Part shown: piece after piece, positions 1-64,000 of the stretch | How the letters are laid out: each line of letters opens with the position of its first letter | How positions within the stretch are numbered: position 1 is the stretch's first letter | NCBI RefSeq assembly: GCF_000739655.1 | Contig: NZ_BATR01000018.1 | Location: 1 to 64,000, forward strand | Direction of reading: 5' to 3' | Source of the DNA: Verrucomicrobium sp. BvORR106 | GTDB taxonomy: Bacteria; Verrucomicrobiota; Verrucomicrobiia; Verrucomicrobiales; Verrucomicrobiaceae | Length of the DNA: 64,000 nt | Notes under the pieces: model-generated | What the model was told of the DNA's origin: nothing | The model's input: the letters and a program-made list of their open reading frames with translations, nothing else | Databases searched by the model: none | Translations under genes and position numbers: made by a program

Positions 1-225
1 GCGCCAGGACTGATCCGCACCCCGCTCACCCAGGAGTGGATGCTGCCCCAAGCCAAAGAACTGCTCACACACTATGAGAACAAGATCCTGCTCGGACATG
101 TGGGCGCGCCTGAGGACTGCGCCGGTGCCGTGGTCTTCCTCTGCTCTGAGGCCGCCCGCTACATCACCGGCGAGATCATCGTGGTGGATGGCGGCCTCAC
201 CGTTGCTCAGATCGGGAAGGCGTGA
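1..225 (+). CDS. SDR-family oxidoreductase, C-terminal part (partial at the window edge)
   Basis: The reading frame is open from base 1 and ends at a TGA at 223-225, leaving about 74 residues. It reads [14 protein letters not shown] and later [31 protein letters not shown], the hallmark C-terminus of classical short-chain dehydrogenases: the substrate-loop threonine region, then the final beta strand with ITGE and VDGG. The family uses NAD(P)H to oxidise or reduce alcohols and ketones in the cytoplasm. The catalytic S-Y-K residues lie outside the window. Its end overlaps the convergent symporter gene by 29 bases. Neighbouring aldolases and Gfo/Idh/MocA proteins suggest sugar or sugar-acid metabolism, which is inference. 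Confidence 0.9.
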
Positions 226-1675
226 GCAGTCCTGCCACCACGGTGACGAGACAGCCGATCATGGTGAACCAGAGGAAGGAAACTGGCACCGGATCACCCC
301 CACTCGGAGGAACCGTCTTGTAGAATGTCGCCCCGACTGCAGCCAGAAATCCCGCCACGCACCCAAGGATGGCACCACGGCTGTCCACTCCACGGCTGAA
401 GATGCCCAACAGGAAAAGTCCCAGCATGGGCCCTCCCACCAGTCCAATGATGCTGTTCACCGACTCCACCAGATTGCTCTGCATACGGGCAATGACAAAG
501 GCAAAACCCGTGACCAACACCCCGTAGAACATCGTGAACAATTTGGCCCGGAAGAGCAAAGCCTGCTCACTCAACTTGCCGGGCTGGGTCAGGGTCTGGT
601 AAAAGTCGCACATTGTGGCGGATGTCAGGGAATTTACCCCGGCGGACACCGTGGACATGCTGGCCGCAAAGATGGCGGCAATCAACAGACCGGGCAGTCC
701 CCCGGGAAGCTCGGTGATCACGAAGTACGGCAGAATCTGGTCCGCACGGCTGATCTGGCCAGCTGCCAGCGGATCCCCTGCCTGGTGGTAGAAGGCGTAG
801 AGCACCAGCCCGGTGCCGTAGAACAACACCAGCACGGGAAGGATCATCCAGAGCTTGATCCACAGGGAACGCTGCGCCTCCCGCAGGCTAGTGGCGGTGA
901 GATAGCGCTGCACGGAGACCTGGTCCGTGGCCATCTGCACCAGGTTCAGGAAAGCACCGCCAATGATCACACCCCACAGGGTGACTCGCTCCCGCGGATC
1001 AAGGGAAAGACTCACATCCAGCTTCCCACCGGCTTGCGCAATGTCCCACACGCCGGCCAGACCGCCGGGAATCTTGCCAGTTGCCACCAGCACAATGATC
1101 AATTGTCCGCCAAAGAGCACGCCCAGCTGCATGATGTCCGTCCAGATCACGGCCCGCATGCCGCCCATCATGGTGTAGATGGTGGATACAAGTCCGGTGC
1201 AGATGATGGTGAACCACAGCGGCATGCCGGTGACCTCCTTCAACGCCAGGGCGGGCGCGTAAGTGGCAGCCGCCAGCCAGAGGGAAACACGCAGGATGAA
1301 GAGACCGGAGGCCAGCAAGCGCAGGGTAAGGGAGAACCTCTCCTGCAGGAAGTGATAGGCCGTGAAATAGCGGCTGTTGTAAAAGTGCGGCAGGATCCAG
1401 ATGCAGGTGAACGGCGTGGCGATGAAAAAGGAGAGCAGCACCAGGGAGAAGGCAATGCCGTTGGAGTACACTTCACTGGGACCCGCCAGATAACTGATGC
1501 CGGAGAACAGCGCCGCCAGAATGGTCATGGCGACCACGAAGCGGTTCATGTGCGCTCCGGCCAGGAAGTATTCCTTGAGCGACTTCTCGCCGCGGGAGAA
1601 CCACATTCCGATGAACACCGATGCCGCAAGGTAGGCAGCAAAGATACCATAATCGAGCAGGGTGAATCGTGCCAT
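197..1675 (-). CDS. Sodium:solute symporter (SSS family)
   Basis: A 492-residue polytopic membrane protein if started at the ATG at 1675; a 16-residue longer form from 1723 is possible but adds a charged, non-conserved extension. The N-terminus ([19 protein letters not shown], then a [15 protein letters not shown] segment) is typical of SSS transporters, as is the later [18 protein letters not shown] segment. About 13 hydrophobic stretches are visible. The family couples uptake of sugars, sialic acid, carboxylates or amino acids to sodium entry across the inner membrane. It diverges from the aldolase operon at 1788, so it probably imports that pathway's substrate. The substrate cannot be named from sequence alone. 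Confidence 0.88.
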
Positions 1676-1787
1676 GTGCCGGATACTACGGGGACGGTTT
1701 GTGCAGACTTTCTGCGTGATCATAAATGCATCATTTTTTTTGTAACAAGCCTCAACTCAACCTTCACGTTATTCATCCTCCATAGTC
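1676..1787. promoter_or_regulatory. Divergent intergenic region between symporter and aldolase operon
   Basis: These 112 bases separate two outward-facing transcription units and must hold both promoters. The stretch is much more AT-rich than its surroundings and contains a run of T around 1731-1741. No clear -35/-10 pair or operator palindrome could be assigned by eye. A shared promoter region is consistent with co-regulation of the transporter and the catabolic genes. Confidence 0.4.
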
Positions 1788-2579
1788 ATGATCACGACAT
1801 CCAAACTGCTTGCAAAGATCCGCAACGGAGGAGTGGCCCGCGTCTGCTCCACAGGATCTCCCGTCATTTATTTCCCAGCACTCGCCGCCCGCTTCGGCTA
1901 TGACGCCGTGTGGATGGATGCGGAGCATCGTGCCTGGGAGGCAGGCGACATTCGAGAGATGATCTTGAGGCATCATCATGCGGGAATCGACTGCATCTTC
2001 CGGCCTTCACTGTCTGGAAAGGCAGCGCTATCACGCTATCTCGAAGATGGTGCTGCGGGCCTGATGATTCCGCATGTGAACACTCCGGAACAAGCCCGGG
2101 AACTGGTGATGCACACGAAGTTCCCGCCCTTGGGAGATCGTGGGCTCGATGGCTCGGGGCTGGATGCAGGTTTCTGGATCCACAAGCCCGATGACTATCC
2201 CGCACGGGCCAATCGGGAGACTGCATTGGTCGTGCAGATCGAGACCCCGCTTGCCATTCAGAACGTGGAAGCTATCGCCGCCGTGGAAGGTGTGGACCTG
2301 CTCTTTGTTGGTCCTGGGGACCTCTCGCTCCGACTCGGCTGCAAACCATCGGTGCAAGATCCTGTCCTGCGAGACGCAGTGGCCGTCCTGGCCGCTGCCT
2401 GTCGCAAGCAGGGCAAGCCCTGGGGCATGCCGGTGGGCAGCGTGGAAGATGCCAGCACCATCGTGGAAATGGGAGCCCAACTGGTGGCGATGGGAAGTGA
2501 ATTCTTTGGCATCTACCGGGAACTGGAAGCCTGCTCACTCAAGCTGGATGAACTGCTGGGGAAAGGAGATCCGTCATGA
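1788..2579 (+). CDS. HpcH/HpaI-family class II aldolase
   Basis: A 263-residue cytoplasmic enzyme of the usual length for the family (about 250-270). Family features are visible: WMDAEHR near the N-terminus, the GAAGLMIPHVNTPEQA strand, the QIET segment (metal-binding glutamate) and FVGPGDLS (metal-binding aspartate). The family cleaves 2-keto-3-deoxy or 4-hydroxy-2-oxo acids to pyruvate or a 2-oxo acid plus an aldehyde, using a divalent metal. It is the first gene of an operon in which each gene overlaps the next by ATGA (stop 2577-2579, next start 2576). A second member of the family lies at 5762-6574. The exact substrate is unknown; a sugar-acid derivative is the likely guess. Confidence 0.92.
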   Translation: MITTSKLLAKIRNGGVARVCSTGSPVIYFPALAARFGYDAVWMDAEHRAWEAGDIREMILRHHHAGIDCIFRPSLSGKAALSRYLEDGAAGLMIPHVNTPEQARELVMHTKFPPLGDRGLDGSGLDAGFWIHKPDDYPARANRETALVVQIETPLAIQNVEAIAAVEGVDLLFVGPGDLSLRLGCKPSVQDPVLRDAVAVLAAACRKQGKPWGMPVGSVEDASTIVEMGAQLVAMGSEFFGIYRELEACSLKLDELLGKGDPS

Positions 2580-3091
2580 ATGAAGAGCCTTCCGTCGCAC
2601 TGCCGTATCGTGACACCAAACCTCAAGGGGCTGCCGACTTCTACCTGGCCATCAATGCCACCTTCCGTTTCATCTTGAACCGACTGGGCCAGGATGGATT
2701 GCAGCGCTACTGGTCGGATCTGGGGTGCCGTTACTATGCCCCGGTTTCGCAGCGATGGCAGACCGGTGGCACAGAAGGCATTGCCCAATACTGGCGGGCC
2801 TTCTTTGATGCCGAACCCGGCAGTGATGTGAAAGTGGTCCAGAGTGATCGTGAGGTCCGGCTCGAGGTAAAGGTGTGCCCGGCCATCGCTCATCTGCGCC
2901 GTCAGAATCGGGAAATTGTGACCTGCTTCTGTGAGCATTGTTATTTCGTGAGTGAGGCCATGGCCGCCCCCGCCGGTTTTACTGTGAGAGTTCAAGGTGG
3001 TAACGGGAGCTGCACGCAGCGATTCCTGCCCACTGACGCGATCACACCACCCCAGAACCTGGAAGACATCACCCGCGCCTCCCTGTCATGA
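2576..3091 (+). CDS. Cys-rich protein resembling the ATC-hydrolase family, copy 1
   Basis: A 171-residue protein without signal peptide or membrane segment. It carries a C-P pair at residues 101-102, a CFCEHC cluster at 117-122, and C146 after a GF.V stretch. The next gene shows the same layout, so the two are paralogues. The pattern (CP, then a C-x-x-C pair, then a C-terminal C/Q patch) resembles the L-2-amino-thiazoline-4-carboxylate hydrolase-like family, which contains many uncharacterised members; this is recognition by eye. Translationally coupled to the aldolase upstream and its paralogue downstream (ATGA at both ends). Possibly one subunit of a heteromeric metal-dependent enzyme; its function is not known. 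Confidence 0.65.
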   Translation: MNEEPSVALPYRDTKPQGAADFYLAINATFRFILNRLGQDGLQRYWSDLGCRYYAPVSQRWQTGGTEGIAQYWRAFFDAEPGSDVKVVQSDREVRLEVKVCPAIAHLRRQNREIVTCFCEHCYFVSEAMAAPAGFTVRVQGGNGSCTQRFLPTDAITPPQNLEDITRASLS

Positions 3092-3660
3092 TTGGCTGTT
3101 ACGACTTCTGCGGTCACTACGAGTGGACCTTTGCATGGTTTGAGGCGGAAGGTGGACACGAACTCGTCCGCGACTATTGGGTCGAAGGCATTTCCAGGGA
3201 TTCCCAACAGCATGCGCGGGAGCTGATCCTTTCGCAGGGTTTTGCCGGCATGCGCGCCTACTGGGGCCACACGCTGGATCACGAGGCGGCGGGATACGCC
3301 ATTCACGCCAATGAAGAAGTGTTCCGCATCGACATGCATGAATGCCCGTCCAAGGGATTCCTCATCCACAACGGACTGGTGCAGTACCGGGACTATTGCG
3401 ACCACTGCATGGGCTGGATCGGCCCCATGATGCAAGATGCCGGGTTCGTTGTTGATCACGAACACAACCATTGCGGCCAGTGCTGGTGGGAGATCCGCCG
3501 TGAAGAGAGCACCGCGGGACCTTCTGAAGCGGGCCAACTCGCTGGAACGACCGATGTGCGGCTCCGCCCCGGATGGCAGACGCCTTCCAGTCCCCATGAT
3601 CTCTACCGTCGGGCCACAGACCCTGACGACAAATGCCCGCCCCTTCCTCCTTCGTCATGA
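3088..3660 (+). CDS. Cys-rich protein resembling the ATC-hydrolase family, copy 2
   Basis: A 190-residue soluble protein, paralogous to the gene just upstream. It has ECPSKGF (C86), DYCDHC (C104, C107) and HNHCGQCWWEI (C129, C132), with flanking histidines that could bind a metal. The Cys/His patches match the ATC-hydrolase-like family better than the upstream copy does. The last 50 residues are low-complexity and rich in Pro and Ser, probably disordered. The start overlaps the previous stop as ATGA and its own stop overlaps the Kelch gene start as ATGA at 3657-3660. The reaction is unknown; co-expression with an aldolase suggests a joint pathway. Confidence 0.65.
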   Translation: MIGCYDFCGHYEWTFAWFEAEGGHELVRDYWVEGISRDSQQHARELILSQGFAGMRAYWGHTLDHEAAGYAIHANEEVFRIDMHECPSKGFLIHNGLVQYRDYCDHCMGWIGPMMQDAGFVVDHEHNHCGQCWWEIRREESTAGPSEAGQLAGTTDVRLRPGWQTPSSPHDLYRRATDPDDKCPPLPPSS

Positions 3661-4649
3661 AACCTCTCTGTCAACTTCTCACCACCCTCATCAAGATCGT
3701 TCTCACCAGCATGCAGCCCGTATCTGCGGAGACCTGGGAATCCATCGCGCCTCTTCCTGAACCCAATGCCGGATTTGCCGCAGGTTGGGTGAAGGGCAAA
3801 CTGGTCATCGCAGGCGGCACCAACTGGCCGGAAGGCGTGAAGCGTTGGCTGGACAAGACCTGGGTCTATGATCCCGGGACCAATCAATGGACCGCCGGCC
3901 CCGACCTGCCCCATCCCCTGGCCTATGGTGCGGGGGCAAGCGATGGTCAGCAACTCTGGATTGCCGGCGGCACCGATGGCAAGCAAGCGCGCAAGGAAGT
4001 GTTGGCGCTGACCAAGGACCTCGGGTGGACGCACGTTGGCACCATGAACCAGAAGGTCGCCTTTGCCGGTGGCGCGCTTGTGGAAGGCAAGTTGTGGACC
4101 TATGGCGGCACGCCTGATCCCGATGACTGGAAGCAGGTGACGACAGCATTGCGCTCCGTCTCTATGAACGGCAAGCCTTCCGAGGAGAATGCGCTGCGCC
4201 GGGAAGGCATGGGGATTGGCCTGCCCGCAGTAGTGGGATTGGGCGGGAAGCTCTATGCCTTCACGGGAGCCTGGATGTCGGCGGAGAAGGGCCAGGTGCA
4301 GAATTCTCCGGAAGTGGCGGTGTATGATGTCGCCTCCAAGTCGTGGTCAAAAGTGACGCCATACCCCGTCAGCGCCCGTGGGGTGGCAGCCGTGGCATTG
4401 GATGATCAGCACGTGTACCTTGCAGGCGGTTACGGCACCGATGAAGAAGGATTCCTGGATGCAGCATGGATCTATGACGTGCGGACCCAGCAATATCGCA
4501 AGGCGTTGCCGTTGCCCATCAAAGCGCTGACGTGTCTGGTGAAAGGTGGCGATGGACAAGTGTACGCCTTGGGGGGCGAGGATCAGAAGAAGCATCGCAG
4601 CGCCGCATGTTTCCGGATTCCGGTGACGGAGTTGTTGAAGGGCGAGTAA
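3657..4649 (+). CDS. Secreted Kelch-repeat beta-propeller protein
   Basis: About 330 residues. The ATG at 3657 is chosen because it overlaps the previous stop (ATGA) and gives a clean signal peptide, MKPLCQLLTTLIKIVLTS, ending near VSAE. The mature part holds about five or six Kelch motifs, seen as repeated GG pairs followed by W and Y: VIAGGTNW, WIAGGTDG, WTYGGTPD, YLAGGYGT, YALGGEDQ. Kelch propellers of this size occur in galactose-oxidase-like proteins and in periplasmic sialic-acid mutarotases. No catalytic set could be identified, so a mutarotase or lectin role remains a guess. Last gene of the aldolase operon. Confidence 0.8.
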   Translation: MKPLCQLLTTLIKIVLTSMQPVSAETWESIAPLPEPNAGFAAGWVKGKLVIAGGTNWPEGVKRWLDKTWVYDPGTNQWTAGPDLPHPLAYGAGASDGQQLWIAGGTDGKQARKEVLALTKDLGWTHVGTMNQKVAFAGGALVEGKLWTYGGTPDPDDWKQVTTALRSVSMNGKPSEENALRREGMGIGLPAVVGLGGKLYAFTGAWMSAEKGQVQNSPEVAVYDVASKSWSKVTPYPVSARGVAAVALDDQHVYLAGGYGTDEEGFLDAAWIYDVRTQQYRKALPLPIKALTCLVKGGDGQVYALGGEDQKKHRSAACFRIPVTELLKGE

Positions 4650-4678
4650 CCGTGTATTTACCGCCGTTCAGATATCTT

Positions 4679-4950
4679 CATCGAACCCGGAGGGTTCACC
4701 ATGAGTAGCCACGGGTCGACCGAGCGTAGCGAGGGCTACCCGTGGATAGACGTCCGCGTCTGCTACCACGGAGTGGTAGGCCCATCGCGTCGCCCACTCC
4801 TGACACCTTCCCGCAATTTTGCGCCCAATGTAAATTGGACATTCAGGCCTACCGCTCCGCGGTAGACTTTGCCCGTTCGATTTCCATGGGTTGCACTCGC
4901 TACGCTCGTTTCACCCATGGCTACTCATGGTGAACCCTCCGGGTTCGATG
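4679..4950. repeat. 272-bp element with 33-bp perfect terminal inverted repeats (copy A)
   Basis: This fills most of the 324-base convergent gap between the Kelch gene and the SDR gene. Bases 4679-4711 are the exact reverse complement of 4918-4950. Inside are smaller hairpins: CTACCA-cggag-TGGTAG near 4762-4778, CTACCGC-gga-GCGGTAG at 4849-4865, and a CCATGGGT/ACCCATGG pair around 4885-4919 enclosing a GAGCGTAGCGAG-like core. A second full copy lies at 47647-47914 and a half copy at 59351-59454. No transposase is encoded. It looks like a miniature mobile or REP/BIME-type element, or a structured transcript end. Confidence 0.85.
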
Positions 4951-4973
4951 CATTACTATCCACAATTTTCCCG

Positions 4974-5765
4974 TTACTTCGCCGTATACCCGCCATCCAC
5001 CGGCAAATTCACGCCGGTCACATACCGCGACGCATCACTCAGCAAAAACACCACTGCCCCGCCCAGATCACTGTCATCCGCCATGCGGTTGAGCATGGTA
5101 TGCTCGGCATACCGCTTCACAAACACCTCGGGCTGATGATTGAAAAACCCGCCGGGCGAAACGCAATTCACCCGCACATCGCGTGGCCCAAATAAGGCCG
5201 CGTAAAACCGCGTGAGATTCAGCATCCCGCCTTTGTGGAAGAAATAGTCCGGCGGCATGTCGCCGATGGCCGTGCCTTCATACAACTCATAGCTGGGGCC
5301 GATCATGCCCTGGATGGAGCCGATGTTCACCACGCTGCCTCGCCCGGCCTCGGCCATGGCGGCACCGAAGACCCGGTGCATGAGCATCAGTCCCGTGGCA
5401 TTCACCCGCATGGAGTCCTCCCACTGGGCCACGGTCCCTTGCGCCCCCTTCATGGGACGGAGCACCGCATTGTTCACCAATCCATGCAAAGGTCCGTGCT
5501 CCACCTGAATGCGCTCAAACAACGCATTGATAGAGGCCTCGTCCCCCTGATCAAGATACTCCGCCTGCACCGTAGCCCCTGCCGCGCGCTCCTCCTCTGC
5601 CACCACCTGTAGCTTGGCCACATCTCGCGAAGCGAGGATCAAGGTGGCCCCAGCCTCCGCCAAGGCACGCACCAGACCGCGACCGAACAGACCCGCGCCT
5701 CCGGTGAGAAGGACCACTTTGCCCTCCAGACTGAAGTTGTTGAGTGTGCTCATGTTGCGGGTCAT
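4974..5765 (-). CDS. SDR-family NAD(P)-dependent oxidoreductase
   Basis: 263 residues from the ATG at 5765, which overlaps the stop of the upstream aldolase gene as ATGA; an ATG at 5753 (MSTLNNFSLEGK) is an alternative. The cofactor motif TGGAGLFG lies at residues 21-28, the NNA motif follows (VNNAVLRP), then NIGSIQG with the catalytic Ser and YFFHKGG with the Tyr-x-x-x-Lys pair. The Ser-Tyr spacing carries an insert (SYELYEGTAIGDMPPD). The C-terminus ends VTGVNLPVDGG. It is the last gene of a leftward operon with an aldolase and two Gfo/Idh/MocA proteins, so probably a sugar or sugar-acid dehydrogenase. Confidence 0.9.
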   Translation of the reverse strand: MTRNMSTLNNFSLEGKVVLLTGGAGLFGRGLVRALAEAGATLILASRDVAKLQVVAEEERAAGATVQAEYLDQGDEASINALFERIQVEHGPLHGLVNNAVLRPMKGAQGTVAQWEDSMRVNATGLMLMHRVFGAAMAEAGRGSVVNIGSIQGMIGPSYELYEGTAIGDMPPDYFFHKGGMLNLTRFYAALFGPRDVRVNCVSPGGFFNHQPEVFVKRYAEHTMLNRMADDSDLGGAVVFLLSDASRYVTGVNLPVDGGYTAK

Positions 5766-6574
5766 TTGTCGCTGGAGTTGTACACGGCCGCAGGGGCCAC
5801 CGCAGGCGTGCCCTGATACTCTGCCACCAGTTGATTGAACGCGCTGCCCAGACAAAGCACATCCGCCCCCAGATTGAAGATGCGCCAGCCTTCCTCTTCA
5901 AGTTCACGTCGTGGGCCGATCATGCCGGGCATCATGAGGTGTTTCCCGTGTTTGCGCCCTGCGGCAGCCACCCGCTTCCGGGCCGCAACCACCTCCGGAT
6001 CATGGATCTGCCCGGCCTTTCCGATCAAGTGACTGAAGTCGCCCGGGCCAAAGAGCAGCACATCATAGCCTGGCACGGAGGCTATTTCCTCGACCTGAGC
6101 CAGCGCCTCAGGGGACTCGATCTGGAAAATGAGGATCTTCTCCGTATTGCTGTGGTGCAGATACTCCTTGATGGGCACCTGGCAAAAGCCGCCGTCGATA
6201 TTGCCACCGTCAATCGGCCGTCTGCCCAGGGGCTGGAAACGGGTCATTTCCACCAGCTTGCGGGCCTCCTCTGCTGTCGAGACATGCGGCACCATGATGG
6301 CGGTGGCATCCAACTCAAAGGCCTTCACATAGTCACTGTACGCCCCCTTGCTGACCCGTACGATGCTGTCGAGGTCATGCAGCCGGGCAGCCCGCACCTG
6401 ATGCTCCAGATTTGACCAGTCGTTGGGCACATGCTCATTGCAGATCCAGACACCGGACGCCCCGGAGAGTCCCGCCATCTCGATCACGCGGGGGTCATTG
6501 AGGTTGAGCTTCAGCGTGCACGGATTGGCACCGTTGCGGAGTTCCCGGAGGATGCGGCTGGGTCGGAGGGTCAT
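5762..6574 (-). CDS. HpcH/HpaI-family aldolase (second copy)
   Basis: A 270-residue aldolase-fold enzyme. Visible family motifs are ICNEHVPND near residue 45, TAIMVPHVSTAEEA, PLGRRPIDGGN, FQIESPEALAQVEEI (metal glutamate) and LLFGPGDFS (metal aspartate). The usual active-site stretch WxDxEH is replaced by WICNEHV, so substrate or chemistry may differ from the copy at 1788. It overlaps the downstream SDR start by ATGA and follows the Gfo/Idh/MocA pair by 27 bases, forming one leftward operon. It probably acts on a keto-acid from the same sugar pathway; the substrate is unknown. Confidence 0.9.
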   Translation of the reverse strand: MTLRPSRILRELRNGANPCTLKLNLNDPRVIEMAGLSGASGVWICNEHVPNDWSNLEHQVRAARLHDLDSIVRVSKGAYSDYVKAFELDATAIMVPHVSTAEEARKLVEMTRFQPLGRRPIDGGNIDGGFCQVPIKEYLHHSNTEKILIFQIESPEALAQVEEIASVPGYDVLLFGPGDFSHLIGKAGQIHDPEVVAARKRVAAAGRKHGKHLMMPGMIGPRRELEEEGWRIFNLGADVLCLGSAFNQLVAEYQGTPAVAPAAVYNSSDK

Positions 6575-6601
6575 GGGATGGCGGTATGAGGAGTCAAAAA
6601 T

Positions 6602-7564
6602 CTAGGAAAGCGTTTCCTGAAGGATGCTGGCGAGCGAAATGGTCTGGCCATCCCGCTCCCGGCTGCGGCGGCCGGCGACGAGAATGGCCATCAGCTCCAC
6701 CGTCTGGCTGAAGGGGAAAGGCGGCTTCCCGGTCTGCAGCATCTGGATGAACGCTACGAGCTGCGCGCGGAAGGCGTTGTAGTAATCCCGGCACAAGAAA
6801 GGCAACTGGCCACCGGTGCCATAGAGATGCACAGCTCCGAAGCTCCCCACCGCATCCTGCACGACGCCGAGCGTGACCGGCACCCCGCTGCGATGCGTGA
6901 GATGCACGATGTCCGAGCCCTGGCGATGCTGGGTTTGCACTGTCTCAAAGCCCGGTCCCAGCAAAGGATAGATGGCTTCCAGCGCATGAATGCCATACCG
7001 CTCCCAGCTCTTGCAGGTGAAGCTGGTGATCCACCGCAACTCCCCCAGTTGCTGGCGCTGCTCTGCGCTCAGCTGAAGTTCCGGGGCATAACGCATGCCG
7101 CTGCTGCTGAGCAGGACGGCCCCGGCGCGCTGCCATTGCACGAACTGCCTCAGGTCCGCCAGATTGGTCGCCATCGGCTTGTCCACGAACACTGGCAAAC
7201 CAGCCTCCACAAACGGTGCCACCCGGCCCACGTGATCATCTCCGTCATCAGTGGAGATGACTACCGCATCCACCTGGCCGATCACGTCCTCAGGGCGGGA
7301 CACGACATGCTCAATCAGGCTCGCCGCTGCGACCTTCGGCGCATCTGCAGGGTCATCCGTCCAGACATGCGTCACCCGCGCCCCCGGGATGCCGATGCCC
7401 GCAAAGTCCTGCTTGCCCAGATAATCCAGAATCGTGGGGTAGGGGCACTGCGCCATCGCGACGGGATCGTAGCCATTGATGATGGCGCTCCACGAGTACG
7501 GATGACCGTTGCCCTCGATCATGCCCAGCATGGCCAGGCGTAGGGGTGGTGGCGAATTTGTCAT
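6602..7564 (-). CDS. Gfo/Idh/MocA-family oxidoreductase
   Basis: A 320-residue protein with a Rossmann-type N-terminus (RLAMLGMIEGNGHPYSW) and the family motif VDKPMA in place of the usual EKP. The C-terminal alpha/beta domain contains YGIHALEAIYPLLG, the typical His-bearing helix. The family oxidises or reduces sugars and cyclitols with NAD(P). The N-terminal glycine motif is atypical, with an insert after strand 1. The start overlaps the end of the upstream Gfo/Idh/MocA gene by ATGA at 7561-7564, so the two are translationally coupled and may form a complex or act in sequence. Confidence 0.88.
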   Translation of the reverse strand: MTNSPPPLRLAMLGMIEGNGHPYSWSAIINGYDPVAMAQCPYPTILDYLGKQDFAGIGIPGARVTHVWTDDPADAPKVAAASLIEHVVSRPEDVIGQVDAVVISTDDGDDHVGRVAPFVEAGLPVFVDKPMATNLADLRQFVQWQRAGAVLLSSSGMRYAPELQLSAEQRQQLGELRWITSFTCKSWERYGIHALEAIYPLLGPGFETVQTQHRQGSDIVHLTHRSGVPVTLGVVQDAVGSFGAVHLYGTGGQLPFLCRDYYNAFRAQLVAFIQMLQTGKPPFPFSQTVELMAILVAGRRSRERDGQTISLASILQETLS

Positions 7565-8559
7565 GAGGCTTGCGATAGGGTCACGGGCACGCCCTCGGAC
7601 ATCGATTGCAAGGCCGCCCGATTGAAGCGCAGGGTTTGCACGGCTTCTTCAAAGGTGCAGAGCGGAGAGGGCTGCCCCTCCATGCCATCCAGAAAGGCAT
7701 GCGCCTGCCGGATGAAAAGCTCATCCCGTTCCAATGGAGACACCGTGTACCAGGTCCACTCCGCCTCGCCCCGCCGGAGCACACCCCAACGCTGACGATG
7801 GCCCTCGATCGCGAGACTGCCCTCCGTCCCATGCAGGAGGATGAATGTCTCGTTGGGCGCCTGGAACTGGTTCATGGCATAACTCACCATGGCCATGCCG
7901 TGGCGGGCGGCCACGTTCACCGTGTCCTCCACCGTCACGCCCTCCAGCATCTGGTGGCCGCCATCGCAGTACACCTGCGTGCAGGGGCCGATGAGCCACT
8001 CCATGGCATTCACCAGATGGGTCAGCGCATCCTGCACCGCTCCACCGCCCTGATCATGCCGGGCATAATAGATCTCGCGATAGGCAGGCCGGAAGGTGGG
8101 AAAGTGCTGTCCGGCGGTCACCGTGGCATGCAGCACAGTGCCCAGTCCACCGGTAACGATGAAATCCCGAGCCGCCGCCACCCACGGCATGAGGTGGTAC
8201 ACATACGCCACGGCCACGTAGCGCGGATACTGCGCCAGAGCAGCGCGTGCCGCAGGCACTTCATCCAGATCCACCGCCAGCGGCTTCTCCACCAGCACGT
8301 GCAGACCACGCGCCAGCAGCACCTGCATCATGGGCAGGTGCAACGGTGCCGGGGTGCAGATCACGGCCGCATCCCACCCGCCAAGGGCCAGGGCTGCCTC
8401 CAGTGACGAATGACACGCCACCCCATAGCGCTGCTGCATCGCCTGGCGAAGCTCTTCGCGAGTCTCCACCGCCGCCACGGTGCAGCGCCCCGTGTGCTGG
8501 AAACAGCGCAGGTGCCGTTCCCCAATGCTGCCGCAGCCGATGATGAGTATGGATGGCAT
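7561..8559 (-). CDS. Gfo/Idh/MocA-family oxidoreductase
   Basis: 332 residues. The N-terminus ILIIGCGSIGERHLRCF is a textbook GxGxxG dinucleotide-binding motif, followed by VICTPAPLHLP and VEKPLA (the catalytic lysine region), and GGGAVQDALTHLVNAMEWL in the C-terminal domain with the conserved helix-borne His. It is expected to be an NAD(P)-dependent sugar or inositol-type dehydrogenase in the cytoplasm. It is the promoter-proximal gene of the leftward operon 4974-8559 and diverges from the sialidase-like genes. Substrate not identifiable. Confidence 0.92.
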   Translation of the reverse strand: MPSILIIGCGSIGERHLRCFQHTGRCTVAAVETREELRQAMQQRYGVACHSSLEAALALGGWDAAVICTPAPLHLPMMQVLLARGLHVLVEKPLAVDLDEVPAARAALAQYPRYVAVAYVYHLMPWVAAARDFIVTGGLGTVLHATVTAGQHFPTFRPAYREIYYARHDQGGGAVQDALTHLVNAMEWLIGPCTQVYCDGGHQMLEGVTVEDTVNVAARHGMAMVSYAMNQFQAPNETFILLHGTEGSLAIEGHRQRWGVLRRGEAEWTWYTVSPLERDELFIRQAHAFLDGMEGQPSPLCTFEEAVQTLRFNRAALQSMSEGVPVTLSQAS

Positions 8560-8762
8560 GTGAGGCGACCACTCAATGCCCGGGGCAGATGGGGGTAAAG
8601 AGGATTCCCCTGGTCAGGCGAAGTGACCAGGATGATGTGATGGTGAGTTCGACAAAGCCGTTGCCTACTGCCCGTAGTCCTCGCCGCGCTCCTCCTGCGG
8701 CCGGAGCGCTCTGAGCCAATCACCTCCAGAGCCCTCTTCACCCCCACCCGTCATCAAGCCTC
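8560..8762. promoter_or_regulatory. Divergent promoter region with a 23-bp palindrome
   Basis: The 203 bases separate the Gfo/Idh/MocA operon (leftward) from the sialidase-like genes (rightward). At 8609-8631 there is a perfect dyad, CCTGGTCA, seven bases, TGACCAGG. Its size and TGGTC core are like operators of dimeric GntR-type regulators, so it is a candidate binding site controlling both units. No regulator gene is adjacent. The site is seen in the sequence; its role is inferred. Confidence 0.45.
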
Positions 8763-9908
8763 ATGCCTGCTCGCCTTGTTCGCACCCATCTGCCCGCACT
8801 CGTGGCAGCGATCTTCACCACCATCACCCTGACCAGCCCTGCCATGGCCGCAGCGGAGAATGTGGTGGTGCGCGATATCGAACCCACCAAGGAACTGCCA
8901 CGGCATTCCGAGGGGTCCTTTGCCACGTTGGCCTCCGGCCGCATCATCTTCTACTACACCCAGTTCTACGGGGGCGCTGCCGATGAGAGCCCCGCCCGCA
9001 TCGTGGGCATCCACTCTGACGACGACGGGCGGACCTGGAGCCAGCCAGCGACCATCGTGGAGAACAACGCCGGCAAGAATGTCATGAGCGTGAGCCTGCT
9101 GCGCCTCGCCAGCGGCAAGCTCGCCTTCTTCTACTGCCTGAAAAACAGCTGGCAGGACTGCCGGCCCCAGATGTGCGTCTCCACCGATGACGGAGCGACC
9201 TGGTCTGCTCCGAAGAACATGCTGGAGGCGCCGGGTTACTTCGTGCTCAACAACGACCGCGTCATCCAGACCAAGGCCGGCCGCCTGATCGCGCCGCTCG
9301 CGTTTCATCGATCCCGCAACACCGATCCTCATTCCTCCAAGTCCTTCGACCCCCGGGCCATCACGCTGTGGCTGTACTCCGATGATGAAGGCGCCACCTG
9401 GCACGAGGCCGCCAACTGGTGGGCCATTCCCGTGCGCAGCGGCAGCGGTCTGCAGGAGCCCGGCGTGGTGGAGCTGGCCGATGGCAGCCTCTTCTCCTGG
9501 AGCCGCACCGACCAGGGTGCCCAATACGGCTTCACCTCCAAGGATGGAGGAAAGAACTGGACCGCCCCTGAACCCACCTCCCTGAAGTCCCCCACCTCCC
9601 CTGCCAGCATCAAGACTCTGCCTGGCACCACCGATCTGCTGGCCATCTTCAACGACCACTCCGGTCGCTTCCCCTTCCCCGCCAACAAGCGCACCCCGCT
9701 GGTGGCCGCGGTGTCCTCAGATGCGGGCCAGACCTGGCCCAAAGTGAAGCTCATCGAGGACAACCCCGACGGCTGGTATTGCTACAACGCCATCCATTTC
9801 ACCAAAGATGCCGTCCTGCTCGGCTATTGCGCTGGTGACAAGACGGTGGGCGGTCTGAACCGTCTCCGCATCCGCCGTATCACGCTGGACTGGCTTCGCG
9901 AATCTTGA
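8763..9908 (+). CDS. Secreted sialidase-like (BNR/Asp-box) six-bladed propeller protein
   Basis: 381 residues with a signal peptide (LPALVAAIFTTITLTSPAMAA). Five Asp-box-like repeats are visible: SDDDGRTW, STDDGATW, SDDEGATW, SKDGGKNW and SSDAGQTW. This is the structural signature of sialidase-fold propellers that cleave or bind glycosides outside the cytoplasm. No clear RIP arginine motif was found, so true sialidase activity is uncertain; many planctomycete and verrucomicrobial relatives are annotated only as exo-alpha-sialidase family. A second such gene follows within 40 bases, suggesting an operon acting on a host or algal glycan. Confidence 0.85.
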   Translation: MPARLVRTHLPALVAAIFTTITLTSPAMAAAENVVVRDIEPTKELPRHSEGSFATLASGRIIFYYTQFYGGAADESPARIVGIHSDDDGRTWSQPATIVENNAGKNVMSVSLLRLASGKLAFFYCLKNSWQDCRPQMCVSTDDGATWSAPKNMLEAPGYFVLNNDRVIQTKAGRLIAPLAFHRSRNTDPHSSKSFDPRAITLWLYSDDEGATWHEAANWWAIPVRSGSGLQEPGVVELADGSLFSWSRTDQGAQYGFTSKDGGKNWTAPEPTSLKSPTSPASIKTLPGTTDLLAIFNDHSGRFPFPANKRTPLVAAVSSDAGQTWPKVKLIEDNPDGWYCYNAIHFTKDAVLLGYCAGDKTVGGLNRLRIRRITLDWLRES

Positions 9909-9946
9909 TCCCTCTTTCACCCCCGCTCCTTCCCCATTCCTCACCC

Positions 9947-11140
9947 ATGAACTCAAACTCCATGCCCACCTTCTCCCGCCGACACTTCCTCGCCACCACG
10001 GCCGGCCTTTCTGCCAGCACGATCCTGAAAGCCGAAGACCCGGCCAAACCGGCCACTGCCTCCACCGCTGGTGGCATCAACATCACTGAGACAAAAGTTA
10101 TTTCCCAACAGCCCGAGTTTTATCACGGCTGGCCGACGGTGGGCCGCCGCGCCAACGGAGAGCTCTGGGTGGTCTGGTCCGGCGGACGCGAAGAGCACGT
10201 CTGCCCGTTCGGCCAGGTGGTGGCCATGTCCTCCAAGGACGATGGTGCGACCTGGACCCGGGCTCGTGTCTTGCTGGACGGCGCTATCGATGATCGCGAT
10301 GCCGGCGTGCTGGAGACGGCCAAAGGCACGCTCATCGTGACCACCTTCACCTCCCTGGCCTATGAGCCGAGTCTGGCCAAGGCAGAGAAGGCGGGGAACT
10401 GGCCCGCCGAGAAACTGGCCCTCTGGAAGGCCACCCGCGATCAACTCACGCCTGAGCAACGCCAGGCAGGCCTGGGAGAGTGGTGCCTGCGCTCCACCGA
10501 CGGTGGCATCACCTGGTCCACGCCCATCAAGACCATCGTGAACAGTCCGCACGGCCCCACGCAGCTCAAAGACGGGCGTCTGCTCTATGCTGGCAAACAG
10601 CTCTGGTCGGATGACAAGAAGATCGGCGTCTGCGAGTCGAAAGACGACGGCCTGACCTGGCAGTGGTTGTCTGATCTCCCCACCCGCGAAGGCGATGCCG
10701 TGCCCAATGGTTACCACGAACTGCACGCCGTGGAGGCAGCCGATGGTACGATCATCGTGCAGATCCGCAATCACAACAAGCAACACGCGGGTGAAACCCT
10801 GCAGACAGAGTCCAGCGATGGTGGCAAGACCTGGAGCACCCCTCATTCCATTGGCGTCTGGGGATTGCCCTCTCATCTGCTGAAGCTACGCGATGGCCGG
10901 TTGCTCATGACCTACGGGCATCGCCGCAAGCCGTTCGGCAATCAGGTGCGCGTCAGCAAGGACAACGGCAAGACGTGGGGCGAAGCCAGCATCCTCTCCG
11001 GAGACGGCATCGGTGGCGACCTCGGCTATCCCAGCACGGTGGAGCTCGCAGACGGCTCCTTCCTTTCGGTCTGGTACGAGTCGATGAAAGAACCCAAGAG
11101 GGCCGTCCTGCGTCAGGCCAAGTGGACTCTGCAAAGTTAA
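9947..11140 (+). CDS. Tat-exported sialidase-like BNR-repeat protein
   Basis: 397 residues from the ATG at 9947; a TTG at 9905 overlaps the previous gene and is less likely, and an ATG at 9962 is also possible. A twin-arginine signal (TFSRRHFLATTAG) precedes the mature protein. Asp-boxes SSKDDGATW, STDGGITW, SKDDGLTW, SSDGGKTW and SKDNGKTW mark a sialidase-type propeller. The Tat route implies folding before export. It follows the similar but Sec-exported protein at 8763, so the two may process related substrates. Catalytic residues not confirmed. Confidence 0.85.
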   Translation: MNSNSMPTFSRRHFLATTAGLSASTILKAEDPAKPATASTAGGINITETKVISQQPEFYHGWPTVGRRANGELWVVWSGGREEHVCPFGQVVAMSSKDDGATWTRARVLLDGAIDDRDAGVLETAKGTLIVTTFTSLAYEPSLAKAEKAGNWPAEKLALWKATRDQLTPEQRQAGLGEWCLRSTDGGITWSTPIKTIVNSPHGPTQLKDGRLLYAGKQLWSDDKKIGVCESKDDGLTWQWLSDLPTREGDAVPNGYHELHAVEAADGTIIVQIRNHNKQHAGETLQTESSDGGKTWSTPHSIGVWGLPSHLLKLRDGRLLMTYGHRRKPFGNQVRVSKDNGKTWGEASILSGDGIGGDLGYPSTVELADGSFLSVWYESMKEPKRAVLRQAKWTLQS

Positions 11141-11161
11141 TCCGCCACCGCCCTCTCTCTC

Positions 11162-12640
11162 ATGAAGAGCACCTCCCTCCTTTGCGCGCTGGCGCTGACG
11201 TCCTCCCTGATGGCCTCCACCCCGGAGGTGCCTGACATTGGTTCACGACGCGAGTTGTTCGTGGACCGCTTTCTGGTGGAGACGATGAAAGGCGTGAACC
11301 TCCAGCTTCATCATCCCCATGATGAAGGGGAGGTGCTCCGCTTCGACCAGCCGTGGGAAGGGCAGTTCGCAGGCTACTGCACCGTCATTCATGAGGGTGG
11401 CAAGTACCACCTCTACTACCGGGGCAAGGAGGGCGGGGCCGATGGCAACCGGGAGGTCACCTGCTATGCCACGAGCGACGACGGGCGGAAGTGGGTGAAG
11501 CCCAAGCTGGGACTGCATGAGGTGGGCGGTTCCCGCGACAACAACGTGATTCTCACGGACCGGGGCATCACCCACAACTTCAGCCCCTTCATGGACACCC
11601 GGCCGGGGGTGCCGGCGGCAGAGCGCTTCAAGGCACTGGGCGGGATTATTGGAAACAACGCCTCCACTGGCGGCCTCCATGCCTATGCCTCGGAAGACGG
11701 CATCCACTGGAAGAACCTCTACAACCGGCCGGTCGTGACGAAGGGCGCCTTCGACTCCCAAAATGTCGCGTTCTGGTCACCCCTGGAGAATTGCTACGTG
11801 TGCGTCATGCGCATTTTCACGAAGGGCACCGTCAATGACAAGGAGTGGCGGCCCACCGGCCTGCGCTCGATGTCCCGGAGCACGTCCCAGGACTTCGTGA
11901 ACTGGACCGATCCGGTGCCGATGAAATTCCAGCCCCAGCAGGAGCACCATCTCTACACCAGCCAGACGCATCCTTATTTCCGCGCACCTCATCTCTACGT
12001 GGCCACCGCCGCCCGCTTCCTGGCCAAGAAGGCTGCCATCACGGATGCCGAGGCTGCCAGCCTGAAGGTCGAACCGTCCTACTACAAGACCGCCAAGGAC
12101 GTCTCCGACAGCGTCCTGCTCACCTCCCGCGATGGAGAGACGTATGACCAGACGTTCCAGGAAGGTTTCATCCGCCCCAGCACGCGCCTTTCTGAGTGGG
12201 TCTCCCGCACTGGCTACCCGGCCCTGAACGTGGTGCAGACTGGCCCGGAGGAGATGTCCGTGTATGCGAACCAGGACTACGCCCAACCCACGGCCCACCT
12301 ACGCCGCTACAGCCTGCGGCTGGATGGCTTCGCCTCCGTCCATGCAACCTACGATGGAGGCGAGATGGTCACCCGCCCATTCATCTTCGCGGGCTCGCGT
12401 CTGGTCCTGAACTTTGCCACCTCGGCTGCCGGTTCGGTGCGGGTGGAGATACAAGATGCTTCTGGCAATCCTATCTCTAATTATTTGCTCGCTGAAAACA
12501 ATAAACTTATCGGCAACTCATTCGAGCGTGAAGTTCGTTGGAAATCAGGTGCTGATGTCTCCGCTTTGGCGGGCAAGGCCATCCGATTGCGCCTTGTGAT
12601 GAAAGACGCGGACGTCTACGCCTTGCAGTTCAAGCCATGA
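11162..12640 (+). CDS. Secreted five-bladed-propeller glycoside-hydrolase-like protein
   Basis: 492 residues with a signal peptide (MKSTSLLCALALTSSLMAS). The start RRELFVDRFLVETMKGVNLQLHHP and the YHLYYRGKEGG / CYATSDDGRKWVKPKLGL blocks are common in planctomycete and verrucomicrobial secreted proteins with a GH43/GH32-like propeller fold; family assignment is by eye. It follows the two BNR proteins and probably belongs to their operon. The last 60 residues (about 12450-12560) are encoded by DNA visibly lower in GC, with codons such as ATA, AAT and TTG that are rare in the rest of the gene. Enzyme activity is unknown. Confidence 0.75.
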   Translation: MKSTSLLCALALTSSLMASTPEVPDIGSRRELFVDRFLVETMKGVNLQLHHPHDEGEVLRFDQPWEGQFAGYCTVIHEGGKYHLYYRGKEGGADGNREVTCYATSDDGRKWVKPKLGLHEVGGSRDNNVILTDRGITHNFSPFMDTRPGVPAAERFKALGGIIGNNASTGGLHAYASEDGIHWKNLYNRPVVTKGAFDSQNVAFWSPLENCYVCVMRIFTKGTVNDKEWRPTGLRSMSRSTSQDFVNWTDPVPMKFQPQQEHHLYTSQTHPYFRAPHLYVATAARFLAKKAAITDAEAASLKVEPSYYKTAKDVSDSVLLTSRDGETYDQTFQEGFIRPSTRLSEWVSRTGYPALNVVQTGPEEMSVYANQDYAQPTAHLRRYSLRLDGFASVHATYDGGEMVTRPFIFAGSRLVLNFATSAAGSVRVEIQDASGNPISNYLLAENNKLIGNSFEREVRWKSGADVSALAGKAIRLRLVMKDADVYALQFKP

Positions 12641-12765
12641 GCGGCAGCGACCGATATCGTCGCAAATAATTCCAGATTCTCGAAGTTGGGATCAAAATTT
12701 GATGCCGGGGCAGCGAAATTGATATCTAGTTGAGATAGCTTCCTCTTAGATTGGAAGTTCGACGC

Positions 12766-15138
12766 ATGAACTTCTGGCCATTCAAAAAAAAGAAAAAGCC
12801 TGCCCCGGCCCCCGCCCCCACGGACAGCCCGGCGAAATTGGATGAAGGCGGAGTCCAGTCTCCCGCTGCCAGCATCTCCCCTGCGGAAGTTGCCGAGCCT
12901 GAAAGCACACCCTCTGCGGCCAGCACCCCACCGCCGCTTCCTCCAGCCTCTGCACCAGTGGTAGCGGAAGCCTCTGGAGCCAACGCCGGGCCAACGGTCG
13001 AACCGCCAGCGACGACAACTGGAGAGGCGGCAGCCCCGGCCCCTGATGCACCCGCAGCCTCAGGGGAGACACCCTCGGTGGCTGAGACGTCGGCACCTGC
13101 TGAGGAAGCCAAAGCGACCGACGAACCTTCTTTGCTCCCCTCCCGGCCCGCATTCAAGCCGCCGATCCTGGCCCCGGAGCCCCCGAACTACACCCCCCCT
13201 CCGCTGCCACCGGTTTCCGTGGAGCCTCCCAAGTTCACTCCCCCACTGGCCCCCGATCCACCGAAGCCGCTCGTGCTTGAGAATGTGATCGCGCCGCCCC
13301 CCCTGCTTCCGGAGAATCTCGCGTCGCAACCCGAGAAGCTCCCGGCAAGCGAGCCAGCAGTGGAGAAAGAAGCCCCCGCCACATCAGCCGCAGACACCCC
13401 GAGCAGGACTGCGGCTCCGCTGCCCGCCTTCCCAGCGGTAGAAGAACCCGCCGCCAAAGCGGAGGGATCGGCGGTGCCAGAGGCAGCATCTCAAGCTCCC
13501 CTTCTCCCTGCACCGGAACCAGAGACTGCACCCGAGCCCGCGGCAACAGCCCAGTCTGAGCCTGAACCAGAACCGGTACCAAATCGGGAACCAGAACCCG
13601 CTTTCAAGGAAGACACAACTGTCAGCCCCACCTTCCGTACCACGGGGCATGTCGCAGGATTTATTCTTCATGGCGACGGGACCTGGTCGTTCGACGCCAC
13701 CCACGTGGCGTATCAACACCTGAATGCGGGTGATCCCCCGGTCATCCTGAGCATCCCGGTGCTGGCCACCCACGCCATGGCAGCGCATGGCCCCACCCAA
13801 CATCTGGTCATTTCCGTGCAGGGCACCGTCTCAGGCCCCATGATCGGGGCAGTGACCCAAGTCTTCACCTATGAAGGGGACCGCCGTGTCACTGGCCAGC
13901 TCGTGCCCCCAGACGGTGCCGCCGCCGGAGGGGCGCTCCAGTATGCCACCTCCGTGGACGTGCCCGGACTCATTCTGAATCACGACGGGAGTTATCTCCT
14001 TGATCCCACCGATGCTGCCTACCAGCATCTGCAGTCCGGTGAGCGCCAGGTGTACGCCATCCCGGTGACGGCGTTTACTGCCGATGGCCAGTCCGATCTT
14101 CGTGAGCTGGTGGTAGGAATCACTGGTCGGGAAGACGGGGCGGTGGCCGCGGGCATCGCCGCGCACGGCATTCCTCATGGCGGCTGTGTCCTGCATGATC
14201 GCATCCAGCAGGGGCCGGGCAGTCCCGCGCATCTCTCCTATCGCACTTCCAGCCTAGTCCCGGGTTTCGCTCTGCGGCCGGATGGCGTGTGGTCTTTTGA
14301 TTCTGCGCACCCCTTCTACACGGATGTGCATGAAGGGGCCGTGCGCATCATCACGGTACCCGTGGCTGCTGTCGATGACCATGGCAACGTGCATGACACG
14401 AAGGCTATCAGCATCACCCTGCATGGCACTGCAAGTCTGCCTTTGCTCAGCGCCATGGTCATGAGTGGCATGGAGGGCGGCTCATCCGTTCAGGGATCTC
14501 TGGGTGTTCATCCCGATGCTGCGGCGGGCCTTTTCCAGTTCTCCTACATTGGTGAGCTCCCCGCAGGCTTCCATCTGGGAGTGGATGGCACGTGGAGCTT
14601 CCACGCCAGCCCCGAACTCTACGCCCACCTCGACGCAGGCCACACCGAGGTGGTAGTGGCCCAGGTTCATGGAGAGGATGGTCAGGGGCACATCGAAGGC
14701 TCCATGGTGGCCATCACCGTGCATGGCACGGCCGGCGCCCCCTCCGTGGGAGCTGTCACCATCTCCACGCATCAAGCACTGCCGGAGTACGATGACTCCG
14801 CCGCCGATACCGGGACCCCAGATGCCGGGACAGACTCATTCGGCCTGCTTTTTGATGACACCCTGCCTCCCGGAGCCACTCAGGAGCCCGAAAGCTACGG
14901 AGATTTCCTCGGGGAAACAGAGCCTCAATCGTCAGAAAGTTCCGATGCCGCCACATCTTCAGGCGAGCCTTCCGAAGGCCTCTTGCTGGACCAGCCCGAA
15001 CCGTCGGCGGAAGAGCCCCAGTATGATCCCGCGGAGGTGCAGCAAGCGCTGCAAAGCCTGGGATACGGACATCTGGTGGATCCCGCCCCAGGAGCCAGTC
15101 CGTCAGAGGAAACAACACCCCCTCCTCCCCGTCCTTGA
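12766..15138 (+). CDS. VCBS-like repeat protein with Pro/Ala-rich N-terminal region
   Basis: 790 residues from the ATG at 12766 (a TTG lies five codons upstream). It starts MNFWPFKKKKKPAPAPAP with no signal peptide. Residues about 12-285 are a low-complexity Pro/Ala/Glu region. Four repeats of about 100 residues follow, near 289, 391, 490 and 590. Each carries a core like G-x-W-S-F-D-x-x-x-x-Y-x-H-L, as in VCBS/cadherin-like domains (for example DGTWSFDATHVAYQHL and DGVWSFDSAHPFYTDV). The acidic tail is rich in Ser, Pro and Glu. VCBS repeats are normally found in surface adhesins, so the lack of an export signal is odd. Function unknown. Confidence 0.75.
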   Translation: MNFWPFKKKKKPAPAPAPTDSPAKLDEGGVQSPAASISPAEVAEPESTPSAASTPPPLPPASAPVVAEASGANAGPTVEPPATTTGEAAAPAPDAPAASGETPSVAETSAPAEEAKATDEPSLLPSRPAFKPPILAPEPPNYTPPPLPPVSVEPPKFTPPLAPDPPKPLVLENVIAPPPLLPENLASQPEKLPASEPAVEKEAPATSAADTPSRTAAPLPAFPAVEEPAAKAEGSAVPEAASQAPLLPAPEPETAPEPAATAQSEPEPEPVPNREPEPAFKEDTTVSPTFRTTGHVAGFILHGDGTWSFDATHVAYQHLNAGDPPVILSIPVLATHAMAAHGPTQHLVISVQGTVSGPMIGAVTQVFTYEGDRRVTGQLVPPDGAAAGGALQYATSVDVPGLILNHDGSYLLDPTDAAYQHLQSGERQVYAIPVTAFTADGQSDLRELVVGITGREDGAVAAGIAAHGIPHGGCVLHDRIQQGPGSPAHLSYRTSSLVPGFALRPDGVWSFDSAHPFYTDVHEGAVRIITVPVAAVDDHGNVHDTKAISITLHGTASLPLLSAMVMSGMEGGSSVQGSLGVHPDAAAGLFQFSYIGELPAGFHLGVDGTWSFHASPELYAHLDAGHTEVVVAQVHGEDGQGHIEGSMVAITVHGTAGAPSVGAVTISTHQALPEYDDSAADTGTPDAGTDSFGLLFDDTLPPGATQEPESYGDFLGETEPQSSESSDAATSSGEPSEGLLLDQPEPSAEEPQYDPAEVQQALQSLGYGHLVDPAPGASPSEETTPPPPRP

Positions 15139-15153
15139 TCCAGCGGCCCGCTT

Positions 15154-15199
15154 CAGGAGCTCCCATCCGCCGGATGCCGCAACAGGCATCCGGCTCCTG
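15154..15199. terminator. Strong hairpin between convergent genes (bidirectional terminator candidate)
   Basis: The short convergent gap between the VCBS gene and the PEP-CTERM gene holds the inverted repeat GCCGGATGCC / GGCATCCGGC (15169-15178 and 15185-15194, loop GCAACA), extended by the outer pair CAGGAGC / GCTCCTG. No U-tract follows on either strand, so it is not a classic intrinsic terminator but may serve both genes as a transcript end. Confidence 0.5.
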
Positions 15200-15203
15200 A
15201 CGT

Positions 15204-17828
15204 CTAACGTCTCCGACGACGGAAGCAACCCAACCCGCCCAGGAGGAGCAGCATGGCCCGACCGGGCTCCGGCACCGCGGCGACTGTGATGTAGCCACCA
15301 GTGAGGAAGCTGGACTCGTCAAAGGCATAGGCGCTGCCCAGCCCCGTGAAGCTGCTGTCGTAACTGAGTGAAACGCTGCGATCTCCGACCAAAGCGGTGA
15401 CTGCCGACCAATCCACCAGGTAGAACTTCGCGCCCACCGCAAAGGCCTGGGATCCCGCGAGGTTGGTGAGCGTGATATTCCCGAGATCACCCGAGAACGC
15501 TCCATTGAAACCAAGATAATCTGACGAGGCGGTGTCGAGCCCGCTGCTGCCGCTGGTGCTGAAGAGGTCCATGAGGATGGAACCTTCATTCACCAGAGTG
15601 GAACCAAAGACCAGTTGCTGCCCGGCTGCGCCATCGCCCACCTTCAGACTGACGCCCGAAGTGATCGTCACCGCTCCTGAGCCCAGGGCATTCACGTGAT
15701 TGGCCGTCAGCATGCCGCCAGAGACTCTGGTGCCACCGGTGTAGGTGTTGGCTCCGCTCAGTTTCAGGTTGCCAGTTCCCTGCTTGTCCAGGCCACCGGC
15801 GCCTGTGCCAGAGATGACATCATCAACGGCGGCGGTGAATCCATTGGTGTCAAACTTGGTCGCCGTGGTGGTGCTGAGCACCAGGGCCAGGTTGTCAGAA
15901 AAGTCCGCCAGGTTCGCGGAAAGTTTGACCGTCCCGCCGGCGAGGTTGATCCGCCCTTCCTCCACATTCTGCACAAACTTCTGCTGGGTCACCACCGTGC
16001 CGCCCGCACCCACGGTGATCTCACCCGCTACATTGCTGCTGGCGCTCACCACCCCGCGTCCCACCGCCACATCGCCCGTGCCTTGAAAGCGCAACTCGCC
16101 CGTCCCGGAGACGGAGACCAGGGATCCGGTGGAGCCGTCAAACCCAATCGATGCACTTGATCCTGTGTAGGTGAAAACGCCCCCAGTGATTGACAACCGG
16201 CCGTTGAAGCCACCATTACCCGTCACACTGAGAGCACCACTCTGGGCCCAAGTGCCTGCGGTCATGCTCAACAATGCGCCGCGCCCCAGGCTCAGAGAGC
16301 CCGCATTCGTCACCGCGGCCGCCGAACTCAGGGTAAGGCTGACGCTGGCGCCCGTCGCCACCGAGATGCTCTTGCCCGCGATGACGTCGATGGTCGCCCC
16401 GCTGGCGAAGCTCAAAGTCGAGGTCGTGCTCGCATTGAGCAGATAGCCGCCGGTTGCTGCACTTTGATCCCCTTTCACCGTCAGGGTACCACCGCTCACG
16501 GTAGTCAGCCCTGTGTAAGTGTTGGAACCTGAGATCGTCCAGTCGTTGTTGCCGATCTTGATCACGCTCGTCGTGCCGCTGCCGTTCACAATCGCTCCCT
16601 GGAACTCATTCAGCACACCAGTGGCACTGGTACCGCCCAGCGTCAGCGTCTTGGCACCCACTCCGGTTGCGGTGGAGTCCGCCGTGAACTTCAGCGCGCC
16701 CGCGCCGTTGGCCTCCACCGTCACCACCGATCCCGCCGTACCGCTGAGATTAAGGGTCCGGTTGGTGGAGTGTCCGCCCACCTCGGTGCCAGAATAACGC
16801 AGCGTCACCGCCACCGCCGCACTCCCGGCGTTGATGGTGGTCCCCTGCCCCAGGGCACTTGCCGTGCCAGAGTCCGCCACCGAGTTGAACTCAAGCGTCC
16901 CGGCATTCAGTGTGACAGTGCCGGAGAAGGTATTCACCCCTTTGAGCGACTTTACGGCTGCGCCTCCGAACGTGAAGTTGTCATTGCCATTGATCACTCC
17001 TTCCAGAACCAGATCCGCCGTGCTGGCATTGATCCCAAAGGTGATGGCGGTGCCGCTCGTGAAATTCCAGTTCCCGGTCAGTGTCAGGGTGCCTGTGCCG
17101 TTCTGGTTGAACGCATAGCTACTGCCGCCGTTGTTCCAGGTCCAACTGCGATTCGATGAGGCAGCTCCACCTGTATAGTTGAGCGACCCGAAACTGACCC
17201 CGTCGTTGACCGTGATGGAGGAACCCGCTCCCAGGGCGCTGGCCAACCCGGCATCTGCAATGGACGTGAAATTGCCGCCCCGCCGGTTGAAGGTCACACC
17301 GCCCGTGAAATCGTTGGCGTTGTTGTTGAGGTTCACCGTCCCGGTACCGCCGCCCAGGATGACCCCTGCGTTACCTGTGATCTTGGCGTCGATGTTCCAG
17401 ACACCCGTCGTCGAGGTGTTCCCGAAAGTGCGAGTGGCCCCGTTCAGATCCAGAATGAGCGAGTTCGCGATCGTGATGGTGGTATCCACCCCAGTGCCGC
17501 TGGCCTGTAGATTGCCATTAAGCGTGATGGTACGCGTACCGCCGCTGCCGGCGAGGGTCGCGCCAGTGCCGGCCGTGTCGATCTGGATGTTGATGCTGGT
17601 GGTGATGTCCGCATCGAAGAGCAGCGAGGCCGGAGGCGCTATCGTCGTGAAGGCTCCGTTGATGGAGCCCCCCGTCCAGTTGTTGACGTCATTGTAGATG
17701 CCATTTCCTGCAGCGCCGCTCCATTGGGCATGGGCAGTCTTCAATGAGCCAAACAGGGCGAAAGCAGAGAGGGCCAGCAGGCCGGCACGAAACACGGGGA
17801 CGGGGCGTAGTCGAAGGGGATGGGTCAT
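15204..17828 (-). CDS. PEP-CTERM protein with autotransporter-associated beta-strand repeats
   Basis: 874 residues from the ATG at 17828 (the frame opens 18 codons earlier). A signal peptide ends near LKTAHAQ. The body is a long beta-solenoid rich in Gly, Thr, Ser and Asn, with repeats such as LSGANTYTGGTRVSGGMLT and SGSNTYTGLTTVSGGTLT, the autotransporter-associated strand repeat. The C-terminus is a PEP-CTERM sorting signal: VPEPGRAM, a hydrophobic stretch LLLLGGLGCF, then RRRRR. Such proteins are processed by exosortase and displayed outside the cell; no exosortase gene is in this window. It lies just downstream of the Verru_Chthon cassette in the same direction and probably belongs with it. 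Confidence 0.9.
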   Translation of the reverse strand: MTHPLRLRPVPVFRAGLLALSAFALFGSLKTAHAQWSGAAGNGIYNDVNNWTGGSINGAFTTIAPPASLLFDADITTSINIQIDTAGTGATLAGSGGTRTITLNGNLQASGTGVDTTITIANSLILDLNGATRTFGNTSTTGVWNIDAKITGNAGVILGGGTGTVNLNNNANDFTGGVTFNRRGGNFTSIADAGLASALGAGSSITVNDGVSFGSLNYTGGAASSNRSWTWNNGGSSYAFNQNGTGTLTLTGNWNFTSGTAITFGINASTADLVLEGVINGNDNFTFGGAAVKSLKGVNTFSGTVTLNAGTLEFNSVADSGTASALGQGTTINAGSAAVAVTLRYSGTEVGGHSTNRTLNLSGTAGSVVTVEANGAGALKFTADSTATGVGAKTLTLGGTSATGVLNEFQGAIVNGSGTTSVIKIGNNDWTISGSNTYTGLTTVSGGTLTVKGDQSAATGGYLLNASTTSTLSFASGATIDVIAGKSISVATGASVSLTLSSAAAVTNAGSLSLGRGALLSMTAGTWAQSGALSVTGNGGFNGRLSITGGVFTYTGSSASIGFDGSTGSLVSVSGTGELRFQGTGDVAVGRGVVSASSNVAGEITVGAGGTVVTQQKFVQNVEEGRINLAGGTVKLSANLADFSDNLALVLSTTTATKFDTNGFTAAVDDVISGTGAGGLDKQGTGNLKLSGANTYTGGTRVSGGMLTANHVNALGSGAVTITSGVSLKVGDGAAGQQLVFGSTLVNEGSILMDLFSTSGSSGLDTASSDYLGFNGAFSGDLGNITLTNLAGSQAFAVGAKFYLVDWSAVTALVGDRSVSLSYDSSFTGLGSAYAFDESSFLTGGYITVAAVPEPGRAMLLLLGGLGCFRRRRR

Positions 17829-17921
17829 TGCGATTGATGGTTTGACTTGAGCTGACTTTCCTTGAACCCCATTCAGCCTCACACCTCTGCTCCACGGCGG
17901 TCGGGATTGCCAGCAGCGCCC

Positions 17922-17941
17922 TGTAGCGAGTATTCGCTACA
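17922..17941. promoter_or_regulatory. 20-bp palindrome upstream of the PEP-CTERM gene
   Basis: Perfect dyad TGTAGCGA-GTAT-TCGCTACA, about 94 bases upstream of the PEP-CTERM gene start and beyond the end of cassette gene D. Near-identical copies occur at 24259-24278 and 25223-25242. It is a candidate operator for a LuxR/NarL-type regulator; alternatively it is a dispersed intergenic palindrome. Confidence 0.45.
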
Positions 17942-18032
17942 CCCGGCGTCATTACGGCACTTCATAGACATAACTTCGCCGTCCACCGCCTGCTGCCGGG
18001 CGATGCTGGAAAGAGGAGATGGGGGTTGATGG

Positions 18033-18680
18033 TCAGTCCGGCCGGAGCATGCGCACGCTGCCGTTCACGGGGTCCACCATCAGGGTGATAAAGTTGGGCG
18101 GCAGGGCATCCCCCGCGAGGTCGGACTCGAGCGCCAGTGTCAGGCTCCAGTGACCGCTGCCGCCCAGATTGGTCGAGCCGTCCGGTTGAAATTGGAAGGT
18201 TGAAACCTTGAGCGCAGAGCCAGGCACGGCGCGGGCCAGTCTGAAATCCGGCGGTGGATCCGCCCCAGCCCCTGCGTTGTAGGTGGGGTTCAGCAGGGAG
18301 GACCACGAGGCCTCTGCGGTGCCGGTGGCGATGATCACGCCGTCTTCAAAGATGGTCATCGGCTGAAACGGGGAGCTTCCCACCCAAAGCTGGGCAGCCC
18401 GGTATCCCGCCGCGGAACCAGGCGCCTGCGCATCCGCACAGGAGAAGAAGCGCACTTCCACCGGATTGTTGAGCCGGATGGCGGTCATCCGCGCCAGGTT
18501 GATCTGGTTGGCGAGGTTGGAGGCTGCGGAGCCGAGGCGGTTGCTCTGGATAACCTGATTGGCCACCGGGGCCACCAGGCCCAGCAAGAGGGAGATGATC
18601 ACCATCACCATGAGCAGTTCCATCAAGGTGAAACCGCAAGGGCGGCGGGCAGAAGGGCGGGGGGTGCGAGAGAGGGGCAT
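18033..18680 (-). CDS. Verru_Chthon cassette protein D (prepilin-like)
   Basis: 215 residues from the ATG at 18680; an in-frame ATG at 18701 would overlap gene C by 19 bases and is the alternative. A short basic leader precedes the type IV prepilin cleavage motif G|FTLMELLMVMVIISLLLGLVAP: prepilin peptidase cuts after Gly, and the helix anchors the pseudopilin. The rest resembles GspH-type minor pseudopilins in size. It is the fourth gene of the A-B-C-D cassette that is characteristic of Verrucomicrobium and Chthoniobacter. The role of the cassette is unknown; type II secretion-like or pilus-like surface assembly is the natural inference. Confidence 0.88.
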   Translation of the reverse strand: MPLSRTPRPSARRPCGFTLMELLMVMVIISLLLGLVAPVANQVIQSNRLGSAASNLANQINLARMTAIRLNNPVEVRFFSCADAQAPGSAAGYRAAQLWVGSSPFQPMTIFEDGVIIATGTAEASWSSLLNPTYNAGAGADPPPDFRLARAVPGSALKVSTFQFQPDGSTNLGGSGHWSLTLALESDLAGDALPPNFITLMVDPVNGSVRMLRPD

Positions 18681-18682
18681 GA

Positions 18683-19780
18683 TCAGCGGGTGGTGCTCCA
18701 TTTGGCAGAGCGGATGGACACCGTGGTGGTGAAGACCTGGTGGTCCAGCTTCAGCGAGGACAGACGTGCGGTGAGGGCCAGCAGGTCGGCTTCGTATTTA
18801 GTTGCTTCCTTAAACCAAGCCGCATTCACGAGCTCCGCCGTGGAGCCGCCTTCCCTCTCGTAGCGGGATGCGGAAGCCTCGTCCAGAGCCACCATGGTCA
18901 CCTGCACGGTGGGAGGGAGCTGGTGCCGGGAAAGGGAAGCAACTGGGGACGCTGGATCAGAGAGGAAACGACGGGAGTCGTAGGAATAGTCCGGTGCGAT
19001 GTCGTAATCCTTTGCGCTGCTGGTGCCCGAGGGCACGGGACTGCGGGGACTGAACACCAGGGCGATGATGTTCTCGGCCAGGGGGCGGCTTTGCAACAAA
19101 GCCGGTGTGACACCGGTGTCCCGCACCAGTTCTGGATGGTTGTACCACGCTGTGGTGGCAGCTATAGGAGCCGTGTTCATGCCCTTGAATCCGGAGGGTG
19201 CCCCGCCAGGCGGCGCGTACACCTGGAACCGCTCGGTGGGCTGGCGGAACTCCATCAACCGGCAGCGACGCCGTGCATTGAGCCGGGTGCCCAGGAATGA
19301 TGGCTTCGTGCCCAGTACGGTGTCTTCCTCAAAGCTCAGGTAGAATCCCCAGGAATTAAGGCTGCTGTTGAGTTCACGGTAGGCATGGTCGTCAGCAACT
19401 CCCATCGGAGCCTGAAAAAAGACCGCATGCCCCAGCTTGGGTCCCAGGCCGGACTGGTTGAGCAGCGTGGCTGAGGGACCGCAGATAAAATGAAGCTCCG
19501 ACTGGCGCACATACCGGGTGGGGGCGTTGGGGTCGTTGTAGTCCCAGTAGGTGTTGAGAGTGGCCTGACTGAGCCGGCGGGTGATGGACTCAAACGCCAC
19601 CCGGGCTTCCCGGAACTGCTCCACCCGGGACTGCGCCCCCGTGTACACCCGCTGCGTCACGGCCAGGGTGTTGACCAGCAGGGTCATGATGAGGCTCAAC
19701 ACCGTGACGCTGAGCAGCACCTCCACCAGGGTGAAGGCGGCCCTGCGGAAACTGAAGGGAGAGGGTGACACTGGGTTCAT
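18683..19780 (-). CDS. Verru_Chthon cassette protein C (prepilin-like)
   Basis: 365 residues. After a 14-residue leader the prepilin motif reads RRA|AFTLVEVLLSVTVLSLIMTLLVNTLAV, with the conserved Glu at +5 of the mature helix. Ala rather than Gly precedes the cleavage point. Length and position between B and D fit cassette protein C. The C-terminal part is soluble and contains a YEREGGSTAELVNAAWF segment. It starts nine bases after the end of gene B and its end abuts gene D, so it is part of one transcript. It is presumably a minor pseudopilin analogous to GspJ. Confidence 0.88.
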   Translation of the reverse strand: MNPVSPSPFSFRRAAFTLVEVLLSVTVLSLIMTLLVNTLAVTQRVYTGAQSRVEQFREARVAFESITRRLSQATLNTYWDYNDPNAPTRYVRQSELHFICGPSATLLNQSGLGPKLGHAVFFQAPMGVADDHAYRELNSSLNSWGFYLSFEEDTVLGTKPSFLGTRLNARRRCRLMEFRQPTERFQVYAPPGGAPSGFKGMNTAPIAATTAWYNHPELVRDTGVTPALLQSRPLAENIIALVFSPRSPVPSGTSSAKDYDIAPDYSYDSRRFLSDPASPVASLSRHQLPPTVQVTMVALDEASASRYEREGGSTAELVNAAWFKEATKYEADLLALTARLSSLKLDHQVFTTTVSIRSAKWSTTR

Positions 19781-19789
19781 GGCAACTAC

Positions 19790-20389
19790 TTACCGGCTGG
19801 TCTTGGCCGCCAGCGTGCACACCTGGCGGTGTTTGCGGGCATTGGTGAAACGGTCTGCACTGGTCGCTGGCTGGTCGGTGATGCAAATGCGCACCTGCCG
19901 GAGGTAGTCGCTGGGAGCCGCCGTCGCGGCAGGCAGCGCGGGAGGGGTGTTGGACACGGCGATCCGGGCCGTGAAAACCGTCCAGTCTGGAGCGGCACCA
20001 CCGGTGGCGTGCAGCTCGTTCCCCTGAGCGTCGAAGTAGCACAGACTCCCGTCATAGCTGGCGAGATTGGCCGTGTCCGACCAGTCACTGCCCTGGAGCT
20101 TGGCCAGCACCTCCTGGGCAATGCGGGACTCCACAGTGTCATTGACGGAGTTGCGCAGCATCTCCATGCCGCCGGGCATGGTGGAGACCACGGACAACAC
20201 GCCAAAGGACACGATGGCCATGGCGAGGGTCACTTCCACCAGGCTGAAGCCCCTACCGCTTCGCGGAGACACAAGACTCAAGTCTTGAGGACGGAGGCGT
20301 TTGGCCATCAAGGGGAACAGCCGCGCGCCCGACCGGCGATTGGCAACCTGATCAACAGCGGCATGAGGGAGGGGGGCAATGGGGTTCAT
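19790..20389 (-). CDS. Verru_Chthon cassette protein B (prepilin-like)
   Basis: 199 residues. The ATG at 20389 overlaps the stop of gene A (ATGA at 20386-20389), which supports this start even though it gives a long 47-residue leader; an internal ATG at 20308 would give a shorter one. The cleavage motif is SGRG|FSLVEVTLAMAIVSFGVLSVVS, a type IV pilin N-terminal helix with Glu5. It lies between cassette genes A and C. The soluble domain is small. Probably a GspI-like minor pseudopilin of the cassette; the substrate is unknown. Confidence 0.88.
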   Translation of the reverse strand: MNPIAPLPHAAVDQVANRRSGARLFPLMAKRLRPQDLSLVSPRSGRGFSLVEVTLAMAIVSFGVLSVVSTMPGGMEMLRNSVNDTVESRIAQEVLAKLQGSDWSDTANLASYDGSLCYFDAQGNELHATGGAAPDWTVFTARIAVSNTPPALPAATAAPSDYLRQVRICITDQPATSADRFTNARKHRQVCTLAAKTSR

Positions 20390-23300
20390 GGAGAGAACTG
20401 GCGACGTTGGATGATGCGGTACTGGTAGTATTGATCGAGAGTCTCCTCGTTGTCCGCGGTGCCATTGGCGTTGAGGTCGTTGGGCGAAGCGAAGTCCGGC
20501 AGCTCCGGATCGTTCGGATCCACATAGCGCTCGATCAGGCAGGAGCCGCGATACTCGCTGCCCACGAGGTCGAGATCTTCATCCCACTCCGCAGGGTTTC
20601 CGGCGCGGCTCTTCTTGAGCGACTGGACGCGCAGATGGATGTTGTAGGTGTTCGACCGTGTAGTGAGGCGCGGGTAGAGCTGGTTGTAGGGAGCTTCACG
20701 CAAGTTGTCCCCAGTGAGGCGATGAGTCCCCCACCAAGTCTCCATGGTACTGTAGCTGGCAGCCGGGTAGGAGGGAGGTCCGGCATTCGTCCTGGGCACG
20801 AGGGCGATGGCGCAGATCTCCGTCGCAGAGCGGAAGATGTCTCCAGACGCGAACCGGTTCTCGAACCCCTTGAGAGTGCCGTTGAGGTGATCGGGATCGA
20901 TCTCCAGCCGGTAGTTCGCTGCGTAAGTGGTGCCAGTTTGGGATTTGTAGTTGGCCACCTCTGTATCCGGAATGGCCGTCATGCTGGTACCCTTGAGCAG
21001 GGCATGCAGGGCGGTGCGGCGTTTCACATGCCGGAAGGGCATGATCTCATAGTTCATGTTGATCTTGCCGGCCGTGGAGAAGGGCTCGCTGATGGCATAG
21101 GGCTCCACAATGGGCATCCAGAAGAGGTCCAGCCACAGATGATCCTGCGGGAAGCGCAGACCATAGTGCTGGGTGCCTGCCGCAGGCTGTGGGGTGAAGA
21201 GCAACGTCTGCCAGGGTTCCGGCTTGCCGGCGGTCTTGCCATTCACCCCGGTGGGCAGGGAGCCGAACATCACCGCAGAGGCAATCTGCCGGTTGGGCGA
21301 GTACGTGATGTTGTCCGTCTCCGCGGCCTGACTGCCATTGGCCCCGTCTGCAAAACTTGCCACGTATCCGAGCGAAAGCCCCCGGCTGAAGTAGCCGCGA
21401 TTCGTGGCCCCTTCGTCCGCCTTGTTCACATAGGGTCCGTCCTCCTGGAGGTCATAGCCCGTGTCCCAGTCCCCCGGGGCGTCATATTGGTTCTTTGCCC
21501 CGTTGAGAGAGACCGGCACAAAGGGCACGGCCGACTCCGGATAGGCCAGCCCTTCCACCAGGCGGCCGCCCGTTTCCGCGTTCTTGAAATTCTGGGTCCA
21601 GTCCTTGCGGAACTGGCCGCGTGTGGGATCGAACCCTACGCGCAGGCTCGCTCCGTTGTAGCTGGGATGCGGCGCATAGTAGTCCTTGTCCGCCGCATCC
21701 ACCGTGGAGCGCATGGCCACCAGCCGCATGTCGCCGCGGGCCTTGTCACCCGGATTGACTGTTATTCCATAAACCGTGTCTCCCGGGTACACGAGGTTGT
21801 TCATGAGGATCTGCGCCGTGTTCACCCGGGCCGTACCCGCAGGCAGGCTGGCATTGAACCGTTCCCGGTAGTTCAGGGTGAGCAGCTTCGCATTGTCAGG
21901 ATCCGGCACCTTCCCGGCGTCGTTCACCGCCCCCACCCGCTTCGGCACCGGCAGGGTCTGGTTGGGGAAATGAATCTTGAGTGTCTGGATGTTCGTCCCA
22001 TCCAGCAGATTCACCTTCACCGTGGCCGTGCCTCCCGCGAATGAGAAGGTGGTTTTTCCCGCCACATTGACATCCCCCACTGAGGCCCACACATCGAACT
22101 GGTGATTCCCCGTGCCTGCACTGATGAGGTCGCCGCCGAAGCCAGACCGATACTTGAAGAACTGGCCCGCCGGGGATGGCAGGGCGGTCTTGTTCGCCAG
22201 CCAGGAGTCCGCGGTGTAGTAGCCCTCGTTGAAGTTGACGTTCAGCAGGCCCGTGTTGCCCGTCACATCAGACATCTGCAACGAGGCATCATCCGCCTTG
22301 AACCCTTTGATGTCCGAGACCTGGAGCTGATACTTCTGATTGAAGGCGGACTGGCCGGGACTGATGCAGTAAGGCTGAATGACCAACCGCGCTCTCATCG
22401 CGAGCGTTTTGATATCGCTGCTATTTGTGCTGTCCACCCGGGTGGGGTAGAAGATGAGGGCGGCCTGGGCGACGGTGAAGAAGCGCCCCATGCCGGCGGT
22501 GTTGTTGATCTTGATGGGGGCGATCACCCCAAAGTCGTAGTAGTACGGAGAATAAGAGTAGTGAGGCACCAGGTTCTTCTGCGGGGTGGAGATGGCGTTC
22601 ACCAGGCTCCTCGTGTAATCGAAGCACTCCGTCAGGATCTGGTCGCGATCATTGGGATACTTGGCATTGAAGGATCCGCCGAAGCCGGGGATCTCACGAT
22701 CAGTCAGTCGTTGGAGGTAGCTGTACAGCACCTGATTACGCGGCACCTGGGCCCAGTCGGCGGTGGCACTGGCAGAGCTAGGGCTGGAGGGGTTGGCGGC
22801 CACCAGATGGGTGACCTGCTTCCGCTGGAAGGCATAGGAATAACCGGTGGCCTGATCTGCGGGATAGGTGGCGGGCAGTGCCTTGTCCCTGCCCAGGCTC
22901 GTGCAGAAGGCGATGAGCTTGTCATACGCATTGCGGGCGGTCGTGCTCCCGGCGGACTGGACGGTCTGCAGGGGCCAGAGGCTGATGCGGGGCGTGTTGA
23001 AGAGGGTGACCTCCGGTGCCCGGCTCTGGGCGGTGAGGAAGAACTGGGTCTTGGCCAGCACCTCGGGGTTCAAGCGCGCGCTGCTGACCTCCCGCCGCCC
23101 ATTGGCAAGCGCAGCATTCTTGAAGAAGTACTCATCCACCGTGGCATAGAGGCGGTCCTGATCCTTGGTGATAACCATCGCGCCGGTGGGCGTGCGTGAG
23201 CCATCCAGCGAGCCGCCGGTGGCAACGCGCGGGGCGAGATCGTAGTAGAGGCCATACTGGGAGGTTCCGTCCGTGGTATTGCCAGTGGTCGAGCCACCTC

Positions 23301-24204
23301 CTGATGTGAAGTACTTTCCAAGAACCACGCTGAGGCTGGTGGTCGCCGGATGGCCGGGGTAGCGCTGGAATTCGTTCCGCGCCGGCAGATAGTTGCCCAG
23401 ACGGCGCTCCGCCACGGTGTTGGCCCGTGGAATATCCCAGAACACACCTTCACTCGCGGTGTTGATGTTGACCTTGGAGGACTCATCATCTGTCCAGAAC
23501 GCCATCCGTCCCACCACGGGATTGTCAGCACTGGCTCCCGTGACCGTTACTTTGGCATCCGAGCCCGCTACGGCTGTCGCAGCTGCCACCGTTCCATCAC
23601 GGAGCAGGTAGAGCCACTTCACCGGCATGACGGGCTCACTGCCCCCGGTGCCTGGAGCGTTGACCACCTCGTAACCCTCCACCTCCCCCACTGCGGGAGG
23701 CTCAAGGACCGGGTAGTGCTTGCGCCCCTGCACCTCCACCGGCTCATTCAGGTCGGTGTACAGGGCACGCTGCGCGGACCAGTTGGCAGGCGGCACCTCT
23801 GCGTTGGCCTCGGATGCGCCAAAGGTAGCGACACGCATCTGGTCCGATGAGTAGAGCTTGTAGGCGGCGCTCAATGGGGTGCGTCCATTGGCGGCACCGC
23901 CAGTGCTGCCATACACCCGGATCATGCCAGGCTGGGAGGCCCAGGTTTTAGGGTTGGCCGGATCGGTGTTCAGCGTCTCCGTAGCCTGCCGGATCTGACC
24001 AATGACCAGATTGATCGCCGAGTCCGAGAGCATGCGGGAACGATTGCCCTCCGCATAACCTGACGACGCCTGGCGCTCCGTGGTGACCAGCGAGAGGAAA
24101 CCCACCACCAGCACCGTGATGAGCACCAGCACCATCAACACCATGATCAACGCGATCCCTCGGCGGGACGCTTTTTTCCAGGGGGCAGGGCATGATGGCT
24201 GCAC
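20386..24204 (-). CDS. Verru_Chthon cassette protein A (large GspK-like protein)
   Basis: 1272 residues, starting at a GTG; no earlier in-frame ATG fits. A basic stretch (WKKASRRG) precedes IALIMVLMVLVLITVLVVGFLSLV, a prepilin-like helix of the kind seen in GspK, where the Glu at +5 is missing. A further GspK-like feature is the MAFWTDDESSKVNINTASEG segment (residues about 230-250). The rest is a very large extracytoplasmic region without recognisable enzyme motifs. It is the first gene of the cassette and is coupled to B by ATGA. In type II secretion GspK caps the pseudopilus tip; by analogy this protein may cap a B/C/D pseudopilus. Confidence 0.9.
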   Translation of the reverse strand: MQPSCPAPWKKASRRGIALIMVLMVLVLITVLVVGFLSLVTTERQASSGYAEGNRSRMLSDSAINLVIGQIRQATETLNTDPANPKTWASQPGMIRVYGSTGGAANGRTPLSAAYKLYSSDQMRVATFGASEANAEVPPANWSAQRALYTDLNEPVEVQGRKHYPVLEPPAVGEVEGYEVVNAPGTGGSEPVMPVKWLYLLRDGTVAAATAVAGSDAKVTVTGASADNPVVGRMAFWTDDESSKVNINTASEGVFWDIPRANTVAERRLGNYLPARNEFQRYPGHPATTSLSVVLGKYFTSGGGSTTGNTTDGTSQYGLYYDLAPRVATGGSLDGSRTPTGAMVITKDQDRLYATVDEYFFKNAALANGRREVSSARLNPEVLAKTQFFLTAQSRAPEVTLFNTPRISLWPLQTVQSAGSTTARNAYDKLIAFCTSLGRDKALPATYPADQATGYSYAFQRKQVTHLVAANPSSPSSASATADWAQVPRNQVLYSYLQRLTDREIPGFGGSFNAKYPNDRDQILTECFDYTRSLVNAISTPQKNLVPHYSYSPYYYDFGVIAPIKINNTAGMGRFFTVAQAALIFYPTRVDSTNSSDIKTLAMRARLVIQPYCISPGQSAFNQKYQLQVSDIKGFKADDASLQMSDVTGNTGLLNVNFNEGYYTADSWLANKTALPSPAGQFFKYRSGFGGDLISAGTGNHQFDVWASVGDVNVAGKTTFSFAGGTATVKVNLLDGTNIQTLKIHFPNQTLPVPKRVGAVNDAGKVPDPDNAKLLTLNYRERFNASLPAGTARVNTAQILMNNLVYPGDTVYGITVNPGDKARGDMRLVAMRSTVDAADKDYYAPHPSYNGASLRVGFDPTRGQFRKDWTQNFKNAETGGRLVEGLAYPESAVPFVPVSLNGAKNQYDAPGDWDTGYDLQEDGPYVNKADEGATNRGYFSRGLSLGYVASFADGANGSQAAETDNITYSPNRQIASAVMFGSLPTGVNGKTAGKPEPWQTLLFTPQPAAGTQHYGLRFPQDHLWLDLFWMPIVEPYAISEPFSTAGKINMNYEIMPFRHVKRRTALHALLKGTSMTAIPDTEVANYKSQTGTTYAANYRLEIDPDHLNGTLKGFENRFASGDIFRSATEICAIALVPRTNAGPPSYPAASYSTMETWWGTHRLTGDNLREAPYNQLYPRLTTRSNTYNIHLRVQSLKKSRAGNPAEWDEDLDLVGSEYRGSCLIERYVDPNDPELPDFASPNDLNANGTADNEETLDQYYQYRIIQRRQFSP

Positions 24205-24241
24205 AGGCTGGGAGGGTGAATTTACCGTGCCATGGTAGGGG

Positions 24242-25186
24242 TTATTCTCGGGACGCGATGTAGCGAGAATTCGCCACAGAGGATGGCGCTCCCGCCTGCG
24301 GGGGCGGCCCTACGACCGCTGCCGCAGCCCGCAACCGGTAAACCCTGACATAGTCCACCATCATGCTCTCCGGCAGCTTTGAGCGATCCAGACGGGGAGC
24401 TTCCCAATCGGCGCAGAGCAGACTCAGGATGGCATACTGGGGCTGCCGGGAGACTCCCGCGCGGGTGCGGAAGACTTCATGCTCATCAATGAAGAAAACA
24501 TACTCGTCCGGCGTCCACTCCACGGCATACACGTGAAAGTCATCGCTGAGACTGCGGCCGTCCTTCAGCACGGGCGCCAGATCCAGCGGGCCGCCATCGT
24601 GCAGGTGCTGCCCGGTCTCCCCAGGCCAGTACAGGTTCGAAGCTGCGCCGCCATCTTTGCGCCCCGCGCCGAACCATTCAATGATGTCAATCTCCGCCCC
24701 GGTGAGGTGTTGGTTATTTCCAGCATCCATTTCGCGGCGCTCCGGCTGCAACCAGAAGGCGCCGTGATGCCCCTCCATGGCGTGGAACTTGATCCGGGCC
24801 TCCCAGCGTCCATACGTCTGGGAGAACTTGCCTTGGGACCCAATCATGCCCGTGTGAATGACCCCGTCCTTCTCGGTCGTGGTGAGCAGCAGATGGCCGG
24901 CACCATCCAGGGAGACATTCTCCGCACTGATCATGGCGCTCTCCCTCAGACCGGGGGCACGCACGGCCCACTTCGTAGCATCCAGCACCTGGCCGTCGAA
25001 TTCATCCTGCCAGACCAGCGTCCAGGGTGACACAGGATCTATCGGCTGCGCATTCTCTGCCTCTTGCTCACGAAGAGACAGACCAGCGACACTGACCAGT
25101 AACACGCCGCCGAGAGCCCAGCCCCATCCGGCGACCAGCATGTTCCGTTTTGATTCATGAATAGGCTGACAGACAACTGAAGACAT
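24242..25186 (-). CDS. GH16 family glycoside hydrolase (beta-glucanase/laminarinase-like)
   Basis: 314 residues from the ATG at 25186, which is preceded by GGAG at Shine-Dalgarno spacing; the TTG at 25195 is rejected. A membrane-anchoring or signal helix (MLVAGWGWALGGVLLVSVAGLS) is followed by LVWQDEFDGQVLDATKW, the GH16 entry motif. The catalytic EIDIIE lies at residues 165-170, with Glu165 the expected nucleophile and Glu170 the acid/base, next to TYGRWEARIKF and GAFWLQP. The family hydrolyses beta-1,3, beta-1,4 or galactan linkages, such as laminarin, outside the cytoplasm. It lies 37 bases upstream of the Verru_Chthon cassette and diverges from the two-component system. A palindrome sits at its 3' end and another upstream. 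Confidence 0.92.
   Translation of the reverse strand: MSSVVCQPIHESKRNMLVAGWGWALGGVLLVSVAGLSLREQEAENAQPIDPVSPWTLVWQDEFDGQVLDATKWAVRAPGLRESAMISAENVSLDGAGHLLLTTTEKDGVIHTGMIGSQGKFSQTYGRWEARIKFHAMEGHHGAFWLQPERREMDAGNNQHLTGAEIDIIEWFGAGRKDGGAASNLYWPGETGQHLHDGGPLDLAPVLKDGRSLSDDFHVYAVEWTPDEYVFFIDEHEVFRTRAGVSRQPQYAILSLLCADWEAPRLDRSKLPESMMVDYVRVYRLRAAAAVVGPPPQAGAPSSVANSRYIASRE
24259..24278. promoter_or_regulatory. 20-bp palindrome 55 bases upstream of cassette gene A
   Basis: TGTAGCGA-GAAT-TCGCcACA, one mismatch from a perfect dyad. It falls inside the last codons of the GH16 gene (encoding the VANSRYIAS segment) and 55 bases upstream of the GTG of cassette gene A. It is a variant of the palindromes at 17922 and 25223. 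If functional it would control the cassette; its position inside a coding end would be compatible with an operator. Confidence 0.4.
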
Positions 25187-25222
25187 CGTCTCCAAGCGTA
25201 GGGTATAGGGACGGTCACGTCT

Positions 25223-25242
25223 TGTGACGAGAACTCGCTACA
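25223..25242. promoter_or_regulatory. 20-bp palindrome in the GH16 / histidine kinase divergent region
   Basis: TGTgaCGA-GAAC-TCGCTACA lies 37 bases upstream of the GH16 start codon and about 40 bases upstream of the kinase start. It is the third copy of the motif seen at 17922 and 24259. The gap 25187-25280 must also hold both promoters; no clear -35/-10 boxes were assigned. Confidence 0.4.
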
Positions 25243-25280
25243 GGGCCACACGAGGGGTGACGGCTGGCAACGCCTGTGTC

Positions 25281-27404
25281 ATGATGCTCCACATCACCGT
25301 GATGCGTCGTCTCCCGTTTGCCGTCCGCTTTTCCCGCATTCGCCGGGGTATGGCGATCTGTCTGGCCATTGGTCTCGTCGGTCTGCCGATGTGCCTGTCT
25401 GGCGCCAAAGTAACGCTCCGGGCGATGGAGGCATCGACGAGCACCAGTCCCGCTCAACTGTCCAAATCAGTGGATGGCATCGAGGCAGGACTGGAAGGCT
25501 GGGCGGTGCCGGGGCAGACCGACCGCGTGCACTCCGCCGTCTTTGCCTGCGATACCGTTCAGCCAGCCGGGCGGTTGCGCATCTGGCTCTCTTTTCTCTC
25601 CGGGCATACGGACTCGGCTTTTCGTGCCTTCAGCCTTTCGATCACGCGTGATGCCACACCTTCCCTTTCCGGGAGATGGGAGAAGGTGGCCCCCACATGG
25701 TACAACTCCACAGAAGGGGAGATCATCCGCGATGACGGCCGGCTCCAGGTGACCGGGGTGCTGCAAACCCCGGTGTATCTTGTGGAAACACCACTCATCC
25801 CGCCGGGAGTCACCGGACTGCGGCTGGACGTGTACCCCGGCCAGGGCGTGGCTGGAGAAGCGTTACTCACGGAGATCCGCGCCGAGCGCAAGGAGGTCAG
25901 CACCACCAACATCGCCCTGGGGTGCCCCGTCATTTCATCGCACCCATTGGGATCGGGACAGCGTCCGGAGCACCTCGTTGACGGGCTCTCCGGCACCATG
26001 GCACACCCGCCCGCCCCGGACCTGGGAGATGCCTTCTACTTCCAGCTCGACCTGCGCCGTGTGGCCAGACTGGACCACATCTGCCTGCGGAACCGGGCGG
26101 ATGGACGCGCAACGGAGCGGCTTTCCAAAGTCCTCCTCCAGCTCTATGACCGGTCCCCCGAGCCCGGGGTGGAGCCGGTATGGACGGCCCTGCATCGTGC
26201 AGATGGTTCATACCCCGAACCCGGGCAGACGGATGTGGTGCGGGCCGTCTCGGGCAAAGGGGAGTTCCGCGGTCGCTATCTTCGCCTCTCCAGCCAGAGC
26301 CCGGTCGCCTTCTCTCCGCAGCTGGCCGAGGTGGAAGTCTATGAATCCCTCGTCTCTCCCGGCGTGGATGTCACCGCCGGCAATGATAAACTGCCGCCTG
26401 GAAGTTCATTCGACATTCCAGCGGGAGCCCCATGGCTCAGCTTCGTCATCAATAACCCGACATTGCCAGGAAACCTGATTCTGGGCCGACGCTGGCGCAT
26501 TGCCGGGGTGAGCAACGAATGGCTGCCGGTGCCGAACTCGGGCGTGGTCGAGTCCCGCGCTCTGCCACCGGGCAAGTACCTCTTCCAAGCGAGCCTGCGG
26601 CACACGGATCTGGAGTGGAATGACATTGAACTTTCCGTGCCTCTCATGGTGCCACTGCCTTTGTGGCAACGGCCGCTGGTGCGAGTCCTGGCGCTGCTGC
26701 TGTGCGTGGCATTGGCCAGTCTCGTGGCATGGCGCATCGCGCGCCGGCGCATGGCGATGAAGGTGGCCGAGCTGGAGCAGCGGCAGGAGCTGGACAACGA
26801 GCGCGCCCGCATCGCCCGCGACATGCATGATGTGGTGGGATCACGCCTCACCCAGCTCATGGTCATGCATGAGATCTTCGCCGCGGAGCATCCCCTGCCA
26901 GGAGATGCGGGTCAGAAACTGCAGCAACTGGGCGACACCGCCCGGGCCGCCATCTCTGAGCTGGATGAAGCCGTATGGGCGGTGAATCCGCGCAACGACA
27001 CGCTGCCCAGCCTCGCCAACTATCTGTGCCACATCGCCAGTGAATACCTGGCCCCTCTGGGCATCACCTTCCGGCAGGATGTCCCAGCCGAGTGGCCGGA
27101 GGTGCCTGTGGCCTCTCACCACCGCCATGAACTTTTGCTCGCCTTCAAGGAGGCCCTGCAGAATGTCGCCAAGCATGCCCAGGCTTCGCAGGTGACCATC
27201 ATCCTCCGCTACCATGAGCCCGACTTCCAGGTGCGCCTGGAAGACAACGGCCGAGGTTTGCCAGAGATGCAGACCGGGGCCGGGAAGGACGGCCTCCAGA
27301 ACATGACGTCCCGCCTCGCCGCCATCGGCGGCAATTGCCGCGTGCAATCCCGCCCGGAGGGAGGCACCATGGTGACGCTGCAAGTGCCCCTCCACCACCC
27401 CTGA
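25281..27404 (+). CDS. Sensor histidine kinase (HisKA_3/NarL type) with discoidin-like sensor
   Basis: 707 residues from the ATG at 25281; the start is uncertain, since a GTG at 25224 and ATGs at 25302 and 25350 are also in frame. An N-terminal hydrophobic helix leads to an extracytoplasmic region. It includes an F5/8 type C (discoidin)-like carbohydrate-binding segment (TNIALGCPVISSHPLGSG to FSPQLAEVEVYE) and a Y_Y_Y-like beta domain before the second membrane helix (PLVRVLALLLCVALASLVAW). The dimerisation domain carries ERARIARDMHDVVGSRL, with phospho-acceptor His516. The HATPase domain shows EALQNVAKHAQA and DNGRGLP. It probably senses glycan or cell-wall material and phosphorylates the regulator encoded 16 bases downstream. 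Confidence 0.92.
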   Translation: MMLHITVMRRLPFAVRFSRIRRGMAICLAIGLVGLPMCLSGAKVTLRAMEASTSTSPAQLSKSVDGIEAGLEGWAVPGQTDRVHSAVFACDTVQPAGRLRIWLSFLSGHTDSAFRAFSLSITRDATPSLSGRWEKVAPTWYNSTEGEIIRDDGRLQVTGVLQTPVYLVETPLIPPGVTGLRLDVYPGQGVAGEALLTEIRAERKEVSTTNIALGCPVISSHPLGSGQRPEHLVDGLSGTMAHPPAPDLGDAFYFQLDLRRVARLDHICLRNRADGRATERLSKVLLQLYDRSPEPGVEPVWTALHRADGSYPEPGQTDVVRAVSGKGEFRGRYLRLSSQSPVAFSPQLAEVEVYESLVSPGVDVTAGNDKLPPGSSFDIPAGAPWLSFVINNPTLPGNLILGRRWRIAGVSNEWLPVPNSGVVESRALPPGKYLFQASLRHTDLEWNDIELSVPLMVPLPLWQRPLVRVLALLLCVALASLVAWRIARRRMAMKVAELEQRQELDNERARIARDMHDVVGSRLTQLMVMHEIFAAEHPLPGDAGQKLQQLGDTARAAISELDEAVWAVNPRNDTLPSLANYLCHIASEYLAPLGITFRQDVPAEWPEVPVASHHRHELLLAFKEALQNVAKHAQASQVTIILRYHEPDFQVRLEDNGRGLPEMQTGAGKDGLQNMTSRLAAIGGNCRVQSRPEGGTMVTLQVPLHHP

Positions 27405-27420
27405 CCGCCCCACCCCGCCC

Positions 27421-28062
27421 ATGCCTGTGCGCATTGCCATGATCGAAGATGACCTGCCGTTTGCCCAGACGCTGCAGCGCTACTTCAGCCTGGGCTCTGA
27501 GGTCCGCTGTGAGGCCCACTACACCACCGGAGAGGCCGCCCTCCAGCAGTTGCCGGAGCTGACTCCAGATCTGGTGCTGGTGGATATCAACCTGCCCCAC
27601 ATGAGCGGCATCGAGTTTGTCTCCCGGATCAAGGAGACAACCCCTGGCCTGCTCTGCCTCATGCTCACCATGTATGAAGAGAGCCCGCTCATCTTCGATG
27701 CCCTGAAGGCCGGGGCCTGCGGTTATCTCCTGAAGCGCACGCCTCCGCGGGAGATCGTGGCCGGCATCGTGCAGGCCCAGGCCGGAGGCTCGCCCATGTC
27801 TCCCCAGGTGGCGCGTCAGGTCGTCAGCTTCTTCCACCGCGGCACGGAAGCCACAGCGGCGGTCGATCCGGAGATGGACGTGCTGGCAGACCGCGAACGC
27901 GAGGTCCTGGCCCTGCTTTCCAAAGGCTTCCTCTACAAGGAGATCGCCGACCAACTCGGCATCTCCACCCACACCGTGAACAGCCACCTCCGGCGGATCT
28001 ACGAGAAGCTGCACGTACGCTCCCGCGCCCAGGCCGTGGCGAAGTATCGCGGGCTGACGTGA
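27421..28062 (+). CDS. NarL/FixJ-type response regulator
   Basis: 213 residues. The receiver domain shows the acidic pair D10-D11, the phospho-acceptor Asp55 in LVDINLP, the conserved Thr in LMLTMYEES and the Lys in GYLLKRTP. The C-terminal LuxR-type helix-turn-helix reads LADREREVLALLSKGFLYKEIADQLGIS-THTVNSHLRRIYEKLHVRSRAQA. It lies 16 bases after the kinase and is its obvious partner. As a dimeric LuxR-type DNA-binding protein it is the best candidate in the window to recognise the 20-bp palindromes upstream of the GH16, Verru_Chthon and PEP-CTERM genes; that link is inference. Confidence 0.93.
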   Translation: MPVRIAMIEDDLPFAQTLQRYFSLGSEVRCEAHYTTGEAALQQLPELTPDLVLVDINLPHMSGIEFVSRIKETTPGLLCLMLTMYEESPLIFDALKAGACGYLLKRTPPREIVAGIVQAQAGGSPMSPQVARQVVSFFHRGTEATAAVDPEMDVLADREREVLALLSKGFLYKEIADQLGISTHTVNSHLRRIYEKLHVRSRAQAVAKYRGLT

Positions 28063-28151
28063 GGTGTCGAAGCTGATGGCCGAGGGCTCGACCTCATCCT
28101 GGTGATGAAGTAGCAGTTGGGATACGCAAGGATTTCAGAAGGCGCATGTGC

Positions 28152-28509
28152 CTGAATGAATCTGGGCCTTCAGCCCTCAAACATCTTTTTTGAATCCTGA
28201 ACCCAGGGCGTTGCCCCTGGGCTGGCATGAATCCGGGCCTTTGGCCCTCAGTTGCCCAGTTTCAAGCAATCCGATCAGCGAACGCACTTGCATGCAATTG
28301 CCACATTCCCCGACGAGGAAACGTCTGGTTAGCAAAGTTGCTGTCTCCGGAAAGGGCATCAACACGACCAAGCAAAGCCTGGATAGGCATTCTCGCATTG
28401 CAGCGCGAATCATGAGGGCCGAAGGCCCGGCCTCATACCAGCCTGGGGCAACGCCCCAGGTACTGGGAATTAAATAGAAATTGAGGGCTGAAAGCCCGGT
28501 GTCATTCAG
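28152..28509. repeat. Element with ~97-bp imperfect inverted arms in a convergent gap
   Basis: The 470-base gap between the response regulator and the lipoprotein gene contains two arms, 28152-28250 and 28413-28509, that are imperfect reverse complements along their whole length. Each arm contains small hairpins, such as CCTGGGGC-aac-GCCCCAGG at 28442-28460 and GGGCC-gaa-GGCCC at about 28417-28428. The 160-base centre has no recognised coding content. The unit looks like a dispersed palindromic element (REP/MITE-like) of a family different from that at 4679. The remaining bases of the gap show nothing recognisable. Confidence 0.75.
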
Positions 28510-28532
28510 AGGCTCCCTCGCTGGCCTCTTCC

Positions 28533-28994
28533 CTACTCCGGCGTGCCGCTCACCGGCATGAGCTCCAGGTTCGCGGCCTCCACCTCTGTCTTCGTCGGAG
28601 CTCGCGGCTTGCCCACCTGGGCGGGCTCTTCCACCTCCAGTTGCAGCGTCACCTTGCCGTCCTTCATCGCCGCCAGCGGTACGGGCACCATGAAGGAGCC
28701 CGCCTTCCGGCCCGGTAACACCCCGAACGGGGCCACCGCTCCGACCACCTCGCCCTCGGCGGTCTTCACGACAATGCGGGCCCCCTTGGCCAAAGTGCCG
28801 ACCGTGATGCGCACGGCCACCTGCTCATCCGCCGCCCGATCCCGAGGGAGGGCGAGCAGCATTTTCCCATCTGGAGCAGGCTCTTTCACAGTTTGGGCAG
28901 GACTTTCCGGAGCGGTCTTCCCACAGGCCGGGATGAGGAAACAAACCATCCCCAGCCCCAACAAGGACAAGAGAAATGAAGCTTGCATCCGCAT
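28533..28994 (-). CDS. Small lipoprotein, copper-oxidase operon
   Basis: 153 residues from the ATG at 28994; an ATG at 28988 is equally possible, and the TTG at 29024 is less likely. It has a lipoprotein signal ending LIPAC, so the mature protein would be anchored at Cys after signal peptidase II cleavage. The rest is a compact beta-rich domain (VRITVGTLAKGARIVVKTAEGEVVG and FMVPVPLAAMKDGKVTLQLEVEEP) that looks like an Ig-like or tyrosinase-associated fold, but no family was recognised. It lies 37 bases downstream of the tyrosinase and probably is co-transcribed, perhaps as a partner or copper chaperone. Function unknown. Confidence 0.75.
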   Translation of the reverse strand: MRMQASFLLSLLGLGMVCFLIPACGKTAPESPAQTVKEPAPDGKMLLALPRDRAADEQVAVRITVGTLAKGARIVVKTAEGEVVGAVAPFGVLPGRKAGSFMVPVPLAAMKDGKVTLQLEVEEPAQVGKPRAPTKTEVEAANLELMPVSGTPE

Positions 28995-29031
28995 ACCGGC
29001 CAACGAGGTCAATCTACTAGACAACTCCCGT

Positions 29032-30588
29032 TTAGAAGGTGCCCACGGAAATCTCTGACACCTTAGCCTCCAAAGGCGTCAAATTCACGCCTTTCCTTTC
29101 CGCCACCACCTGCACCCGCAGCGGCTGGTCCGGCTTGAGCTCGTTGGCCTCCCGCAGCTTTTGCACGGCCTCGGTCAGCGGCATGAGGAAGCTTAGCGGC
29201 TGGTTTTCATGGCCCCCGAGTCGGGCGCCGAAGGTGCTGAAGGTCCCGGCAAAGCTGGGCGAATCCAGATCCACCTGCTTGGCCCCTTCTGGCGCATTGA
29301 CCAGCACGTGGAACTCCACTCCCTTGGTGTCCGCCATCGGCTCGATGGTGATCTTGGCAAACACGGCAGGGCCATCCTCCTTCATCGCCGCCTCTGGCAC
29401 GGCCTGCGGCACCATCACCTCAGCGCGGGCGGAGGCTCCGAGATTGAGGGCAGATGCCCCGAGGGTGCCGAGCCACACCTTGTTGTTCATGTCCCCAGGC
29501 CGAGTGGCAGCCGGGATCACCGTCTCACCAGAGCCGGGCTCGTAGTCATAGTTGAAGTCTCCGATCGTGGCGTAGTCGCCCGCCTTGTTCTTCGCCACCG
29601 GTTTGCCATCTGGCCCCATGAAGAAGAGGAACGGCTCATTGGCCCACGGTGGCAGGTCCGCCCCTGTGGGCAGCGTAGGCAGCCCAAGACGCTGTTGCTT
29701 GCGGGTCCACACGTCCCAGAGCCGGTCAATGTTGGAGTGGTGCGCGAAGAACACGGGATCGGTGGGTGAGAGCAGGTCCTGCATGAAGCCGCCGATGTTG
29801 TTGTGCACGTTGTTGTGCGGCTGGCTCTCCAGGATGCCCTGAGTGGCGCTCCCGCTGTGGTTGGCGGTCTTGCCACTGCCAAAGCTGATGAAGTCCGTCG
29901 GAGCCAGGGCATTACGGATCGTGCCGATGGAGACCGCTCTCCGCGTGGTGGCATCGAAGCCGGGGTTCTGCCTCGTCAGCGTGCGGGCCCGGCCTCGAGG
30001 AAAGAACATGGGGCTGTCCCGTACCGCCTGCCACACATCGTTGATCGACCGGAATCCCCGGTTCCGCATCTGCTGGAGCTGCGCCGGAGAGAAAGAGTTC
30101 CACAGCGCGCTCATGGGATTGGAGAGCTGCGCAAAGAACTCGTTGTAACTTGCGATGAAGGCCGGGTTGTTGGGATCCAGCACACCGTTGAAGAACGAGT
30201 CCGGAAGCTGCGGCAGTGCCGTCCAGTCCCAATAGGGGAAAGCGAAGTTGGCATCTCCGCTCAGTTCGCGCACGGTCCGCTCAAACCAGCCTGTGAAGCC
30301 GCGGTGCCACACGACGAACCACCAGTTCCCATGCGGGCAGTCCAGCGTGTGTATGAAGGCGTTCCGGTACCAGTTGCGCGCATCCGAGGGCGGGAGCTGC
30401 AACATGATGGTGATGGCTTTCTTGTAGCTCTCCAGAAACGGCGCTGCCGCAGGGTTTTGCAGATTGAGTCGGTGATATCTTGCCGCTGCGGCTTGGGCGG
30501 GTTCCTGGCCAAAGGACCAGCCGGCCGTGGCGGCGGCCGCACCGGCGGTGACAAGGAAGTGACGGCGGGAGGTGTTGGGAAGGGACAT
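29032..30588 (-). CDS. Tat-exported tyrosinase (type 3 copper oxidase)
   Basis: 518 residues with a twin-arginine signal (NTSRRHFLVTAGAAAATAG). CuA ligands are expected at His80, His86 and His95 (FIHTLDCPHGNWWFVVWHRGF), CuB at His258, His262 and His283 (SQPHNNVHNNIGG and FFAHHSNIDRLWDVW). The PYWDWT motif lies between them. The C-terminal third contains VEFHVLVNAPEGA and SFAGTFSTFGA, resembling the KFDV-type domain of plant polyphenol oxidases, which covers the active site in the latent form. The family hydroxylates monophenols and oxidises catechols to quinones. It follows the multicopper oxidase by 58 bases, indicating a phenol-oxidising, copper-using operon at the cell envelope. Confidence 0.95.
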   Translation of the reverse strand: MSLPNTSRRHFLVTAGAAAATAGWSFGQEPAQAAAARYHRLNLQNPAAAPFLESYKKAITIMLQLPPSDARNWYRNAFIHTLDCPHGNWWFVVWHRGFTGWFERTVRELSGDANFAFPYWDWTALPQLPDSFFNGVLDPNNPAFIASYNEFFAQLSNPMSALWNSFSPAQLQQMRNRGFRSINDVWQAVRDSPMFFPRGRARTLTRQNPGFDATTRRAVSIGTIRNALAPTDFISFGSGKTANHSGSATQGILESQPHNNVHNNIGGFMQDLLSPTDPVFFAHHSNIDRLWDVWTRKQQRLGLPTLPTGADLPPWANEPFLFFMGPDGKPVAKNKAGDYATIGDFNYDYEPGSGETVIPAATRPGDMNNKVWLGTLGASALNLGASARAEVMVPQAVPEAAMKEDGPAVFAKITIEPMADTKGVEFHVLVNAPEGAKQVDLDSPSFAGTFSTFGARLGGHENQPLSFLMPLTEAVQKLREANELKPDQPLRVQVVAERKGVNLTPLEAKVSEISVGTF

Positions 30589-30646
30589 GAGGAATATCGA
30601 GTTCGTGGTTATAACAGATTGAAAAAAGGAATCTCCGGAGAGGGGA

Positions 30647-32957
30647 TCAGGGCTGGCGGCTGGCTACCGCCCCGGAACGTGCCGGAGCAGCCACCTGCCC
30701 TGCTTCACGCAGGAGAGCATCCACATCCAGGTAAGGGGTCATGGACACGTTCTGCCAGTGCACCCGGCCGGTCGCATCCAGCACGAAGAGACCATGCAGC
30801 GGCCCATCGGCGTAGCAGCCATAAGAGCGGAAGACGCGCTTCTCCGGATCCGCCAGCAGCGGGAACGGACAAGCAGAGCCATCCAGGGCCTTGCCCAGAT
30901 CAGCTACTGAGTCGGTGCTGATCCCGATGACCTGCACTCCCTGCTTGCGGAAGGCCTCAGCCTTCTCCACCAGCGCGGTCATCTGCTCGTTGCAGCGCAG
31001 GCAGGCAAAGCCCTCATAGAAAAAGAGCACGGTGGGACGGGTGAGCAGGTCCGCTGATTTCTGCACCTTGCCGGTGGCATCTGGCAGCGACCAGGCAGGC
31101 GCGGGATAGGGCGAACCCAGCCGTTTGGGCTCCATCGCTCCCGCATCCGCCATGGGCATGGGCGCTGGCGGCTTGGAGATCTCCACCAGCTCCATCATGC
31201 CTTCGTCCTCGTGATCGAGGATGTGACAGTGCTGCACAAAGACACCGTCGAAGTCGGTGTACTCCGTACGGAAGCTCACCTTCCACCCTTCGTTGAGGAT
31301 GATAGTGTCCCGCCACACCGGCAGGACCGCACCGGTTTTGGGGTCCCGGTCCAGCTGCTCCACACTCTGCTCATCCAGGATGGAGAAGATCTCGAACGGG
31401 TTCACGTGAATGTGAAACGGATGGCTCACCGGCCCGACGTTGTTCCTGGAAATAACCGTCCACTCCTGCACCTCACCCAGGGTGTTCTGACGCGCTTCGT
31501 CGAAGTCAAGCGGCTGCCGGTCGATCGTAAAGACCACCCCATCTCCTTTGGGGATGATGCCATAGGCAGCGCTCTGGCGTGCCGTGACCCGCTTGGGATC
31601 GATAGAAGGCAGCCGGAACCGCCTCACCGCATCATCCGTGGGCAGCGGCATGGGATTGGGAGGACCTTCCACGATCACCACCGCAAGATAGCGTCGCTCC
31701 TCGGGAATGATCACCCCACCTCCGGGCACACGTGCATCCCGCAGCACATACTGCACGCCGGACACCGGCGGCGCCTGGATGAGCACGTCCGAGCGGTAGC
31801 CGGGCCAGAGCTCCAGCTTGGAACGTGTGGCGACGCGTCCGAGGGCGAGTCCATCCACGGCGATCTCGTGAAAGTTAAGTTTCGACGGGGCACTCTGCCC
31901 GCTGTGATCCACGCGGACGAGCTCCGGCTGGATCACCTCCCGGATGGCGCTGTCGATCAAACGCCACCGTTCCACCGAGCCGGGCTGCATGCGAATTACG
32001 GGCAATTTTACCCCGTTGATCGTGGTGTAGCGCCCGAGCTTGTCCCAGGTCCGGGGTCCAAAACTGCAGTCCGCATATTCCGCCTCGATCACCCCTACCG
32101 TGAGGTTGGTGTCCTTGGAAATGGCGGGACACACCGGCTTGCTCGCATTGTTCACGTACGGAATCTGTTGCAGCACCATGACGCGATCCGGGACGCGGGC
32201 GATCTCCGGCACCGTGTCCAGCCCGCCTTCAATGATCAAGGCTCCGGACATGCCGCTGCCCACGTTAGCCGCCGTGGAGCCGTGCTTGTGAGCATGGTAC
32301 CAGAAGGTCCCTGCGGGATGGTCTTTCGGGATGACAATCTCGTACTTCTGCTCAGAGCGTGGGGGAATCTCCAGCAACACGTTGTCACTGATTCCAGAAG
32401 GAGACACGTGCAGTCCGTGCGTGTGCAGGTTCGTGGTGTTAAACCCATGCAGCGTGTTCATCACATCCGCCATGCCGGGTTCGGGATCGAGGTTGTTGCT
32501 CACCGTGATGTAGAGAGTGTCCCCCCGGCCGGCAGCGCAGGGTGGGCCCCACCAGCTTCCCGTTGTAGGACCGCAGGTACACGGGGTCCGAACCGATCTG
32601 GTTGCGGGCCTTGAAGACGTTCAGAGTGACGTTGAGCTTGCCGTTGACGGATCGAACCACATCCGGCTCGGGGAAGGTCGCCGCCTGGGCCTGCTTCATC
32701 AGGCCCTCCATCTCCCCGGTGGTGAGGATCTTGGGCTGCACCCGCAGAGAAAAGATGTCCGGGGCCATTTCCCCGCGGGCATTTCGCTCTCCGAACTCCC
32801 GCCAGGCGTTCTGGAGTCGCTTGCGGGCTCCCTCCACCGCTTGTCGGTGGGCGGTGGCATCCATCACCGGTGGTTGGGGGTTATCTTGAGCCGCCATGGA
32901 GAGCGGCAGGAGCAGCGCTGTGGCGCAATAACGGAGGACCGTGTGACAGGTTTTCAT
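30647..32957 (-). pseudogene. Multicopper oxidase fused to a thioredoxin-like redoxin domain, interrupted by a one-base frameshift
   Basis: Two overlapping frames form one gene of about 769 residues if one G is removed. The first part (start 32957, signal peptide MKTCHTVLRYCATALLLPLSMAAQ) runs to GPTLRCRPG. The second continues DTLYITVSNNLDPEPG. The break is at a run of six C on the plus strand, 32521-32526. Copper sites are intact in the second frame: HTHGLH, WYHAHKHG, HPFHIHVNPF and HCHILDHEDEGMM. The C-terminus (SLPDATGKVQKSADLL onward) is a peroxiredoxin/AhpC-TSA-like domain with GFACLRCNEQM, an unusual fusion. The reaction would be oxidation of phenols or metals with O2. It is a sequencing error, a recent mutation or a phase-variable site; which one is undecided. 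Confidence 0.85.
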
Positions 32958-33262
32958 GGCGTCGGATGTTGGCGACCACGGCACGGAGGTGCCGTAGCCA
33001 GGGGTATCACCCCAGGACGATGAAGGGTGGGCCACCGACGAAGGCGAGAGGAGTCATCTCTCTGCGGCGCGGGCTCACGTTTTTAGCGAAATCAACTATT
33101 TCTCTATAGGGGAATGTATTAGTTCAGCGCGAATCGAATGCAAGAAATATGTTTAATATAAATTCTATGGGCCATTAGCGCTCAGAGTCTCGAAGTTTTT
33201 GGTCACATATTCACCACATCCCGGCATTGCCTGCGGCGACGCTGACAGTGACCCATGGTTTC
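32958..33262. promoter_or_regulatory. 305-base divergent gap with small hairpins and an AT-rich part
   Basis: Between the copper oxidase operon (leftward) and the SGNH/SMP-30 gene (rightward). Near 32978-33016 are two small dyads, ACGGCAC-ggag-GTGCCGT and GGGG-tatca-CCCC. From about 33080 to 33190 the sequence is clearly AT-rich (for example ATATGTTTAATATAAATTC), as expected for promoters. No gene was found and no specific box is claimed. Confidence 0.4.
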
Positions 33263-34957
33263 ATGTTGCGCCGTTTCTTCGCCATGAAACCCCTGCTCCG
33301 CCTCCCTCTCACCGTCGGTCTGCTGCTCTTCTCCTGCCTTTCACCGGCCCATGCCCTTCACGAAGGCAAACGCCAGATCCTGCTGGTGGGTGACAGCACC
33401 ACGGAAGCAAAGATCCCCAAGATGCTCCGCCCCCAGGGTCCCCATTTTGAGGACGTGATCCGCATCCTGCTGGCCGCGGAGAAAGACCTAGAACCCGTGA
33501 ATGTGATCAACCTGGGCCTCAGTGGCGAGTACGTCCAGAGGCTGCTCGACTCCGGCCGCTACGACAAGGAGATCGCCAAGATCCCCGGCGCGGACTACAT
33601 CTTCATCCGCTATGGCATCAACGACCAGGCCAAACGCCAGGGGTTCGCGGAAAACTTCGCGAAGGACTACCATGAGCTGATCCTGCGCCTGAAGCGGGAT
33701 CATCCCGAAGCCGTGATCATTGTCATGACGGTGATCCCTTATGGGGAAGAAGGGCGGGTGGCCCAGATCAATGAATTGAACAAGAAGGTGTCCGAGGCTG
33801 AGGGATTGCCGCTCTTCGACATCTACCCGCGCTATGCCGAGGAGCTCAAGAAAGGTCCCAACATGCTGAACTACCGGCGTTACCCGATCGAGAAGGTGCC
33901 GGAGAAGTTTCAGGAACTGGTGAAGCCCTTCATCAATGGCAAATCCGTGGTGGTGATGGACAACCAGCTTGATGCCCACTTGGGCGACTTGCCGGGATGG
34001 TATGGCGACCGTCACCCCAACCAGGCGGGCTATCAGGTGATCGCAGATGAAACGGCCAAGTACCTGGCCAAGCTGATGCGGGAGAGGAAACAAACGGTGG
34101 CCACCACCGCCACCGGTGGCCTCTTCAAAGCCACGCCGTTCACTGAAATCAACGGATTCACCGACGGCATCGAAGGTCCGGCCTGCGACCATCAGGGCAA
34201 CCTGTATGCCGTGAACTTTCAGGAGCAGGGCACGATTGGGAAAGTGAGCCCGGACGGCAAGGCCGAGGTCTTCGTGAAACTACCAGAAGGGAGCATCGGC
34301 AACGGCATCCGCTTCAGCCGGGATGGGAAAAGCTTCTTTGTCGCGGACTACACGAAGCACAACGTTCTCAAAGTGGATCTCACCAGCAAGGCCGTCTCCG
34401 TCTTGGCCAATGAACCGGGCATGAACCAGCCCAACGATATCGCCATCACCGCTGAAGGAGACTTCTATGCCAGCGATCCCGCCTGGAAAGATGGCACCGG
34501 ACAGCTCTGGCGCATCAGCCGCGAGGGCAAAGTTTCCAAGGTCGCCAGTGACATGGGCACCACCAACGGCCTGGACGTCAGCCCCGATGGCAGAACACTG
34601 TATGTGAACGAAAGCGTGCAGCGCAAGGTCTGGGCCTTCCCAATTCAAGCGGACGGCACCCTGAGTGAGAAACGCCTGCTCAAGGAATTCCCCGACCACG
34701 GCTTCGACGGCATGCGTTGCGATGTGGCAGGGAATCTCTACATCACCCGCCACGGCAAAGGCACCGTGGTCAAGCTAAGCCCGCAGGGCGAAGTGCTGCA
34801 GGAGATTGATGTCCTGGGAAAAAGCCCCACCAACCTGTGCTTCGGTGGTCCGGATGGCTGCACCGTGTATGTGACCGATGCGGATCAGAGACGTGTGGTG
34901 CAGTTCCGCGTGGACCAGCCGGGGTTGGAGTGGGCGCGCATCCAGAGACAGGATTAA
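33263..34957 (+). CDS. Secreted SGNH/GDSL hydrolase fused to an SMP-30/gluconolactonase-like propeller
   Basis: 564 residues from the ATG at 33263; an ATG at 33284 or a TTG at 33227 is also possible. A signal peptide ends near LSPAHA. The first half has SGNH blocks: ILLVGDSTTEA (nucleophile Ser), NLGLSGEY, RYGINDQA and DRHPNQAGYQ (Asp and His). The second half, from about residue 280, is a six-bladed propeller of the SMP-30/strictosidine synthase type: EGPACDHQGNLYAVNF, NGIRFSRDGKSFFVADY, NQPNDIAITAEGDFYASDP and NGLDVSPDGRTLYVNES. Such fusions could deacetylate a sugar and open its lactone in one protein. Exact substrates unknown. Confidence 0.9.
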   Translation: MLRRFFAMKPLLRLPLTVGLLLFSCLSPAHALHEGKRQILLVGDSTTEAKIPKMLRPQGPHFEDVIRILLAAEKDLEPVNVINLGLSGEYVQRLLDSGRYDKEIAKIPGADYIFIRYGINDQAKRQGFAENFAKDYHELILRLKRDHPEAVIIVMTVIPYGEEGRVAQINELNKKVSEAEGLPLFDIYPRYAEELKKGPNMLNYRRYPIEKVPEKFQELVKPFINGKSVVVMDNQLDAHLGDLPGWYGDRHPNQAGYQVIADETAKYLAKLMRERKQTVATTATGGLFKATPFTEINGFTDGIEGPACDHQGNLYAVNFQEQGTIGKVSPDGKAEVFVKLPEGSIGNGIRFSRDGKSFFVADYTKHNVLKVDLTSKAVSVLANEPGMNQPNDIAITAEGDFYASDPAWKDGTGQLWRISREGKVSKVASDMGTTNGLDVSPDGRTLYVNESVQRKVWAFPIQADGTLSEKRLLKEFPDHGFDGMRCDVAGNLYITRHGKGTVVKLSPQGEVLQEIDVLGKSPTNLCFGGPDGCTVYVTDADQRRVVQFRVDQPGLEWARIQRQD

Positions 34958-35182
34958 CAAGATGGGGAACTGAGTTCGATGCAATCACTTCTCGATCAGA
35001 AGCTTGGAGCTCTATCCCTGAAAGGGATATTTAGCACAGCCCAACGTTGGACGAGCTTCAAGCGAGTCAACGTTGGGTAGGATGGAGATGAGGATCAGGT
35101 GTGAAGGCCGGGGACATCTGCTCTCAACCCATTCGCCATCATCACCTCCATGGCTATGCGCCGGAACCTGCCGCCTCCAAAA
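34958..35182. repeat. Convergent gap with palindromic repeats
   Basis: Contains TATCCCT-gaa-AGGGATA (35013-35029) and a pair CCCAACGTTGG / CAACGTTGGG (35040-35050 and 35068-35077). Both motifs are of the short palindromic kind commonly dispersed between genes. No reading frame is credible here. It may act as a transcript end for the two genes that meet here. Confidence 0.55.
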
Positions 35183-37612
35183 TCACCTCTCCACCGCCTC
35201 GGCCACGCGACCTAGGAAATCACTCCACACCATGTCGGACGAATCCCCATCCAGGCCCAACCGGACGATCACCATGTCCCATTGAGGGATGACAAAACAC
35301 CGGTTGTTGTTGTGTCCGGCGGCACAATAAACGCCCACCGAGGCATGGGGGAACTTCAAAGAACCGTCCGCCTGCACGCCATTGACCCACCAGTTGTAGC
35401 CGTAGCAACCCCGTCCATCGGCACTGCCTTCGGGATGCCCCCATGGCAATGCCACTGGCACCTGCACCTTGGTTGCCTCATTCACCCACCGTTCGCTCAG
35501 CAACTGCTGGTCGCCCCAGCGCCCGGCGTTCCGCATCAACCAGCCAAAGCGGGCCAGATCACCGGCGCTGATCTGCACCGACTGCCCGCGGTTTCCTGAA
35601 CCGCAGTTGACCAGAATGCCGCCTTCTTGTCCCAGGTTCCCCCACTTCCAGCGATCCGGACGCATGCCGATGGGATCAGCAATGCGCCGCTTGAAAACCT
35701 CCGCCATGGGCTCTCCGGCAATGCGGGTGAGCACATGGCCGAACTGATTCATGGCCGAATCCCAGTAGGCGAACTGGCTGCCGGGTGGGCGAAAGAGGGG
35801 CTCTCCCGGAATGAACGGTGTCTTGCTCGGACCGTGCTTGTAGCTGCCCGTCGTCTCATCCCCCTGCGCACGATAGCCCGAGGTCATGGTGGTAAGGTGG
35901 CGCAGCGTGAGCTCCGGATAGAGCGCGGCCATCTCCGGCAACACCTCAGCCACACGGGTGTCAGGTGTGCATTTGCCATCGTCCACCAGCAGTCCCATCA
36001 CCGTGCTGGTGAAGCTCTTCGTGAGCGACCACGTGCCGTGCACCTTGTCGATGTCATCACCTTTCCAGACCATCTTCCCATGCCGGATGATGACCAGTTC
36101 CCGCACCCCATCCTGGCCCAGGGAATTCTCCAGATAGCGCACCGCCTCCGTCAGCCGCTCCCCATGCAATCCCTGCGACTCCGGCGTCGCCCTCTCCCAT
36201 TCACTGCCCGGAAACACGCCGGCCGCAGGAGCAGGCGGAATCTCCACCGCGATCACTGCCCGACGATAAGCACACAAGGGAGGCGTCCCCTGATCCTGCA
36301 CTCTGAGCACCACATGGATCGTGCAAGCCCCACTCTGATCGGGCTTGGGTGCGCTGAAACTTGTCTGCCCGCCTTCCGTCACTGACAGCGCCACCTCGCC
36401 GCGATACGTTCCGGCTTCAGGATAGACCATCCATTCCATGTGGAGGGGTTGCCCATCGGGATCCCGGGTGCCCGTGGCGCTCAGCTCCACCTTGTCCCCT
36501 TCACGCACCACCAGATGCATCACGCCTTTGCCCTCGTTCCCATTCAGGACCGGGATGGGGGCATGGTTGGCCTTGTTATAAACATCCGCCACACACCAGT
36601 CCATGCGGGCCTTGAAGTCATTCTGCAGATCAGCCGCCCATCGGACCAGAGTCTGATCGCGATGGGTCGTGCCCTGCCACGTGTCCTTCACATTGGCCCA
36701 GAAGTACGCTTTGTCCGGGTGGTTCGGGTTCTGCCCCAACCGCCCGCCCCAGCCACCCCAGCCGGGCTCATTGGGATCGGAAAGCCCATTGGGCACCAGG
36801 TACAGGAACAGGGAGGTGTCCCCCTCCTTTTGCGGCAGGCTGGTGTTGGTTGGGTAAAGCCGTCCCAGCGGACCGTGATTCTGGATGACATCGCGCTGGA
36901 TGTCGAAGCCGCCGGCCCGGGCCATGATGCGGGAGAATTGATGATACCATCTCTTCCCCTCCTGCTCAGGCTGGCTGGCATCGATCCACCGGCGGAAGGC
37001 CGGTTTCAACGTGGCGGTATGTTCCGCAAACCGGTCGGCTGAGCTCAGGCGCAGCTTGTTCTTGAACCTGGCATACCCCTCTTGTCCCCGTTCCTTCAGC
37101 ACCTTCTCCAGCGCCCGCTTCAGACAGCTCTCCGCACTGCCCCGATCCGTTCCCCAGTTGGAGAACCACACTGGCCTCCGGTCATCCTTGTCCACGGCCG
37201 CGATGATCAAATTCACTCCGTCGTCTGTGTCTTGATAGCCGGACACGCAGGTCTTGAGCAGTGCTTCCGCTGAAGGAAAACGCGGATCATGCACCACGAG
37301 ATGGGGATGACTCTCGCCATAAGCGCGCACCATCGCATGCACAATCCCCAGACCATCCCGCACCGGGTTCTTGTTCTCCCCTTCCCGGGCCTCCTTGCGG
37401 TTCGCAATGATGCCTTCGATCTCGAACTCGTTCGCGTACATCAGGAGCCGCACCAGCGACTGTTCATCATCCGGATCTCCCCCGGCATCCGTCTCAACGA
37501 TGAGCCGGGGACGCAGATCCAGTGCCTGCGCTTGCACAGGCTCCCCGAGCCCCATCAACGCCATGGGAAGGGCTTGAATGCAGAGCAACCGAAGAGCCAG
37601 AGGGAGCGCCAT
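35183..37612 (-). CDS. Secreted DUF1593 (nucleoside-hydrolase-like) protein fused to a class C beta-lactamase-type serine hydrolase
   Basis: 809 residues from the ATG at 37612 (a GTG five codons upstream is possible). A signal peptide ends near EPVQAQA. Residues about 30-300 are DUF1593: RLIVETDAGGDPDDEQSLVRLLMYANEF, with the Asp cluster of nucleoside-hydrolase-like proteins. An Ig-like segment follows (VREGDKVELSATGTRDPDG). From about residue 475 a serine beta-lactamase/esterase-type domain starts: GTWSLTKSFTS carries the SxxK pair, then YWDSAMNQFG and a C-terminal GHNNN motif. DUF1593 members are linked to carbohydrate-active contexts. The fusion of both domains suggests a glycan or peptidoglycan modifying enzyme; activity unproven. 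Confidence 0.9.
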   Translation of the reverse strand: MALPLALRLLCIQALPMALMGLGEPVQAQALDLRPRLIVETDAGGDPDDEQSLVRLLMYANEFEIEGIIANRKEAREGENKNPVRDGLGIVHAMVRAYGESHPHLVVHDPRFPSAEALLKTCVSGYQDTDDGVNLIIAAVDKDDRRPVWFSNWGTDRGSAESCLKRALEKVLKERGQEGYARFKNKLRLSSADRFAEHTATLKPAFRRWIDASQPEQEGKRWYHQFSRIMARAGGFDIQRDVIQNHGPLGRLYPTNTSLPQKEGDTSLFLYLVPNGLSDPNEPGWGGWGGRLGQNPNHPDKAYFWANVKDTWQGTTHRDQTLVRWAADLQNDFKARMDWCVADVYNKANHAPIPVLNGNEGKGVMHLVVREGDKVELSATGTRDPDGQPLHMEWMVYPEAGTYRGEVALSVTEGGQTSFSAPKPDQSGACTIHVVLRVQDQGTPPLCAYRRAVIAVEIPPAPAAGVFPGSEWERATPESQGLHGERLTEAVRYLENSLGQDGVRELVIIRHGKMVWKGDDIDKVHGTWSLTKSFTSTVMGLLVDDGKCTPDTRVAEVLPEMAALYPELTLRHLTTMTSGYRAQGDETTGSYKHGPSKTPFIPGEPLFRPPGSQFAYWDSAMNQFGHVLTRIAGEPMAEVFKRRIADPIGMRPDRWKWGNLGQEGGILVNCGSGNRGQSVQISAGDLARFGWLMRNAGRWGDQQLLSERWVNEATKVQVPVALPWGHPEGSADGRGCYGYNWWVNGVQADGSLKFPHASVGVYCAAGHNNNRCFVIPQWDMVIVRLGLDGDSSDMVWSDFLGRVAEAVER

Positions 37613-37672
37613 CCCGCGATGATACACACCCCTCAGGTTGCTGAAAGCCAGATCCGCAGTCTGCCTCGCCGA

Positions 37673-38806
37673 TCACTGAGCCCCAGACAGCCAGTGCTTG
37701 AGCCAGCCGTAGAAGCTGCTGCCGATCTGGGCGTAACCCACGGCATTGGGATGCACCGCATTGTCCGCCGGATACCCCTCCACGGGATCAACATTTAGCT
37801 CCGTGGACACGACGTAGATCCCGTCCTTCTCCCGACCGCCAAACTGGGCCAACTGCCGCTGCACCAGCCGGTGCTGGATGCGTTTCCATCCCCAGCGCGG
37901 GTACTTGCCTTTGTAGTTGGCCAGGAATGCCCCCTCGCGAGAATTGGGCGCAGTGGTCAACCCGATGGCAATCACCGTGCGGGGTGAGGCCGCCCGAAAG
38001 GCCGCGACGAGCTTCTCTGCGTTGGTGAACATGGTGTCGATGGTCGCGTCCGGATTCTCCGGCTTGGCACTGAAGCAATCATTGATGCCAAGCAGAAAGG
38101 TCACCACATCCGGCTTCTCCTCGCCTCCCTGCTCCTTCAGATAGCGGGCCACATCCAGAGCAGGCTTGCCCTGGCCATCGAGATACACAAAGGGGCTGCT
38201 CCGCTTCTTCCAGCCTTTGCCATCAGGCGTGCGTTCCTCCTTGGGCTCGTAGCGGGTGAGAAACGCCGCCCACGTCCAGCCACCATAGCCCTCATGGGCC
38301 ACGCCGGGCTGGGCCGACGCCGGTCGGTGTTGCCCGTACATCTTCCAGCCCGGATTCTCCGGCAGAGACAGCAATCTGGCGATCTCATTCGGATAGGCGG
38401 TGGCGGCGGTGAGGCTGTCGCCCACGATCAGCATCTTCAAATCCCGACCCTTCCCTGCGTCACGTGGAGCCACGCGAAGCCGCGTCTGGCCCCGCTCCAG
38501 TTCCTTGCCCGCAGCATCCCTCACCACCACCTCCATCGCATGCTCGCCCACGTCCTTGTCCTCCGGCGTCACTGTCCACCGGCGCGCCTCGGACTGACCC
38601 AGGTCACATTTCACCTCGAACCGCAACGCTTCCGGATGCTCCGTAAGCACCACGTTGTCATAATAAAGGCTCACCGGCACGCCCGGGGTGCCGTACCACA
38701 CCGGTGGCAGTGTGAGCTGGAGCGACTCTGCTGCGGACAACGTCTGCAACACCACCACCAGGCTGACCAGGGAGCCGATGAAACCACGCTTCCTCACGCC
38801 GTCCAT
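37673..38806 (-). CDS. Secreted SGNH/GDSL-type esterase
   Basis: 377 residues with a hydrophobic N-terminus (FIGSLVSLVVVLQTLSAAE). The N-terminal 120 residues form an Ig-like beta domain. Then SGNH blocks appear: LKMLIVGDSLTAAT (nucleophile Ser), EGYGGWTW, FLLGINDCF (Asn in block III) and DNAVHPNAVGY (Asp-x-x-His). The family hydrolyses acetyl or acyl esters on carbohydrates or lipids. Its start overlaps the end of the upstream Gfo/Idh/MocA gene by 13 bases and it is followed 60 bases later by the DUF1593 fusion, so these three genes likely form one operon. Confidence 0.9.
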   Translation of the reverse strand: MDGVRKRGFIGSLVSLVVVLQTLSAAESLQLTLPPVWYGTPGVPVSLYYDNVVLTEHPEALRFEVKCDLGQSEARRWTVTPEDKDVGEHAMEVVVRDAAGKELERGQTRLRVAPRDAGKGRDLKMLIVGDSLTAATAYPNEIARLLSLPENPGWKMYGQHRPASAQPGVAHEGYGGWTWAAFLTRYEPKEERTPDGKGWKKRSSPFVYLDGQGKPALDVARYLKEQGGEEKPDVVTFLLGINDCFSAKPENPDATIDTMFTNAEKLVAAFRAASPRTVIAIGLTTAPNSREGAFLANYKGKYPRWGWKRIQHRLVQRQLAQFGGREKDGIYVVSTELNVDPVEGYPADNAVHPNAVGYAQIGSSFYGWLKHWLSGAQ

Positions 38807-40074
38807 CCCTCCCGAACTGGTTTGGCCAGCAGGGCATTGGCTTCTGCATCGCCTTCAAACTTCTCCGCAGCTGGATCAAACTTGAGCGATCTCTGCAGGG
38901 CAGCCGCGATGCTGCCCATGTAGCACACCGTGGCCGTGCGCTGGGCGATGGGGGCTGGCGCGGCAGTCTGGCCGCGCGAGAGCATGGCGTCGATGAAATT
39001 ACGATGGTGATTCTTCGACTCAAAGAGCCGCACATCAGAGTCCTTCAGCTTCGTGCGCAGGATGTCGATAGAGCTGGCCTTGAGCGTCTCATTCTCCGAG
39101 AAGATCCAACCCTGGGTGCCGACAAACTTCACCCCGTACATGGCTGCATCCGTCGTGCTCACCATCCGCACCTTCAGCCCGTTGGCATAGCGGTACACGA
39201 TCTCGTATTCCTCCGGGGCATCATAGAGCCCCTGGGCACGGCGCTTCACGTTCCGCGCCTCCACCTCGACAGGGGTGGTGTCATCCATGCCCGCGCCCCA
39301 TTGGGCCACATCCAGGAAGTGCGCACCCCAGTCCGTGATGTAGCCGGGCGCATAGTCATTGATCCACCGGAAGTTGAAGTGGCAGCGCGCCGAGGTGTAA
39401 GGTCGCTCTGGCAAGGGCCCCTGCCACAGCGTGTAGTCGAAACCTGCTGGGACCGCCTGGGAGACCTCCATACCGGTGAAACCACCCCGGATGGCGAACT
39501 TGCCCGGCACCCCCACCTCGATCTCCTTGAGTTCGCCGATATAACCGTTGCGCACCAGTTCACAGGCCATGCGCGGCTTCAGCCCGGAGCGACGCCAGGT
39601 ACCGCATTGCAACACCCGCTTGTGCTCCGTCACCGCATCACAAATCGCGCGCCCCTCCGCGATGCTCGCACCCAACGGCTTCTCAGAGAAAAGATCCTTG
39701 CCCGCCTTGGCCGCCGCGATGGCCACGCCCGCGTGCCAGTGATCCGGCGTGGCATTCATCACCGCATCCACCTTGGAGAGCTTGAGCACGTCCCGGTAGT
39801 CGTTGTAGAGATCGCCTGCGCTCAGTTTTGCCAGCTTGGCTGCCGCCTCCCGATGCGCCACATCCACATCACAGGCCGCCACCACCTGCACCCGCTCATC
39901 CGTGAGGAAGGAACGCAGATTGGCCATGCCCTGACCACCCGTGCCGATACACGCCAGGCCGATCTTGCTGTTGGGCCCCACGGCACCCGCCCTGCCCAGT
40001 ACTGCGGAGGACAAGATCAAAGGGAACGATGACTTCAAGAAGTGACGACGGGAGGGCGAGCGTAGGGAGGACAT
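38794..40074 (-). CDS. Tat-exported Gfo/Idh/MocA-family oxidoreductase
   Basis: 426 residues from the ATG at 40074, which starts MSSLRSPSRRHFLKSS, a twin-arginine signal; ATG 40101 and GTG 40128 are alternatives. The fold starts with IGLACIGTGGQGMANL (GxGGxG), then NATPDHWHAGVA and FSEKPLGAS. The later WINDYAPGYITDWGAHFLD block is the C-terminal domain of the secreted type frequent in planctomycetes and verrucomicrobia. The cofactor NAD(P) is probably bound in the cytoplasm before export. Relatives include alpha-N-acetylgalactosaminidase-like and sugar dehydrogenase enzymes. First gene of the leftward operon 35183-40074. Confidence 0.92.
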   Translation of the reverse strand: MSSLRSPSRRHFLKSSFPLILSSAVLGRAGAVGPNSKIGLACIGTGGQGMANLRSFLTDERVQVVAACDVDVAHREAAAKLAKLSAGDLYNDYRDVLKLSKVDAVMNATPDHWHAGVAIAAAKAGKDLFSEKPLGASIAEGRAICDAVTEHKRVLQCGTWRRSGLKPRMACELVRNGYIGELKEIEVGVPGKFAIRGGFTGMEVSQAVPAGFDYTLWQGPLPERPYTSARCHFNFRWINDYAPGYITDWGAHFLDVAQWGAGMDDTTPVEVEARNVKRRAQGLYDAPEEYEIVYRYANGLKVRMVSTTDAAMYGVKFVGTQGWIFSENETLKASSIDILRTKLKDSDVRLFESKNHHRNFIDAMLSRGQTAAPAPIAQRTATVCYMGSIAAALQRSLKFDPAAEKFEGDAEANALLAKPVREGWTA

Positions 40075-40175
40075 GGCGTCGGAAGCGATGAATGAGGGCA
40101 TTTGCCCTGTAAAAACCAAACGCGCCACGCCTGCGCCGATTCATGCACCTTTCGGGATGGATACTGGTGAAAATG

Positions 40176-43100
40176 TTACCTGCTACTGTTTCGAATCCGA
40201 TCCATGAGCGCCTGCCGACCCGCCTCGATGCGGCGGTTGTCCAAGTCCTCTGCGGTCAGGTCTGGAGCTGCAGGCACGACCTGGTTGGCAAGCTCCAGGG
40301 CCGCGTTCCACTGACCTCGTTCCGCAGCATACGCCCCCAACGTGAGCGCCACCCAAGGGTCATCTGCGGCGGGACAATTGCTTGCCCCCTCCTTCAGTAT
40401 CGCCACGGCCGTTTCCGCTGCCCCAGTCTCGTCCAGCACGCTGGCGAGCTCCCTCAACCAACTGGCGCACGGGGCACAGGCCGCCAGTTCCCCGGCATGG
40501 GTGCGCACTTCCTCAGGTGTCAGCACCCCCACGCTGATCAGTTGGCGAAGGGCGTTGGGCGTGCGTCTCAGATGGCCTCTCAACGCGGGATGAGCGGCCA
40601 GCTTGGTGACGATGCGCAACCGCACTTCCAGCGGGCGTTTTTCATCAGAAGGCCCCTTGGCCGTCGAGCTTGCGGCCAGGGCATTGGGCCAGGCCAGGCT
40701 CAGATCCATGCCCTGGAAAGTTTCCTGTTTCCGCGCCGGCATGGCCGACCACACCGCGTTCATCACCTCATCTGACTCATCAAGGAGGGCCGAGAGCGCC
40801 AGTTGCAGCGTGAGGCAGCATCCTTCAATGCCGCTGCCGGTGGGATAAGGCAGTGATTTCACATAACCCCGCAGCACCGGTTGCACCCGCCGGATCTCCC
40901 CGGGGTCCTTGCCCAGCACATGGTTCATGGAGGTCCAGCAGGCCGCCTGCCCCGCCTCGCGATAGACCTTGGCACCGCGGGATTCATCCTTGCCCCAGGC
41001 ATTCCGAAGGTCCTCCATCGTCCGGTCCCATGGGGTGGCATCCCCTTCCAGAGCGGCGTTGAGGGCAAGGCAGATCGGGGCGTACATGCGATCCAACGCG
41101 GGCCCTTGCCACGAGGCGCGTCCCTCCCACAGCCCCGTCGCCCATTCGTCGGGCTGCTTCTGGACTTGCATCCACGCAGCCAGGGCCTGCACAGCATCCG
41201 CCGACCACAGGCAATGCCGCAGCCACCCGCGATCCGCGTCCTTGAGGTTGATGAAATCACGCGCCAGCCTGCCGGACCTCTCATTCCAGAGTGGCACCGG
41301 CACCGCCCGGCCAACGCCAAAAACCGGATTGCGAAGACGGACGAGCATGCACTTCAATGCGAAGCGGTCTGCTTCACTTACCGAGGTGAGATCATCGATC
41401 TTGCGCATCGTCTCCGCGTCCGTCTCATCCAGGGGCCATGCCGCACTGTAGGGCATGTCTTCCTGGTTCACCGCAGGGCGGACATAGTGCAGAGCCTCTT
41501 CAAACAGCCCCGCTCTGGCCAACTCCTGCCCGAAGGTCCCAGGGTGCTGGCGGGAGTTGCCCTCCAGTTCCCAGATCCGCTTGAGACCCGCTGTGTCCTT
41601 GGCGGCGGCGAACACCGCCACCGATGCCGAGAGCATCATTTCCTGCGGCCAGAACCCGCCGTCCCGGGAGGAATCCCTTTTGCGATCCAGCTTCAATCGC
41701 TCCAGCCACGCAGCCCGGAATGTCACCTCCACCGCCTGCCATGCTTCATTGCGAGGCAGACGCAGGAAAGCGTGCACCAGCGGGGCCAGACTGTTGCCAC
41801 TGACCGGCCACTCCTGCTGGAGAGCCTGGTTCAGCAATTTCATTCCGCCCAGCACTGCTCCGGGATTCAGGAAACGCCCATCCGACCGGGCCCGGTGGCA
41901 CGCATAACTCAGGCGCAGCATGGGGTTGATCTCCTCAGCGTCCAGCCAGTGTGCTGCCTGTGCCCACGCACCGCGAATCTCCGCCATGCGACGATCATCG
42001 GGCGCGGCCCCCCAGGGCTGATAGTGGTCCAGTTCCGCCAGCACCGCCTCCGTGAGCAGCATCTCACACACTGGTCTCAATGCTGCATCCTCCTGGGCAA
42101 GCGCTTTCGCCTCCTGCTTCATCGCGGAGATTTGCCACGGGGCAAAGGAGCGCACAAACAGCTCCCGGAAGGCGGGCGCCGCCACCATCGCAGTAGCAGA
42201 CGCATGCGGATGCTTCAGCATCTGGACCATGCCACGCAGCCCCTTTCTCACATCTCCAGCCCCACCGGCATCTAGAAACGCCATCTCCAGTCCACGATGC
42301 CAGCGCAAGCTGTAGGGCTCCGATTTCAGGAAATAGGTACGCTGCTCTTTGGGGGTGGCGAGATCCAGCACCAGAGCACGAAATTCATTCCCCCCAAGCG
42401 ATCTGGCATCATTGCGAGAAATCGAAGCCAGCTCTTCCAGCATGGCACACGGCAGCGTCCAGCCATCCCCCGTAGAGTGCCACCACCCGTGGTCTTGCTG
42501 GTACGCCGTCGCCAGCGCCACCCCTTTGACGAAAAGGCGCTGCGCCCGCTCAGGCTCCGAGGGGGCCAGTTCACGCAGCACCCGCATGAGCTGGCGCTCA
42601 AATGCCTCCCGACTCATGGGCAGACTTTGCAAGTCGGGAGCCTCTTCAAGAGTTTTGACAAATGCGGCCCGCCGCTCGGCCTTCAACTCGTCGAAGATGG
42701 CTGGTCGCGGCCCCTGCCCGTCCTTTTCAAGCAGCGGAAAAGCCCGGCTCATCGCAGGCCACAGCGCACGCCGCTTTTCCACCGGCAACGCCGCAAACTC
42801 TTCCGCTGCGGGATACAGGTACTTTACAGGGTCCGCATAAGCCTGATCGATCGAGGCCAGCAACAGACGCAGACCAAACGGCGAGCTATTGCCCAAGCGG
42901 TCGACCAGCTCCTTGGTGACCTCCTTCGCACGGGGGCTGTCTCTGATCAGGATTCCCAGATAAGCCAGCACACTGATGCTCTGATCGCGTTTCAGAAAAG
43001 GCTGCAAATCCGCGGCAGGTTTCAGGAAAGATGATCTCGCGAGCAACCCCGCCGGATTCGCACGGACATCTGGATTGCTCCGGATTCTCTCGATCGCGGC

Positions 43101-44744
43101 GTCAACTGCCGGTTTGCCGCCGTGTCCTTGTTCATAGCAGGCTTCCAGCAGGGGGAAGTAGAGCTCTTCATGACCGGCCAGCCGGTCCAACACCTCCTTG
43201 GCCGGATCCAAACTTTCCCGGTGGGCCGCAGCAGCAGCCACCAGATCATTCATGAACGTTTTCACCGCATCCCGTCCCCGCTTTGCCTCCAGTTTCAATG
43301 CGTGCTCTTCGAGCCGACTCGTTTCGAAGTTCCTGTCACGCCCCATCTCCCAGTGCAAGGCTGCCTTGACCAACTGATCCTCCTCCGCACCGAATCCCCG
43401 CTGACGCACCACCTCAAGGATGGGCTGAAGATGTTGCAATGTCAGCTCCTGTCGGGGCGAAGTGTTGCGCGTGCGCAGCTCGTGGTAAGTCGTGGCGCAG
43501 GAGATGAATTCACCGCGCTCGCAGAAATAGAGATTGCTCCGCGCCTCCAGCAACGGCCCATAGCTGCTGTACAGGGGCTTGAGCACCGGCAGGGCTTCAC
43601 GCTCAAACCATTCTTTCCTTCCGAGCTTGAAGGCGGAGTGGATGATCAGTTCTCCCGCATTCGGGCACTGGTAGTTGCCGCTGCCATAGTCCTCCCAGGG
43701 ACCATCCATCAGCAGATAGAATCTGCTTTCCGCGAACTCAGGCTGATTTCGCAGGGTCTTCAGCGCAACCAACGCCTCCTGCGCCCAGATCATCGTGTCC
43801 CGTCCGGCCAGATAGCTTTCCCGCGCATAGATCGGGATGACATGTGACGCCGTGACCGGACAATCGCGCATGGCTTCGCGCAATTCTTCATACGCAAGTT
43901 CCCGGGCCAGGCTGAGTTCCGGTAGAGGCTCGTGACCGGGCTCCACCTCAGATGCGGGGCGTCCATCGGGCAGCTTCAACAGACTGGGATAGCCACGGCT
44001 CTGTTCCCACCGCTGCTTCACCATGTCGTCCAGGACAGGGATCGTCCAGGACATGCTCAAATGCGGAGGGTCACTTTTCAGCCACGCCGCCGCGAGCCGC
44101 GCCAGCCCTGTCGCAGCCTCCAGATCACCGTAGATGGACAGGGCCTGCACCCAGTCTGGCACCGCTTCCCTCCAGATTTCCCCAGGCATGCCGCTGAGAC
44201 ACTCCTTCGCCTCCATCAACCCATGCTCCTGCTTCATGAGCACTTCCACAAGCTGCAGCGTGACCAGATAGTCGGTAGGGTGATCCTTCAACCACTCCCG
44301 AAACACCGGCGCGGCGGAGTTCTCATCGCCCATCACCGCGCGAGCCAGGGCCAGCCTGATCTGTGTGGCGGGTGTCTTGTCCGAGCCATGTCGCTTCCCC
44401 AACTCCACCCGAATCGATTCCCCGCTGCCAGTGTCTCCCGCCAAGTCCCGCCAGCGGGCAAGCGCGAGATAGGAGGTGGGAGTCTTTGACATGCGCAACA
44501 TGATGTGGGCATTGCCATGTTGCAGCAGGTAGTCCGTGAGCGCCCAGAGGTCGTCCGCGCCCTTCCGGGCACCTTCTTGGATTTGCTTTGCCCTGAACTT
44601 GGCCTGAATCCCATCGAAGTCCCCCATGGGTACAGGCGGTGGATTGTTCACAATGATCACCTGTCCACTCGCGGTGGAGAATCCTGCGGCGTGCAGCAGA
44701 ACCCATGACGTCACCAGTAAACCAATCCTACGGAGCGTTTTCAT
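40176..44744 (-). CDS. Giant secreted alpha-helical repeat protein of unknown function
   Basis: 1522 residues from the ATG at 44744 (MKTLRRIGLLVTSWVLLHAAG, signal peptide ending near STASGQ). A GTG-like earlier start at 44789 is rejected because it would bury the signal peptide. The mature protein is almost entirely helical, rich in Ala, Leu, Trp and Arg, and reads like a long array of TPR/SEL1-type repeats with Trp-rich helices (for example AAPVFREWLKDHPTDYLVTLQLVEVL). No catalytic motif was recognised. Such periplasmic scaffolds often organise multi-protein complexes. It stands alone, with its own promoter region upstream. Confidence 0.7.
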   Translation of the reverse strand: MKTLRRIGLLVTSWVLLHAAGFSTASGQVIIVNNPPPVPMGDFDGIQAKFRAKQIQEGARKGADDLWALTDYLLQHGNAHIMLRMSKTPTSYLALARWRDLAGDTGSGESIRVELGKRHGSDKTPATQIRLALARAVMGDENSAAPVFREWLKDHPTDYLVTLQLVEVLMKQEHGLMEAKECLSGMPGEIWREAVPDWVQALSIYGDLEAATGLARLAAAWLKSDPPHLSMSWTIPVLDDMVKQRWEQSRGYPSLLKLPDGRPASEVEPGHEPLPELSLARELAYEELREAMRDCPVTASHVIPIYARESYLAGRDTMIWAQEALVALKTLRNQPEFAESRFYLLMDGPWEDYGSGNYQCPNAGELIIHSAFKLGRKEWFEREALPVLKPLYSSYGPLLEARSNLYFCERGEFISCATTYHELRTRNTSPRQELTLQHLQPILEVVRQRGFGAEEDQLVKAALHWEMGRDRNFETSRLEEHALKLEAKRGRDAVKTFMNDLVAAAAAHRESLDPAKEVLDRLAGHEELYFPLLEACYEQGHGGKPAVDAAIERIRSNPDVRANPAGLLARSSFLKPAADLQPFLKRDQSISVLAYLGILIRDSPRAKEVTKELVDRLGNSSPFGLRLLLASIDQAYADPVKYLYPAAEEFAALPVEKRRALWPAMSRAFPLLEKDGQGPRPAIFDELKAERRAAFVKTLEEAPDLQSLPMSREAFERQLMRVLRELAPSEPERAQRLFVKGVALATAYQQDHGWWHSTGDGWTLPCAMLEELASISRNDARSLGGNEFRALVLDLATPKEQRTYFLKSEPYSLRWHRGLEMAFLDAGGAGDVRKGLRGMVQMLKHPHASATAMVAAPAFRELFVRSFAPWQISAMKQEAKALAQEDAALRPVCEMLLTEAVLAELDHYQPWGAAPDDRRMAEIRGAWAQAAHWLDAEEINPMLRLSYACHRARSDGRFLNPGAVLGGMKLLNQALQQEWPVSGNSLAPLVHAFLRLPRNEAWQAVEVTFRAAWLERLKLDRKRDSSRDGGFWPQEMMLSASVAVFAAAKDTAGLKRIWELEGNSRQHPGTFGQELARAGLFEEALHYVRPAVNQEDMPYSAAWPLDETDAETMRKIDDLTSVSEADRFALKCMLVRLRNPVFGVGRAVPVPLWNERSGRLARDFINLKDADRGWLRHCLWSADAVQALAAWMQVQKQPDEWATGLWEGRASWQGPALDRMYAPICLALNAALEGDATPWDRTMEDLRNAWGKDESRGAKVYREAGQAACWTSMNHVLGKDPGEIRRVQPVLRGYVKSLPYPTGSGIEGCCLTLQLALSALLDESDEVMNAVWSAMPARKQETFQGMDLSLAWPNALAASSTAKGPSDEKRPLEVRLRIVTKLAAHPALRGHLRRTPNALRQLISVGVLTPEEVRTHAGELAACAPCASWLRELASVLDETGAAETAVAILKEGASNCPAADDPWVALTLGAYAAERGQWNAALELANQVVPAAPDLTAEDLDNRRIEAGRQALMDRIRNSSR

Positions 44745-44978
44745 GCGAAGGAGACCGACCCACCGGCCCTTGTGCGAGCCCGGCGGCAATTGACTTCATC
44801 ACACTATCTGGATGGCAAAAAATTCACCAGCCAATTCCAAAGGCCGCCCCACGATAATCAGCAATCCTGATAGTATTGTGACGGGCTGACCGGGCCGGAG
44901 AAACATGATCCCCGGGGCCGCCGATATGCTTGGCGCGCCTTCTTCTCTTCACCCCGACTCCCCCCTCAAGACGCTCTC
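44745..44978. promoter_or_regulatory. Divergent gap upstream of the MFS gene
   Basis: 234 bases separating the giant helical-repeat gene (leftward) from the transporter gene (rightward). A short dyad ATCAG-caatc-CTGAT at 44857-44871 lies in an AT-richer part and could be an operator for the transporter unit. No coding content was seen. Confidence 0.35.
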
Positions 44979-46226
44979 ATGCCTTCACTGTCATCCCGTT
45001 CCTCCTCCTGGCGCTGGTGGATCACCGGCCTGCTGCTGCTCGCCACCACCATCAACTACATGGACCGCGTCACCCTAGCGGTCGCCTCCGTGCGGGTCAC
45101 GAGGGAGATGGGCCTCAGCGAGGGCCAGTATGGGGATCTGGAGGTGGTGTTCGGCTGGGGCTTCGCCATCGGCTCCCTGGTCTTTGGCTTCCTGGCGGAC
45201 CGGCTTCGCATCTACTGGCTCTACCCCATGGTCTTGGGCGGATGGTCTTTCATGGGCATGGCCAGTGGCTGGGTGAATGGCCATGAGAGCCTGCTCGTCT
45301 GCCGGGCCCTGCTGGGATTCTTCGAGGCCGGGCACTGGCCGTGTGCACTGAAGACCACCTTCGCCGTGCTCAATGAGAAAGACCGCACCATGGGGAACAG
45401 CATCCTGCAGAGCGGGGCCTCCATCGGCGCGGTGATCACGCCGCAGGTGATGAAGCTGCTGCTCACGGACCAACCCGGCTCCTGGCGCACCACCTTCATC
45501 GTCGTGGGTGCAGTGGGTTTTGCCTGGATCGCCCTCTGGTTCCTCATGCTGCGTCCACGGGATCTAGAGGTGTCCCCATCCACCGCTTCCCTCCAGTCCT
45601 CCGCCAAGCCTGCCACCAGCATCTGGACCGTGCTCCGCAGCGGCCCCTTCTGGTCGGTGGCCATCCTCATCCTCGGTGCCCAGACCGTCTGGCACATCTA
45701 CCGCGTGTGGCTCATGAAGTTCCTGCAGACCGGCCGCGGTTACAGCGAGGAAGCATCGCTCAACTTCAACTCCGCGTACTTCATCGCCACCGACGTGGGT
45801 TGTTTCCTCGCCGGGCTGCTCTCCCTGTGGTTGGTCCGGCGTGGGTTGGCGGATCCTCATGGCGCCCGGCGGAAGGTGTACTTCGGAGCCTGCCTGCTCA
45901 CCTCGCTGAGCGTCTTCATCCCCTGGCTGGGTCAGGGCTGGCTGTTGCTGGGGGTGCTGTTGCTCATCGGTGCCGGAGCCCTGGCGCTCTTCCCCTGCTA
46001 CTACAGCTTTGTTCAGGAACTGTCTGCCGATCACGTTGGTCGTCTCACAGGCATCCTCAGCATGTGGGTCTGGGCCGTCACCTCCCCCATGCACCGCTTC
46101 TTCGGCATGGTGGTGGACCGCACCGGCAGCTATGATGCGGGCCTCGTGCTCGCCGGTCTGGCCCCCTGGCTGGGCGTACTGGCCTTGATATTTCTCTGGC
46201 GAAAAGCTCCCGCCACTTCCAAGTAA
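44979..46226 (+). CDS. MFS transporter (ACS family, organic-anion:cation symporter-like)
   Basis: 415 residues with about 12 membrane helices. The N-terminus SWRWWITGLLLLATTINYMDRVTLAVAS is typical of the anion:cation symporter subfamily (INYxDR). The loop between helices 2 and 3 has GFLADRLRIYWLYP, and helix 4 has CRALLGFFEAGHWPCALK. Members import hexuronates, glucarate, phthalate or similar acids across the inner membrane. It is followed after six bases by a class V aminotransferase-like gene, so the two are one unit. The substrate is unknown. Confidence 0.9.
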   Translation: MPSLSSRSSSWRWWITGLLLLATTINYMDRVTLAVASVRVTREMGLSEGQYGDLEVVFGWGFAIGSLVFGFLADRLRIYWLYPMVLGGWSFMGMASGWVNGHESLLVCRALLGFFEAGHWPCALKTTFAVLNEKDRTMGNSILQSGASIGAVITPQVMKLLLTDQPGSWRTTFIVVGAVGFAWIALWFLMLRPRDLEVSPSTASLQSSAKPATSIWTVLRSGPFWSVAILILGAQTVWHIYRVWLMKFLQTGRGYSEEASLNFNSAYFIATDVGCFLAGLLSLWLVRRGLADPHGARRKVYFGACLLTSLSVFIPWLGQGWLLLGVLLLIGAGALALFPCYYSFVQELSADHVGRLTGILSMWVWAVTSPMHRFFGMVVDRTGSYDAGLVLAGLAPWLGVLALIFLWRKAPATSK

Positions 46227-46232
46227 ACGCTC

Positions 46233-47366
46233 ATGCTCACCGATTCGACCCGTCGTCGTGATTTCCCCGCCCTGGAGGGCATCACCTACCTCAACACCGC
46301 CGCTGAGAGCATCCCGCCCCTTTGCGTGGGCGAGGCCATCCAGACTTACTGGCGGGACAAGGAGCGCGGCATGAAGGGGCGCGATGCCCACTTCGCCCAG
46401 GTGGAAGCCTGTCGCGAAGTCGCCGCGCGCATGATCGGGCTGGAACCTTCCGAGGTGTCCTTCTGCTCGTGCAGTTCCGAGGCGTACAATCTCCTGGCCT
46501 CCGCTCTGAACTTGAGCGCCAACGACGAAGTGGTGGTCACGGATCTGGACTTCCCGGCCGGCGCCACCCCGTGGCTGACCGCCATCGCGGCACCGCAATC
46601 CCGACTCTGGAAATCAAAAGATGGCGAGTTGCAGGTGGAGGATCTTGTGCCCCTGCTCAACGAACGCACGCGCCTCGTCCAGGTGTCGCTGGTGAGCTTC
46701 TACAACGGCCACCGGCTGGCCTGGCGTCCCTTCTGCGATGCCGTGCGCAACCTCGCCCCGCAGGCCCTGATCTCGGTGGATGTCACCCAGGCCCTCGGCC
46801 GCGTCATGCTGGATTGCGTGGATGCGGATATTGTTATTTCCAGCACCCACAAGTGGACTCTGGGCATCCATGGCGGCGGCATCATCGGCATCCCCCAGCG
46901 CAATGCCGACCGGCTCACCACCCATGCCGGAGGATGGTATCACCTGCGCAACGCATTCGACGCCGACCGCTTCGAACGCGCCGATACCAAGACAGGCGCG
47001 GCGAGCTTCTCCGTGGGCATGCCCAACTTTGTCTCCCTGTATGCGCTGAACGCCTCCCTCCGCTATCTGGAAGACGTGGGCATCGAGAACATCGTCGCCC
47101 ATGCTGATCCGCTCACTGCCGAGGTGGAGGCTGGCCTGAAGGAACGGGGCCTGCAACCCCTCTGCCCCTGGCGAGCAGACAATCCCTCTGGTATCGTCGC
47201 CTTCAAACACCCCGACTGCAGCATCTTGCACGCCGCCCTGGAGCATGAGCACATCCATATCATGCACCAGGCCGGGCGCATCCGGATCGCCGTGCATGGG
47301 TACAACACCCAGGAAGATGTGGGGAACCTGTTGCGCGTGCTTGAGACCATCTTGCGCAAGGTGTGA
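46233..47366 (+). CDS. PLP-dependent class V aminotransferase/desulfurase-fold enzyme
   Basis: 377 residues. The PLP lysine lies in VISSTHKWTLGIHGGG, the usual SxxHK motif of the class. The N-terminus ITYLNTAAESIPPL, the mid-protein DEVVVTDLDFPAGATPWL and LISVDVTQALGR (the PLP-N1 aspartate) are all family features. The class includes serine-pyruvate aminotransferases, isopenicillin-N epimerase-like enzymes and cysteine desulfurases; the CSCSSEAYN segment is unusual. Lacking the active-site cysteine loop of desulfurases, it is probably an aminotransferase or epimerase acting on the molecule taken up by the upstream transporter. Confidence 0.88.
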   Translation: MLTDSTRRRDFPALEGITYLNTAAESIPPLCVGEAIQTYWRDKERGMKGRDAHFAQVEACREVAARMIGLEPSEVSFCSCSSEAYNLLASALNLSANDEVVVTDLDFPAGATPWLTAIAAPQSRLWKSKDGELQVEDLVPLLNERTRLVQVSLVSFYNGHRLAWRPFCDAVRNLAPQALISVDVTQALGRVMLDCVDADIVISSTHKWTLGIHGGGIIGIPQRNADRLTTHAGGWYHLRNAFDADRFERADTKTGAASFSVGMPNFVSLYALNASLRYLEDVGIENIVAHADPLTAEVEAGLKERGLQPLCPWRADNPSGIVAFKHPDCSILHAALEHEHIHIMHQAGRIRIAVHGYNTQEDVGNLLRVLETILRKV

Positions 47367-47498
47367 AGAGAGACAAAAGACTGGAAGACAGAAGACCAAA
47401 GAATTGAGGGGGACAGGTTGGGGCGTGGGTTGCTGAAGTGGGAGCATGTCTTGCACACGGAACTACATGATCGCCCTTTCACTGCCCCCTCCGAAGCT

Positions 47499-47606
47499 CG
47501 TCCCGGAGGGACGGCGGAAAGTAGCCGGTGGTGAAGGCCTGTCATCAGGCCGGGAACCACCGGAACATGCACCAACAACACCTCCCGTCCCGGAGGGATG
47601 GCGGAT
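47499..47606. repeat. ~108-bp triple-hairpin repeat, copy E1
   Basis: Order of parts: hairpin CGTCCC-gga-GGGACG, a nested hairpin CCGGTGGT / ACCACCGG enclosing GGCCTG-tcat-CAGGCC, and a second CGTCCC/GGGATG hairpin. Two more copies lie at 56956-57065 and 57551-57655. It is in the convergent gap after the aminotransferase gene (47367-47965), which otherwise holds the inverted-repeat element at 47647 and nothing recognisable as a gene. Confidence 0.8.
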
Positions 47607-47646
47607 CGCTGCGCTGCACCCATTTCCACCCCATTTCATTGTCTCA

Positions 47647-47914
47647 TGAACCCGGAGGGTTCGCCGTGAATAGCCACGGGTCGGCCGAGCGGAGCGAGGA
47701 CTACCCGGGGGAAACGATCTGCGGCAATCTACCGCGGAGCGGTAGGCCCATCGCACACCCCAACCCCCAACGCCCTTCCCGCGCCACACGTCCTCATTAC
47801 ATTGGACACTTTGGCCTACCGCTCCGCGGTAGAATGCAACGATCACGATACCATGGGTTGCACTCGCTACGCTCGTTTCACCCATGGCTATTCATGGCGA
47901 ACCCTCCGGGTTCA
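47647..47914. repeat. 268-bp element with 30-bp terminal inverted repeats (copy B)
   Basis: Bases 47647-47676 pair with 47885-47914 with a single G-T mismatch. It is homologous over its whole length to the element at 4679-4950, including the inner CTACCGC-gga-GCGGTAG hairpins and the CACTCGCTACGCTCG core. Two positions in the arms differ from copy A and both differ on both arms, so pairing is kept (see findings). No open reading frame inside. Confidence 0.85.
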
Positions 47915-47965
47915 ATGCAACTACACGCGACTGTGCATCGCGCACAATCGCGACCATTCCCCATC

Positions 47966-48907
47966 TCAACTGAAAAACACCTTCTGCGCCGTGCCGCGCA
48001 GCATCCACTTCTTGTCATCCGCACTCAGGAAGTCCAGCCCCTTCCGCACCAGCTCAATCGCTGCCTGATAACTCTGCCCTTCTTCCACCTGATAAGGACA
48101 ATCCGAGGCCCACATGAGCCTCTTGGCCCCGTACACGCCGTGCAGACGCTTGATCATCGGGGCTAGGTCCTTGTAGGGCGGCTTCTTCGCCCCCAGGGCA
48201 TAGAAGGCCGAGGTCTTCACGTAGCACTGCGGCAGTTCCGCCAGACGGCACAGGTTCTCAAGGTCTGCCTCCTGCACTGGCCCCTTCATGCCGACGCGGG
48301 CGAAGTGATCAATCACCACCCGCGTCTTGGGGAACTTCTGCGCCAGTTGCTTGATGGCCGGCAGTGAATCCGGATTGGCCAGCAGACACATGGCCACCCC
48401 TTGATCTGCCGCCTGGGTCCACAGGGCATGCATGTTGGGAGAGCTCAACCACGCCTCCACATCCGGCTTGTTGGCGTACAACCGCAGCCCGCGCACACCT
48501 TGTTTCGCCAGCGCCTTCAGCGTCGCTTTCGCATCCGGCGCATCATGATCCAGGATGCCCACCCCGCTAAATACGCCGGGGTGACGCGCCATGGTGTCCA
48601 GCATGTAGCGGTTGTCGTACTTGTAAAAGCTCATCTGAATGAGCACCACCCGCGCCACGCCGTTTGGCACGGTATGAGCAAACAACTGCTCCGGCGTGAA
48701 ACTCGCCGGCACCATGTCCTTCTTCTTGGTGAAGCCCTTGGCAATCGGGTAGTGCTCCGTGTCCGGCGTCCAGACGTGGACATGCGCATCAATGTCTCCC
48801 GGAGGACTGGCCGCCTCCGCGGTGAGCACGCCTCCGGCTGCAGCCAGGGAGGTGACAAGAAACTGACGCCGGGTGGAGGACGTTGGGAGAATGGGAGATG
48901 AGCTCAT
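47966..48907 (-). CDS. Tat-exported amidohydrolase (amidohydrolase-2/fuconolactonase-like TIM barrel)
   Basis: 313 residues with a twin-arginine signal (SSTRRQFLVTSLAAAGG). The metal site begins DIDAHVHVW (HxH near residue 42). Later blocks are VVLIQMSFYKYDN, GVGILDHDAPDA, GVRGLRLYANKPD, KTRVVIDHFARVG (His) and LMWASDCPYQVEEG (catalytic Asp). This arrangement is like L-fuconolactonase and 2-pyrone-4,6-dicarboxylate lactonase type enzymes, which hydrolyse lactones of sugar acids. Export is unusual for that family. It precedes the M20 peptidase gene in the opposite reading order, 45 bases apart, probably in one leftward operon. Confidence 0.88.
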   Translation of the reverse strand: MSSSPILPTSSTRRQFLVTSLAAAGGVLTAEAASPPGDIDAHVHVWTPDTEHYPIAKGFTKKKDMVPASFTPEQLFAHTVPNGVARVVLIQMSFYKYDNRYMLDTMARHPGVFSGVGILDHDAPDAKATLKALAKQGVRGLRLYANKPDVEAWLSSPNMHALWTQAADQGVAMCLLANPDSLPAIKQLAQKFPKTRVVIDHFARVGMKGPVQEADLENLCRLAELPQCYVKTSAFYALGAKKPPYKDLAPMIKRLHGVYGAKRLMWASDCPYQVEEGQSYQAAIELVRKGLDFLSADDKKWMLRGTAQKVFFS

Positions 48908-48951
48908 GATGTTGAAGGTTGACGACAGGGTTTCAGGTAATAAAAACGGGA

Positions 48952-50097
48952 TCAGACGAAAGACTTCAGGAAGCGTTTGTGAAACTCCAGGGCGAGCTGC
49001 ACCTGGTCCAGTTCCACGTACTCCACCGCGGCATGGGCGCGATCAATGCTGCCCGGCCCAAAGACAATGGTGGGCACCCCGGCTCGCGCGAGCTTGCTCG
49101 CATCGCAACTGAACGACACGCCGCAGGGGCTCGCATTCAGCCCCAGTTCCGCCAGCACGCCGGATGCGACCTGCACCACGTCCTCGCTTTCCGGCGTCTC
49201 CAGGGCTTCATCGGTGAGCATCGGAGCTTCCATGAACACGTCCAGTCCCGAATGCTGCTGCCGGAGTTCCCCCAGCAGCGTCTCATACCGGGCCAGCACT
49301 TCCTCCACCTTTTCTCCGGGAAGCAGCCGACGGTCGATCTCGATAGCGCATTGATCCGGCACAAAGTTCACCTGCGTGCCACCTGTGATCACACCCACAT
49401 TGCCCGTGGCTGTGCCAAGTAGCGGATGCGGCGCATTCTCCGCAAAGCGCGCATGCATCTCCTCCAGGGCCAGCACCACCCGCGACATGTGGTGGATGGC
49501 GTTCACACCCAAATGTGGCTTGGAACTGTGCGCGGATTTCCCCCGCACCACGATGCGCCAACGCAGCACGCCCTTGGTCGCAATGACTGCCCTCAGCTCC
49601 GTGGGTTCCGCCACAATAGACGCTGCGGCAGTGATTGCCTCACAGAGCTTCACCACCCCGCGGTACGAGTACTCTTCATCCACCACCGCAGCGAGCCACA
49701 CTTCACATGGCGGGGTGATGCCTTCCGCCTTCAGATCCGCCAGCGCATGCATCATCGTCGCCAGCCCCGCCTTGGTGTCGCACGCGCCCCGGCCATACAT
49801 GCGCCCCTCCGCCACCCGGGGTTCAAAAGGCGGGATGCTCATGCCCTTGACCGAAACCGTGTCCATGTGCGCCTCCAGCACGATGCGGCGACTGGGATCA
49901 CGGCCGGGCAGCCGGGCAATGACGTTGTTCCGCCCCGGGAACACCTCTTGCTCCCAAGTCTCGATGCCTCGATGATCAAAGAACATCCGCACATACGCCG
50001 CCAGTTCTGCTTCGCCCGGACCTCCGTCATAGGAGGAATTCACGCTGTTGATGCTGACCAGCTCAGCAAGGGTCAGAAGAAGGGAGGAGTCGCTCAT
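48952..50097 (-). CDS. M20-family metallopeptidase/deacylase (ArgE/DapE-like)
   Basis: 381 residues from the ATG at 50097 (an upstream ATG at 50163 is less likely). Zinc ligands are visible in IVLEAHMDTVS (His, and catalytic Asp), GRGACDTKAG (bridging Asp) and AAVVDEEYSYRG (general-base Glu followed by the second-zinc Glu). The mid-domain GKSAHSSKPHLGVNAI carries the dimerisation-domain His. The family removes acyl or peptide groups from amino acids, for example N-acetylornithine or succinyl-diaminopimelate, in the cytoplasm. It is followed downstream by the amidohydrolase gene and diverges from the sigma factor gene. Confidence 0.9.
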   Translation of the reverse strand: MSDSSLLLTLAELVSINSVNSSYDGGPGEAELAAYVRMFFDHRGIETWEQEVFPGRNNVIARLPGRDPSRRIVLEAHMDTVSVKGMSIPPFEPRVAEGRMYGRGACDTKAGLATMMHALADLKAEGITPPCEVWLAAVVDEEYSYRGVVKLCEAITAAASIVAEPTELRAVIATKGVLRWRIVVRGKSAHSSKPHLGVNAIHHMSRVVLALEEMHARFAENAPHPLLGTATGNVGVITGGTQVNFVPDQCAIEIDRRLLPGEKVEEVLARYETLLGELRQQHSGLDVFMEAPMLTDEALETPESEDVVQVASGVLAELGLNASPCGVSFSCDASKLARAGVPTIVFGPGSIDRAHAAVEYVELDQVQLALEFHKRFLKSFV

Positions 50098-50246
50098 CGG
50101 AGTTGGGACAGAGCCGGGCAGGAGACCGGAATGCCAACTCCTTACGCCGCTCTTTTCAGGCAACTTCCATCAACCCATGCAGAGAATCATTTTTTTATCA
50201 ATCTTCGGTAAAAGCCGTTCAGCCTGCACATTACTTGGCAGATAGC

Positions 50247-50789
50247 ATGAGTGACGCCCCCCAACCAGCGCCCGATCCCGGGCTGAGCGAGCAGTTCATC
50301 ACCCTGCTCAACGGTGCCCATGGGCGCCTGCTCGGCTTTCTGCTCGTCATGCTGGGGAACCGGGCGGATGCAGAGGACGTGCTGCAACGCGCCAGCCTCA
50401 CCCTGTGGCGGAAGTTTGGCGACTTCACGCCAGGGTCCGATTTCTTCGCCTGGGCGAGCAGCTTTGCCTTCTACGAGGCCAAGAACTTCCAGCGCATGGC
50501 CCTGCGCTCCCCGCTGCACTTCGACGACGAGCTGTTGCAGCGGTTCGCGGAAGAACGCCCCGCCGATCTCCACCATCGCGAGCAGCGCCTGGCCGCCCTG
50601 GAGCGCTGCATTGAGGAGGTGGAGCCCCAAGGGCGCGATCTCGTGCGCGAATTTTATCTCAAGAACGTGGACCTGGCCGTGCTGGCGGAGCGCCTCGGCC
50701 GGGCCCCCCAGACCCTCTACAACAAGCTCAACACCCTCCGCCGTCTGCTGGCGGATTGCGTGAACCGGAAAACCGCACCTGAGGCGTGA
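50247..50789 (+). CDS. ECF RNA polymerase sigma factor (Rhodopirellula/Verrucomicrobium type)
   Basis: 180 residues from the ATG at 50247; earlier in-frame starts overlap the promoter region. Region 2 is visible as FITLLNGAHGRLLGFLLVMLGNRADAEDVLQRASLTLWRKF and region 4 as LVREFYLKNVDLAVLAERLGRAPQTLYNKLNTLRRLLADC, a helix-turn-helix that recognises the -35 box. The length and the LGNRADAEDVLQ wording match the small sigma-70 group described in Rhodopirellula and Verrucomicrobium. The next gene (11 bases on) is a FecR-domain membrane protein, the usual regulatory partner, so the sigma activity is probably held by it until a signal arrives. It likely drives the following module. Confidence 0.92.
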   Translation: MSDAPQPAPDPGLSEQFITLLNGAHGRLLGFLLVMLGNRADAEDVLQRASLTLWRKFGDFTPGSDFFAWASSFAFYEAKNFQRMALRSPLHFDDELLQRFAEERPADLHHREQRLAALERCIEEVEPQGRDLVREFYLKNVDLAVLAERLGRAPQTLYNKLNTLRRLLADCVNRKTAPEA

Positions 50790-50799
50790 CCCGAAGACC

Positions 50800-52422
50800 A
50801 TGAATCCTGACCTCAATTTCGACTCTGCCGAACTGCACCGCCTCTTCATGGCGAAGGCAGACGGCCACATCACCGCAGAGGACCACGAGCGGCTCAGCCA
50901 GATGCTGAAGACCTCCGCCGAGGCCCGCCGCCAGTGGTATGCCTTCCAGGATGTGGAGTCGGCGCTCTTCTCCTGGTCCCAGCAGGAACTGCAACGGGTG
51001 GAAGAGGAGCCCGCCCTCACCGCCACCGTGGCCACCGCTCCAACGCGCCTCGTTCGGGCACGGTTGACCTGGCTTTTGCCCCTGGCGGCGTTGCTCGCCA
51101 TCCTGGTGATGGTGGTGAATGTGATGCGTCAACCTGCCCACCTCACCACACCCAAAGTGGTGACGGCCCCTCTCACGGATGAGGATGAAAATGAGGCAAC
51201 CACCACCAGCGTCGCCTTGCTGACGCGCGGGGTGAACCTGGAGTGGGTGGACGCCCAATCCTCCCCGGCACTGAATGCTCCACTCTCTCCGGGCTGGCTC
51301 AAACTCAAGGCCGGCATCGCCGAGTTGGAGTTCTACCAAGGAGCCCGGCTGGTGGTGGAAGGTCCGGCCGAAATCAAACTCGTCTCTGCTGGCGAGGCCT
51401 ATTGTGTCAGCGGCCGGTTCAGTGCCCACGTGCCGCCGCAGGCTCGCGGATTCCGTCTCGGCACGCCGAATGGCGATGTCGTGGATCTCGGCACGGACTT
51501 CGGTCTGGATCTGAACAGCGCCACGCCCGAGGTGCACGTGTTCAAAGGCGAAGTAGAGCTTCACCAGCCCGAGGCTCAGGTGCGCATGCTCACCACCGGT
51601 GAAGCCGCCGGGTTCGAGAAAAGCACGCCCGCCCGGGCCCTGCCTGCCAGTGATGAGGCCTTCGCTTTCAGCCGGGATCTGGACGCCCGCATGAGCGAAT
51701 CCCAGCGGCAGTCACTCGTGCGTTGGGAGGAGCAGGGGCGGCAGTGGAACCTCGACCCACGTCTCAAGCTGAGGCTTGATTTCCAGGACCCACAGGGATC
51801 GCGCTCGCTCAAGAACTCCGCCGCCCTCGGCCAGGAGGTCGCCCCCGGCACCATTGTGGGTTGCATCTGGACCCAGGGGCGCTGGCCGGAGAAGAAGGCG
51901 CTGCAATTCCGCAGTGTCAGTGATCGCGTGCGGCTCGGTCTGCCCGGCGCGCACCGCCAGATCACCATGGCCACCTGGGTGCAGCTCCACGGGCTGAACG
52001 TCCGGCAGAGCTCCCTCTGCATGAGTCAGGGCATCAACGAGGGTCACATGCACTGGCAGATTCTGCATGATGGCTCCCTGTGCCTCGGCGTGGGCTCGGG
52101 AACGAGCCCCAACGTCCGCTCGGATGACTATATCACCCCGGTGATATTCACCCCGGAGCGCTTTGGCCAATGGGTGCATCTGGCCGTGGTCTATGATCTG
52201 GCAGGTGGCGAGGTCACGTTCTATCTGAACGGCGGGATCTTGTCCAAGCATCCAGTGCAGACCCCCACGGAACTGGCGCCTACCATCATGGAGCTCGGCA
52301 ACTGGACCCCGTCCCCGGACAAACGCCAGCAACCGGTGCGCAACTTCGCCGGATGCATGGACGAGTTCAGCCTCTACACCGCCGCCCTGCGTCCCGATGA
52401 GATCCGCGCCCTCGCAGAGTGA
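50800..52422 (+). CDS. FecR-domain membrane protein with a C-terminal LamG-like domain
   Basis: 540 residues. The N-terminal cytoplasmic part (SAELHRLFMAKADGHITAEDHERLSQML) is the anti-sigma-like segment. A membrane helix is seen at about residues 88-108 (WLLPLAALLAILVMVVNVM). The FecR domain follows: GRFSAHVPPQARGFRLGTPNGDVVDLGTDFGLDL and VHVFKGEVELH, a periplasmic signal-sensing fold. The C-terminus is a LamG/concanavalin-like lectin domain (ITMATWVQLHG to FAGCMDEFSLYTAALRPDEIRALAE). The pair with the ECF sigma gene suggests that carbohydrate binding outside triggers sigma release. Confidence 0.92.
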   Translation: MNPDLNFDSAELHRLFMAKADGHITAEDHERLSQMLKTSAEARRQWYAFQDVESALFSWSQQELQRVEEEPALTATVATAPTRLVRARLTWLLPLAALLAILVMVVNVMRQPAHLTTPKVVTAPLTDEDENEATTTSVALLTRGVNLEWVDAQSSPALNAPLSPGWLKLKAGIAELEFYQGARLVVEGPAEIKLVSAGEAYCVSGRFSAHVPPQARGFRLGTPNGDVVDLGTDFGLDLNSATPEVHVFKGEVELHQPEAQVRMLTTGEAAGFEKSTPARALPASDEAFAFSRDLDARMSESQRQSLVRWEEQGRQWNLDPRLKLRLDFQDPQGSRSLKNSAALGQEVAPGTIVGCIWTQGRWPEKKALQFRSVSDRVRLGLPGAHRQITMATWVQLHGLNVRQSSLCMSQGINEGHMHWQILHDGSLCLGVGSGTSPNVRSDDYITPVIFTPERFGQWVHLAVVYDLAGGEVTFYLNGGILSKHPVQTPTELAPTIMELGNWTPSPDKRQQPVRNFAGCMDEFSLYTAALRPDEIRALAE

Positions 52423-52466
52423 GTGAGTCAATCGTGTTTCCTAAAACCCCATCTCCGGCCCCTCCC

Positions 52467-55283
52467 ATGCCCCTGATGAACCGACCCTTCCACTTCCACA
52501 CCGTTCTCAGCAGCGGGTTCGCAGGCCTCCTGCTCGCCAGCCCACTGGTGGCCGCCACTCCCACCGCGGAAGGCATTGAGTTCTTCGAGAAGAAGATCCG
52601 CCCTGTTCTGGTGAGCGCCTGCTACGACTGCCACTCTGTCGAAGCCGGGAAGACCAAAGGCGGGCTGGCAGTGGACTCCCGCGAAGCCTTGCTCATCGGT
52701 GGCGATGCCGGACCCTCCGTGGTGCCGGGGAATCTGGAGAAGAGCAAGCTCATCGAGGCGGTTCGATACAAGAACCGAGACCTGCAGATGCCGCCGAAAA
52801 ACGCCCTCACGCCCGCCCAGATCCAGGATCTGGAGAAGTGGGTGGCCATGGGCGCACCCGATCCCCGGGAGGGCAAAACCGCTGCTGCCGCGCAAGCGCA
52901 CGGTGGGGTGAATCGCAGCATCAACATGGAGGAAGGCCGCAAGTTCTGGTCCTTCACCCCGCTAGCTGAGGCGACACCTCCGCCAGTGCAAAACACGGCC
53001 TGGGTCAAATCACCCATCGACGCCTTTCTCCTGGCGGAGCTGGAAAAGCAGGGTGTTTCACCCGCACCCGCCGCAGACAAACGGACGCTGATCCGCCGCG
53101 CCACTTTCGATCTCACCGGCCTGCCGCCCACGGCGCAGGAGATTGACGCCTTCCTTGCCGACAACTCCGCCGACGCCCTCAGCAAGGTGGTGGAGCGCCT
53201 GCTGGCCTCCCCTCAATACGGGGAGCGCTGGGCCCGCCACTGGCTTGATGTGGCCCGTTATGCCGACTCCAACGGCATGGACGAGAACGTCGCCTACGGC
53301 CATGCCTGGCGCTACCGGGACTACGTGGTTCGTGCCTTTAACGAGGACAAGCCCTATGATCAGTTCCTGGTTGAGCAGATCGCTGGCGACCTCCTGCCTG
53401 CCCGCACGGAAGAAGAGCGTCGGGAGGGGCTGACCGCTCTGGGTTTCCTCGCCCTCGGGGCCCGCGTGCTGGCCGAGCCGGATGTGCGAAAGCTGGAGAT
53501 GGATATCATCGATGAACAGCTCGACACCCTGGGCAAGGCCTTCCTGGGCATGACCCTGGGCTGTGCCCGCTGCCACGATCACAAGTTCGACCCCATTACC
53601 AACAAGGACTACTACGCCCTGGCCGCCATCTTCCGCAGCACGAAGAGCCTGGCCGACGAGAAGCTGGGAGCCATCAAGTTCTGGTACGAGCACTCGCTCG
53701 CCACGCCGGATGACCTTGCTGCCAAGAAGAAGTATGAGGCAGAAGTAGCCGCCCAGCGGTCCAAGGTTGCCAAGTTCTCCAATGAGACCCGCGCGAAGCT
53801 GAAGCAGGAGCTCCAAACGAACGCTCCGGACTACCTCGCGGCGGCCACTCTTTTGCCGGAGGACCCAGACTTTGCGAAGGTGCAGACGCTTGCGGCAGAG
53901 CGCAAGCTTCGCCCCCGCTACCTTCTCACCGCCCGCCAGTACCTCACCCGCGCGCCGGAGCATCCCTTCTACGCCCGTTGGCGTGAACTCGCTGCTGCTG
54001 GTGACCAGGACGGAATCAGGAAATACTACGGCGATGTATTCACGCGCTCGGCGGCAGCTCTGACCGCTGCCAAGGCCAAAGATCCCAAAGCGACCGCTCC
54101 AGTGGAGCCGGATCTGGCCGAAGCATACGCCGCCCTTAATGACGTGGCTGGCCTGCTCGCCATCCCGGACAAAGATGCCGATGCGTTCGACGGTGAAATG
54201 CTCGCCACCGCCGAGGTCATGAAGGACGACCTCATGTCTCTCGAGGACAAGACGCCCGATCCCCCCTCCCTCATGGGCGTGCGCGATGGTACCATCACCA
54301 AGACCCTTCCCATTCACATCCGCGGCAGCTATCTCACCCTCGGAGCCGAGGTGGAGCGCGGCTTCCCAGAGGTCATGCGGACCTCCTTCACCAAGCCCAT
54401 CCTTTCCGCCAAACAAAGCGGCCGTCTAGAGCTCGCCCGCTGGATGGCTGGCAGCGAGCACCCCCTTACTGCACGAGTCATGGTCAACCGCCTCTGGCGC
54501 TGGCACTTCGGCCGCGGCCTCGTCGGTTCCACGGACAACTTCGGCATCTTGGGTGACAAGCCCTCCCATCCCGCCCTGCTGGACTGGCTGGCCCGTTGTT
54601 TCATCGAAAACGGCTGGAGCATCAAGGACATGCACCGTGTGCTCATGAAGTCCAGCGCCTACCAGATGGCCTCCACCCACCCCAGTGCAGGCCAGCCCTC
54701 CTCAGGTGTGGATCCCGCCATGCTGGACCCGGAGAACAAGCTGCTGTGGCGCGCCCATGTGCAGCGTCTGGAGGCCGAGCAGATTCACGATGCCATGCTC
54801 GCCGCCAGTGGCTCCCTTTCCGCCCAGGTCGGTGGCAAGACCGTCCCGCTTCGCAACCGGGAGTTCGTCTTCAACCACACCTCCAAGGACGCCACGCAGT
54901 ACCGCGCCCTGCGCCGCGCCCTCTACATCCCCATCATCCGGAATCACCTCTTCGATCTGCTGGAGCAGTTCGACTACCCGGATCCCACCATGCCCACCGG
55001 CAGCCGCAATGCCACCGTGGTGGCCCCGCAGGCGCTCATCATGATGAACTCGCCCTTCGCCGCCCAGGCAGCGCAGAGACTCTCCGCGAAGCTGTTGTCG
55101 GACAGCGACGCACCCGAGGCCAGGGTTCAAGAAGCTTACGTGGCCCTGTACGGCCGCCCGGCCTCGTCCCACGACGTCACCCGCGCGCTCACCTTCGTCC
55201 GTCAGGAAGGCGACTCTCCCGAAGCCTGGACGTTGCTCTGCCACACCCTCATGTCGGCCAACGAATTCATGTACCTGCGATGA
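52467..55283 (+). CDS. DUF1549/DUF1553 protein with N-terminal planctomycete-type cytochrome c domain (PSD1)
   Basis: 938 residues from the ATG at 52467; a GTG at 52419 overlaps the previous stop and an ATG at 52476 is another option. A signal peptide ends near LASPLVAAT. One c-type haem motif CYDCH lies at residues 52-56 (Cys52, Cys55, His56), followed by the DLQMPPKNALT methionine segment of the planctomycete cytochrome c domain. DUF1549 (RRATFDLTGLPPTAQEIDAFL and ERWARHWLDVARYADSNGM) and DUF1553 (ARWMAGSEHPLTARVMVNRLWRWHFG) follow. The function of the family is unknown; it is abundant in Planctomycetes and Verrucomicrobia and tied to polysaccharide use. Its stop overlaps the DUF1501 start (ATGA). 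Confidence 0.93.
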   Translation: MPLMNRPFHFHTVLSSGFAGLLLASPLVAATPTAEGIEFFEKKIRPVLVSACYDCHSVEAGKTKGGLAVDSREALLIGGDAGPSVVPGNLEKSKLIEAVRYKNRDLQMPPKNALTPAQIQDLEKWVAMGAPDPREGKTAAAAQAHGGVNRSINMEEGRKFWSFTPLAEATPPPVQNTAWVKSPIDAFLLAELEKQGVSPAPAADKRTLIRRATFDLTGLPPTAQEIDAFLADNSADALSKVVERLLASPQYGERWARHWLDVARYADSNGMDENVAYGHAWRYRDYVVRAFNEDKPYDQFLVEQIAGDLLPARTEEERREGLTALGFLALGARVLAEPDVRKLEMDIIDEQLDTLGKAFLGMTLGCARCHDHKFDPITNKDYYALAAIFRSTKSLADEKLGAIKFWYEHSLATPDDLAAKKKYEAEVAAQRSKVAKFSNETRAKLKQELQTNAPDYLAAATLLPEDPDFAKVQTLAAERKLRPRYLLTARQYLTRAPEHPFYARWRELAAAGDQDGIRKYYGDVFTRSAAALTAAKAKDPKATAPVEPDLAEAYAALNDVAGLLAIPDKDADAFDGEMLATAEVMKDDLMSLEDKTPDPPSLMGVRDGTITKTLPIHIRGSYLTLGAEVERGFPEVMRTSFTKPILSAKQSGRLELARWMAGSEHPLTARVMVNRLWRWHFGRGLVGSTDNFGILGDKPSHPALLDWLARCFIENGWSIKDMHRVLMKSSAYQMASTHPSAGQPSSGVDPAMLDPENKLLWRAHVQRLEAEQIHDAMLAASGSLSAQVGGKTVPLRNREFVFNHTSKDATQYRALRRALYIPIIRNHLFDLLEQFDYPDPTMPTGSRNATVVAPQALIMMNSPFAAQAAQRLSAKLLSDSDAPEARVQEAYVALYGRPASSHDVTRALTFVRQEGDSPEAWTLLCHTLMSANEFMYLR

Positions 55284-56701
55284 ACCCCTTCCCAGCCTCC
55301 CCCCTCTCCCGCCGGGCCATGCTGCAGCGCAGCGCCGCAGGCTTTGGTCATCTGGCGCTCGCCTCCCTGCTCGCCCAGCAGTCTCAGGGAGCCTCCGCAC
55401 CCGTCAGCCCGCTGGCGGCCAAGCTGCCACACCATGCAGCCCGGGCCAAGCGGGTCATCTTCCTGTTTATGAAGGGTGGCCCCTCCGCGGTGGACACGTT
55501 TGACCCCAAACCGCTGCTCGACCGCGACCATGGCAAGGCCTACCCCTTTGCCCAGCCGCGCGTCAAGTTCGCGGAAACAGGCAAACTCTTGAAATCCCCC
55601 TGGAAGTTCAAGCAATACGGCCAAAGCGGGCTTCCCGTCAGCGAGTTGTTCCCTCATGTCGCCCAGTGTGCCGATGAACTCTGCGTCATCCGCTCCCTGC
55701 ACGGCACCAACCCCGCTCACGGCGGCGCCCTGCTCAAGCTGCACACGGGCAGTGATGTCCAGGTGCGCCCCAGCATGGGCTCATGGATCACTTATGGGCT
55801 GGGCACGGAGAACGACAACCTGCCCGCCTTCATCACCATCTGTCCTACGCTGGCCCACGGTGGCGTCAACAACTGGGGGGCCGCGTTCCTTCCCGCCTGG
55901 TGCCAGGGCACACCCATCGGCAATGCCGCCGTGCCTTCCGACCAAGCCATGGTCAAGCACATCCGCAACACCCAGCTCAGCGCCAGCCTGCAACGGCAGC
56001 AGCTCGACCTGCTCGCCCAGATGAACCATGAACATCTGGAACTCACCGGCCCCAACCAGGCCCTGGAGGGTCGTATCAACTCCTTCGAGCTCGCCTTCCG
56101 CATGCAGATGGCCATGCCCGATGCCCAGGACGTGGACAATGAAACGGAGGTGACCAAGAAGCTCTACGGGATGGACAACCCCGTCACCTCCAACTTCGGC
56201 CGCCAGTGCCTCATGGCGCGTCGTTTCATCGAACGCGGTGTACGTTTCGTCCAGGTCACCCACAGCGACAGCGAGGTGCAGTGGGACCAGCACGGGAATC
56301 TCTACAAGGGGCACAGCAAAAACGCCGCAGAGGTGGACAAGCCCATCGCCGGCCTGCTGAAGGACCTTCGCTCCCGCGGTCTGCTGCAAGACACCCTCGT
56401 CATCTGGGGCGGTGAATTCGGCCGCACCCCCACCGCCCAGGGCACCGATGGCCGCGATCACAACCCCGAAGGTTTCACCATGTGGCTCGCCGGTGGCGGC
56501 GTGAAGGCCGGCTCCACCTATGGCGCCACCGATGACTACGGCTACTTCGCCCAGGAGAACAAAGTCCACATCCACGACTTCCACGCCACCATCCTCGCCC
56601 TCATGGGCATGGACCACGAGAAGCTCACCTACAAATACGCCGGCCGCGACTTCCGCCTCACGGACGTCTTTGGCCATGTGGTGAAAGAGGTGTTTGCATA
56701 G
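55280..56701 (+). CDS. Tat-exported DUF1501 (sulfatase-fold) protein
   Basis: 473 residues from the ATG at 55280, overlapping the previous stop (ATGA). A twin-arginine-like signal LSRRAMLQRSAAGFGHLALASLLAQQ precedes the DUF1501 domain. Typical blocks are AKRVIFLFMKGGPSAVDTFDPKP, VIRSLHGTNPAHGGALLKLHTGSD, VIWGGEFGRTPTAQGTDGRDHNPEGFTMWLAGGGVK and ATDDYGYFAQENKVHIHDFHATILALMG, an alkaline-phosphatase/sulfatase-like fold with metal-binding Asp and His residues. It is almost always paired with a DUF1549/DUF1553 protein as here. The reaction is unknown. Confidence 0.94.
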   Translation: MNPFPASPLSRRAMLQRSAAGFGHLALASLLAQQSQGASAPVSPLAAKLPHHAARAKRVIFLFMKGGPSAVDTFDPKPLLDRDHGKAYPFAQPRVKFAETGKLLKSPWKFKQYGQSGLPVSELFPHVAQCADELCVIRSLHGTNPAHGGALLKLHTGSDVQVRPSMGSWITYGLGTENDNLPAFITICPTLAHGGVNNWGAAFLPAWCQGTPIGNAAVPSDQAMVKHIRNTQLSASLQRQQLDLLAQMNHEHLELTGPNQALEGRINSFELAFRMQMAMPDAQDVDNETEVTKKLYGMDNPVTSNFGRQCLMARRFIERGVRFVQVTHSDSEVQWDQHGNLYKGHSKNAAEVDKPIAGLLKDLRSRGLLQDTLVIWGGEFGRTPTAQGTDGRDHNPEGFTMWLAGGGVKAGSTYGATDDYGYFAQENKVHIHDFHATILALMGMDHEKLTYKYAGRDFRLTDVFGHVVKEVFA

Positions 56702-56720
56702 TGACGCACCCTTGCAGTAC

Positions 56721-56768
56721 CAAATCACACCTGAAACCGACTTCATCCGGGGCTTGGGCGTCGATTGA
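56721..56768 (+). pseudogene. C-terminal fragment of an acyl-carrier-like gene
   Basis: The 16 codons read QITPETDFIRGLGVD and stop, matching the end of the complete gene at 57104-57364 (QVTPETDFIRDLGVD), at the same frame and with the same TGA. The following 290 bases also match the downstream region of that gene. The 5' part is missing, with the break 20 bases after the DUF1501 stop. It is therefore a truncated tandem copy, not a gene. Confidence 0.85.
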
Positions 56769-57103
56769 CGAGCGCCACTCAAACCACTGCTTCGCTTCAC
56801 TGCTACCTCATCTCCGCATCGCATCGCGGCCAGAAAACGGTGTCGAGCCACCGTACTCCAAGACGCTGACGCGACTGGAGACATCCCTCGAGACGGTGTA
56901 GATCGGCAACAGGCAACGTGCCTGCCATCAGGCAGCTCTGCTAACAGTTCCCGCTCGTCCCGGAGGGACGATGGATTGTAGCCGGTGGTGAAGGCCTGCC
57001 ATCAGACCGGGAACCACCGGAACAGGCAGCGACAAATGCTCCCCGTCCCGGAGGGACGGCGGATCGGCCTTGACTGCCGGACGCCGTTGCACCACTCCAT
57101 ACC
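56769..57103. repeat. Tandem-duplicated downstream region with hairpin repeat E2
   Basis: 56721-57066 is a direct repeat of 57317-57660, offset by 596 bases and roughly 85-90% identical by eye. It contains the conserved 43-base segment at 56826-56868, with the hairpin ACGGTG-tcgagc-CACCGT, and the triple-hairpin repeat E2 at 56956-57065. No gene is seen between 56769 and the start of the carrier gene at 57104. Confidence 0.75.
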
Positions 57104-57364
57104 ATGGGCATGGAATCCGTTGAGCTCGTCATGGCGGTGGAGGAAGCGTTCGGCATCGCCATTTCTGATCAGGACGCCTCTACCGCGAAGACAGCGGGAG
57201 ATCTCCGTGATCTCGTACTCCGGGCCCTGCGGGATCAAGGCATCCAGACGGATGCGGACCAAGTCTGGCTGAAACTAAAGGACATCATTGTGGATCAACT
57301 TGGCGTCTCCCCGCACCAAGTCACACCTGAAACCGACTTCATCCGGGACTTGGGCGTCGATTGA
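57104..57364 (+). CDS. Acyl-carrier-like protein with permuted order, serine missing
   Basis: 86 residues. The protein begins MGMESVELVMAVEEAFGIAISDQDAS, which corresponds to helix II and the following loop of ACP (E. coli: DSLDTVELVMALEEEF). It ends LKDIIVDQLGVSPHQVTPETDFIRDLGVD, which corresponds to ACP helix I and the run-up to DSL. The two halves of the fold are thus in reverse order, joined by a linker near residues 40-55. Alignment puts Gly2 where the phosphopantetheine serine should be, so this copy may not carry a prosthetic group. There are no ketosynthase or ligase genes nearby. Start chosen at the ATG that immediately precedes the fold; no alternative upstream ACP half exists. Confidence 0.8.
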   Translation: MGMESVELVMAVEEAFGIAISDQDASTAKTAGDLRDLVLRALRDQGIQTDADQVWLKLKDIIVDQLGVSPHQVTPETDFIRDLGVD

Positions 57365-57694
57365 CGACCGCCACACAAGCCACCGCTTCGCTTCACTGCT
57401 ACCTCATCACCGCATCGCATCACGGCCAGAAAACGGTGTCGAGCCACCGTACTCCAAGACGCTGACGCGACGGAGATATTCCTTGAGCCAGTGTAGATCG
57501 GCAACAGGCAACGTGCATTCCACAAGGCAGCCCCGTTGACATCCCCCGCTCGTCCCGGAGGGACGCTGGACCGTAGCCGGTGGTGAAGGCCTGTCATCAG
57601 GCCGAGAACCACCGGAACAGGGTGACAAATGCTCCCGTCCCGGAGGGACGGCGGATCGAGGCCGAATCGCTCGACTTACCCAAAGCAGTATTTC
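57365..57694. repeat. Convergent gap with carrier-gene tail repeat and hairpin repeat E3
   Basis: The 330-base gap holds the 3' tail repeat of the carrier gene (matching segment 57422-57464) and the triple-hairpin element E3 (57551-57655: CGTCCC-gga-GGGACG, the nested CCGGTGGT/ACCACCGG hairpin, and a second CGTCCC-gga-GGGACG). Nothing coding is recognisable. Confidence 0.75.
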
Positions 57695-58726
57695 CTATCG
57701 CCCACCCGTCAGCACCACCGAGTTCAACACGGACTTGAAAAGCGGCTCCATTTTCTTCCTCCCGCTCTCGCTCGTGCCGGATCCTTCTTTGGCAAAGCAG
57801 GAGAGGTGAATCGCGACGAGATTCTCCCCAGACAAAAAGTAGCAGGTGATTCCAGAGGTCTCGATCTTGGTGTCCAACCGTTCCAGCACGCCATCAAGCT
57901 TCACCCATCCCACCGTTCTCGCCTCAAGCTTCATCGTCTTGAAGTCAGAGATTTTCAGCTTGGCTTGCCCAAAGTATTCCCGGGCAAAATCTTCGGTGAA
58001 GAGCACTTCCTTGGGCTGGTCAGTCAGAGCGGCGCTGACGGGCCCGATCTGCACCATGATGATGTCCGCCCCATGTCCTGCATCGGAGGTCCACTTCTGG
58101 ACAATATGCGGCCGGTCGCCCTCAGCCGCTTTCCAGCTCATGGGGACTTTGAGGTTCAGTTTCACCCCGTTTGCTTTCTGATGTCCCTGAGTGGAGAACG
58201 GCGTCACAAATCCTCTTTGGATCTCCTCCTCGGGTTGTTTCATAAAATCGGGATGGGATGCCAGGAGAAGCATCCGTACCGGTGAATCTGCCAGGGTGGT
58301 GCCGCGGAGATGGGTCTCCCGGATGACAGATCGCGCAAGGTCCTCGGTCATATTGTCCTGCAGAATCTTCCTCGCCGCCTGTCCCTGTTGCAAGATGGTA
58401 GGCCTGGCAGTCACCCACTTGTCTCCGAACTTCTCGGTCAGCCTCACATCCAGATTGTCCTCGCAAACCTTGAACACGGCATCCCAATGGGTCTGCGCCG
58501 CGTCAGCCTCCAGCCCGAGGTCGGGATACTGCTGTTTGATCAGCTTGATCGTGGATCTCATGCTCAAGCAGACGCCATAGGTCCTCATGAGATCGGTGGA
58601 GAGTGGCAACTTCACCGGGGCGGCCTGTCCAAGAGCAGACGCGCCCATCATCGACATGACACCTGCAACCAAAAATGTTGATCGAACCAAACTGGCAAGA
58701 AACGCCCCCTTCAAACCCTGCTTCAT
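57695..58726 (-). CDS. Secreted protein of unknown function
   Basis: 343 residues with a signal peptide (LVRSTFLVAGVMSMMGASALGQA). The N-terminal third (residues about 40-160) is helical, with LMRTYGVCLSMRSTIKLIKQQYPDLGLEADAAQTHWDAVFKVCED. The C-terminal part (about residues 185-340) is a mixed alpha/beta domain reading KLNLKVPMSWKAAEGDRPHIVQKW to LSGENLVAIHLSCFAKE, reminiscent of PsbP/DcrB-type domains. Function is not recognised. It diverges from the intact acyl-carrier-like gene at 58880 and converges on the one at 57104. Confidence 0.8.
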   Translation of the reverse strand: MKQGLKGAFLASLVRSTFLVAGVMSMMGASALGQAAPVKLPLSTDLMRTYGVCLSMRSTIKLIKQQYPDLGLEADAAQTHWDAVFKVCEDNLDVRLTEKFGDKWVTARPTILQQGQAARKILQDNMTEDLARSVIRETHLRGTTLADSPVRMLLLASHPDFMKQPEEEIQRGFVTPFSTQGHQKANGVKLNLKVPMSWKAAEGDRPHIVQKWTSDAGHGADIIMVQIGPVSAALTDQPKEVLFTEDFAREYFGQAKLKISDFKTMKLEARTVGWVKLDGVLERLDTKIETSGITCYFLSGENLVAIHLSCFAKEGSGTSESGRKKMEPLFKSVLNSVVLTGGR

Positions 58727-58879
58727 CTGGGACGTTTACACACATATGGACAAAGTCCAATGAATCGCAGCAGACCGCCAGGGGATACGCAGACACTCTG
58801 AATGCAGGCAGCACAAGGAATCTTGGGGGTCGCCAAACACTTGCTTGACGGATCCCCAGTTCCCCTTCATTTCATCTGC

Positions 58880-59140
58880 ATGAGCTTGGATTCTGTTGAG
58901 CTTGTCCTTGAGGTGGAAAAGGAGTTCGACATCTTCGTCTCCGATGAGGATGCATCAAAGATCTTCACCGTTGGCAATTTTCGTGATCTCATCGTCCGGT
59001 CTTTGCAGGAGAAAGGAATGAATCCAAACGAGGGTGAGGTGATGCAGAAGCTAAGAGCCATCGTCGTGGAGCAAATCGGCGTCTCCCCGGACGAGGTCAC
59101 TCCAGAGGCCGACTTCGTCCGAGACTTGGGGTTGGATTGA
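58880..59140 (+). CDS. Acyl-carrier-like protein with permuted order, serine kept
   Basis: 86 residues, the same length as the gene at 57104. The ATG at 58880 is chosen because it starts the fold; an in-frame ATG at 58802 adds 26 residues without ACP character. It begins [26 protein letters not shown] (helix II onwards) and ends [29 protein letters not shown] (helix I and approach). Joining the end to the start recreates [13 protein letters not shown], the exact ACP consensus around the phosphopantetheine serine. Ser2 is the expected attachment site; Met removal would leave it N-terminal. Its partners are unknown. Confidence 0.85.
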
Positions 59141-59598
59141 CGCCATGCACGCGAACGAGAGAACCCGCTTCGCTTCACTGTTACATCGCAACCTCATCTC
59201 ATCGCGGCCAGAAAACGGTGTCGAGCCACCGTACTCCAAGACGCTGGCGCGCCGTTGCCGACTCCTCGCGCCGCCCAACTCATTCATACTTGTCTCCATC
59301 CGTACTATGATGTGCGTCGCGTGAAGAGCATCGGGAATCGGTGGCCGCAATGGGCTTACCGCTGCGCGGTAGAAACTGCGACAAGTCATCCATGGGTTGC
59401 ACTCGCTACGCTCGTTTCACCCATGGCTACTCATGGTGAACCCTCCGGGTTCGAGGACAATCCGTGGAGGGGCCTTACTCGCAGCACTTGCAACACATCC
59501 AAAGGGTCGACGCGCACCTTGATCGAGTCCACCCTGAGCATGCCGCCCTCCGGACACTCAGGCATGGAACCGGGCATCGCAGACAGCCATTCCCCTCC
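59141..59598. repeat. Convergent gap with carrier tail repeat and a half copy of the inverted-repeat element
   Basis: 59204-59246 matches the downstream segment of the 57104 gene almost base for base. 59351-59454 is the right half only of the element seen at 4679 and 47647 (GGCTTACCGCTGCGCGGTAG through the right terminal repeat ending GGGTTCGA); the left half is missing. The remaining 144 bases (59455-59598) show nothing recognisable. Confidence 0.75.
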
Positions 59599-60174
59599 TC
59601 ACCGCCGCGCTGGCCCCAGCTCCACTAGCGACAAATCCGCAAACCAGGCGGTGCCGGTCACGGCAGAGGAAAAGAAGCCGAGCCGAGGACCAACTTCCAC
59701 CTCGGTCTTGGGACCGGTTTCAAACTCGAGCGTGAGACGTCCCCAAGTGCGGGTCTTCATGATGTTCTCTGAGCGCTCGAACCCGCCTCGCAGGCACACG
59801 TTGGCCCCCACCGTGGCATCTTTGTCTCCGGGTTTGATGTCCTTGGTCTTCACAAAGCCCGTGAGCCGGTAGCGGGTGAGGGGTTTCACGGTCACCTTCT
59901 GCATCGCCAGGGAATCATCCGCTCCCAGATTGTCGATCTTGAGCGTGGGCAACCCTTTGTAGAGCTCCACCTTGTCGATCTCGAACTTGCCGTTCTTGCG
60001 GTGGCTGGAGGTCTGCCATCCCTCCAGGCCCTTTTCAAACGAGCCGTTCTTCAGAAGGTCCAGCTTGCGGTCCGGTTGCTGAGCCAGGCATGAACCCGAG
60101 AACGCGGCCATCATCATCATCGTCACAGCCAGTCCGACAAAAGACAGGCGACACAGGGGAAGGGTGGTTTTCAT
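59599..60174 (-). CDS. Small secreted protein, carbohydrate-binding-like jelly-roll domain
   Basis: 191 residues with a signal peptide (LSFVGLAVTMMMMAAFSGSCLAQ). The mature part starts LLKNGSFEKGLEGWQTSS and has a middle segment YRLTGFVKTKDIKPGDKDATVGANVCL and an end VTGTAWFADLSLVELGP. These are the landmarks of CBM4/9/22-type or similar jelly-roll modules. It may bind glycans at the cell surface. It diverges from the hybrid kinase gene. Confidence 0.75.
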   Translation of the reverse strand: MKTTLPLCRLSFVGLAVTMMMMAAFSGSCLAQQPDRKLDLLKNGSFEKGLEGWQTSSHRKNGKFEIDKVELYKGLPTLKIDNLGADDSLAMQKVTVKPLTRYRLTGFVKTKDIKPGDKDATVGANVCLRGGFERSENIMKTRTWGRLTLEFETGPKTEVEVGPRLGFFSSAVTGTAWFADLSLVELGPARR

Positions 60175-60337
60175 TGATTCAATAACGCAAAAAGTTTGGT
60201 GGTTTTACAATCCAAAATAATTCCACTGCCCGACGGGGCAACTTCTCTCCCCAAGACGAGACTGATTTCCTTCGTATCACACTGATCCTGCCGGAAATTG
60301 ACTGGAAACGGTCTCCGCGTCCGGGTAGATTTGCCCA

Positions 60338-62959
60338 GTGAGTTACCGCGTCAGCGCCTGGATTTGGCTTGTCTTGGCGACAGGCATTTTGATCGTTGTG
60401 TCCGTGCCTCTCCTGCTCGGCGGGGTGCTCGTGTACCAAGCCAGGCAGGAAGTGGCCAGTTACAAGCTGGTGGAGCACACCCACGAGGTCCTTAGCCAGG
60501 TGGATGAAGTGCGCTATTTGGCGCGCGAGGCGGAAAGTGAGCAACGCGCCTTCATGCTGACCCAGGGTGAGGCGTTCGCCCGGGAGTACCAGTTCCACCG
60601 TCAAGATGCCCCCAAGGCCCTGGAAACGCTGGCCCGCTTGGTGAAGGACAACCCAGTCCAGTCTTCGAAGATGGCGCCCCTGCGCCAGGTACTGGCTGAA
60701 CGCCTCGACTTGCTCGACGAGAACGCCAAAAGTTCCGAAACCATCGGCAGCGCCGCCCTGGCCAGCCGGCTGGAGAAAAGCGCGAAGAAATCCCTCGAAC
60801 TCGAGCAACGTCTCTCCGAGGTGAAGACCACGGAACTCCAGCTGCTGGACACCCGCCGTGACAAGCTCCTCGATGAACGTATCCTATTTCAGCGGATCGC
60901 TGGCATCACCTCTCTGGTGGGCCTCCTGGCAGTCCTGGCGGGGAGTGGCATCCTGTACCGGGAGTATCGCAACCGCATGCTATATGAGGCCCGGCTGGCT
61001 GAGGCCCGAGATGCGGCGCTCGACTCCGTCAAGACCACCTCAGCGTTCCTAGCCTCTGTGGGTCACGAGATCCGTACTCCCATGAACGGGGTGCTGGGTG
61101 CTGCCGATCTGCTGCTGCGCGACACCTCGCTCTCCACCAAACAGCGGGACGGCGTGGAAACGATCCGTACTTCCGGGAAGACGTTGCTGGCGATCATCAA
61201 TGACATCCTGGACCTGTCCAAACTGCAGGCCGGGGAGATGAGTTTCGTCACCGAAAGCTTCTCGCCAGCTGTGGTCGTGGAGGATGTGCTCACCCACTAT
61301 GCAGACCGTGCTGCGAAGAAAGGCCTGGAGCTGACCTCCCATCTGGAGTCCGATCTGCCTGCGCAGGTCATGGGCGACCGCCAACACTTCCGGCAGGTGT
61401 TGCAGAACCTCGTCTCCAATGCGGTGAAGTTCACAAGCACTGGCAGTGTCTCGATCCACGTGATGCGCCGTCGTCAGATGGAGTCAGAGAACCGCATCTG
61501 TCTGCGCATTGATGTGCGCGATACCGGCCCTGGCATCACGACCGAGGCCCAGCAGCGTCTCTTCATGCCGTTTGCCCAGAGCAGCGGCAAGTCCGGCTGG
61601 CGTCAGGGCGGTGCCGGACTGGGGCTGGCCGTTTCTCAAGAGCTGGTGCAGCGAATGAACGGCACCCTGAATGTGGAGAGCCCCCCTGGGCAGGGATCAA
61701 AGTTCTGGTTCACCGTGGTGTTCGAAGCTGTGGCCGAGCCGGACGCCGCCCGGAAGCTGACCGCAGGGGCGCTGCTGATCATCGAAAGCAGGACGCTCAC
61801 GGCAGAGTCCGTGCGCACGCATGCGAGCAGTTGGGGTCTGCACCCCATCATCATCGCGAGCACCAAAGATCTGCCGGACTCCTTTGGGGTCGATTCAGAT
61901 GGTCAATCGTTGCCACTGTCTGCGGTGGTAGTGGGCAGCCCCCAGAGTGAGAGCTGGCATGAGACGCTGCAAGTGCTGCGCCAGAGATCCTGGTGGAACC
62001 AATGCCCCGTGTACCTCATGTCAGATGGCGAGGAGGTGACGGATGAACTGGTCGAGAAGATCGGCGTCGCGGGATTGCTCAAGTTTCCCTTCCGTCCTTC
62101 CGAGCTCTATGGTCGCCTTTCTGGCGCACCTGTTGCGTCGCCTGCGAAACTGGCGGATCGCCTTGAACTGGCCTCCGCCCGGATCCTGGTGGCGGATGAC
62201 AACCCAGTGAATCAGCGGGTGCTGAAGAACCAGCTCGAGTACCTGGGGATGAAGGTCACCCTCTGCTCCGATGGCGCGGAGGCCGTGAACCTTGCCAAAG
62301 AAGGCGGCCACGAAGTGATCCTGATGGACTGCCAGATGCCCATCATGGATGGGTTCGAGGCCACACGGAAGATCCGTGAGTGGGAGAAGAGCACCGGGGC
62401 CAAACGCGTGCCCATCATCGCTGTCACCGCCCACGTCATGGCGGGAGATGCAGAGCTCTGCCTTGAGGCAGGCATGGATGGCTACCTGCCCAAGCCGGTG
62501 GAGGTGGACCGTTTGCAACAGGAGTTGTCTGCGTGGCTCGCCCCAGGCACAGCGACGATTCGGGTACCAGAAGCGGCCCCGGCAGACCTGCCTCCATCCG
62601 CTCCCCAGACGCTGGTGGTGGATGAGACCCAGCTCAAGTACTGCCTTACAGGGGATCCCGGTCTGGACTGCGACTTGGTGCGCATGGCCGCAGAGCAGAT
62701 GACGGAGGTGCTTGTCCGGCTGGAGGCTGCGCTCCAGGACGGGGCTGACATCCCTTGGCAGCAGGCTGCCCACCTGGGTCGGGGCTCCGGGGCCACCATG
62801 GGGTTCACCGAGTTGTCCACCCTCTTTCAGCGGGCGGAATTCGATACCATTCAGAAAGCCGACCGGGCTGACATCCTGGCGGAGCTCCACGAAGCCGTCA
62901 TCCGGCTCGACACTCGATTGCACGAACTCGGTTACCCCTCTGCTGCCCTGGCCCCATGA
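60338..62959 (+). CDS. Hybrid sensor histidine kinase with CHASE3, receiver and Hpt domains
   Basis: 873 residues from a GTG start. Two membrane helices (about 8-33 and 185-208) flank a CHASE3-like periplasmic sensor. The HisKA box ASVGHEIRTPMNGVLG carries phospho-acceptor His243; the HATPase domain follows with NLVSNAVKF, DTGPGI and GGAGLGLAVS. A first receiver-like domain (about 475-600) lacks a clear acidic pocket and phospho-Asp. The second receiver has ILVADDNPVNQRVL and Asp664 in ILMDCQMP. A C-terminal Hpt domain carries His812 in QAAHLGRGSGATMG. The protein can run a His-Asp-His relay by itself. Its output regulator is not in the window. The stop overlaps the start of the next gene. 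Confidence 0.93.
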   Translation: MSYRVSAWIWLVLATGILIVVSVPLLLGGVLVYQARQEVASYKLVEHTHEVLSQVDEVRYLAREAESEQRAFMLTQGEAFAREYQFHRQDAPKALETLARLVKDNPVQSSKMAPLRQVLAERLDLLDENAKSSETIGSAALASRLEKSAKKSLELEQRLSEVKTTELQLLDTRRDKLLDERILFQRIAGITSLVGLLAVLAGSGILYREYRNRMLYEARLAEARDAALDSVKTTSAFLASVGHEIRTPMNGVLGAADLLLRDTSLSTKQRDGVETIRTSGKTLLAIINDILDLSKLQAGEMSFVTESFSPAVVVEDVLTHYADRAAKKGLELTSHLESDLPAQVMGDRQHFRQVLQNLVSNAVKFTSTGSVSIHVMRRRQMESENRICLRIDVRDTGPGITTEAQQRLFMPFAQSSGKSGWRQGGAGLGLAVSQELVQRMNGTLNVESPPGQGSKFWFTVVFEAVAEPDAARKLTAGALLIIESRTLTAESVRTHASSWGLHPIIIASTKDLPDSFGVDSDGQSLPLSAVVVGSPQSESWHETLQVLRQRSWWNQCPVYLMSDGEEVTDELVEKIGVAGLLKFPFRPSELYGRLSGAPVASPAKLADRLELASARILVADDNPVNQRVLKNQLEYLGMKVTLCSDGAEAVNLAKEGGHEVILMDCQMPIMDGFEATRKIREWEKSTGAKRVPIIAVTAHVMAGDAELCLEAGMDGYLPKPVEVDRLQQELSAWLAPGTATIRVPEAAPADLPPSAPQTLVVDETQLKYCLTGDPGLDCDLVRMAAEQMTEVLVRLEAALQDGADIPWQQAAHLGRGSGATMGFTELSTLFQRAEFDTIQKADRADILAELHEAVIRLDTRLHELGYPSAALAP

Positions 62960-64000
62960 TGCGCGGAATCTTGGAAATAACAGAAACCATCGCGTCCAGA
63001 CAGCTGCTGAGTCGCTTCATCCTTGCCACCGTGGCCGCCACCATGACCACCGTCCGGGCCGCAGAGCCGGAGCCAGCGCAAACACAGCAAGTCTTGCGCT
63101 GGAATGAACTGGATCCCGGGGACGTGCCACCAGCAGAGCTGTCCCGCTGGCAGAAGATGCTGCATCCCAACGGGAACTGGCACACCCTGACCGTGGAGCC
63201 ACGCGCAGCCAAGAGCCAAGTCAACACCCTGACCGTGCCAGCGGGTCGCATTCTCTGGGTGGGCATCCGTCCGGAGGCCGTTCCGGCAAAGGACCTGCCC
63301 CCATCCTGGCAGATCATCGGCGACCTCCAGGCAGCTCCCATTTCCGTGGAGGAGTTGTCTCCTTTGAAACAACTTCCCAGCCTGCTCCCGGTCCCACCCG
63401 GGCTGAACCTCGCCAGACATCAGGAATGGACCCCTTTCGGCATTGAGGAACGGGCGACCGTCCACGATGCACCGGATGCCTTTTCCTGGACCGTGAAGCC
63501 TGGGGAGAAACCTGCGGGTTTCTACACGGCGGCTTCGTGGCGCCTCCCCAAGGGCGCTCTTGCCAGCACCTGGAAGCTGGAACTGACGCTTCGCGGCAAG
63601 GGGCAGGTGATGCTCGGCGTCGCCACCGAATCCGCGCAGGGTTTTGGAGATCCAGATCCCATCGCCACGACAGAACTCACCGGCGCACCTCAGGTTGTTT
63701 CCTGGGAGGTGCCTTCCAAAGTCGCAGCCGCAAAGTCCCTGCGCCTCAGCCTGGTGGCCACGGAGCCCCAGGGTGGCAGCGGAGTGATCGAGACTCTGAG
63801 CTGGCAACTCCTTGCCGTAACCCTCCCCCAGCCTGCCCCCATGGGTGTGTGGGACTGGTCCACCCGGCCGGAAGTCTGGACGGAAAAACAACCCGCCTGG
63901 AAAGCAGCGGGCATCAAGGTGCTGCAACTGGCCCTTCCGCGGGAGCTCGGCAGCGATAGTGGCGGGGTGGCCACGACCCTGTCGCGGTTGCGGGCGGACG
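62959..64000 (+). CDS. Secreted protein, N-terminal part (runs off the window)
   Basis: The frame opens at an ATG at 62959, sharing one base with the kinase stop (TGATG), and stays open to base 64000, giving 347 residues so far. A signal or anchor segment lies near LLSRFILATVAATMTTVRAAEP. The part seen has no recognised family in its first 280 residues. From about residue 295 it reads MGVWDWSTRPEVWTEKQPAWKAAGIKVLQLALP, a start reminiscent of TIM-barrel glycosidase-like proteins. It is likely co-transcribed with the hybrid kinase and could be its sensing partner. Identification needs the rest of the gene. Confidence 0.75.
   Translation, partial: MRGILEITETIASRQLLSRFILATVAATMTTVRAAEPEPAQTQQVLRWNELDPGDVPPAELSRWQKMLHPNGNWHTLTVEPRAAKSQVNTLTVPAGRILWVGIRPEAVPAKDLPPSWQIIGDLQAAPISVEELSPLKQLPSLLPVPPGLNLARHQEWTPFGIEERATVHDAPDAFSWTVKPGEKPAGFYTAASWRLPKGALASTWKLELTLRGKGQVMLGVATESAQGFGDPDPIATTELTGAPQVVSWEVPSKVAAAKSLRLSLVATEPQGGSGVIETLSWQLLAVTLPQPAPMGVWDWSTRPEVWTEKQPAWKAAGIKVLQLALPRELGSDSGGVATTLSRLRAD

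Follow-up and report, generated by a model that had tools for sequence, protein, structure and literature searches.

The two long inverted repeats at positions 4679–4950 (copy A) and 47647–47914 (copy B) of the window, i.e., of the whole analysed stretch of 64,000 nucleotides (contig C192 of the 8.69-Mb genome G000), are, in our opinion, non-autonomous elements of the REPIN/MITE type. With a probability of about 0.85, their arms are composite REP units, and both elements are derived from a single-stranded DNA transposon carrying a tnpA gene of subclass 1.2, the parent being gutted in this genome.

The first-pass annotation had described an element with perfect 33-bp arms in copy A, and the coordinates of both copies as well as the pairing of the arms (4679–4711 with 4918–4950) were confirmed. 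It had also reported two arm differences between the copies, both compensated. The two matched changes are correct: A 4698 and T 4931 of copy A are replaced by G 47663 and C 47898 in copy B, and G 4705 and C 4924 by A 47670 and T 47891. A third difference had been missed and is uncompensated, as A 4701, paired with T, corresponds to G 47666 opposite an unchanged T 47895, giving a G·T wobble. The paired difference noticed in the inner hairpin (CTACCA/TGGTAG against CTACCG/CGGTAG) was found at 4763–4779 of copy A (CTACCAC-GGA-GTGGTAG) and at 47729–47745 of copy B (CTACCGC-GGA-GCGGTAG). The foldedness of both copies is far above chance, with single-strand folding z-scores of −15.6 (A) and −13.1 (B) relative to dinucleotide shuffles, none of 200 shuffles being as good.

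The anatomy of the family was established by alignment of 67 units. A half-unit of about 100 nt includes the hairpin H1 (GAACCC-GGA-GGGTTC), the segment (A/G)CCATGN, the tetranucleotide RTAG, the hairpin H2, about 20 variable nucleotides and the hairpin H3 (CTACCGC-GGA-GCGGTAG). The consensus of H2 is CCAYGGGT ... GAGCGNAGCGA ... ACCYRTGG with the apical sequence GCGNAGC. The full element, about 266 bp in length, is composed of a unit, a spacer of about 65 nt and an inverted unit. In copy A, both halves of which match the covariance model R1 (111.8 and 111.6 bits), the left unit on the plus strand contains H1 at 4683–4697, GTAG at 4705–4708, H2 with its covarying stem and apical GCG(N)AGC at 4709–4745, and the above inner hairpin as H3. 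The spacer follows at 4780–4848, its left end (GCCCATCGCGTCGCCCACTCCTGAC) being similar to the tnpA 5' flank in the congener G003, and the right unit on the minus strand comprises H3 (4849–4865), H2 (4884–4920) and H1 (4932–4946). Copy B gives R1 matches at 47648–47750 (+) and 47811–47913 (−), with H1 at 47648–47662, ATAG at 47670–47673, H2 at 47674–47710 and the plus-strand H3 already mentioned in the left unit, and H3 (47816–47832), H2 (47851–47887) and H1 (47899–47913) on the minus strand in the right one. One more R1 match, a single half-unit of the same family, lies at 59351–59452 on the minus strand.

RTAG stands immediately 5' of H2 in 65 of the 67 units, and its TAG is almost invariant (T and G in all units, A in 66). 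Apical loops fitting the GNA pattern were found in all 67 units for H1 and H3 and in 52 of 67 for H2, where all four bases occur at N; the loop triplet of H1 is GGA or GAA, and that of H3 is GGA in 65 units. Unusual stability is known for DNA mini-hairpins that combine a GNA loop with a GC stem (PMC4686876). The apical GCGNAGC of H2 corresponds to this stable motif, which suggests that the relevant form of the units is single-stranded DNA.

A search of the genome with copy A yielded 94 matching pieces, many of them representing both strands of one palindromic copy. In total, 27 distinct full elements were read in G000, most of 264–267 bp from H1 to H1, together with many half-units. At the first of the two matched positions, 19 of these 27 are of a mixed G/A type, and copies A and B happen to be among the seven same-type, unmixed copies. 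The model R1, with up to 150 candidates scored per genome, found at least 135 half-units in G000, at least 111 and 109 in the congeners G001 and G003, and at least 37 and 13 in G024 and G004, respectively. The family was detected in only five of 57 genomes of the order (DNA search, E ≤ 1e-5) and probably belongs to the Verrucomicrobiaceae. As in REPINs and BIMEs, pairs of inverted RTAG-tagged units are present here in many dispersed intergenic copies.

The suggestion of the first-pass annotation to test covariation over many copies was fruitful for the local stems H2 and H3, where an excess of paired changes was found, and gave no such excess between the arms. In the 67 units, 97.5% of the cells of local stems are paired, and nine pairs with 70 cells have changed on both sides, against 92.7%, 3.6 pairs and 17.8 cells after shuffling; the observed values were reached in none of 500 shuffles. 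The pairing score collapses when the partners are slid, and RNAalifold recovers identical local helices unprompted. In a tree-aware test, the top pairs were 30–62 and 40–54 of H2, and each of the six column pairs reaching E < 0.05 was inside H2; these E-values are rough, coming from a home-made R-scape-like procedure with 100 simulations and one tree. H1 is nearly invariant (five of its six pairs show no change in 67 units) and gives no evidence of covariation because it hardly varies. Compensatory change is strong within H2 and H3.

A lead to the origin of the family was provided by the search for a RAYT/IS200-type transposase, also proposed in the first-pass annotation and quite justified: an intact HuH/Y1 tnpA gene exists in G003, and its remnant in G000. 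The intact gene (L103, G003:C1, 1492–1938) encodes 148 amino acids and is flanked by GAACCC units starting at 1371 (+) and 2069 (−), which form inverted arms of 134 bp with 79% identity. The gutted parent in G000 (L217, C158:3968–4383) shares 91% and 94% identity with L103 in its two arms and keeps only tnpA codons 1–24 and a short remainder (87.5% identity, tblastn 1e-10). No other close homologue of this tnpA was found in G000, where the best match has 42% identity, and none was found in G001. The spacers of the short elements resemble the parental leader at their beginning and the parental trailer at their end, and GCCCATCGC..CCCCTGA is common to the short elements, L217 and L103. Hence, gene-less derivatives with ends common to an autonomous element, as in MITEs, are seen here, and the series from the intact parent (G003) through the gutted parent (G000) to gene-less elements is visible. 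H3 of the L103 parent is of the GAACCGC type, and that of most short elements in G000 is CTACCGC; judging from these sequences, the short elements may have come directly from a parent closely related to L103. At least eight single-domain Y1 genes of G000 were considered as a cognate transposase beside the family in its own genome and rejected: they are flanked by other inverted-repeat families of the same plan, no GAACCC units were found around the intact Y1 genes of this genome, and no intact cognate gene is present. Other tnpA genes are likewise flanked by H1-(T)AG-H2 families of their own.

The protein of L103 contains the HuH motif DHVH and the motif YIKSQEEHH fitting Y---Q--HH, not the YIxxNP-type motif of class 2 TnpA-REP/RAYT proteins. 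It scores 67 bits with the NCBIfam model IS200/IS605 (NF033573, cut-off 55) and is above the cut-off of PF01797, but falls below that of REP_Tyr_transpos of NCBIfam (25.7 bits vs. 80). The nearest solved structures are those of IS200/IS605-type transposases, including ISHp608 and the ISDra2 entries 2xm3 and 2xqc. By motif, the protein is assigned to subclass 1.2 of TnpA(Y1). Proteins of this subclass, having Y---Q--HH, were described in 2018 as near to the IS200 transposases, generally lacking IS200-type terminal structures and occurring mostly in Cyanobacteria and Bacteroidetes (PMC6006769).

The lack of flanking structures reported for this subclass does not hold at most of the loci studied here. 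The Y---Q--HH signature was found at 47 of 53 tnpA loci of the order, and 44 of the 53 have inverted-repeat flanks above the 95th percentile of mismatched pairs, a typical arm consisting of a short palindrome, (T)AG and a CC..GG hairpin. Among 56 loci from many phyla, inverted arms were present at 34, and 26 of these have TAGC in the arm. The loci L042 and L043 (G000:C151), L039 and L040 encode tandem or long (about 300–460 aa) Y1 proteins of the DLNPVRAG type, which are unlike the subclass 1.2 genes. It is tempting to extend these data to a generalization, for which we would give slightly less than even chances: subclass 1.2 proteins may be the transposases of widespread single-stranded DNA elements whose inverted arms carry several hairpins (H1 - RTAG - H2 - H3, GNA-capped), distributed from Verrucomicrobiota to Planctomycetes and Bacteroidota, with several families and their gene-less derivatives per genome, with H1 as a junction or target, and with the 7–8 bp tandem arrays described below perhaps arising by the same chemistry.

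One empty site, where a single H1 remains, speaks for movement of the family. At the locus L016, G000 contains a full element; in G003 and G001, the same flanks enclose nothing but CAT-GAACCCGGAGGGTTC-GGGATG. The H1 kept in the empty site is an element end whose loop triplet differs in the filled site, and not a plain duplication. Entry at an existing H1 and loss between two H1 ends are both possible, since T-GAACCCnnnGGGTTC-G stands on one and the same strand at each end of mixed-type copies, forming a near direct repeat of 17 bp at the hairpin base. Copy A recurs at the orthologous locus of G001 and of G003, and copy B at that of G003; therefore, both are old and uninformative on present mobility. 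At L014, the copy in G003 is degenerate. Solo H1 sites were rejected as evidence of target choice, since most of them proved to be intact units missed by the first BLAST search. True solo H1 sites are few, namely L205, L208, L212 and L214, L173 and L170 in G001, and L174 in G003. At L205, where G000 has a solo H1, other tandem inverted repeats are situated in G001 and G003 (L301, L302), which suggests shared intergenic hot spots.

A side observation concerns the sequences preceding the arm ends. A GCGCGTTATCTCAT-like segment stands before 23 of 40 G-type ends, and perfect 7–8 bp tandem arrays, for instance of GTCGGTGC or CTTGGTT, before 13 of 40; the corresponding values for A-type ends are 0/44 and 1/44 (Fisher p 2e-4 for arrays). 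Examples upstream of G-type ends are L019:330-464, L010, L011, L015, L017, L020, L021 and L217, and the combination of array, segment and H1 without an element was found at L212, L173 and L174. Such arrays and segments could be a target, a footprint or a product of the transposase.

Several other explanations of the paired changes and of the persistence of these repeats should be weighed. The first-pass annotation had considered that a folded form, RNA or cruciform DNA, matters, or that the arms are copied from each other. The part concerning a folded form agrees with the single-strand folding and with the covariation of the local H2 and H3; the long arm-arm stem is unsupported. A functional cruciform or long hairpin, maintained by selection for compensatory changes or by one arm being copied from the other within an element, would account for the two matched differences between A and B, and the long hairpin is indeed the thermodynamic optimum of the whole strand (mean −88.6 kcal/mol vs. 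−51.9 with pairs limited to 60 nt). However, in columns 16–65, the arms of one copy match each other at 39.4 of 50 positions and shuffled partners at 39.9 (P = 0.89), no within-copy excess was found in any region (linker, H2 lower stem, H2 inner stem, apical loop, H3; P 0.58 to 1.0), and the two arms differ at 7 to 15 of 50 columns in every one of the 23 copies compared. Moreover, one arm has changed alone at the copy A locus: in G003, the H2 stem of the left arm (C-G to T-A), its inner stem and its H3 (CTACCAC..GTGGTAG in copy A, GAACCGC..GCGGTTC in G003) are altered and all still paired, and the right arm is almost unchanged, although these multiple changes could alternatively reflect replacement of the arm by another unit. 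Comparing L008 with L086, the tip of H2 is swapped in one copy for a different, longer hairpin. Partner shuffling speaks against both arm-arm compensation and arm-arm copying, which were rejected, the folding optimum was set aside as the functional form, and we regard this explanation as very improbable. The preference for local folds rests on evolutionary evidence because energy alone favours the long hairpin, and the thing conserved is three small hairpins per arm rather than arm-arm pairing. For REPINs, the long hairpin was proposed to be a poor substrate and a clover form the recognised one (PMC3116915).

Local stems would covary in the same manner if the hairpins were maintained by a function at the RNA level, for instance as intergenic bidirectional terminators or stabilisers of mRNA. 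None of the 27 full copies overlaps a predicted gene, and, according to a simple codon-bias gene finder, the neighbours of 23 scorable copies are convergent in 13 cases, codirectional in 10 and never divergent, against 8, 9 and 9 among 26 spaced gene pairs of the window; in addition, congeners that lack an intact tnpA have retained copies at orthologous loci. This context, comparable to that reported for REPs (PMC3733652), may leave room for a secondary RNA role. Nevertheless, avoidance of promoters is equally expected from neutral or tolerated insertion, intact pairs of units around tnpA genes in many families are unexplained by an RNA function alone, and a known RNA family was ruled out by the lack of any Rfam match to the element at the gathering threshold. 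An RNA function may be a secondary role and is improbable as the origin of the family. The other possibility is that H1 hairpins are ordinary points of recombination or slippage in an immobile family, the apparent insertion polymorphism being a deletion between H1 ends. The 17-bp near direct repeat of mixed-type copies, the loss of the intact cognate tnpA from G000 and the lack of a close homologue found in G001 are in favour of it, but it requires that the L016 site suffered the same loss twice independently, in G001 and in G003. We consider it unlikely, though worth keeping in mind. Even so, the existence of the family and of its parent with tnpA would call for transposition in the past, and this possibility rather qualifies than replaces the origin from a single-stranded DNA transposon.

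The latter origin may be outlined as follows. All copies would descend from an L103-type parent. As the arms and the leader and trailer ends of the parent recur in the short elements, and the gene does not, these elements look like its internal-deletion derivatives mobilised in trans, and with the parent gutted in G000, its approximately 135 half-units are therefore orphans. Each arm probably folds as its own array of local hairpins, and TnpA would bind RTAG together with the GNA-capped H2 where single strands are exposed, e.g., on the lagging-strand template. Cleavage may occur at or beside H1, which would be either a junction left behind or a target; GTTATCTCAT-H1 would be a candidate target sequence for insertion.

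The window also contains other repeats. A second family of the same plan (GTCCC-GGA-GGGAC, GTAG, CCGGTGG hairpin) was found at 47496–47640, 56953–57066 and 57548–57658; it has about 40 matches in the genome and its own tnpA locus (L037, C46:26727-27395). Inverted CTGAATGAATCTGGGCCTTCAGCCCTCAA repeats at 28152–28509 are similar to the arms of the tnpA locus L033 and possibly belong to a third family. Direct repeats of 150–166 nt (families D1, D3 and D4), two of them about 596 nt apart, are situated at 56719–57471 and 59097–59253.

The principle of REP-like doublets moved by a HuH/Y1 protein is already known. Like REPINs and BIMEs with their RAYT/TnpA-REP proteins (PMC3116915; PMC6006769; PMC8266576), the elements studied are inverted pairs of tagged hairpins, intergenic, dispersed and non-autonomous; a single HuH/Y1 protein belongs to each family, RTAG immediately precedes the hairpin on its 5' side, changes are compensatory, and gene loss leaves orphan repeats. 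At the same time, their arms, about 100 nt in length, comprise three hairpins each, where REPINs have one of 20–40 nt, the loops are mostly of the GNA type, the cognate protein is an IS200-like one of subclass 1.2 and not TnpA-REP, and tnpA is placed between the two arms, inside the element. With IS200/IS605 elements (IS608, ISDra2), the family shares one small HuH/Y1 TnpA, hairpins at both ends and an empty site where only a short sequence is kept; however, known IS200 ends are single, subterminal and non-inverted hairpins, whereas long inverted multi-hairpin arms and many gene-less copies are observed here. TIRtrons/TIRYT (Di Nocera 2013, PMC3733652) also have a tyrosine transposase gene between long inverted repeats, some of them self-complementary, and dispersed TIR dimers, but mostly belong to subclass 2.1 with a C-terminal HTH and GGGGWSAS repeats, in contrast to subclass 1.2 with RTAG-H2. 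Finally, class 3 of TnpA(Y1) from Planctomycetes and Acidobacteria (Quentin 2018, PMC6006769) is similar in its atypical flanking structures and high-copy repeats and differs in the Y----Q motif and CnGA foot, in place of Y---Q--HH and RTAG. As far as the literature searched shows, the link to subclass 1.2, the three-hairpin arms and the gene inside the element are new.

Summarizing these data, the family is a worked example of how covariation suggested by two copies was moved by a larger set from a long stem to local hairpins. One family in three stages represents a natural series from a single-stranded DNA transposon to orphan REP-like repeats. Contrary to the description of 2018, subclass 1.2 genes are usually found here between inverted RTAG-tagged multi-hairpin arms, and such a gene together with its arms is a direct substrate for in vitro testing. 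If the proposed generalization is true, it would provide a DNA partner for the Y1 proteins of subclass 1.2, which previously had no known one.

Follow-up and report, generated by a model that had tools for sequence, protein, structure and literature searches.

A Verru_Chthon gene cassette in Verrucomicrobium resembles a type II secretion pseudopilus tip and may serve a neighbouring PEP-CTERM solenoid

How type II secretion systems (T2SS) choose their cargo is, to our knowledge, still an open question. Three described systems are the closest points of comparison for the locus reported here (papers given by PMC number were used in excerpt). The T2SS tip, GspH-I-J-K (XcpU-V-W-X; PDB 3CI0, 5VTM, 6UTU, 9A1F), consists of four prepilin-type proteins of which the large one lacks Glu5, and it has been described as critical for substrate recognition (PMC6211770). 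In Myxococcus xanthus, one machine serves several minor-pilin clusters that each have a large partner, and PilY1 has been likened to T2SS substrates (PMC7541494). Finally, PEP-CTERM proteins, first met in Verrucomicrobium spinosum (PMC1569441), end in a sorting signal, and a C-terminal signal of similar build is found in species that mostly have a T2SS (PMC3237569).

We analysed a window of 64,000 nucleotides from Verrucomicrobium sp. BvORR106. On its minus strand, positions 18033-24204 encode side by side all four proteins of the Verru_Chthon set, A to D, each above its NCBIfam cut-off, which makes the locus a member of this cassette family (Table 1). Transcription runs from the GH16 gene through A, B, C and D to the solenoid. 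The spacing is tight: 37 nt separate the end of the GH16 gene from the A frame, the listed frames of A and B share 4 nt, 9 nt lie between B and C, C and D overlap by 19 nt, and 150 nt lie between D and the start of the solenoid frame. B probably starts later than listed, and D may start slightly later. An earlier note, made from the letters alone, had described four tightly coupled, leftward pseudopilin-type genes flanked by a beta-solenoid PEP-CTERM protein and a GH16 enzyme, and the profile matches and gene packing bear this out. It did not mention the kinase and regulator pair that diverges from the GH16 gene. Neither the gene map nor NCBIfam and Pfam searches revealed core secretion genes around the window cassette, and a promoter and terminator scan gave nothing useful. 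At 12751-15138, convergent with the solenoid gene, lies a gene for a 795-aa proline-rich protein with VCBS repeats; it also stands beside the cassette in Verrucomicrobium sp. BvORR034 and was not found in the other cassette loci that we fetched.

Table 1. Coordinates of the cassette and its neighbours in the window
Feature	Position	Strand	Basis
Verru_Chthon A, giant GspK-like minor pseudopilin (predicted), 1272 aa	20386..24204	-	TIGR02600 1395 bits (cut-off 332.3); predicted GspK-type fold
Verru_Chthon B, GspI/PilV-like prepilin, 199 aa as listed	19790..20389	-	TIGR02598 112 bits (cut-off 51.4)
Verru_Chthon C, GspJ-like minor pseudopilin (predicted), 365 aa	18683..19780	-	TIGR02599 361 bits (cut-off 256.5); predicted GspJ-type fold
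Verru_Chthon D, GspH-like minor pseudopilin (predicted), 222 aa	18033..18701	-	TIGR02596 231 bits (cut-off 70); Pfam GspH PF12019
PATR-repeat beta-solenoid with PEP-CTERM tail, 892 aa as listed, proposed cargo	15204..17882	-	TIGR02601, PEP_CTERM, PF12951
GH16 enzyme, co-directional neighbour, not a conserved part	24242..25195	-	PF00722, 1.5e-19
Sensor histidine kinase, conserved partner	25224..27404	+	Pfam HisKA_3/HATPase_c; weak Y_Y_Y and F5/8-C-like sensor part
NarL-type response regulator, conserved partner	27421..28062	+	NCBIfam/Pfam profiles; C. flavus relative

The cassette had been called a known gene set of no assigned function. This is right insofar as the NCBIfam names are silent on function, but predicted folds allow a further reading. 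The literature that we searched contained no mention of "Verru_Chthon", and searches of Verrucomicrobi literature for PEP-CTERM with pseudopilin, beta-strand repeat, type II secretion or GspK returned nothing on a link between cassette and solenoid. From the consecutive TIGR numbers 02595-02601, one might guess that curators met these families together. To the NCBIfam entries we add a reading as a pseudopilus tip and a conserved regulator pair.

Labelling A as GspK-like had been a reasonable choice. The GspK model scores 31.1 bits over residues 15-91 of A, below its 130-bit equivalog cut-off, and a profile alignment with small GspK proteins covers 62 N-terminal columns only (E 8e-8). A begins with G/IALIMVL, without Glu5, and in this resembles the small GspK genes of its own genome (G/SALLVVL). 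We examined 130 A proteins and recognised the motif in 121, all of which have a residue other than Glu or Asp at +5. Support for the label came from a structure model of residues 73-1272 (pLDDT 81.5, pTM 0.89). Its best rows are three GspK-type T2SS chains, 3ci0_K (Z 8.1, 227 of 280 residues, rmsd 3.6), 9a1f_T (Z 8.0) and 6utu_F (Z 7.9), aligned over 195-227 residues, with the next row at Z 3.5; by its own note, the comparison tool treats a Z of about 8 as borderline, and we assigned 9a1f and 6utu chains to GspJ or GspK by title, length and consistency with 3ci0. With Foldseek alone, the GspK match of this model was not significant (rank 7, E 4.0), and a sequence search of solved structures with A gave unrelated matches only. 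Since the aligned residues are spread from end to end of the 1200-residue model, A looks like a giant GspK with large insertions, 1272 aa against the 280 residues of chain K in 3CI0. Lower rows (Z 2-3.5) suggest a beta-sandwich at about model residues 500-760 (A 572-832), and the conservation profile places the least conserved stretch of A at about 620-960. Two other A genes are unusual in build: one genome has a single 2964-aa open frame with two consecutive A matches (G101:C298:22170-30098), and in our own genome an A gene (G000:C43:73093-77753) matches in two frames (1-161 and 174-1296), a frameshift or an assembly error.

B, C and D all start with prepilin motifs. Using a pattern that required E, D or Q, we recognised the motif in 95 of 107 B, 100 of 105 C and 102 of 102 D proteins, and every one has Glu at +5. 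The structure model of C (pLDDT 85) reaches Z 9.4-10.6 against GspJ-type chains of the T2SS and against the pilin TTHA1219, the next unrelated row being at 4.6; C thus has the predicted fold of the minor pseudopilin GspJ. A sequence search of solved structures with C found weak pilin N-termini only. D passes the Pfam GspH cut-off (PF12019; 23.8 bits, cut-off 21) and falls short of the curated GspH model (38.1 bits against 80). B scores 28.8 bits with PilV and 20.5 with GspI (cut-off 44.35), both below cut-off, and may be either GspI-like or PilV-like.

Since C has a GspJ-type predicted fold and A both lacks Glu5 and has a GspK-type one, A-D resembles the GspK-I-J-H pseudopilus tip, and we consider it highly probable that the set is a minor-pseudopilin tip of this kind. 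Unlike the T2SS genes, the cassette operon carries no core genes, and there are about 20 sets per genome. Order-wide, A is matched in 97 of 112 genomes (73 above the A cut-off), and the tip reading would give a structural identity to families of this spread. Machines that could carry such a tip are encoded in the same genome on contigs other than the window's, each with its own small GspK: one T2SS-like locus (C73) has GspE, F, G, small K and M matches, and another (C200) has GspE, small K, D, F and G matches with further pilin-like genes. The genome also has six long PilB/GspE-type and six PilT-like matches, the latter read as PilT by length and score. All 12 genomes examined have, in addition to A, GspD-like and small GspK-like matches, which all stay below the curated cut-offs.

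In an alternative reading, A-D forms the tip of a type IV pilus-like fibre that displays the solenoid as a PilY1-like adhesin and does not secrete it. M. xanthus offers a precedent, with three clusters of PilY1 and four minor pilins on one machine and a PilX without Glu5 (PMC7541494, in excerpt); T4P-type ATPases are present here, B is slightly closer to PilV than to GspI, and C also matches the pilin TTHA1219. The A model, however, has GspK-type T2SS chains as its best rows, and the solenoid has no PilY1-type match, PATR being its sole Pfam match at E up to 0.01. Compared with the M. xanthus clusters as given in the excerpted paper, the likeness lies in several clusters with large partners and a top pilin without Glu5, but here the partner is a PATR/PEP-CTERM solenoid, the folds point to T2SS, and the clusters are far more numerous. 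We regard a pilus tip as unlikely and return to the pseudopilus tip.

Does the tip go with the solenoid? The earlier note had proposed checking for a constant link across cassettes genome-wide. The genome has about 20 A loci, some 13 near the family model and some seven compact and divergent, the latter mostly in the order D-B-C-A. A solenoid or PEP-CTERM gene adjoins 16 of 21 cassettes; a rough null assuming 100 such genes among 6000-8000 gives p <1e-19. Such genes make up 17 of 39 adjacent genes against 2 of 133 other genes of the same loci (p 5e-11), and a PEP-CTERM end lies at most 500 bases from 8 of 22 cassettes, where 0.18 would be expected. These own-genome counts leave out L063 and L069, whose genes are the same as in other loci, and L077-L079, whose cassette genes are distant or partial; L079 has an uncounted PEP-CTERM gene nearby. 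In BvORR034, 6 of 8 cassettes are linked (eight loci counted apart), and one of two sets hand-picked from the order-wide A match list gave 7 of 13. Beyond the family the association fades: 9 of 64 cassettes in other genera are linked (near-copies or overlapping loci L146, L147, L185, L194 and L200 dropped), with 9 of 113 adjacent genes against 21 of 527 others (p 0.08), and the second hand-picked set gave 0 of 19. Gene calls, PEP-CTERM pattern and PATR profile were home-made, and since the profile was built from our own genome and may miss far solenoids, the fall in distant genomes may be overstated. A constant link is rejected by the earlier note's own rule, under which cassettes without the association would refute it; a lineage-specific link is not refuted. 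Cassettes differ in gene order; of 41 linked genes, 35 point the same way as their cassette, and since near-copies are among them the 41 are not independent.

The solenoid itself has three TIGR02601/PATR stretches and a PEP_CTERM match of 19.7 bits (cut-off 16). With its motif, hydrophobic stretch and basic tail, and with three exosortase matches in the genome, it resembles substrates of the PEP-CTERM/exosortase and GlyGly-CTERM/rhombosortase sorting systems (PMC1569441, PMC3237569); unlike here, the excerpts of those papers describe no dedicated export apparatus beside the cargo. PATR frames number more than 30 in this genome, one of them 7778 codons long, PEP-CTERM matches number 72, and many of the solenoids stand without an adjoining cassette. 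Across the 112 genomes, 93 have an exosortase match. With classes assigned by hand from the A and exosortase match lists, and a clear A defined as E below 1e-10, exosortase is present in 64 and absent from 11 of 75 clear-A genomes, against 29 and 8 of the others (p 0.42). We therefore reject a dependence of the cassette on exosortase. Since cassettes occur without solenoid and without exosortase, their basic role cannot be PEP-CTERM export.

That such cassettes are common favours a second alternative, in which A-D is a general priming complex for a pseudopilus or pilus that makes no choice of cargo, and the solenoid link stems from common regulation or from having been duplicated together. A FastTree phylogeny of 130 A proteins requires 22 changes of the linked state, where shuffling gives a mean of 34; linkage is thus inherited in part, with many gains or losses along the tree. 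Moreover, in some genomes the set lies among genes read as housekeeping; in four loci of another family of the order (L223, L225, L226 and L240), the set, here with an A of 1530-1600 aa, has constant neighbours and no solenoid; by eye these neighbours look aroA-like and in part like cytochrome or iron-sulphur oxidoreductases. Yet some 20 priming sets per genome would be redundant, the link is kept across differing gene orders, and A varies most in its middle stretch. We hold a mere priming role to be rather improbable. Instead we favour a tip with a cargo, which in this genus is the best reading of what had been called a surface machine that handles or exports the solenoid (16 of 21 linked; A and C tip-like), although the inconstant link and the 11 of 75 genomes without exosortase forbid extending it to all cassettes.

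Which neighbours belong to the unit became apparent from a related locus. The window A groups with the A of BvORR034 (97%) and of Chthoniobacter flavus Ellin428 (61%, best segment), a member of another class, Spartobacteria. In C. flavus the genes run all one way in the order kinase, regulator, solenoid, A, B, C, D. The kinases are 49% identical over 669 aa and the regulators 67% over 212 aa, and what the solenoids share is mostly their repeats and their tail. The C. flavus locus yielded no GH16 relative. Since this locus, despite its rearrangement, keeps kinase, regulator, solenoid and A-D without GH16, the conserved unit is the regulator pair, the solenoid and A-D, with GH16 a local addition; kinase and regulator are better conserved with the window cassette than GH16 is. 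Further relatives of the kinase or the regulator were met close to cassettes in L061, L137, L151, L127 and L189.

We propose that A-B-C-D is a GspK-I-J-H-type tip complex, encoded apart from its secretion core and assembled by one of the few T2SS-type machines encoded elsewhere in the genome, and that in this family its dedicated cargo is the adjoining PATR/PEP-CTERM solenoid. A would cap the tip with its hundreds of extra residues, including the poorly conserved stretch with the beta-sandwich. The solenoid would cross the inner membrane by a signal peptide and be held by its PEP-CTERM tail, exosortase would process it, A would engage it, and it would be driven across the outer membrane to reach the surface. 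The two-component system encoded divergently may switch the set on. The export proposal combines the shared-machine clusters of M. xanthus, the substrate role of the T2SS tip and the PEP-CTERM literature. For the export step itself we see about even odds, and we give the whole scheme a probability of roughly 0.48. If cassette and solenoid are natural tip-cargo pairs, their number per genome would make cargo choice by the T2SS testable by swapping. A more far-reaching version, in which up to about 20 interchangeable tips share a few T2SS-type machines and the variable insert of each giant GspK recognises its own cargo, is possible but doubtful; if true, Verrucomicrobiota would carry in their genomes a natural code that sets the specificity of type II secretion.

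The earlier suggestion that a beta-glucan is captured, and with it a part for GH16, found no support. GH16 is present in the 97% identical BvORR034 locus, but the other two of the genome's three GH16 genes lie on a contig where no cassette was found (C141), and this, with the C. flavus locus, led us to reject GH16 as a conserved part. We scanned the window GH16 and 94 of 115 eligible genes near cassettes in other loci, finding GH130 four times, LacI four times, GH2 twice and AXE1 twice (the long L140 solenoid was excluded by hand, which lowers the PATR count of the near genes by one); 120 of 279 genes farther away, scanned as controls, also include GH43, GH28, GH39 and GH3, and the carbohydrate signal around cassettes in other genera is weak. 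A surface fibre that captures polysaccharide for GH16 to cut, for which one could cite the adjoining GH16 gene, these near genes and an Akkermansia mucin-use locus that includes a pilin-like protein (PMC13174399, in excerpt), is thus very improbable, given the control genes and the lack of GH16 conservation.

Two A genes stand without adjoining B, C and D, each adjacent to a solenoid (L074 10567-13947 and L062 16791-19898), so A and cargo may pair without the full set. The compact, divergent loci (L070-L076), a second cassette type mostly in the order D-B-C-A with an A of about 900-1360 aa, adjoin in two cases PEP-CTERM proteins as small as 286-290 aa.
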